Shown piece by piece: positions 1-26,070 of a DNA stretch of 26,070 nucleotides. Under the pieces are notes generated by a model that did no database searches, was not told the DNA's origin, and was given only the letters and a program-made list of their open reading frames with translations. Source of the DNA: a virus; IMG/VR virus record IMGVR_UViG_3300042465_000529, positions 1 through 26,070 of that record; one strand, 5' to 3'. The translations under genes and the position numbers were made by a program. Numbering within the stretch: position 1 is the first letter of the stretch; every line of letters starts with the position of its first letter.

Positions 1-2
1 AG

Positions 3-449
3 CTGCCCGAGATCAACGCTGCAAGGGCCGATGATGCCAGTTCCATGCTGCTCAAAAAGACGGGCGCAACCGTGGTGGCGGTGTTCAAGGTCAACCCGCT
101 GTTCAACAGCCGGGTGCTATACAAAGCCTATACCAAGGACGGGCGCGACAAGACGATTGAAGACATTGATGTGGGGCTGTTCAGCCAGAACTCTGCCAAC
201 AACGCAGATGTGGTCAAGCTGATGACCAACGAGATTCCCTGCGGCGACTACCGCTATGCTCAGTCCGAGGTGGGGCTTTGGTACTTGGAAAAGGGCGTGA
301 CGTTCACTTGCCGGGTCAGCGTACCGCCAGACAGCCACCGTTTTGTTGGACAGGTCACAGTCGGATGGGCAGAGCCACCGACAGACATTCAACAGGTAAA
401 ATTCATGCTGGAGATCGCCAGCGCAATGCTCACTAAAAGGGGAAATTGA
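3..449 (+). CDS. Unknown phage protein, N-terminus cut by window edge
   Basis: The reading frame is open from base 3, so the gene begins before the window; an internal ATG at 45 is only one possible start. About 149 residues are visible. The part seen is soluble, mixed in composition, and has no membrane segment or motif I recognise. It ends in a helical stretch (LEIASAML) and stops two bases before the holin, with the holin ribosome site inside its last codons. The position directly before holin and endolysin suggests a late gene, structural or lysis-linked, but that is inference from neighbours. I do not recognise the family. Confidence 0.7.
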   Translation: MPEINAARADDASSMLLKKTGATVVAVFKVNPLFNSRVLYKAYTKDGRDKTIEDIDVGLFSQNSANNADVVKLMTNEIPCGDYRYAQSEVGLWYLEKGVTFTCRVSVPPDSHRFVGQVTVGWAEPPTDIQQVKFMLEIASAMLTKRGN

Positions 450-450
450 T

Positions 451-942
451 ATGGATTGGCTTAAACAAATCGCACCTACTATCGCTACCGCAATGGGTGG
501 CCCACTAGCGGGTATGGCTGTGTCGGCCATCTCCAAAGCCATCGGTGTTGACCCTGACAAGGTGGGAGACATGATCTCCAACAACAAGCTGTCAGCCGAG
601 CAGATCGCACAAGTCAAGATTGCCGAAATTGAACTTCAAAAGCAAGCGCAGGAACTGGGCCTGAACTTTGAAAAGCTGGAGGTCGAGGACCGCAAGTCAG
701 CGCGGGAGATGCAAGCAACCACTCGCAGCTTGATGCCACCCATCTTGGCTGGCGCAGTCACCATCGGCTTTTTCGGCATCATGGTGATGATGTTCTTCAA
801 CCAGATCGACAGCAGCAACCCGGCCATCTTAATGATGCTGGGCAGCTTGGGTACGGCATGGACTGGCATCATCGCTTACTATTTCGGCTCCAGCGCGGGC
901 TCGCAGGCCAAGACTGACATTCTCTCAAGGACAGCAAAATGA
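451..942 (+). CDS. Holin (3TM/GTA-type holin family likely)
   Basis: This 163-residue protein probably forms the lysis hole in the inner membrane that lets the downstream endolysin reach peptidoglycan. The N-terminus (residues 1-35) is Ala/Gly-rich and may be amphipathic or weakly membrane-active. Residues 40-90 form a charged helix. Two clear hydrophobic segments follow at about 97-116 and 125-147, separated by a short polar loop (QIDSSNP). The charged C-tail ends in RTAK. This layout fits the holins of the three-TM family found in gene transfer agents and phages. An AGGGGA ribosome site lies just upstream of the ATG. The stop overlaps the endolysin start by four bases (ATGA), indicating coupled translation. 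The family name is by recall; the holin role rests on membrane segments plus neighbour. Confidence 0.8.
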   Translation: MDWLKQIAPTIATAMGGPLAGMAVSAISKAIGVDPDKVGDMISNNKLSAEQIAQVKIAEIELQKQAQELGLNFEKLEVEDRKSAREMQATTRSLMPPILAGAVTIGFFGIMVMMFFNQIDSSNPAILMMLGSLGTAWTGIIAYYFGSSAGSQAKTDILSRTAK

Positions 943-1451
943 AAGACAACTTTGACGCAGCCTTAAAGGCCATCCTTCACCACGAAGGCGGGTTTGTAAA
1001 TCATCCATCTGACCCCGGCGGTATGACCAACCTTGGCGTAACCAAGAAGGTTTGGGAAGAGTGGGTTGGTCACGATGTGGATGAGAAGGCTATGCGTGCC
1101 CTGACTCCTGAGATCGTTGGCCCCATGTACAAGGCCAAATACTGGGACAAGATCAAGGGTGACGACCTGCCAGAAGGCGTGGACTACTGCGTGTTTGACG
1201 CTGCTGTGAACAGCGGTCCGGGCCGTGCTGCCAAGTGGTTGCAGTCCTGTGTTGGAGTTGAGCCTGATGGTGGTATCGGCCCAAAAACGCTGGCGGCTGT
1301 AGCCAAGTTTGATTCCTCCGATCTGGTTGAGGACTACGCTAAACGACGCCTGTCCTTCTTGATGGATTTGCCGCATTGGGGTACATTTGGCAAAGGCTGG
1401 GGCCGTCGCGTGGCGGAGGTACAAACCGTAGCCTCATCCATGACTGCGTGA
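939..1451 (+). CDS. Endolysin, glycoside hydrolase 108 type
   Basis: This 170-residue protein is predicted to cut peptidoglycan glycan strands at lysis. Residues 5-95 match the GH108 (ZliS-like) pattern. HHEGGF near residue 15 supplies the catalytic Glu, followed by NHPSDPGGMTNLGVT, then MYKAKYWD and the VFDAAVNSGP segment. The C-terminal part (about 100-165: GVEPDGGIGPKTL, then the RR...F region) resembles the peptidoglycan-binding half seen in the same family. There is no signal peptide, so release through the holin pore is expected. The ATG overlaps the holin stop, and an AAGGA ribosome site sits seven bases before it. The length is typical for the family. No separate spanin gene is visible in the window. 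Confidence 0.92.
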   Translation: MKDNFDAALKAILHHEGGFVNHPSDPGGMTNLGVTKKVWEEWVGHDVDEKAMRALTPEIVGPMYKAKYWDKIKGDDLPEGVDYCVFDAAVNSGPGRAAKWLQSCVGVEPDGGIGPKTLAAVAKFDSSDLVEDYAKRRLSFLMDLPHWGTFGKGWGRRVAEVQTVASSMTA

Positions 1452-1458
1452 GAAACCC

Positions 1459-3612
1459 ATGCCACTACAAAAACTTGCCCTCAAAGCTGGTGTAAACCGG
1501 GAAAATACATCCTATGCCAATGAGGGCGGGTGGTATGAGGCGGAGAAGATTCGCTTTCGTTCTGGACAGCCTGAGAAGCTCGGTGGGTGGGTAAGAGACA
1601 CTGGTGCTGTTTCACCCAACGTATCCACGGTTGCTAACTATGGGGTGGCATACGCAACCACAATGCCGACTCCTCCGTCCGGCACGCTTTGGGGGTATTG
1701 CCGGTCAATGTGGAATTGGGTCACGCTGGCTGGACAGAACTTGCTGTCTTTTGGGACCAACCTGAAGTTCTACATTCAAAACGGTGTCAACGGTGCGTAC
1801 TATGACGTTACGCCTATCCGCAAAACTAGCACGGCGGTGGCCAACGCCTTTACCACCATCAACCTTTCTAGTGTAGTGACGGTGAATGATCCCGCGCACG
1901 GCGCTCAAGCAGGGGACTTCGTTACGATTACGGCGACTTCTGGCACGGTCAATGGCATCCTTGCGGCAACGATGGGTACTACAGCTGCGCCTGTGATGTA
2001 CCAGATCATGTCCACAAACTTGACCACTAACTCGTACGAGATTACGGTTGCGACTGCGGCCACGTCTTCGGGTACATCGGCTGTGACTGCAACGTTTACC
2101 TACGAAATCACTACTGGTAACGACATCTATTCCGTAGCTACGGGCTGGGGTGCTGGTGGCTGGGGCGGTGTGACAACTGGGTACCCAAGCACAGGCTGGG
2201 GGTTGGCAGCGGCGGCTGGCGGTGTTGGAGTAGGACTGCGCTTTTGGAGTGAGTCAAACTTTGGTGAGAACTTGATTTTTAACCCCAACGGCGGTGGTAT
2301 CTACTTGTGGGCGGTCAACGTGGCACCCACCATATACGACCGTGCTCAACTGCTTGTGGCCAGCGGCTCGGTCACGGTAAAGAATGGCGCGGGGTCAGGC
2401 TCTACAACGGTGTCGATTGATGCAACTTGTCCGTCCGCGGCCAACTACATTATGGTGTCCGATGCCTCACGGTTCATCATTGCATTTGGTGCCAACGACC
2501 CCACGGGTGTATACGCTACAACCGTGCTGGACCCTATGCAGATTCGTTGGTCCGATCAGGAAAGTTTTGCTACTTGGACGCCCGCGATTACCAACCAAGC
2601 GGGTGACTACCGACTGAGCCATGGCTCAGCTATCTATACAGCCATCCAGTCTCGCCAAGAAATTGTGGTGTTCACCGACAGCGCTGTGTATTCGATGCAG
2701 TACCTCGGCGCTCCGTACGTCTGGGGCTTCCAATTGCTGGAAGACAACATTTCAATCATCGGCCCCAATGCGGTGACAGTCGCGTCCAACGTGGTCTATT
2801 GGATGGGTATGGACAAGTTTTATGTCTACACCGGTCGCGTTCAGTCTATGCCTTGCACGTTGCGGGAGTATGTTTTTAGCGATATTGAGCTTGGCCAAGG
2901 ATTCCAAGTCAACTCCGGCACCAACGAGGGCTACAGCGAAGTCTGGTGGACATACTGTTCCAGCGGTTCTACTGTCCTTAACCGATACGTGATCTTCGAT
3001 TACTTGGACAACGTCTGGTACTACGGCACATGGAACAACTACGAGGGTGTCCCTCAAGGCCGTACTGCGTGGCTAGACAGTTCTTTACGTAGCTTCCCTA
3101 TGGCATCGACCTATGGTGCGCCTACGACTACAACCTCACGTACCCAAGGCAGTACCACGCTGGTCTACCACGAGAACGGTACGAACGACGGGGCCAACGC
3201 TACTACGACACCGATCGTCTCCTACATACAGTCCTCGGACTTTGACATCGGGGATGGCCATAACTATGGCTTTGTCTGGCGTTTGATTCCTGACCTGACT
3301 TTTGATGGGTCAAACACCAGCGGGTTGACTAGCCCATACCCCAGCGCAAACTTCACTGTGCGTCCACGCACGTTCCCCGGTGCCAACTACGGTAACTCAA
3401 ACAACCCCGCTGTAACCAGCGCTCAGAACTACGCTGGCCAACGAACCTATGCTGTGCAGCAGTTCACCGAGCAGGTCTATGTACGCATCCGTGGGCGTCA
3501 GATGGCGTTTAAGGTTAGCTCCGGGGTGCTCAACTCTGCCACCGAGGGGCTTGGTGTGCAGTGGCAGTTGGGCGTTCCCCGTATTGATGTTCGACCAGAC
3601 GGGCGGAGGTAA
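1459..3612 (+). CDS. Virion structural protein, possible head-completion or tail component
   Basis: This 717-residue protein opens with MPLQKLALKAGVNRENTSY and a GGWYEAEKIRFRSGQPEKLGGW stretch (split here by its internal GGW motifs), a start I associate with structural proteins of environmental podoviruses and siphoviruses. The body is beta-rich, with few charged residues and many Thr, Ser, Gly and Tyr. This agrees with a beta-propeller or tail/adaptor protein such as P22 gp10, but I cannot prove homology. Residues about 229-256 form an unusual Trp/Gly-rich loop (GWGAGGWGG, then TGWGLAAA). There is no catalytic motif or membrane segment. The gene starts seven bases after the endolysin stop with only a weak ribosome site, so it is probably in the same late transcript. 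Confidence 0.75.
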   Translation: MPLQKLALKAGVNRENTSYANEGGWYEAEKIRFRSGQPEKLGGWVRDTGAVSPNVSTVANYGVAYATTMPTPPSGTLWGYCRSMWNWVTLAGQNLLSFGTNLKFYIQNGVNGAYYDVTPIRKTSTAVANAFTTINLSSVVTVNDPAHGAQAGDFVTITATSGTVNGILAATMGTTAAPVMYQIMSTNLTTNSYEITVATAATSSGTSAVTATFTYEITTGNDIYSVATGWGAGGWGGVTTGYPSTGWGLAAAAGGVGVGLRFWSESNFGENLIFNPNGGGIYLWAVNVAPTIYDRAQLLVASGSVTVKNGAGSGSTTVSIDATCPSAANYIMVSDASRFIIAFGANDPTGVYATTVLDPMQIRWSDQESFATWTPAITNQAGDYRLSHGSAIYTAIQSRQEIVVFTDSAVYSMQYLGAPYVWGFQLLEDNISIIGPNAVTVASNVVYWMGMDKFYVYTGRVQSMPCTLREYVFSDIELGQGFQVNSGTNEGYSEVWWTYCSSGSTVLNRYVIFDYLDNVWYYGTWNNYEGVPQGRTAWLDSSLRSFPMASTYGAPTTTTSRTQGSTTLVYHENGTNDGANATTTPIVSYIQSSDFDIGDGHNYGFVWRLIPDLTFDGSNTSGLTSPYPSANFTVRPRTFPGANYGNSNNPAVTSAQNYAGQRTYAVQQFTEQVYVRIRGRQMAFKVSSGVLNSATEGLGVQWQLGVPRIDVRPDGRR

Positions 3613-3614
3613 GT

Positions 3615-3938
3615 ATGGCTGCAAAAGGTGTAACAGCTCCACGACTCCCCGCTGCCCCAAATGCGTACAACGCGCAGTTCATAGACTCGACGCTAAACAT
3701 TCTCCGCCAGTATTTCAACCTATTGGACAGCCCCGGCCCCGTCGTTGTAGCTACTCAGCGAAGAAGCTCAACAGATGTCATAGCGGCGATCAGTTGTGCT
3801 CAACTTAGTCAGACGACCGGAGCACCGGTAATCAGTATGCCGACAGACGCAGATTTTGCCAATTTACGTTCTGGTGATATCTATATGGACACGTCTGGCG
3901 GGGCGGCAACAAGCTACCCGCTGAGGATCAAGGCGTGA
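3615..3938 (+). CDS. Small phage protein, probable virion accessory
   Basis: This 107-residue protein follows the 717-residue structural protein by two bases and has a strong GGAGGT ribosome site inside that gene's last codons. Residues 8-45 (RLPAAPNAYNAQFIDSTLNI, then LRQYFNLLDSPGP) form a helix-like segment of a type often encoded beside that structural gene in environmental phages. The C-terminal half is Thr/Ala-rich and ends with a DIYMDTSGGAATSYPLRIK beta-like tail that recalls tail-fibre end pieces. No enzyme motif is present. I infer a structural or chaperone role from position only. Confidence 0.7.
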   Translation: MAAKGVTAPRLPAAPNAYNAQFIDSTLNILRQYFNLLDSPGPVVVATQRRSSTDVIAAISCAQLSQTTGAPVISMPTDADFANLRSGDIYMDTSGGAATSYPLRIKA

Positions 3939-3970
3939 TACGATTCGTCAACTTTTAGGCTGAGGCACGC

Positions 3971-4321
3971 ATGGACATAACCGCCGTCAGGAATGACCCC
4001 GCTTACAGACAAATTGATCTGGAATATGTCGAGTTTGCTGAGGCTGACGACATCTGGGTCCGCGCTTACTCTATTCCGAAGGCTAAGACAGTTTTATCCC
4101 AGCACGTCCACACCCATGACCACATCACGCTGGTTTCACGTGGAACAGTCGAGGCTTGGCAAGATGGCGAGTGGTTTGGGGAATTCAATGCCCCCGCAAT
4201 AATCAAAATTTCCGCGGGTAAGAAACACGCTTTCCGTGCGTTGACAGACGATGTAGCCTTGTGCTGCCTACACAACCTTCGCGGCACAGGGCTAGAGTCG
4301 CCAGAAATTAAGGAGTTTTAA
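3971..4321 (+). CDS. Single-domain cupin protein
   Basis: This 116-residue protein has the size and beta-pattern of a single cupin barrel. The metal-site strand is unusually His-rich: H45, H47, H49 and H51 lie in QHVHTHDHITLVSRG, and H86 (KKHAF) is placed as the second cupin motif would require. The Glu of the classical HxH...E motif appears to be replaced by H51. The Gly turn at G58 and the PAIIKISAGKKHAF strand are typical. The gene lies inside the virion gene block, 32 bases after its neighbour, and carries the AAGGAG ribosome site for the next gene in its final codons. Its substrate is unknown. It could be a small metabolic enzyme, a sugar- or metal-binding virion component, or an assembly factor. 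Confidence 0.82.
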   Translation: MDITAVRNDPAYRQIDLEYVEFAEADDIWVRAYSIPKAKTVLSQHVHTHDHITLVSRGTVEAWQDGEWFGEFNAPAIIKISAGKKHAFRALTDDVALCCLHNLRGTGLESPEIKEF

Positions 4322-4322
4322 T

Positions 4323-5891
4323 ATGCCATTTTTATTTGTTGCCGAAGTTGTTGCCGCTGAAGTTGCCGCCGCAGCAGCAGCCGAAGCCGCAGCAGTTGCA
4401 GCCGCCGAAATTGCCGCCACTGAAGCCGCTACCGTTGCCGCCGCCGAAGCCGCCGCTACTCAAGCTGCCCAAGCTACCACTGCTGAGTCTCTTAATCTCG
4501 CTGCACAACAAGCAGCGGCGCAAGGCGCTAATACCCAAGCCGGTATTATGGGAGCGCAGGCCGCTGGAGCTGGGCCTACTACAACGGGCATTATGGCTCA
4601 AGCCGCACCCGCTGCTGAAGCTGCTGTGGCGGTGGGTGGACCCGGCGCTGGTTCGGCTGGGACTCAGGCGGCGATGGAAGCAAGTATGCAAAGCGCTGGT
4701 GCTACGCCGGGCGGCATCGCTACAGTTCCTCAAGCCGCTGGTAGTTCAGCAGCGACCACTGCTGGCGCTTCGCCTCCCGGAACATATCAGATGCTGAGTG
4801 GGGAGACACTAAATTTTGGTAGTTCTGCCCCATCAGGTATTGTTGATGCTACTCAATCACTTCAATTGCCTCCCGGCGTTACACCCAGTGGAGCGGAGAC
4901 TGCGGCTGGCTATACAACTGCGGGGCCACCTCCTTCTGCGTTGTCAAAAGGCTGGACTGCATTCTCTGAATTCGCCAAAGCCAACCCATATACCACTGCT
5001 ATGGGTACATATGTGGTAGGAAATAAGCTTGGGTTATTTGACCCTAACCAGCAAAATTTCAACAGCGACCCCTACAACGGCCCACTGAACAAGTACCGAC
5101 TGTCTTCTGACTTTCAAGGACGGCAAGCCAATCCTGAAGACTACCAGTACACGCCTCGACGTTACGCTAACGGCGGTATTGCTGATGTTATGCAGGCCCC
5201 GACAAATCTAAACTTTGTGCAAGCCCAACAGGGTATGCAAAGTCCCGCTATGCCGGGCGGCATTGCCTCGTACAAGGCTGGCGGTAGCACTTCGGCTGTG
5301 GAATATTACACAGACATGTTGGGCGGTGAACGTGAACGGCAGATCGCAGCAATGAGGACTCCCGCTGCTGGAAGCCGCGATGTGGGTATCTACCGAGACG
5401 CTGACCCAGACACTAGGTATCTGGACCCCATGTCCGCTGCACAGGTCCGTATGTCCAAGGTCAACAAGCGCGCCAATGTACAGACTCCCGGTATGAAGCG
5501 TCCTACGCCTATGGGTCAATTAAATCTTAAGCCACCCGGAACTAAGGAGGGTAGTAGTTCCCCTGATGTCGAGAGTGCAGCGCAAGGCGGCATCATGCAG
5601 GCAAGTGGCCATTTGGGTGGTTATGCTGCTGGCGGACAGCCACGGCTGCTCAAGGGTCCCGGCGATGGCATGAGCGACAACATTCCTGCCACAATTGCGA
5701 ACAAGCAACCTGCCCGTTTGGCTGATGGTGAGTTTGTTGTTCCTGCTGACGTTGTGTCTCACCTTGGTAACGGCTCTACAAACGCTGGGTCTAAGAAGCT
5801 GCACGGCATGATGACCAACGTGCGTAAGGCGCGTACTGGCAACCCCAAACAAGGTAAGCAGATAAACCCCAACCGATTCATGCCCAAGTAA
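4323..5891 (+). CDS. Ala/Gly-rich virion protein with conserved C-terminal tail
   Basis: This 522-residue protein has three zones. Residues 5-65 are almost only Ala, Glu, Val and Thr and are likely one long helix. Residues 66-250 are Gly/Ala/Pro/Thr-rich and low complexity. The C-terminal half contains GGI motifs near residues 128, 283, 312 and 422, plus a compact segment at 445-506 (GPGDGMSDNIP, then ARLADGEFVVPADVVSHLG, then VRKARTG). That last segment is one I associate with virion proteins of many environmental phages. No catalytic motif or signal peptide is seen. An AAGGAG ribosome site precedes the ATG. The stop overlaps the next start as TAATG. A virion role is inferred from composition and position; tail fibre or internal protein are both possible. 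Confidence 0.78.
   Translation: MPFLFVAEVVAAEVAAAAAAEAAAVAAAEIAATEAATVAAAEAAATQAAQATTAESLNLAAQQAAAQGANTQAGIMGAQAAGAGPTTTGIMAQAAPAAEAAVAVGGPGAGSAGTQAAMEASMQSAGATPGGIATVPQAAGSSAATTAGASPPGTYQMLSGETLNFGSSAPSGIVDATQSLQLPPGVTPSGAETAAGYTTAGPPPSALSKGWTAFSEFAKANPYTTAMGTYVVGNKLGLFDPNQQNFNSDPYNGPLNKYRLSSDFQGRQANPEDYQYTPRRYANGGIADVMQAPTNLNFVQAQQGMQSPAMPGGIASYKAGGSTSAVEYYTDMLGGERERQIAAMRTPAAGSRDVGIYRDADPDTRYLDPMSAAQVRMSKVNKRANVQTPGMKRPTPMGQLNLKPPGTKEGSSSPDVESAAQGGIMQASGHLGGYAAGGQPRLLKGPGDGMSDNIPATIANKQPARLADGEFVVPADVVSHLGNGSTNAGSKKLHGMMTNVRKARTGNPKQGKQINPNRFMPK
4340..4490 (+). repeat. Low-complexity GCC/GCA-GAA tract encoding poly-Ala/Glu helix
   Basis: The DNA is an imperfect run of gcc, gca, gaa and gct codons encoding Ala-rich blocks broken by single Glu, Val, Ile or Thr. 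Codon choice varies from unit to unit, so it is not a fresh slippage product. It also creates long spurious open frames on both strands. Confidence 0.85.
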
Positions 5892-6298
5892 TGCCACTCC
5901 ACTACGTACACCCAAACCACTTGCCTGCTGTATGGGATAAGGCCGCTCCGCTTTTGCAAAAGAGCATTGATATCGAGCCTGACTTCATTACGATCGAACA
6001 GGTGGAGTACGCCATCCGCACAGGTAAGATGTCTTTGCTGGTATGGAACGAGCCCGATGAAGGTATTACTGGCGCAGCGGCGGTTGAGTTTATTGACTAT
6101 CCACGCTATCGTGTGGGGCACGGGACTCTTCTGGGTGGCAAGAATGTAGTAAAGCCGCATGTGCTCAAAGAGCTGTTGGCTTGGATGAAATCTAATGGAG
6201 CCACAGTAGCCCAATGCTGGTGCCGCGATGAGCTGGTTCCGATGTACAAAAAGATGGGCATGGAAGAAACCCATCACGTAATGAGGATGAAGCTATGA
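5891..6298 (+). CDS. GNAT-fold protein, T7 gp13-like position
   Basis: This 135-residue protein shows the outline of a GNAT acetyltransferase. An N-terminal helical part (residues 8-45) is followed by strands (MSLLVWNEPDEG, then ITGAAAVEFID) and a C-terminal MYKKMGMEETHHVMRMKL piece that matches the late GNAT helix and strand. The usual acetyl-CoA phosphate loop (R/Q-x-x-G-x-G/A) is not evident; GHGTLLGGKNV lies at that place. It may therefore be a structural derivative. T7-like phages encode a small protein of similar size (gp13) just before their internal core proteins, and this gene likewise precedes two long virion proteins. The start overlaps the previous stop (TAATG) and the stop overlaps the next start (ATGA), so translation is coupled on both sides. 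Confidence 0.72.
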   Translation: MPLHYVHPNHLPAVWDKAAPLLQKSIDIEPDFITIEQVEYAIRTGKMSLLVWNEPDEGITGAAAVEFIDYPRYRVGHGTLLGGKNVVKPHVLKELLAWMKSNGATVAQCWCRDELVPMYKKMGMEETHHVMRMKL

Positions 6299-8859
6299 TT
6301 ATCGGCAACAAGTTCAACGGTTACTCTGCGGACAATCGACGCCTGTATCACTTGGGTGGCGGTGGCGGTGGTGGCCAGACCACGAGCACGTCAAACACGT
6401 CGAACATCCCTGAGTACGCACGTCCCTACGTAGAGACGATGATGGGCGCGACACAGCGCCAGCTGTTTCAAGGCAACGAAACTGGGGACGGCGGGTTCAA
6501 CATAACTGGTTTCCAGCCGTACAAGGCGTACGGCGGTACGTACAACCAACAAGGTAATCAGACTTCCTACGACCCTAGCAAATCAGTTGCTGGTTTTCAG
6601 CCGATGCAAGAGCAAGCGCAGCGGGGTATCGCTGGAATGCAGCTGCCCGGCGAGTATGGTCGCGCCTCGCAGCAAGCTGCGTACGCAGGTATGGGCGGTA
6701 TGGACGTAGCTGGCCAAGCCAACACTCAAGGCTTTCAGAATCAAGTTGGCGGGTACATGAACCCGTACATGAATCAAGTGCTGGCTCCTCAGCTTGATGA
6801 AATGCGCCGTCAGTACGGTATCACTGGCCAACAGCAATCTAGCCAAGCCACTCAAGCTGGTGCTTATGGTGGTTCGCGTGACGCGATCATGGCTGCTGAG
6901 AACAACCGTAATCTGGGCATGGCGCAGAACCAAGCAATTGGCCAAGCTTACGACAGGTCGTTCGGCGCAGCGCAGCAGCAATACAACCAGAACTTGCAAA
7001 ACCAACTTGCTGGTTACGGCATGGTGGGGCAGTCTGCGAATCAGTTGGCTGGTATTGGTAACCAGATGCTCACTGGCCAACAAGGCATTTACAACATGCA
7101 GAACACTGCTGGCGCACAGCAGCAGGCACTGGAGCAGCGGAAGATTGATCAGGCGGTTAGCGACTATGCCAACGCGCAGCAGTACCCGCTGATGCAGTTG
7201 GGCACTATGTCGAATATGCTGCGTGGCTTGCCAATGCAGGCGTCCACTACCAATCAATACGCTGCGGCTCCAAATGCCCTTACTCAAGGTATCGGCGCTG
7301 CTGGCGCTGGAGCTTCGCTTTACAACGCGATGAGACCACCGGGCGGCGCTGCTGGCGGTTTGCCTAGCGAGTTCAAGTACGCCAAGGGCGGCATCACCTC
7401 TGTGCCCCAATACAATGTCGGCGGCGAAATTGAGTCTCAACTTGAGTCGATGGACATTCAAGGTTTGATGAAGCAAGCCCAAGAGTCTTCAAGCCCCACA
7501 GTACGGGCAATGGCTAAGCGTATCTTGCGTGAGAAACAAATGGAGCAAAGCGCTGGTCAAGCCCCACAAGGCATGGCTGGTCAAGCCCCACAAGACATGG
7601 CTGGTCAAGTTCCACAAGGCATGGCTGGTGGTGGCATCATTGCATTCGCTCCCGGTGGCATTACGGGGGCTAATGAAGGTGACGTAGGGGAAGAAGAGGC
7701 GCGGATTGGTATGCAAGAACGCCTTGCTCGGCCCCCTATCACTGGTGAGGGCATTATGGGTGTGGCCCCAGCAGCTGCGCCTCCGGTTAACACTGCCCCG
7801 ACTGATATTGTCATGAACGCGCAAAACGCGCTTAAAACACAACAAGACCTTGCGAACAAGCCGATTGCGGACATCATGGCTGAACGTCAGGCACTTCGTC
7901 AATCTATGGGTGTTGGTGAAAACGTAGCCCGCGAGCAGTACCGCAATGAGCAGATGGCGGAACGTGCCAACCTGAAGGATGAAGCTGAACGTCAACGCAG
8001 TATGCGTCTGGCCCAGTTCTTTGCTAGCTGGGGCTCTACCCCCGGCTCAACGCTTGTCGCTGGTATGACTGCTTTGCAGAAATCTATTCCCGGCATGATT
8101 GACGATGCAAAGGACGCCAAGAAAGCCAAGCGTGACGCTGACAAGATCATCTTTGACCTTGATAACGCAGACCGTCTTGAGAAGATAGGCCGCATTGACG
8201 AAGCGACGGCGCTCAAAGAAAAAGCCGCTGACAACGCACAGAAGCTCAATCAGAACCTGCTTCAGTATCAGACCAGCATAGAAGGTGATAAGTCACGCTC
8301 AGAATCAGCAAGAGCGAGTGACGCGTCACGCGCAGCTTCAGCGGAAAATGTTGCAAACATCCAAGCTCAAAGCCAGAAAACAACGGCGCAGATCACTGCG
8401 GACCGCATGGCAGCAAGTGCTAAAGATACCGCTGCCCGCGGTGACAGAAAGCTGGATGAAAACGAACGCGCCAATCTGCAACGTAACGTGCTGGTTGCGG
8501 AAAGAGCTTTGTCGGACACTGAGAGAGCAATTGCGGCGGAGAAAGACAAGGACTTTGCCTACAAAGCTGCTGTGACTACGGCGTCGCGGACCCAAGGGGT
8601 TACTCCAAGGGCGAGAGAAGCTGCGCGAGCAGAAATAGCCACTAAGGATGCAGCGTGGAACACTCGGATTACAAGAGCCAGAGAGGACGCTGACCTTCTC
8701 AAGAGTCAAATGAGAGAGGTCAACGCAAGGCTTAGTGCTACGCCTACTCCTTCCGCTGGCGCTGAATCGGTCAAAGTGGGAGACAAAACATACGCTAGAC
8801 CTGCTGGTATGACTGATGCACAATGGAGTGATTACAAGAAATCGCAAGGGGTCAAGTAA
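6295..8859 (+). CDS. Large Gln/Gly-rich virion protein, candidate internal/ejection protein
   Basis: This 854-residue protein starts with a poly-Gly run (residues 22-28) and a Thr/Ser/Asn stretch. Residues 95-340 are rich in Gln, Asn, Gly, Ala and Met, with repeated NQ and QQ pairs. GGI motifs occur near residues 365, 447 and 455, and a three-copy eight-residue repeat (AGQAPQGM) spans 420-443. From about 530 to 830 the protein is charged and helical, probably coiled coil. It ends MTDAQWSDYKKSQGVK. No catalytic residues or signal peptide are seen. It lies between the GNAT-like gene and the giant gene with overlaps at both ends, an arrangement like T7 gp14/gp15. I infer a virion protein delivered with the DNA, without direct proof. 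Confidence 0.75.
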   Translation: MIIGNKFNGYSADNRRLYHLGGGGGGGQTTSTSNTSNIPEYARPYVETMMGATQRQLFQGNETGDGGFNITGFQPYKAYGGTYNQQGNQTSYDPSKSVAGFQPMQEQAQRGIAGMQLPGEYGRASQQAAYAGMGGMDVAGQANTQGFQNQVGGYMNPYMNQVLAPQLDEMRRQYGITGQQQSSQATQAGAYGGSRDAIMAAENNRNLGMAQNQAIGQAYDRSFGAAQQQYNQNLQNQLAGYGMVGQSANQLAGIGNQMLTGQQGIYNMQNTAGAQQQALEQRKIDQAVSDYANAQQYPLMQLGTMSNMLRGLPMQASTTNQYAAAPNALTQGIGAAGAGASLYNAMRPPGGAAGGLPSEFKYAKGGITSVPQYNVGGEIESQLESMDIQGLMKQAQESSSPTVRAMAKRILREKQMEQSAGQAPQGMAGQAPQDMAGQVPQGMAGGGIIAFAPGGITGANEGDVGEEEARIGMQERLARPPITGEGIMGVAPAAAPPVNTAPTDIVMNAQNALKTQQDLANKPIADIMAERQALRQSMGVGENVAREQYRNEQMAERANLKDEAERQRSMRLAQFFASWGSTPGSTLVAGMTALQKSIPGMIDDAKDAKKAKRDADKIIFDLDNADRLEKIGRIDEATALKEKAADNAQKLNQNLLQYQTSIEGDKSRSESARASDASRAASAENVANIQAQSQKTTAQITADRMAASAKDTAARGDRKLDENERANLQRNVLVAERALSDTERAIAAEKDKDFAYKAAVTTASRTQGVTPRAREAARAEIATKDAAWNTRITRAREDADLLKSQMREVNARLSATPTPSAGAESVKVGDKTYARPAGMTDAQWSDYKKSQGVK
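7552..7623 (+). repeat. Three-copy 24-base in-frame tandem repeat
   Basis: Three contiguous 24-base units (7552-7575, 7576-7599, 7600-7623) each encode AGQAPQGM or a close variant (D for G in unit 2, V for A in unit 3). They are followed by a partial fourth unit. Units differ by only one or two bases, pointing to recent duplication inside the 854-residue virion protein. Confidence 0.95.
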
Positions 8860-11800
8860 TGAGTCCAGAAGAGTGGTTGGCCCAACAACCTAAGACAAGT
8901 CCGAGAGTTGCGCTTAGCCCTGAAGAATGGCTAGCGCAGCAAAACCAAGCGCAGCCACAACCCACTTCCGCCACTACCCCCGCCGCCGTCGCTGCTAAGC
9001 CCGTTGCCGATGAAGAGGCTGGTGATTTTATGCGCGGGGTTGGCAACATTCCCGGTCAGCTTCAAGAAACTTTTGGTGGTGCTAAAGCATTGGCGGGTTT
9101 GCTGTCGAACAGCAAAGGCCTTATCGAGAGCGGCCTCATGTCGATGGAAGAGGGCAAGCTCAAACAGTCCACTAAGCAATCGGACTCCTTTACTGATGCG
9201 TGGACTCAAGGCATTGGCACGGTTCTTACAGATTGGCTTCCATACCAAATTGGCTCTGGTGTAGGTAACCTTGCTGAGACTCTCGTCTTCATGGGTGTTG
9301 GCGCGCTTGCTGGTGGCGCAGCTGGCGCTGGTGTTGGGGCTGTGCCCGGTGCTTTGGCTGGCGCGGTATCAAAGCAGCTTGTCAAACAGGGAATCAAAGA
9401 GGCTTCTGAAAAAATTGCCAAAGAAAGCGGCAAGGAAGCTGCGCAGAAGTTTGTTGAGGCTGAGACCAAACGCGTTATCACTGATGCCAGCAATGAGGCC
9501 GCAAAGGCTGCGGCCAAGCAATACGCAAAGACTAGTGCTAGAGGGGCTGGCATGACCGCCGGTATGGTGACTCAGGCTGGTCTTTCTGGCGCGGGTGAAG
9601 TCACTGGGCGTGCGATTGACGAAGCTGGCGGTGACACCGACAAAGTTGATCTTGGCCGAGTTGTTCCCGCTGCTATTGTTCATGGAGTGTCAGATTACTT
9701 CATTAACAAGATTGGTCTTGACGCACTGAAAATCGGAAGTAAGAGCACGAACAACCTTGTGCTTGATGTCGCTAAGCAGATTGCTGTAACAGGTGCGAAG
9801 CAAACCCCTGCCGAATTGATACAGACTATGGCTGAGCGCTACGGCGCAAAACTGTCACTGTCTGATGCTGAAGCGCTTAAAGAATATGTGGACGCTACCG
9901 CTGCTTCGTTTGGTATGGCTGTTGCCCCCGGCGGTGTGGGCGGTGCTCGCACGAATTTGGCAAATAAGTTTGCCAACGCAGCTAAACAAAGCACGACTGC
10001 TGAAGATCAGTTGCGGCGGGAGTCCACCAGTGCGGCTGGCCAGACCCAAGCGCCTCCACCTCCATTGAGCGCTGATCTGATTTCCGGACTGACTCCCGCC
10101 GCTGGTGATACCGGGGCGCTGGCAAAAGTTTCTGATGACACCCTTGCTGCCCAGACTGAACTGCAAAAAACAGAAGCGGGCAAGGTAAAGACTGCTGAAG
10201 ATTTATTCGCCAAAGCTGATGCAGGGGAAAAGATCAAACGCAACGATATCCACGCTGTTGGCAAAGTGGTTGGCATTGATTCGTTCCCCCAAACGGTAAA
10301 GACCAACAAAGACAAAATTGAATTTATCCGACAGCACGTCTTAGGACAAGGAGCGCCCAATGTTGCAGGAACTGTCAATGCCCCAGCTGGAGACAGCACT
10401 CAACTTCCTACACCACCAGCAGCCAATGCCCCCACCGGAGGGGCTACCGGAGCTAAACCAGCTGGAGTGGTTCCTACTGAGCCGAATGCTGGACCAGCTG
10501 CTACTGGAGAAGGACAGCAGCCCGCTACAGTAACGCCAAAAGCTATCACTGATCTCAGCCCTGAATTGCAGGCGATGGTTGCTGAGCGTAGAGATGCGAT
10601 TGCCCAGATCGAGATGGACGGTGGCGACGCATCCAAGAAAAAAGAACAGCTGAATAAGTTTTTGGCCAAGCAAGGCATCACTGGAACGCTGCCCGCACGC
10701 AAGAGCATTGAGAAAGATTTCTTGGATGAGGGAGAAGTCCCTTACGCTGTGCCCGGTGAAGAAAAGACTGACCAAGAACTGGAAGCTGAGCGCGTAGCGG
10801 CGTACAACGAGTCGCTGGGCGAGACTGCGGCCAACTACGAAATTAGCGATGAGGACAAGCGCCTCTACAACGAGACTCGTGATGAAGTAAATACGGAAGC
10901 TGAAACGGCCAATGAGCGCCGCAAAGAGCTGAGCACTGAACTTGAAGCCGCCATCGCTGCGTACGATGCGGCTGCTGAAAACGATGAGGACGCTGCGCTC
11001 AAGCGCGTCTATGCCGCTGAGGACGCCTTGCAGAGTCACGGCCCCGTGCAGCGCTTGCTGCCCGAATATGAGAAGAAGTTTGCTGCTGACTACAAGGACG
11101 TTTACTTCGGGAACATTACCCAGACCAGTAAAAAACTTGGTGGTAGCGGCAAAGCTGAGCATCGTAAAGCCGCCAAAGCGCTGCAAGCGTACATGGGCAA
11201 AACAGGCGGGCGTGATAAAGAGCAGATGACTGCCCAAGAGCGCCGCATTGTCAATTCGTATGAAGAAAACCGCGCTGAGTACAGCAAAATTTTTGGCGTC
11301 AAATTTCCGCGCTGGGCAGACCTGACCGATGACCAGAAGCAAGTCTACCTTGGCCAGATCACCAACAATGCTGGCCAACAACAGACGATGGGTTTTGCTA
11401 AGCTTGGTGTTAAGCTCGTTGAAGATAGTCGTCAGCTAAGCGAAGGCGAGAAGCGCGAAAAGCAAAACGTCATTGACCGTCAGGCAGAAGTACGTCAGAA
11501 GTCGGAAGCTCAGCAAGAACGCGATCGCAAGACCCGCGAGAACTACGAGCGCAACAAGCCTTCAAACTCATCCCTGCCCAACGCGGTTGTGCAGATGGTC
11601 GTAAACAACGATCTGCAAGGGGTACTGAAGTACCTGAGCGAAGTCAAGACAACCGCGCTGACATCGCCGTACAAGAGGATTCTGAAGGCTGTGGCCAAGT
11701 CGTTGTACGACATGAAGCTCAACACCAAGATCAAGGTTGTCGAGTCTTCAGTGATTGAGGGCGACTTGGCGCGCTACGACCCTGTGTCAGATACGATCCT

Positions 11801-14800
11801 TGTAACCCGTGAAGGCCTGAGCTCCAACACGCTCATCCACGAGGTAGTACACGCCGGTACGGTCAAGGTCATCAACGAGTATCTTTACGGTAATCGCAAG
11901 TCTTTGTCTATGGGACAGCTCAACGCTATTCGGCAGCTTGAGCGCATCATGAATGCAACGAAGGCGTCTTTAGAGGCTGACCACCCAGAGGCGTACAAGA
12001 ACCTGTTTGAGTTCGTATCCTATGCACTGACCAGCGACCAGCTGCAACAAGACCTGCACGATGAGTCTGTTACGGACGCTGGCACAACTCGCTTGCTTGA
12101 AAGCGTTTATGGCAAGGCCGACACAGAAGCTGTTGGTAAAAATCTGCCTGAGAACAAATCTCAGTGGTCGGCATTTAAGCTGTCCATTGCCCGTATTCTC
12201 AAGGTTAGGGACGACTACCTGACCAAAGGCAAGCTGGACAAGAACGCCAACACCAACTACGTGATGGAGGTTGCAGCAGCGTTTGAAGACATCCTCGTCA
12301 AGCCAACTGAGCCTGTGTTTCTACCAGCCCTGCCTGCCACAGCACCCAAGGCAACAAAAGGTAAGAAGGGTGCTGCGCCACCCAAGCAGCCGCTGCCTAT
12401 GCACAAGGCTGAGCTCGGCGCGGATAACACCGAGTACCACCTACCCAAAGAAGACGCTCCCCTGACTATTCGGGATAAGCTTGCACGCATGAAAGGTAAC
12501 GTCAACACTTGGCGTAACGCAGCGCGTATCTTCCAAGACGATCGTTATCGCATCAAGGCCCATGATCGTGTTTTGGACATGTCTGAAAAACTCATTCGTG
12601 AGGGCAAGGACAAGATGAACAACGTCTACGAGCAGATCGTGCTGGCCGTAGGTGATGCAAAGAACTTCTTCAGTGTGTATGTAAGCCAGCCTGCTCGTGA
12701 ACTGGACTCAGCCGTTAAAGCGTTTGCTGATGGTGCTGGCTACGCAACGAAGCGTGCGCTTGAAGAGCTGCACAAAATCCTTGAGGCAACTCATGAGCCT
12801 GAGCGCCGCACGGTCAAGTACCTGTTGTCTGTCCCGCTCAGCATCAAAGAAGACCTTACGCACAACGGCAAGAAGATCAGTGCTGCCAAGCGCCGTGAAG
12901 ACATCAAGAAGCTGTTGGATAACAATGTGCTGAGCCAAGCGCAAGCTAAACAGCTGCGCGAGGAACTGGACAGCATCGTCTTTGAGAAAGATGCAAACGG
13001 CCAGATAGTTCTTGACCAAGACGGCAATCCAAAGCCAAACATGAAGTACGTGGACCCTGCTGGGTCTTCCCCTGTGTCAGCCAATTCAAAGGCAAAGGGT
13101 ATCAAGCGTGGCATCAACTACGCTTCTGAAGAGTACAACGCGACTGGTATGAATCTTCAAGACGGTAAGAAGATTCGTGATGAGCTGAAGAACCATCCGC
13201 AAGCTGCTGAAATCCAGCAGGTCATTGACTCTATGCAGCAACTGCACACTGCGACCACTGAGATGAACAAGCTGGCCAACTACTGGTCTCAGCCTGTCAG
13301 TAATCGCGTGGCGTTCTATGGCTTTGAAAACTACATCCCGCTTAAAGGCAACCCCAAGCACGCGGAAGTAGACGATGACATCGACTTTGATAGCCGCAAA
13401 AACGGACGCGAACTGCAAGACAGCGCAGGTGCTATGGGTGGCCGTGTCAGCGTTTCCAAGAACCCCATCTTGCAGACAATGACCGATGCAACTCGCGCCT
13501 CACTGCGTGCGGGTCGGCGTAATCTGACTCAGGCAATCAAGAACGCTATTACCAACAAAGATGCCAACGGTAATACAACCCTCAAAGGCTACATCAAGAA
13601 GACGATCAAGTTTGAAGAACGCGATACTGTTGACCTGTCGGACTTAAAGGGTGAGACCACGATCTTTCACTACAACGAGGACGGTAGCATTGACGTTCTG
13701 GTGGTGGCTGATCAGAACCTACGTGACTCGATTCGTCGTACGTACAAGCAGATCAATCCTCTAGTAGAGTTTTCAAACAAGTGGACAAGTCGTATCGGGC
13801 AGATGCACACCCGGTACAACTACAACTTTGCGCCGCTGAACTTTGTACGCGACGTGTTGACCAACGCTTGGAACATTGGTGCTAGCGAGATGGGTCCAGT
13901 TGAGGCTGCGCGTTACCTGAAGAACGTAGCGTTCTTGACTGCAAACGGCGGCATGTACAAGGCAATGCAAGTTGCAATCTTGTTCCCCAAAGGCGACACC
14001 CAGTCGTTGCGGGCACTAGAAACTCTATCTAAAAAAGACCCCTACATCCGTGACATGGTTGAGTACATCCGTGCTGGTGGTATGGTGTCCCACTTGAATG
14101 GCATGTCTTTGCAGTCAAACTTTGAAGAACTGCACAAGAAGGTTGGGCGCTCTGGTGTCCTGACAAAAGTCGAAGACTTCAACCAATTTGTTGATGTGTG
14201 GACCAACATGTTTGAATTGGCCAGCCGTGCCTCTGCGTACACTGTGGCCAAGAATAATTTTATGCGTGACGGTATGTCAGAGGCTGAGGCTCGCACCAAA
14301 GCCACTGTGTTTACTAAGAACCTCGCTAACTTTGAGCAAGTGGGTGAGTGGGGCAAGTACATGGGTGCGCTCTACATGTTCTTCCGTCCCGCTGCGACTG
14401 GCGCTGTGCGTGCGATCGAGGCCGTGGCCCCCGCGTTTATCTCGGATGAGAAGGCTACTAGCCGACTGCCCCCAGAGATTGCATCTGACCCTGCGGCCAA
14501 GAAAAAGTACCTTGAGACTTTTGATAAGCAGCGCTCCAATGCGCGTCTTATGTCTTTCTCGTTATTTAGTCTTGGTGCGCTGGCGTACACGCTGGCCTAC
14601 ATGACTGCTGACGATGATGAGCTAGAACGCAATGCTGTGGCAACAGATAACATGGAGCAGTGGACTCGCTTCGCACGCTTCCACGTGCCTCGCGGCATCA
14701 GTGAAGCAATGGGCCTTAAAGACCCCCTGATCTTCCAAGTGCCTTGGGGCTTTGGTCTGGGCGCGTTTGCTGCGGCAGGTGCTCAACTTGCTGGTGTCGC

Positions 14801-15596
14801 TGGCGGTAGTCACAAGATCACCGATGCGCTCTCAAACATTACTACGTCCATCATGCTGGACTCGTTTGTGCCAATCCCTGTCTCGCGTATTAACCCGATC
14901 GAAAGCCCAGACAAATGGCTTTTGGATTCGATCGCGCCTAGCTTCTTCCGCCCAATGCTTGAGTTTGTTATGAACACAAACGGGTTGGGCCGTGAGATTA
15001 ACAGCACAGCGCAGCGCCGTTTAGGCGATGCTTATACAGGCGGTGACCACATTCCAGAGATGTGGAAAGACGCTTCCCGTTATATGCACAACGCCACCGA
15101 TGGTTTCATTGACGTGAGTCCGAACTCGCTCTACTTCATGTCTAACAGCTACGTCGATGGTATCGGTCGTATTGCTGAAAGCATGTATGGCATTACTGAT
15201 TTGGCGCAAGATCGCAAAGACTTCAACCTGAAAACTGATTTGCCTTTGTTTGGTTCGTTCTTTGGTTCACGCTCCAGCGTCGATGCTCGTGAGTTTGCTC
15301 GTGTGGAGAAAGAAATCAAACACATGGAAAAAACCATCAACTCCTTCAAGACTGACCCGGTAAGATACGCTGAGTACACCGCTAAGTATCCAATGGAAGA
15401 AGCTGCTGTTGATACCTACAACAAGATGGTCAATCAGCAGTTAAACCCACTACGTGCAGAAGACAAGGCTATTCGTCTAAATCGAGACTTCTCACCGATG
15501 ATACGCAAGCAGCTGCTTGAAACCAATAAGTATCAAGCGGACTTGGTCAAGCGGCAGATGATTGAGATTTTTAAGGCCTACGACATCAAGCCTTAA
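8859..15596 (+). CDS. Giant multidomain ejection/polyvalent-type protein with HExxH motif
   Basis: This 2245-residue protein is the largest gene here. Residues 2-10 and 20-28 are the same nine-residue motif (SPEEWLAQQ). A Gly/Ala hydrophobic stretch at about 140-170 could enter membrane. Residues 170-240 are Ala/Lys helical, 385-560 a Pro/Ala linker, and 560-920 coiled coil. A zincin-like site follows: H994-E-V-V-H998 in TLIHEVVHAG, with E1051 (LFEFVSYAL) as candidate third ligand. From about 1640 to 2100 the sequence (PLNFVRDVLTNAW, NFEQVGEWGKYMGALYMFF, a hydrophobic helix near 1896-1914) resembles the large polyvalent protein associated domains, probably LPD38. The order after a GNAT-like and a Gln-rich protein recalls T7 gp16. 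I infer ejection into the host. The protease activity is unproven. The start overlaps TAATG. Confidence 0.85.
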   Translation: MSPEEWLAQQPKTSPRVALSPEEWLAQQNQAQPQPTSATTPAAVAAKPVADEEAGDFMRGVGNIPGQLQETFGGAKALAGLLSNSKGLIESGLMSMEEGKLKQSTKQSDSFTDAWTQGIGTVLTDWLPYQIGSGVGNLAETLVFMGVGALAGGAAGAGVGAVPGALAGAVSKQLVKQGIKEASEKIAKESGKEAAQKFVEAETKRVITDASNEAAKAAAKQYAKTSARGAGMTAGMVTQAGLSGAGEVTGRAIDEAGGDTDKVDLGRVVPAAIVHGVSDYFINKIGLDALKIGSKSTNNLVLDVAKQIAVTGAKQTPAELIQTMAERYGAKLSLSDAEALKEYVDATAASFGMAVAPGGVGGARTNLANKFANAAKQSTTAEDQLRRESTSAAGQTQAPPPPLSADLISGLTPAAGDTGALAKVSDDTLAAQTELQKTEAGKVKTAEDLFAKADAGEKIKRNDIHAVGKVVGIDSFPQTVKTNKDKIEFIRQHVLGQGAPNVAGTVNAPAGDSTQLPTPPAANAPTGGATGAKPAGVVPTEPNAGPAATGEGQQPATVTPKAITDLSPELQAMVAERRDAIAQIEMDGGDASKKKEQLNKFLAKQGITGTLPARKSIEKDFLDEGEVPYAVPGEEKTDQELEAERVAAYNESLGETAANYEISDEDKRLYNETRDEVNTEAETANERRKELSTELEAAIAAYDAAAENDEDAALKRVYAAEDALQSHGPVQRLLPEYEKKFAADYKDVYFGNITQTSKKLGGSGKAEHRKAAKALQAYMGKTGGRDKEQMTAQERRIVNSYEENRAEYSKIFGVKFPRWADLTDDQKQVYLGQITNNAGQQQTMGFAKLGVKLVEDSRQLSEGEKREKQNVIDRQAEVRQKSEAQQERDRKTRENYERNKPSNSSLPNAVVQMVVNNDLQGVLKYLSEVKTTALTSPYKRILKAVAKSLYDMKLNTKIKVVESSVIEGDLARYDPVSDTILVTREGLSSNTLIHEVVHAGTVKVINEYLYGNRKSLSMGQLNAIRQLERIMNATKASLEADHPEAYKNLFEFVSYALTSDQLQQDLHDESVTDAGTTRLLESVYGKADTEAVGKNLPENKSQWSAFKLSIARILKVRDDYLTKGKLDKNANTNYVMEVAAAFEDILVKPTEPVFLPALPATAPKATKGKKGAAPPKQPLPMHKAELGADNTEYHLPKEDAPLTIRDKLARMKGNVNTWRNAARIFQDDRYRIKAHDRVLDMSEKLIREGKDKMNNVYEQIVLAVGDAKNFFSVYVSQPARELDSAVKAFADGAGYATKRALEELHKILEATHEPERRTVKYLLSVPLSIKEDLTHNGKKISAAKRREDIKKLLDNNVLSQAQAKQLREELDSIVFEKDANGQIVLDQDGNPKPNMKYVDPAGSSPVSANSKAKGIKRGINYASEEYNATGMNLQDGKKIRDELKNHPQAAEIQQVIDSMQQLHTATTEMNKLANYWSQPVSNRVAFYGFENYIPLKGNPKHAEVDDDIDFDSRKNGRELQDSAGAMGGRVSVSKNPILQTMTDATRASLRAGRRNLTQAIKNAITNKDANGNTTLKGYIKKTIKFEERDTVDLSDLKGETTIFHYNEDGSIDVLVVADQNLRDSIRRTYKQINPLVEFSNKWTSRIGQMHTRYNYNFAPLNFVRDVLTNAWNIGASEMGPVEAARYLKNVAFLTANGGMYKAMQVAILFPKGDTQSLRALETLSKKDPYIRDMVEYIRAGGMVSHLNGMSLQSNFEELHKKVGRSGVLTKVEDFNQFVDVWTNMFELASRASAYTVAKNNFMRDGMSEAEARTKATVFTKNLANFEQVGEWGKYMGALYMFFRPAATGAVRAIEAVAPAFISDEKATSRLPPEIASDPAAKKKYLETFDKQRSNARLMSFSLFSLGALAYTLAYMTADDDELERNAVATDNMEQWTRFARFHVPRGISEAMGLKDPLIFQVPWGFGLGAFAAAGAQLAGVAGGSHKITDALSNITTSIMLDSFVPIPVSRINPIESPDKWLLDSIAPSFFRPMLEFVMNTNGLGREINSTAQRRLGDAYTGGDHIPEMWKDASRYMHNATDGFIDVSPNSLYFMSNSYVDGIGRIAESMYGITDLAQDRKDFNLKTDLPLFGSFFGSRSSVDAREFARVEKEIKHMEKTINSFKTDPVRYAEYTAKYPMEEAAVDTYNKMVNQQLNPLRAEDKAIRLNRDFSPMIRKQLLETNKYQADLVKRQMIEIFKAYDIKP
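8862..8942 (+). repeat. Duplicated nine-residue N-terminal motif (SPEEWLAQQ)
   Basis: Copies at 8862-8888 and 8916-8942 encode identical residues but differ at seven bases, all synonymous. The peptide has been kept while the DNA diverged, so the motif is probably functional, for example a docking signal. Confidence 0.9.
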
Positions 15597-15799
15597 CGAA
15601 CGCGCCAAGCGCGGACTCCGATGTGCTTGTCCTTGTGTGTGACGTAGCACTTGACTCGGATGCCCTCACGCTTGGCCCCGTTCTCCATAGCAACAATCAT
15701 TTCTGCAAAGCAAAGGGTGGGGACAAAAAAACTGTCCCCTACCTCCATGCCGGGAAATGGGAAAATCCACTCCGGTTCCTTAACCAGCTTCGGTGTCAT
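15593..15799 (-). CDS. Small conserved-type phage protein, unknown function
   Basis: This is the last gene of the leftward operon. The ATG at 15799 gives 68 residues (MTPKLVKEPEWIFPF...), overlapping the end of the primase gene by 20 bases. A longer form reaching further into the primase gene is unlikely, because its extra 18 residues look like out-of-frame primase sequence. The core is PFPGMEVGDSFFVP followed by a helix and a GIRVKCYV/GVRAWRVR beta pair. I recall this pattern from small uncharacterised proteins near phage replication genes. No ribosome site is obvious, so translation probably depends on the primase gene. The stop lies in the TTAA shared with the giant virion gene. Function unknown. 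Confidence 0.7.
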   Translation of the reverse strand: MTPKLVKEPEWIFPFPGMEVGDSFFVPTLCFAEMIVAMENGAKREGIRVKCYVTHKDKHIGVRAWRVR

Positions 15800-18620
15800 C
15801 AAAGAAGGTTTCAGGCAGTGTGGTCTTGAACCAGTACAGGTACGCTGGGTCAACGTGGATAGCTGACTTCCAGCCGGTTGTCAGACGGCCCTTCTTGTCA
15901 TCGACGAGGATGTTCTTAGCCCTCATCTCAAACTCAAACTCGCGGGTGCTGATCTGGCGCTCTGCCAAATACTTCTTGAACTCGGACTTGGAGATTTGCA
16001 AGAGATTGTCTTCACTGACGATGCGGCCTACGATCTGGCCACGTGGCTCCATCGTTACCTTCCCGTCCTTGAGCACCAGCATGTTGCCCATGTTCTTGTT
16101 CACGAAGTCGCCCAGCAGTGACGGGTAGTCGGTGCGGTTGACCTTGACCACGTTGTCCCGAATCTCAATCATGGAACGCACAACCTCGTGGTAGATGCGG
16201 CTCATGTCGTACTTGAGGATGTCGTGCTCGGTGGCGATCGACCCAGCGGCGCAGCAAGTGGAAGTCAGGTTCTGGTAGAAGCGGTAGGTCGAGTCGTCCC
16301 CAAAGTCTTTGATGAATCTATCGTCCCATGCTGCGATGTTGTCCAGTACGTAGTTGTCACCCCCAGCCATAATTTTCTTGATGAACATGGGGCCAGCGTG
16401 TCCATAGTTGAAGTTGAACGCGTCGAAGATGTGGCGACCAAGGCGGCTGTCACCGTCAATCAGCGCTGGCTTGCGCACCAGCAGTTCAATCAGTCGAGCA
16501 GCTTCACCGTCAGGGTTGGCCTTGATGGACTCCAGCTTGTTGTAGACCGACTGGTTGGTAGTAAGAACACCAATTAGCGATGCAGACATCTCATGCTCAC
16601 GCTCAGCGTTCACGGAACCCTGCATCCTGATCTTGGCCTTGCCGTGGGAGATTTTGTGGATGAGTGGGCCAAGCACCTTGGGGTCTTTGTCGCCAATCTC
16701 GTCGAGGCCGAGCATCAGGTTGTGCAAGCCAAGATAGCGGCCAGTCATGCCGTTGTCCGTAGCTTCAAACACGCTCAGGTCTTTGGGATGCCCGAACATG
16801 CTCATCCCTGCGTACATCGCTCCAGTCTTGGCACTGCCCGACTTGCCCAGAAGGCTGATAGCAACGCCGGAAGTGGAGGTGTAGCACATCAACGGGGAAC
16901 CCAGACCGCAAAGCGAGGTGAAGGCGTGGAGCTCAAAACCCGGCTCGTTCAAATAATCTATTGACTCACGCCACCGCTCGTAGGTGCCCTTGGTCTTGAG
17001 GAACTTGGAGATGCCCTTGACAAAGGGTGACGATGGGGCGTCAACGGTCTCGCCCTTGTAGGTGATCTCTTGAGTGCCAATTACAAAGCTGCGCTTGTCC
17101 CAGTCGTCGTCAATGCGGTTGTGTGTCCAGCCCATCTGCATCCGCATCTGGTCGGCCTTGTCAGTTGTCTGCATATACTGACCCCACTTGACTACGTAGT
17201 TCATGAGGTTGAGTGTGTTGGACGTTGAGACAAGGACGCCGTTGGACGCCATGAGTGCTTTAAAAGTTTCTTGGGCATAAACCCCTTTCATTGGTAGCAG
17301 AAATTCTTTTGCGCCATCACGTGGCAACACCAAGCGCATCTGCAAGCACTCGCCATCATGTGGGCTGACCATGCGGCGTACTGGATAGAAGTCGTGGGGC
17401 AGAACAAGGATTGGGTCATCTTGGTGCTTGATGCCCTTCTTGTCAATCTTGGGTGCGGGGATGAAGTAGATACCTCCATTGATGCCCCGCACGAAGGGCA
17501 TCATGAAGTCTGGGAAATCAGGAACTGTTTGGGTATCCGGTGCTTCCCGAACTGATTCCGCTTTATTTGGCGCGGGGGCTGGTCTGAACTCTTTGCCCAG
17601 CTGGATGGGGCTTGTGATCTTCCCTCTGTGGGAACAGCCTTGGCATCGGTCAGGATAGTTTGAGGCGAACCAATCACAGGTGCGCGGAGCAGGAAAGCGA
17701 CTTGCTTTTTCTTCTGTATCAGCATGGGTATACCTTGGGTCTGGGTTAGACAATTCATGAATAGCGGTCGCACCGTCATCGCAGAACTTGGCGATGGACA
17801 GGCCAGCAAACCACAGTGGCTCTTCAAGGGACTCGGCGTTCATCAAGATGTACTTGATCTGCTCACATCCACCTTCATCGTCTATGCTCTTCTGTGCCAA
17901 CACTTCAAATTTCTTGGCAAAGTTGTCGAGCTTCAGAATTGCTTTGGTGTCTTCATCCAGTCCTTTCGGTATTGCGGCAAGGATGTCCTCTGCCTCTTGT
18001 GTGTGTCCCTGTTTGGGAGCCTCGCCGCCAAGGAAAGCCTTGAACTCTTGCCAGCCATAGACAGCTATCTCATCACTGATAACCGATGTAGGCAGGGGTG
18101 GGTCTGTCTTGTAGTTGAACGTCTCAGGTGCGCGCATGATTCGTGCGGCATCTGCTGTGACTACGGGGTCAATGGCGATGTGAGCTTGGCACAGCGCCTT
18201 GAACTTCTCTGCGTAGGACTTCCACTCTGCCGCAGGAATGTCTTCATCCATCAGCCAGTAGGCGTGTATGCCTCCGCCTGAATCAACTAACACCGGCTCA
18301 GGTAAACCTGTCTGCATGACGAGGCTGATGACCCCAGCACGAGCGTCTTCTTTCGTTGCGTACTCTTTGCTCGGGCCTACGTCCAAATCAATGAAGAAGG
18401 AGCGTACAAACAAACAGTCATCAGCCTTTCGGCTATATCCATCAAATGTCCCCAGTGCAACAAACGTGTTTACCTTCTTGGCATTCAGTTTGTCGATTTC
18501 TGTATATACGTCATCGAGTGTCTCAGCAAAGCGGTTCGTAATTTTTTTGTTATTGTCAATACCACTGACACAATAGACACCCTGCGTAGGCAATGCTTTC
18601 TCGTAGAATTGTTTTAACAT
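15780..18620 (-). CDS. AEP-type primase fused to DUF927-like helicase/ATPase
   Basis: With the ATG at 18620 the protein has 946 residues. The N-terminal part fits an archaeo-eukaryotic primase (prim-pol). D78 and D80 lie in FFIDLDVG, S114 and H119 in DSGGGIHAYW, and R160/R163 in AARIMRAPETFNYK. A Cys cluster (CDWFASNYPDRCQGC, residues about 335-350) is a likely zinc site in the linker. The C-terminal part has Walker A GKSGSAKT near 592-599 and Walker B-like LGLDEIGD near 637-643, as in DUF927-type replicative ATPases. The protein should prime and unwind phage DNA. The frame stays open to a TTG at 18695, but those codons run through two hairpins, so I prefer 18620. No good ribosome site is seen. 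Confidence 0.88.
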   Translation of the reverse strand: MLKQFYEKALPTQGVYCVSGIDNNKKITNRFAETLDDVYTEIDKLNAKKVNTFVALGTFDGYSRKADDCLFVRSFFIDLDVGPSKEYATKEDARAGVISLVMQTGLPEPVLVDSGGGIHAYWLMDEDIPAAEWKSYAEKFKALCQAHIAIDPVVTADAARIMRAPETFNYKTDPPLPTSVISDEIAVYGWQEFKAFLGGEAPKQGHTQEAEDILAAIPKGLDEDTKAILKLDNFAKKFEVLAQKSIDDEGGCEQIKYILMNAESLEEPLWFAGLSIAKFCDDGATAIHELSNPDPRYTHADTEEKASRFPAPRTCDWFASNYPDRCQGCSHRGKITSPIQLGKEFRPAPAPNKAESVREAPDTQTVPDFPDFMMPFVRGINGGIYFIPAPKIDKKGIKHQDDPILVLPHDFYPVRRMVSPHDGECLQMRLVLPRDGAKEFLLPMKGVYAQETFKALMASNGVLVSTSNTLNLMNYVVKWGQYMQTTDKADQMRMQMGWTHNRIDDDWDKRSFVIGTQEITYKGETVDAPSSPFVKGISKFLKTKGTYERWRESIDYLNEPGFELHAFTSLCGLGSPLMCYTSTSGVAISLLGKSGSAKTGAMYAGMSMFGHPKDLSVFEATDNGMTGRYLGLHNLMLGLDEIGDKDPKVLGPLIHKISHGKAKIRMQGSVNAEREHEMSASLIGVLTTNQSVYNKLESIKANPDGEAARLIELLVRKPALIDGDSRLGRHIFDAFNFNYGHAGPMFIKKIMAGGDNYVLDNIAAWDDRFIKDFGDDSTYRFYQNLTSTCCAAGSIATEHDILKYDMSRIYHEVVRSMIEIRDNVVKVNRTDYPSLLGDFVNKNMGNMLVLKDGKVTMEPRGQIVGRIVSEDNLLQISKSEFKKYLAERQISTREFEFEMRAKNILVDDKKGRLTTGWKSAIHVDPAYLYWFKTTLPETFFDDTEAG

Positions 18621-18635
18621 GTCTTGCCAGAGTTG

Positions 18636-18658
18636 AAAAGAGCGGCACTGGGCCGCTC
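18636..18658 (-). terminator. Rho-independent-type hairpin (proximal to primase)
   Basis: A perfect seven-base stem (18640-18646 with 18652-18658) and a five-base loop, read on the minus strand as GAGCGGC...GCCGCTC, followed directly by TTTT. It ends 16 bases before the primase ATG, so it may act as a partial terminator or attenuator. Confidence 0.6.
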
Positions 18659-18664
18659 GGTAAA

Positions 18665-18689
18665 AGGTGGGGGAGTATGCCACTCCCCC
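18665..18689 (-). terminator. Second hairpin between HTH gene and primase
   Basis: A perfect eight-base GC-rich stem (18669-18676 with 18682-18689) and a five-base loop, followed on the minus strand by ACCTTTTA. It starts two bases after the HTH gene stop. Together with the hairpin at 18640-18658 it forms a tandem pair facing the leftward transcript. Confidence 0.55.
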
Positions 18690-18691
18690 CG

Positions 18692-19003
18692 TCAAATCGC
18701 TCGTCCAATCATCTCCTCAATGTAGGTTTTGGCGGCGGCGGTAGTTCTTGCAGGGAGCATTCCCTTTGCGGTGTCACTCTCTACCAAGTCGGTAAAGGTT
18801 TCAACCTTCAGCAGATTCTTATGGCGAATAGGTTTGCCACGGAACCAGCTGAAGACCGTCATGCGGGTTACATCCAGTGCGACTGCAACGTACTTAGCGG
18901 GGAGGTTTGCCTTCACGCAAGCAAGGGCCAGCGCAGTGCCAGCCCGATGGGGGTTGGCCTTGTGCAACTCAATCAAGAAAGCTTCGCTGTATGTCCGTGA
19001 CAT
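18692..19003 (-). CDS. Small HTH DNA-binding protein, putative transcription regulator
   Basis: This 103-residue protein has a helix-turn-helix of Cro/XRE character at residues about 25-62. The first HTH helix is ...NLPAKYVAVALDV, followed by the turn and a recognition helix TRMTVFSWFRG, then basic KPIRHK. The C-terminal helix (residues 65-103) may dimerise. An AAGGA ribosome site precedes the ATG at 19003. It lies in the leftward replication operon, ten bases after the Cys-cluster protein gene, and is followed at once by two hairpins. It may regulate early genes or recognise an origin; the sequence does not decide. It need not imply lysogeny, as no integrase is visible here. Confidence 0.75.
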   Translation of the reverse strand: MSRTYSEAFLIELHKANPHRAGTALALACVKANLPAKYVAVALDVTRMTVFSWFRGKPIRHKNLLKVETFTDLVESDTAKGMLPARTTAAAKTYIEEMIGRAI

Positions 19004-19012
19004 CCCTATTCC

Positions 19013-19882
19013 TTACTTCTTAGACCACTTCTTCACCACGTCAGAGATGTCTTTCTCTTCAGCGGCTGCGGCTTTGGTGGACTCGCGTTTGACTGGCGGT
19101 GCTTCGTCTTCAGCTGGCTCAGCAATTTCATTGCGGTGGCTAGCCACTTCAGCTTGGCCAGAACTGTCCGACTGAAACACGTTCAGCTTGATGGCTTGCT
19201 CAGCGGCGGGGCTCTTGGCTTGCTGGGCAATGATGTGCAGGTCTTCATCAGACACTTTACCAGCGGGACTGAACACAACCTTGGGCGCAGTGGCCTTGGT
19301 GTCGAACGCCATGCGAGTGATCACACGCCCAGCGCTGACGTTGTGGGAAGCCAAGTGCTGGATGTATGGACGGAAGGGGAATCGACCGTTGTCTTCTTTA
19401 CCGAAGCTGGAAGTAGCGGGCAACACCAACTGCATCACATCACCAGATGGGTCGTTAGGCAAGACCACCGCAGTGCGCCAAGACAGGCGGCAAGCAGTGC
19501 CAGTACCATTTTGGCCAGAGCCTTTGACGGACTTGGAACAGTCAGCGCACGACATGGCGCAAGGGTTCTTCACATCAGCGTCAGGCTTCTCCGAGTCGGT
19601 CGACCAGCACACAGGGCTGACCTTCTGGCCTTCTTGGAACGCGCCTTCGTAAAACATGCGCGAGGCTTTGTGTGCCATCTTCACGAAGATCACGTTCATG
19701 TGACGGTCTTCGATCGCACCGATTTCTTTACCGCCAGAATACTTGCGGAACACGCCACCCTTGATGGAGATGCGTTTGCTTTGACGGCCACCGCCACCGG
19801 CTACGGCCAGCGTGTCATCATCCAAACCCTCGATGGGAGTCATCACAGAGTTGCCAAACATAGTTGCGAGATCATTGCTCAT
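19013..19882 (-). CDS. Cys-cluster replication-block protein, possible ssDNA-binding protein
   Basis: This 289-residue protein has a Gly-rich N-terminal segment (residues 27-33) and a beta-rich middle (residues 38-205). Embedded there are cysteines C92, C108, C112, C115 and C131 (core CAMSCADC), spaced like a zinc site. Residues 240-289 are a disordered-looking tail of Glu, Ala, Pro and Lys, ending DVVKKWSKK. A folded core, zinc-like cluster and flexible tail between helicase and primase genes would suit a single-stranded DNA binding protein in the manner of T4 gp32. The usual ssDNA proteins end in acidic tails, whereas this one ends basic, so the call is weak. An AAGGAAA ribosome site precedes the ATG at 19882. 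Confidence 0.65.
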   Translation of the reverse strand: MSNDLATMFGNSVMTPIEGLDDDTLAVAGGGGRQSKRISIKGGVFRKYSGGKEIGAIEDRHMNVIFVKMAHKASRMFYEGAFQEGQKVSPVCWSTDSEKPDADVKNPCAMSCADCSKSVKGSGQNGTGTACRLSWRTAVVLPNDPSGDVMQLVLPATSSFGKEDNGRFPFRPYIQHLASHNVSAGRVITRMAFDTKATAPKVVFSPAGKVSDEDLHIIAQQAKSPAAEQAIKLNVFQSDSSGQAEVASHRNEIAEPAEDEAPPVKRESTKAAAAEEKDISDVVKKWSKK

Positions 19883-19909
19883 TTGAGTTTCCTTGTTTAC
19901 TGAACTAAC

Positions 19910-20344
19910 TTAGTTGGAGGGTTTCCGCACGGAAATGCTGAACTCCCTCATCACATTCACACCGGGCGGCAGACCATCGTCTTTGTGCTCAGCTATGAAT
20001 TCCTTAAAGTTGCCTTGATGAATACGCGCTTCAAACAAGTCAACTAAACCATTGTGCAGAACGAACTTGCGAAAGCTGTCCCCGTCACTGACTGTGAATC
20101 GCTCGGTCAACTTGCGAATCACTGTGCCGCTTTGGGTACGCATACTGCTAGCGTTGTTCTTGTTGCAGACATCAAGCATCTGACCTTCCAGCACCTTCAT
20201 GTCGGCTACCAGCGAGTCGTTCTGTACTTTCCACTCTGCCTCTACTCTATCCTTCTCATTTCGTATTGTCAAGTATATCTTGACTAATTCCTCAAAATTC
20301 AAGTCCGTGTCATTGATTGTTTCAATCGTTTCTTCTTCGGTCAT
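19910..20344 (-). CDS. Unknown replication-operon protein with N-terminal coiled coil
   Basis: This 144-residue protein starts with an acidic stretch (MTEEETIETINDTDLN), then a helix at about 18-62 (KIYLTIRNEKDRVEAEW, LEGQMLDVCNKN) likely to be coiled coil. A beta-containing part follows (TQSGTVIRKLTERFTV, FRKFVLHNG) and a short basic end. The outline recalls Gp157- or Gam-like nuclease inhibitor proteins, but I cannot claim homology. The ATG overlaps the helicase stop by four bases (ATGA), so the two are translationally coupled and may act together on DNA. Confidence 0.68.
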   Translation of the reverse strand: MTEEETIETINDTDLNFEELVKIYLTIRNEKDRVEAEWKVQNDSLVADMKVLEGQMLDVCNKNNASSMRTQSGTVIRKLTERFTVSDGDSFRKFVLHNGLVDLFEARIHQGNFKEFIAEHKDDGLPPGVNVMREFSISVRKPSN

Positions 20345-21897
20345 AGTCCCAGCTCCTGTTTGTATAAATCGACCAAGCTTTCGTGTGCATCAACCTTGCC
20401 TTGAAGCATTGCGTAAATCTTGCGTTCGGCTTCCGAGCCTTGCAGGTGTACGACTGTCATGCTGTTCTTCTGGCCCACGCGATCAATCCGCGCCACGCAC
20501 TGCAAGTAGGTCTCGACGCTCATAACGGGCGACCAAAATACGACGGTGTCTGCGGCAGTCAATGTGACGCCATGAGATGCTGACTGTGGTTGAATGACAA
20601 GAACTCTTGGGTTCTCTTGAGTTTGAAATCTGTTGATGATTTCGGCGCGCTCCCGCGCAGGTACATCTCCGTTAATTACTTCATTGACGACTCCTTGTTG
20701 ATTGAGGTGGTTTGAGACAAGCACGATGGTGTGACGGAACGGGACGAACACAATGACCTTGTGCGATGTCTCCTCAATCACTTCCATGAGTGCGTTAAGC
20801 CGTGGGGATACGTCAAACTCCACGACCTCTTTCGTGTCGGTGTACATCGCACCGCCAGAAATCTGTAACAGTTTGCTGAGCATCGCCGCCGCATTGACAG
20901 CAGAGATAGTCTCCCCTGCCGCTTCGATGAGCATCTGGTCTTTCAGCACCTTGTAGTATTTAGCCACCTGTGAAGTCAGCGGTACTTCGCGTGTCTGGTA
21001 CACAAGATCAGGCAGGTCAAGACAGTCGGCCTTCTCAAATCGAATCGCGGGTTGAAGCGCGTCGAACACATCGTTCTTGGCGGTCTTCTTTGGAATCCAT
21101 TTGAAGCGCGTGATCTGGTGCATGACTTTATCTTTCCATGCAGTCATGTACTTCGGTACACCAGCGGGGTTGACCAGCTTGGCCAGACCAAACGCATCCT
21201 CGGGTGACTGAGAAGCGGGGGTGCCCGTGAGCATCCATAGGCGGGTGTTCGGCGTAATCAGCTTGGCCAAGGTCTTCCAACGCTTTGTGGTGACAGTCTT
21301 GTAGGCATTGGCTTCGTCGATGACGATCAAATCAAAGTCTGCCTTGGCAATCTCATTCTGCACAGTGCCAACGCCATCAAAGTTGATGATGACGAACTCG
21401 TACTCCCCGTTGATAATCTTGACACGGCGCTTCGCATCGCCATGCGCAACGCCCACTGAGCGGTGCATCGCGGTCTTGAAGACATCAGCTTGCCACGCTG
21501 AGTACATGATTGAGAGAGGGCAGATCACCAGCACCCGTTTGATGAGGCCTTCTGTCATCAGGTAGTCTGCCGCCCAAATGACGGATGAGGTCTTGCCTGT
21601 GCCAGCTTCGTTAAAGCAGAAACATCTGTCTCGTAGAGCTAAGAACGATGCTGTAACTTTTTGGTGAGCGAACGGCTCGTACATGCCGGGCCATTCGTAC
21701 TTGGTGAGCATTGGGTTAGGAGCATCTCCGTAGAGACGGACGAGACGTTGCATCTCTTCCACACCCCAATAGACAAGCACACTGGCGTGGTTCCCGTTGT
21801 CGTTAAGCACTTCGCATCTGTCGATGTGCCCTTGCAAAAACTGCAAGTCCTTTGACGGAACAACCATGTGGACTGCTGTGTCCTGAACAACTTTCAT
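20341..21897 (-). CDS. SNF2-type superfamily 2 DNA helicase/translocase
   Basis: This 518-residue protein has the ordered motifs of an SF2 helicase. A Q-like motif with H78/Q79 is followed by Walker A EAGTGKT (97-103), motif Ia VLVICPLSI, motif II DEAN (194-197, where SNF2 proteins usually have DEAH), and motif III LTGTP (223-227). In the second RecA-like domain are the SASHGVTLT segment and motif VI QCVARIDRVGQ. The second domain reads as a swapped SNF2-like set. It should hydrolyse ATP and move on double-stranded DNA or unwind forks during phage replication or recombination. The start at 21897 has an AAAGGA ribosome site. A 172-base non-coding leader precedes it, so it probably opens a second leftward transcription segment. 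Confidence 0.93.
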   Translation of the reverse strand: MKVVQDTAVHMVVPSKDLQFLQGHIDRCEVLNDNGNHASVLVYWGVEEMQRLVRLYGDAPNPMLTKYEWPGMYEPFAHQKVTASFLALRDRCFCFNEAGTGKTSSVIWAADYLMTEGLIKRVLVICPLSIMYSAWQADVFKTAMHRSVGVAHGDAKRRVKIINGEYEFVIINFDGVGTVQNEIAKADFDLIVIDEANAYKTVTTKRWKTLAKLITPNTRLWMLTGTPASQSPEDAFGLAKLVNPAGVPKYMTAWKDKVMHQITRFKWIPKKTAKNDVFDALQPAIRFEKADCLDLPDLVYQTREVPLTSQVAKYYKVLKDQMLIEAAGETISAVNAAAMLSKLLQISGGAMYTDTKEVVEFDVSPRLNALMEVIEETSHKVIVFVPFRHTIVLVSNHLNQQGVVNEVINGDVPARERAEIINRFQTQENPRVLVIQPQSASHGVTLTAADTVVFWSPVMSVETYLQCVARIDRVGQKNSMTVVHLQGSEAERKIYAMLQGKVDAHESLVDLYKQELGL

Positions 21898-22069
21898 GAC
21901 TATCCTTTACTGAGTTTTAACGTGGCCCCTTACGGGGGCTAGTCGGCTGAGCCTGTCGCGCCGGAAGGGAGACAAAAACGCCGCTCAACTGACAAGGTTA
22001 TAAGGGCGCAACTGCAAGAAAAGCCCCCCACCACTCACTCGTGCCTAACAGTGATGAGCATCATGGAAC
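21898..22069 (-). promoter_or_regulatory. 172-base non-coding leader before helicase operon
   Basis: This is the only long gap in the leftward arm. It holds no gene I can support. A promoter for the helicase-to-primase genes would be expected here. I see a TATAAC at 22002-21997 without a convincing -35 element 16-18 bases upstream, so no promoter is called. A T-run after GGGGGGC near 22020 lacks an adjacent stem. Confidence 0.35.
21925..21939 (-). other. Leader hairpin upstream of helicase start
   Basis: A five-base GC stem (21925-21929 with 21935-21939) closes a five-base loop in the transcribed leader about 28 bases before the helicase ATG. No T-run follows, so a terminator is unlikely. 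It could be an RNA-stability or protein-binding element, or chance. Confidence 0.35.
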
Positions 22070-22357
22070 TTATTTTTTCTTGCTTTCGCGTGTGCTGGTC
22101 TCAGAGACTAAAGCGCCGCTAGAGTTTCTCTTGAACGATCGGTTCTTCGATGCGCTTTCGACACGTACTCCATCGGTGTTGCTTCCACCTTTAGATAGAG
22201 CCTTGATGTGTGCAACATCTTTTCCTTTACGGTCAACGCCTTCGGCATCGAGCTTGCGCCGAGCACGTTGACGCTCCATTCGGTTGGGCAATTCGCCTCG
22301 TTCTTTTTGCTGTTCATATTCTTTTTTGTAGGGTCGGGGTTTAGTTACGTATGGCAT
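22070..22357 (-). CDS. Small HNH-like nuclease-family protein with altered motif
   Basis: This 95-residue, very basic protein begins MPYVTKPRPYKKEYEQQK and has a core that resembles small phage HNH proteins: GKDVAHIKALSKGGSN, then GVRVESASKNRSFKRN. The His of VAH aligns with the first HNH His and the NR of KNRSF with the last part. In the usual pattern the residue before His is Asp (VDH), a metal ligand; here it is Ala. Activity is therefore uncertain. There are no zinc-knuckle cysteines. The start at 22357 has a strong AAGGAG ribosome site and overlaps the previous gene by 17 bases. A role in DNA processing, packaging or homing is possible. Confidence 0.7.
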   Translation of the reverse strand: MPYVTKPRPYKKEYEQQKERGELPNRMERQRARRKLDAEGVDRKGKDVAHIKALSKGGSNTDGVRVESASKNRSFKRNSSGALVSETSTRESKKK

Positions 22358-22526
22358 CCTGTCGCTCCTTCATGTCTTTGATAGAGTTGATCATGATTCG
22401 GGTCTCGGTCAAGGCGGTCAGCGCCTCACCAATTGCGACATCATAGTCATGGTCAAGCATGGCGTCATGTGCTTTCTTCAGTGCGTTCTCAGCCATCATG
22501 CAGGGGTGTGCGTAGTCAATGATCAT
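22341..22526 (-). CDS. Small helical phage protein, unknown function
   Basis: This 61-residue protein starts at the ATG at 22526, which overlaps the nuclease stop (ATGA) and has an AAGGT ribosome site. A longer frame exists but would run deep into the nuclease gene. The sequence (MIIDYAHPCMMAENALKKAH, then DYDVAIGEALTALTE) reads as two or three helices, somewhat like a single TPR-type hairpin. No catalytic motif is seen. Its place directly behind the PD-(D/E)XK nuclease suggests a partner or co-factor, by position only. Confidence 0.68.
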   Translation of the reverse strand: MIIDYAHPCMMAENALKKAHDAMLDHDYDVAIGEALTALTETRIMINSIKDMKERQDAIRN

Positions 22527-23179
22527 CGTCTTACCTTGTGGTGTGGGCAGGTTGTCACGGGACACCAGCCGCAGAGGGGGGTTGGGTTCGGGTTCCACAC
22601 ATCAGATTCATAGGAGACAGACATGCGCATCAGGTCGCCCTTGAAGGTTTCCCACAGCGCAGGTATCTCATCGCGGGTGTATTCCTCTGTCATGAAACTG
22701 TTGTTCACGATGAACAGAAGGCCAGCCTTGATTCTCTTGATTTCTGGGTGTTTGGCAAACGCCATGAGAGCCATCAGCTTAAGCTGTTTTGGTTCAGGGT
22801 ACTTGTTGCTTCCGGTCTTGTAGTCTACGATGAAAGCGGTGTCGCCATCAATAATCATTAGGTCAACAATTCCGCGAACCCAGTACCCTTTGCCGTACTC
22901 GGCGGCGTTGCCATCCTTGTCCAGAGCCATTCTTTGCTCAGGGTATCGAGTTCCCGGTATCTCCATCAGGGAGTCCAGCACGGGCTGGAATTGCTGGTAG
23001 TTCTTGGCCAAGGGCTTACCCTCGCCTACGTAGTCTTCACAGGCCTTATGCACCTCGTTGCCGTATGTCATCTGGGGAGTCGGCTTGATGTGAAACCGCT
23101 TCAGAACCTTGATTTCTTGGTACTGCTTGGGGCAGTTGACGTACTGCTTAAAGGATGAAAAAGACCATGTGAAACTCAT
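22523..23179 (-). CDS. PD-(D/E)XK exonuclease, Cas4/RecB-like with candidate Fe-S cluster
   Basis: This 218-residue protein has the full motif set of the RecB/Cas4 nuclease clan: SFSSFKQYVNCPKQY at the start, GNEVHKACE with H44, RGIVDLMII with D106, IVDYKTG with D119 and K121, and QLKLMA with Q132. One cysteine near the start (C16) and three near the end (C203, C206, C211 in CGWCPVTTC) match the one-plus-three arrangement that holds a 4Fe-4S cluster in Cas4- and AddB-type enzymes. It should degrade or trim DNA ends in phage recombination or host DNA breakdown. There is no CRISPR array nearby, so this is not CRISPR adaptation. Its start overlaps the upstream 65-residue gene (ATGA). Confidence 0.93.
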   Translation of the reverse strand: MSFTWSFSSFKQYVNCPKQYQEIKVLKRFHIKPTPQMTYGNEVHKACEDYVGEGKPLAKNYQQFQPVLDSLMEIPGTRYPEQRMALDKDGNAAEYGKGYWVRGIVDLMIIDGDTAFIVDYKTGSNKYPEPKQLKLMALMAFAKHPEIKRIKAGLLFIVNNSFMTEEYTRDEIPALWETFKGDLMRMSVSYESDVWNPNPTPLCGWCPVTTCPHHKVRR

Positions 23180-23373
23180 GAGATGTCTCCGTTGTACTGG
23201 GCGATGCGCATCTTCAGCCGAGCAACTCTTTGCTCGTTATAGCGCACCATATTAGCGGCGAACTCTGCGGCTGACTCAGACCTCAATAGCTCCAGCTGGG
23301 CTTGCTCTAGCTCATAAACGGCTGTTCTGAGGGGGGTCATTTTTTGCAACATACGTGCGAACAATTCTGTCAT
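23176..23373 (-). CDS. Small coiled-coil protein, unknown function
   Basis: The ATG at 23373, preceded by a GAGGAA ribosome site, gives 65 residues (MTELFARMLQKMTPLRTAV...). A longer in-frame form would overlap the polymerase gene and add a basic, unsupported leader. Almost the whole protein is one amphipathic helix pair (ELEQAQLELLRSESAAEF, YNEQRVARLKMRIAQY). It overlaps the nuclease start by four bases and follows the polymerase by 37 bases. It may be a structural partner of a replication protein. I do not recognise a named family. Confidence 0.7.
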   Translation of the reverse strand: MTELFARMLQKMTPLRTAVYELEQAQLELLRSESAAEFAANMVRYNEQRVARLKMRIAQYNGDIS

Positions 23374-23410
23374 GGTTTTCCTCTTCTGTCCAGTTAAGTT
23401 TGACTTATTT

Positions 23411-25300
23411 TTAACATTCGCCGTAGCTCTGGGCGTACTTCGCTTCACATGCCACGGGCAACGTCTTGCACCAATCAGGGGGCTCGGACATGCGCTCGAC
23501 GATAAATTCCATTGCGCTATCTATGTCGGCCTCGGGAACTACGACCACCGCCGCATCATGGACGGTCAGCACCACGCGATAGCGTTCATGCACCTTGAGC
23601 ATCTGTTCGCCTACGACAATTCTGGCCAAGGCTTGCACCACGTTCTCAACTAGTGACCCACCCCACAGTGACACTGGCCCTTTGCGGGACTTGTACACGT
23701 ACCGTGACTTCTCTTCTGAGGTGTCCAGCTTCAGTTCGGGGTAACGAATCTGTAACCCATTGGGCAGGGTGATGCCATCGGGGGAGACCTTCAAGCAGTT
23801 GTGTCGGCCATAGTAGTACGGCTTGATTGGTTGGCCCTTCTTGTCGATCGGCCAGTCAGCGAGGTCTTTGATCACCTTGTCACCATCGCGCCACAACTCG
23901 ATAACCATGTCGTTGGCGCTGCGGTATGTATCAACATAACTCTTGGCCTCGTCTTCCGTGACCACAGCTCCCGGCGGCGTAGTCTTCAGCGTGTGCTGAA
24001 GTTTTAACGCTCCAGTTCCGTAACCGAGACCTAAGATGCAGGTCTTACCCACGAACCGTTCAACGGGGTTAGCTTTCGAGATGGGCTTGCCATATATCTT
24101 GGTTGCGAAAAGCGAATAGACATCCTCACCTTTGCGGAACTGCTCGATAACGTCATCCTGTCCTGCCAGCCAGACGAGGACACGCGCTTCAATCTGAGAC
24201 GAGTCGCAGTTGATCGTGTAGAAATCATCGGGCGCAACAACGGCGTTCTTAAGAGCCTTCTTCTTTTTGTCTCGGCTAGGAAGATTCTGGAAGTTAACTT
24301 TGTCTGAGCCTGCCCAGCGGCCCGTGTGAGCTCCGTAGTATTTGAGAGGTATCGGTAGCCGCCCTTTGTTGCGCTTGCCGACATCAATGAATCGTTGGAT
24401 ACGGGACTCTTCAATCGTGGACTTAGTACCCAGTCGAACGGCGCATAGCTGCTGAATGAACTCGTCGTCATGTTCAGTGAGCGCCAGAAAGCCCTCATCG
24501 TTTTTAGCCAACGCATAGGTTTCCTTCCCAGTTGTTTTGCTTGTCTTCATCGGCGCTTTCACGCCATGCTCTTCTAGCAAAGTCGCAAACTGTTTGTTGC
24601 TTGCCAGCTTCTTGCGCACTGCTTCTTCGGTGTCGCACTTCATGCGCTCCATCAGGCCCTTGAGCAGGTCGCTCTTCTCCTGTTGGACTTCTTCCAGACG
24701 CTCTTGCAACAGCGCATCGTCAACGTGGAACACTGGCTCGGTAAACATCCGCAACGTCATGTCGATCAGCTTCTCCTCTGCATCGGGGAACTTGCTCGAC
24801 AAAATACCGTACAGCGTAAACGTCAGGTCAACGTCATTCTTGCAATACTCGCCATAGCGTAAGAGTTCCTCATCTGAGAAGTCCGCTCGGCGCTTGCCCT
24901 CCGCCGCAATGACCTCTTCGCCTTTCTCGCCAATCTCATAGCGCATGGCCAAGGCTTTCAAGGAACCGCCAGCCTCTACACCATGAATCGCTCTCGCCAT
25001 GCTCAGTGTGTCGAGCAAGAACGCGGGCTTGATGCCAAAGTGCCAGTTAAGAATACATCCATCGAACAGCGTGTTGTGACATAGAACCGCTGATCCCGCC
25101 CAGTCGTAGGCGTTGAGTTCGTCCAAGATATCCTTGTGCGAACCTGTGTGCCAGACGGTCTCGCCGTCGTCCACCTTCACAGCAACGCCTATGACTTCAA
25201 ACCTCTTGTCACGCACGTACTCTTCCGTGGTTTGGTACTTGAAGCCCAGCTTGAGTTTGTTGTCGTAGAACGTCTCAAAGTCTAATGTGATAAGGCTCAC
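23411..25300 (-). CDS. Family A DNA polymerase with 3'-5' exonuclease domain
   Basis: This 629-residue replicative polymerase has a proofreading DEDDy domain first (D7 and E9 in LDFETFYD, D80 in CHNTLFDG, Y152 and D156 in EYCKNDV), then the polymerase domain. Motif A is CDSSQIEAR with D366. Motif B is RFVGKTCILGLGYG with R415, K419, L423 and Y427. Motif C is VHDA with H581 and D582. The position equivalent to E. coli Pol I F762 is Leu423, and the Glu normally following the motif C Asp is Ala583. No 5'-3' exonuclease domain is present, as usual in phages. The start at 25300 is GTG, overlapping the previous stop as GTGA and giving the expected N-terminus. Confidence 0.96.
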   Translation of the reverse strand: MSLITLDFETFYDNKLKLGFKYQTTEEYVRDKRFEVIGVAVKVDDGETVWHTGSHKDILDELNAYDWAGSAVLCHNTLFDGCILNWHFGIKPAFLLDTLSMARAIHGVEAGGSLKALAMRYEIGEKGEEVIAAEGKRRADFSDEELLRYGEYCKNDVDLTFTLYGILSSKFPDAEEKLIDMTLRMFTEPVFHVDDALLQERLEEVQQEKSDLLKGLMERMKCDTEEAVRKKLASNKQFATLLEEHGVKAPMKTSKTTGKETYALAKNDEGFLALTEHDDEFIQQLCAVRLGTKSTIEESRIQRFIDVGKRNKGRLPIPLKYYGAHTGRWAGSDKVNFQNLPSRDKKKKALKNAVVAPDDFYTINCDSSQIEARVLVWLAGQDDVIEQFRKGEDVYSLFATKIYGKPISKANPVERFVGKTCILGLGYGTGALKLQHTLKTTPPGAVVTEDEAKSYVDTYRSANDMVIELWRDGDKVIKDLADWPIDKKGQPIKPYYYGRHNCLKVSPDGITLPNGLQIRYPELKLDTSEEKSRYVYKSRKGPVSLWGGSLVENVVQALARIVVGEQMLKVHERYRVVLTVHDAAVVVVPEADIDSAMEFIVERMSEPPDWCKTLPVACEAKYAQSYGEC

Positions 25301-25458
25301 TCGTCATCCCCTTCAATGCTGTCGTTTATCAGTTGTTGCTTCACCAACTCTAGGCATCCAATCACCGTAGACATGTACAGCGACTCATCGTACTTGTGGA
25401 TGGCTTCAAGCAGGTCGTCTACCAGACCATCAGCGAGTTTTCCTTGGGACAAAATCAT
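25297..25458 (-). CDS. Small acidic helical protein, unknown function
   Basis: The ATG at 25458 gives 53 residues (MILSQGKLADGLVDDLLEAI...). It has a strong AAGGAG ribosome site eight bases upstream and overlaps the stop of the zinc-ribbon gene (ATGA), while its own stop overlaps the polymerase GTG start. The protein is acidic and probably helical, ending SIEGDDE. No motif is recognised. Tight coupling on both sides suggests that its dose is matched to the polymerase. Confidence 0.68.
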   Translation of the reverse strand: MILSQGKLADGLVDDLLEAIHKYDESLYMSTVIGCLELVKQQLINDSIEGDDE

Positions 25459-25604
25459 TTCTTTTTCTCCTTCGGCTCCGTCACCGGAACCTCTTGCGTC
25501 TTGAATACGTGGTAGTTGAAGCACACACGTCTTCGGATGATCGTGTTGTCTTTTGTTCTGGTGTCTTCCACCTCAGTTGGCGCGCCGCACAAGGGGCATT
25601 TCAA
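25455..25604 (-). CDS. Minimal NrdR-like zinc-ribbon protein, TTG start
   Basis: This 49-residue gene is easily missed. Read from TTG at 25604 it gives (M)KCPLCGAPTEVEDTR, then IIRRRVCFNYHVFKTQE and a basic tail ending KKK. This closely follows the N-terminal zinc ribbon of the repressor NrdR (KCPxCG, V-DTR, RRRxC, FxTxE), but the ATP-cone domain of NrdR is absent and the fourth ligand looks like His (CFNYH) rather than Cys. The TTG overlaps the previous stop as TTGA, and a GGGGAGG ribosome site lies six bases upstream; both support this start. It may bind DNA, perhaps nrd-type operators, or act as a zinc adaptor. A regulatory role is inference. Confidence 0.78.
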   Translation of the reverse strand: MKCPLCGAPTEVEDTRTKDNTIIRRRVCFNYHVFKTQEVPVTEPKEKKK

Positions 25605-26029
25605 AAGCCGCCTCCCCACTTGCCGAGTTGACCGCCAATCCCCATCATGCCGCTCCCTTGCGCGGCGTTCTGCATCGCTCTGTTCTGCTGATCTAGTCTG
25701 TATTGCTTCTCCTTGAGCACCTGTTCATACGCCTGTTGCGTTGGGCCAACGGCCCCTATTGTGTTCGCGGTCAGCGTATTCTGTGGCTTCAGCGTTTCTT
25801 CAGGTTGTTTGTCCTCGCCAGCCAGCCGTGCAAGAACTCGCTCGTTGAACCTATCAATCCGTAGCTGACGATAGCCCTCGTCGAGCGCCTCAATGTCTTC
25901 CTTGGGTAAGCAGCTTCTTGCTTCATCAATGATGTTCCCCCAGCGGCTGTCGTAGCTGTTAAGGTCGGGGAAGAACTCATCGGGGTATTCCTTCATCCGC
26001 GCCAATAGGATTTCCGTTCCGGTTTGCAT
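25601..26029 (-). CDS. Unknown phage protein at head of visible leftward operon
   Basis: This 142-residue protein starts at the ATG at 26029 with a GGAG ribosome site eight bases upstream. Residues 1-75 are helical and charged (MQTGTEILLARMKEYPDEFF, then DEGYRQLRIDRFNERVLARL). Residues 76-125 are Gln/Thr-rich with a second helix (QAYEQVLKEKQYRLDQQNRA). The end is Gly/Met-rich (GSGMMGIGGQLGKWGGGF). The Gly-rich end recalls virion proteins, but the gene sits with replication genes. No enzyme motif is seen. It overlaps the zinc-ribbon start by four bases. Only 41 bases lie upstream in the window, so whether another gene precedes it is unknown. Confidence 0.72.
   Translation of the reverse strand: MQTGTEILLARMKEYPDEFFPDLNSYDSRWGNIIDEARSCLPKEDIEALDEGYRQLRIDRFNERVLARLAGEDKQPEETLKPQNTLTANTIGAVGPTQQAYEQVLKEKQYRLDQQNRAMQNAAQGSGMMGIGGQLGKWGGGF
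25611..25617 (-). promoter_or_regulatory. Ribosome binding site for the TTG-started zinc-ribbon gene
   Basis: Minus-strand GGGGAGG, six bases before the TTG at 25604, inside the upstream gene. It decides the start of the 49-residue protein. Confidence 0.7.
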
Positions 26030-26070
26030 GGCTTAATCTCCAAAATTAAAAGAACTGGTATCAACCTAGC

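Follow-up and report, generated by a model that had tools for sequence, protein, structure and literature searches.

A zincin-like domain in an exchangeable middle cassette of a giant, ejection-type phage protein

What does a metallopeptidase do inside a protein that a phage sends into its host? Zincin-like metallopeptidases have been described in polyvalent proteins and in N4-type ejected proteins (part of Iyer et al. 2017, PMC5512222). The question of their role in ejected proteins dates from that description, and the recent N4 structure paper still leaves it unanswered. The window, i.e. the whole stretch of viral DNA that was analysed (26,070 nucleotides), raises this question again, as one of its genes encodes a 2245-residue protein with an HExxH motif. 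The parts of this gene and its two upstream neighbours are:

5891..6298, plus strand: 135-residue neighbour, weakly acetyltransferase-like (PHROG 1249, E 1.8e-4), in the position of the small third ejection gene
6295..8859, plus strand: 854-residue neighbour, DNA ejection protein family (PHROG 4287, E 9.8e-8)
8859..15596, plus strand: 2245-residue ejection-type protein, ATG start (from the ORF and relatives)
8859..10505, plus strand: N-terminal carrier part, residues ~1-549 (border from identity profiles)
9270..9344, plus strand: Gly/Ala-rich hydrophobic stretch, residues ~138-162 (hydropathy)
10506..12338, plus strand: exchangeable cassette, residues ~550-1160 (identity comparisons; borders approximate)
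11577..12068, plus strand: zincin-like metallopeptidase domain, residues ~907-1070 (AlphaFold2 model, profile matches, BFVD fold matches)
11838..11852, plus strand: HEVVH motif, residues 994-998 (sequence; His/Glu/His invariant in relatives)
12009..12011, plus strand: E1051, candidate third zinc ligand (invariant in 55 relatives; on a helix after HExxH in the model)
12486..15593, plus strand: C-terminal carrier part, residues ~1210-2245 (alignment; AlphaFold2 pLDDT 78.1, pTM 0.67)
14646..15212, plus strand: LPD38 (PF18857), residues 1930-2118 (Pfam; 21 of 21 relatives)

The three genes overlap by a few bases, the 854-residue gene and the 2245-residue ORF by a single one, and their order is kept in most relatives. 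A three-gene ejection set is present at the locus, the assignment of the 135-residue gene being weak, and 11 of 24 relatives of the 854-residue protein match PHROG 4287, 'DNA ejection protein'. Together with the homology of the zincin to domains of solved internal virion and ejection proteins, the match of this neighbour bears out the sequence-only reading, which had called the giant protein ejection-type. The protein is probably packed inside the virus and shot into the cell with the DNA. Domain searches found neither a lysozyme nor a transglycosylase in the two large ejection families (854 and 2245 residues), an absent Pfam match being weak evidence; a separate endolysin-like gene lies at 939-1451. 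On the minus strand, positions 15780-25300 of the window hold replication genes, with matches to a DUF927 primase/helicase-like protein, an SNF2-type helicase, an exonuclease and a DNA polymerase.

Searched as a whole against PDB sequences, the 2245-residue protein gave chance matches only. Its N-terminal carrier part matches nothing in Pfam, PHROG or the PDB, and the possible membrane-active Gly/Ala segment noted earlier is indeed present in it (19-residue hydropathy maximum 1.64). The polyvalent-type C-terminus, formerly placed at residues 1640-2100, was recovered as an LPD38 domain at the end of this range; LPD38 is the sole Pfam domain of the protein (E 2e-16; 61.1 bits, cut-off 27). A scan of bacterial and archaeal genomes returned no match for the C-terminal carrier part and, therefore, no link to a host or prophage can be drawn. 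A fold search with the AlphaFold2 model of this part gave no meaningful PDB match, and profile comparison revealed no similarity to the Pseudomonas protein in 9sfn, PhiM1 gp48 or N4 vRNAP. For the carrier parts in general, sequence, profile and fold searches revealed no homology to the ejection proteins of T7, PhiM1 or N4.

The HEVVH sequence is the only HExxH motif of the protein, from whose composition 0.023 such motifs would be expected, and residue 1051 is a Glu. Relatives were gathered in separate searches with the whole protein, the zincin and the C-terminal region only. Across 55 non-redundant zincins (<85% identity) the domain has no invariant columns apart from H994, E995, H998 and E1051, and HExxH occurs in every relative with a complete middle part, including those found via the C-terminus alone. 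Many of the 55 were collected through the C-terminal region only and hence without regard to the motif, and the conservation of the four residues is far beyond chance. Thus, the site with H994 and H998 is real and E1051 holds as candidate third ligand; homologues lacking these residues had been named as counter-evidence, and here the comparison is clearly favourable. The first His and the Glu are mostly spaced 56-59 residues apart; outliers span the range 52-112. The dN/dS ratio of the domain is 0.03-0.10 (nine pairs), i.e. it is maintained by selection. None of the curated Pfam metallopeptidase models matches the window protein, and its relatives give weak, scattered matches (best: SprT-like, 1.8e-5). 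The absent Pfam match is a shortfall of the models and leaves the defining residues unaffected.

The AlphaFold2 model of the domain (55 sequences; pLDDT 85.7, pTM 0.83, core ~93-98) predicts a minimal zincin topology, consisting of helix 49-63, strands 69-72, 83-86 and 91-94, the HExxH helix 101-122, helix 130-150 and the Glu helix 161-170 (+888 for protein numbering). E1051 sits on the latter, the second C-terminal helix. Structure prediction had been suggested as a check of the metal site and it yields the zincin topology, the meeting of the ligands being judged by topology only. With this model, Foldseek found nine matches with E <0.001 among viral models (BFVD), all of them large proteins, among which is an internal core protein of a Pseudomonas phage; the BFVD matches include phage internal core and polyvalent proteins, and among the weaker ones are a Ralstonia internal core protein as well as a Vibrio virion RNA polymerase. 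The same search against the PDB gave no meaningful match, but it also missed the related entries 8vb2 and 9sfn, so that its silence weighs little.

These two entries were found by sequence profile. The 55-sequence zincin profile matches chain G, 'Internal virion protein', of 9sfn, the full-length counterpart of the internal virion protein of Pseudomonas phage vB_PaPhi_Mx1 (E 3.8e-18), and the 'Tetrameric ejection protein (gp48)' of PhiM1 in 8vb2 (E 3.2e-7), in both cases aligned on HExxH and the Glu. Profile-profile comparison backs both and, less strongly, N4 vRNAP, with E-values that apply to single comparisons. In PhiM1 gp48 (L129:7198-10989) HEAAH and the Glu of THEF lie inside residues 268-528. 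The PhiM1 structure paper describes this stretch as endolysin/exotransglycosidase-like, and neither HExxH nor a protease turned up in a search of its text. Judged by the profile alignment, the 'endolysin-like' domain of the solved PhiM1 ejectosome is probably a zincin, which is checkable in the existing density. In N4, an HExxH in the C1 domain of vRNAP is noted in a preprint, and part of Iyer et al. 2017 (PMC5512222) assigns the C1 region to the zincin-like metallopeptidases. On the strength of these two sources, ejected phage proteins with a zincin were already known. A 3066-residue LPD38 protein of Vibrio phage 252E42.2 (L127:1008-10208) matches methyltransferases weakly and contains the sequence HEILAHH, which may be the HExxxH form of the peptidase; the zincin profile gave no convincing match in it.

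What is new is the exchange pattern, and this is the part worth following. Identity comparisons among the relatives show that the zincin lies in a middle cassette that is swapped as a block between carriers. In the contig pairs L012/L092, L060/L062 and L010/L038 the first 500-550 residues are mostly 70-97% identical (sliding identity) and the C-terminal parts 77-100%, whereas the region in between is only ~10-50% identical. At the DNA level, L092 and L055 share 93% identity along 12.9 kb, and the start of the gene is 89% identical, but L092 7631-9910, within the ORF, shows no similarity. Four further contig pairs have the same right break, which is the start of the C-terminal part. In L101/L100 the gap covers only ~680 bases, essentially the zincin domain, and the remaining cassette is kept. 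In 7 of 15 carrier clusters (>=75% identity) at least two zincin types are found, and zincins of ~12-45% identity replace one another on an unchanged carrier. Conversely, the zincins of L010 and L017 share 76-77% identity with the window zincin, whereas identity is 44-45% in the C-terminal parts, the common block extending from about residue 550 to 1160. Two main zincin flavours, HExxHAxTV and HExxHYxxDH, occur among the relatives. The tree built from the C-terminal part has 8 flavour changes, of which well-supported branches force at least 7, although the labels are still more clustered than in shuffles (mean 12.4 changes). The zincin itself is retained in every complete relative. Pfam searches of the 55 upstream cassette parts returned nothing apart from one FtsK gamma domain, a DNA-binding domain that adjoins the zincin in this one cassette.

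All members found of this LPD38-carrier zincin family are uncultured contigs, and chimeric metagenome assemblies might mimic such exchanges. This origin is hardly credible, as the same right border recurs in five contig pairs with different sample identifiers, 7 of the 15 carrier clusters are affected and the reading frame is open throughout. The exchange could also reflect ordinary phage mosaicism at domain borders. A recurrent exchange of zincins within a fixed LPD38 carrier was not found described in the open-access papers searched, including the part of Iyer et al. 2017 (PMC5512222) covered here.

Based on these findings we see about an even chance that the giant protein is a podovirus-type inner-core ejection protein in which two conserved carrier parts surround a zincin cassette and the zincin cuts a protein other than its carrier. 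The protein would be packed in the capsid and leave it with the DNA, and the Gly/Ala-rich N-terminal and the LPD38-containing C-terminal carrier parts would set it in or across the envelope. Zinc would be held by H994, H998 and E1051, with E995 as general base, and the substrate would most likely be a host protein met early in infection. The carrier is an unlikely substrate because it retains ~90% identity across replacements of the cassette, which in one pair affect mainly the zincin. As zincins change without a matching change of the carrier, and in one pair without a change of the remaining cassette, the simplest reading is a substrate outside the protein, the likeliest being a host protein. 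The cassette exchange thus favours, without proving it, a substrate outside the carrier over self-processing, in which the zincin would free functional parts by cutting its own giant protein, either within the capsid or once it has entered the cell. Self-processing has already been proposed for P1 DdrB and other polyvalent proteins (part of Iyer et al. 2017, PMC5512222); no complete relative lacks the zincin, the ~350 non-zincin residues of the cassette could hold its own cleavage site, and swaps between homologous zincins could preserve one specificity. Nevertheless, the interchange of such divergent zincins on an unchanged carrier speaks against it, L101 and L100 keep even the rest of the cassette, and N4 vRNAP is reportedly packaged unprocessed despite its domain (same source, in part). 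We therefore consider self-processing rather unlikely, but worth keeping in view.

Two further possibilities concern the chemistry of the site. The peptidase might open a way through the wall for the ejection channel by cutting stem peptides of peptidoglycan or proteins of the periplasm, in analogy to the transglycosylase of T7 gp16. The authors of the PhiM1 study read the homologous region as endolysin-like, and the ejection genes of the family have no lysozyme or transglycosylase match, a missing Pfam match again being weak evidence against the existence of a wall enzyme. However, peptidoglycan peptidase families do not match the zincin domain and PhiM1 reportedly has a lysozyme-like domain too, which leaves envelope passage improbable. 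Slightly less probable still is a metal centre that is structural or otherwise non-proteolytic: none of the relatives found has a demonstrated activity and the N4 authors mention HExxH in other enzyme classes, but the general-base Glu, which a structural site could do without, shows the same invariance as the zinc ligands. The proposed substitution of the peptidase for the T7 transglycosylase is not supported in its original form, since PhiM1 is reported to have both and the zincin here lies mid-protein rather than N-terminally. Likewise, a general rule of this kind was rejected: with a lysozyme-like wall-enzyme domain in the PhiM1 OEP beside the zincin-bearing TEP, the two are not alternatives in general. 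Such a replacement might apply to the LPD38-carrier family only, in whose ejection genes no wall-degrading domain was found.

Returning to a zincin that acts on a host protein, we tentatively go one step further, at less than even chance, and propose that the carriers are delivery vehicles with a slot for an exchangeable protease cargo, that the metallopeptidase is swapped to match changing host targets, and that the protease, once injected, acts early as an effector against the host or its defences. In this respect the proposed protease-slot carriers of the LPD38 family may be likened to polymorphic toxins, which swap their toxic ends. The earlier idea of an injected protease that would disarm host proteins is plausible, and the cassette exchange favours it somewhat. 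The combination of a fixed carrier and a replaced protease makes the question of the zincin's role testable, as the naturally swapped cassettes provide ready-made pairs for comparing hosts and substrates.

In T7, a three-gene inner-core set ends with the large gp16, which carries an N-terminal transglycosylase. The gene order found here is the same, with a large last gene of a three-gene set, whereas no sequence or fold match between gp16 and the 2245-residue protein was found. N4 vRNAP (gp50) is likewise an ejected protein in which a zincin, in C1, is followed by a C-terminal region of ~1100 residues. It differs in that no T7-like RNA polymerase module was found in the 2245-residue protein (Pfam, PHROG, PDB), that the zincin match is weaker and that C2 is not detectably related to the C-terminal part here. 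With the metallopeptidases of polyvalent proteins, as described in part of Iyer et al. 2017 (PMC5512222), the window zincin shares HExxH, a third-ligand Glu on a later helix, a three-strand core and the location inside very large phage proteins with LPD domains, although the Pfam models of these metallopeptidases do not match it. PhiM1 gp48 and the Pseudomonas protein in 9sfn are shorter (1263 and 1337 residues, respectively, compared to 2245) and not detectably similar in the C-terminal part, but both contain a homologous zincin with HExxH and Glu, and both are the product of the last and largest of three ejection genes.
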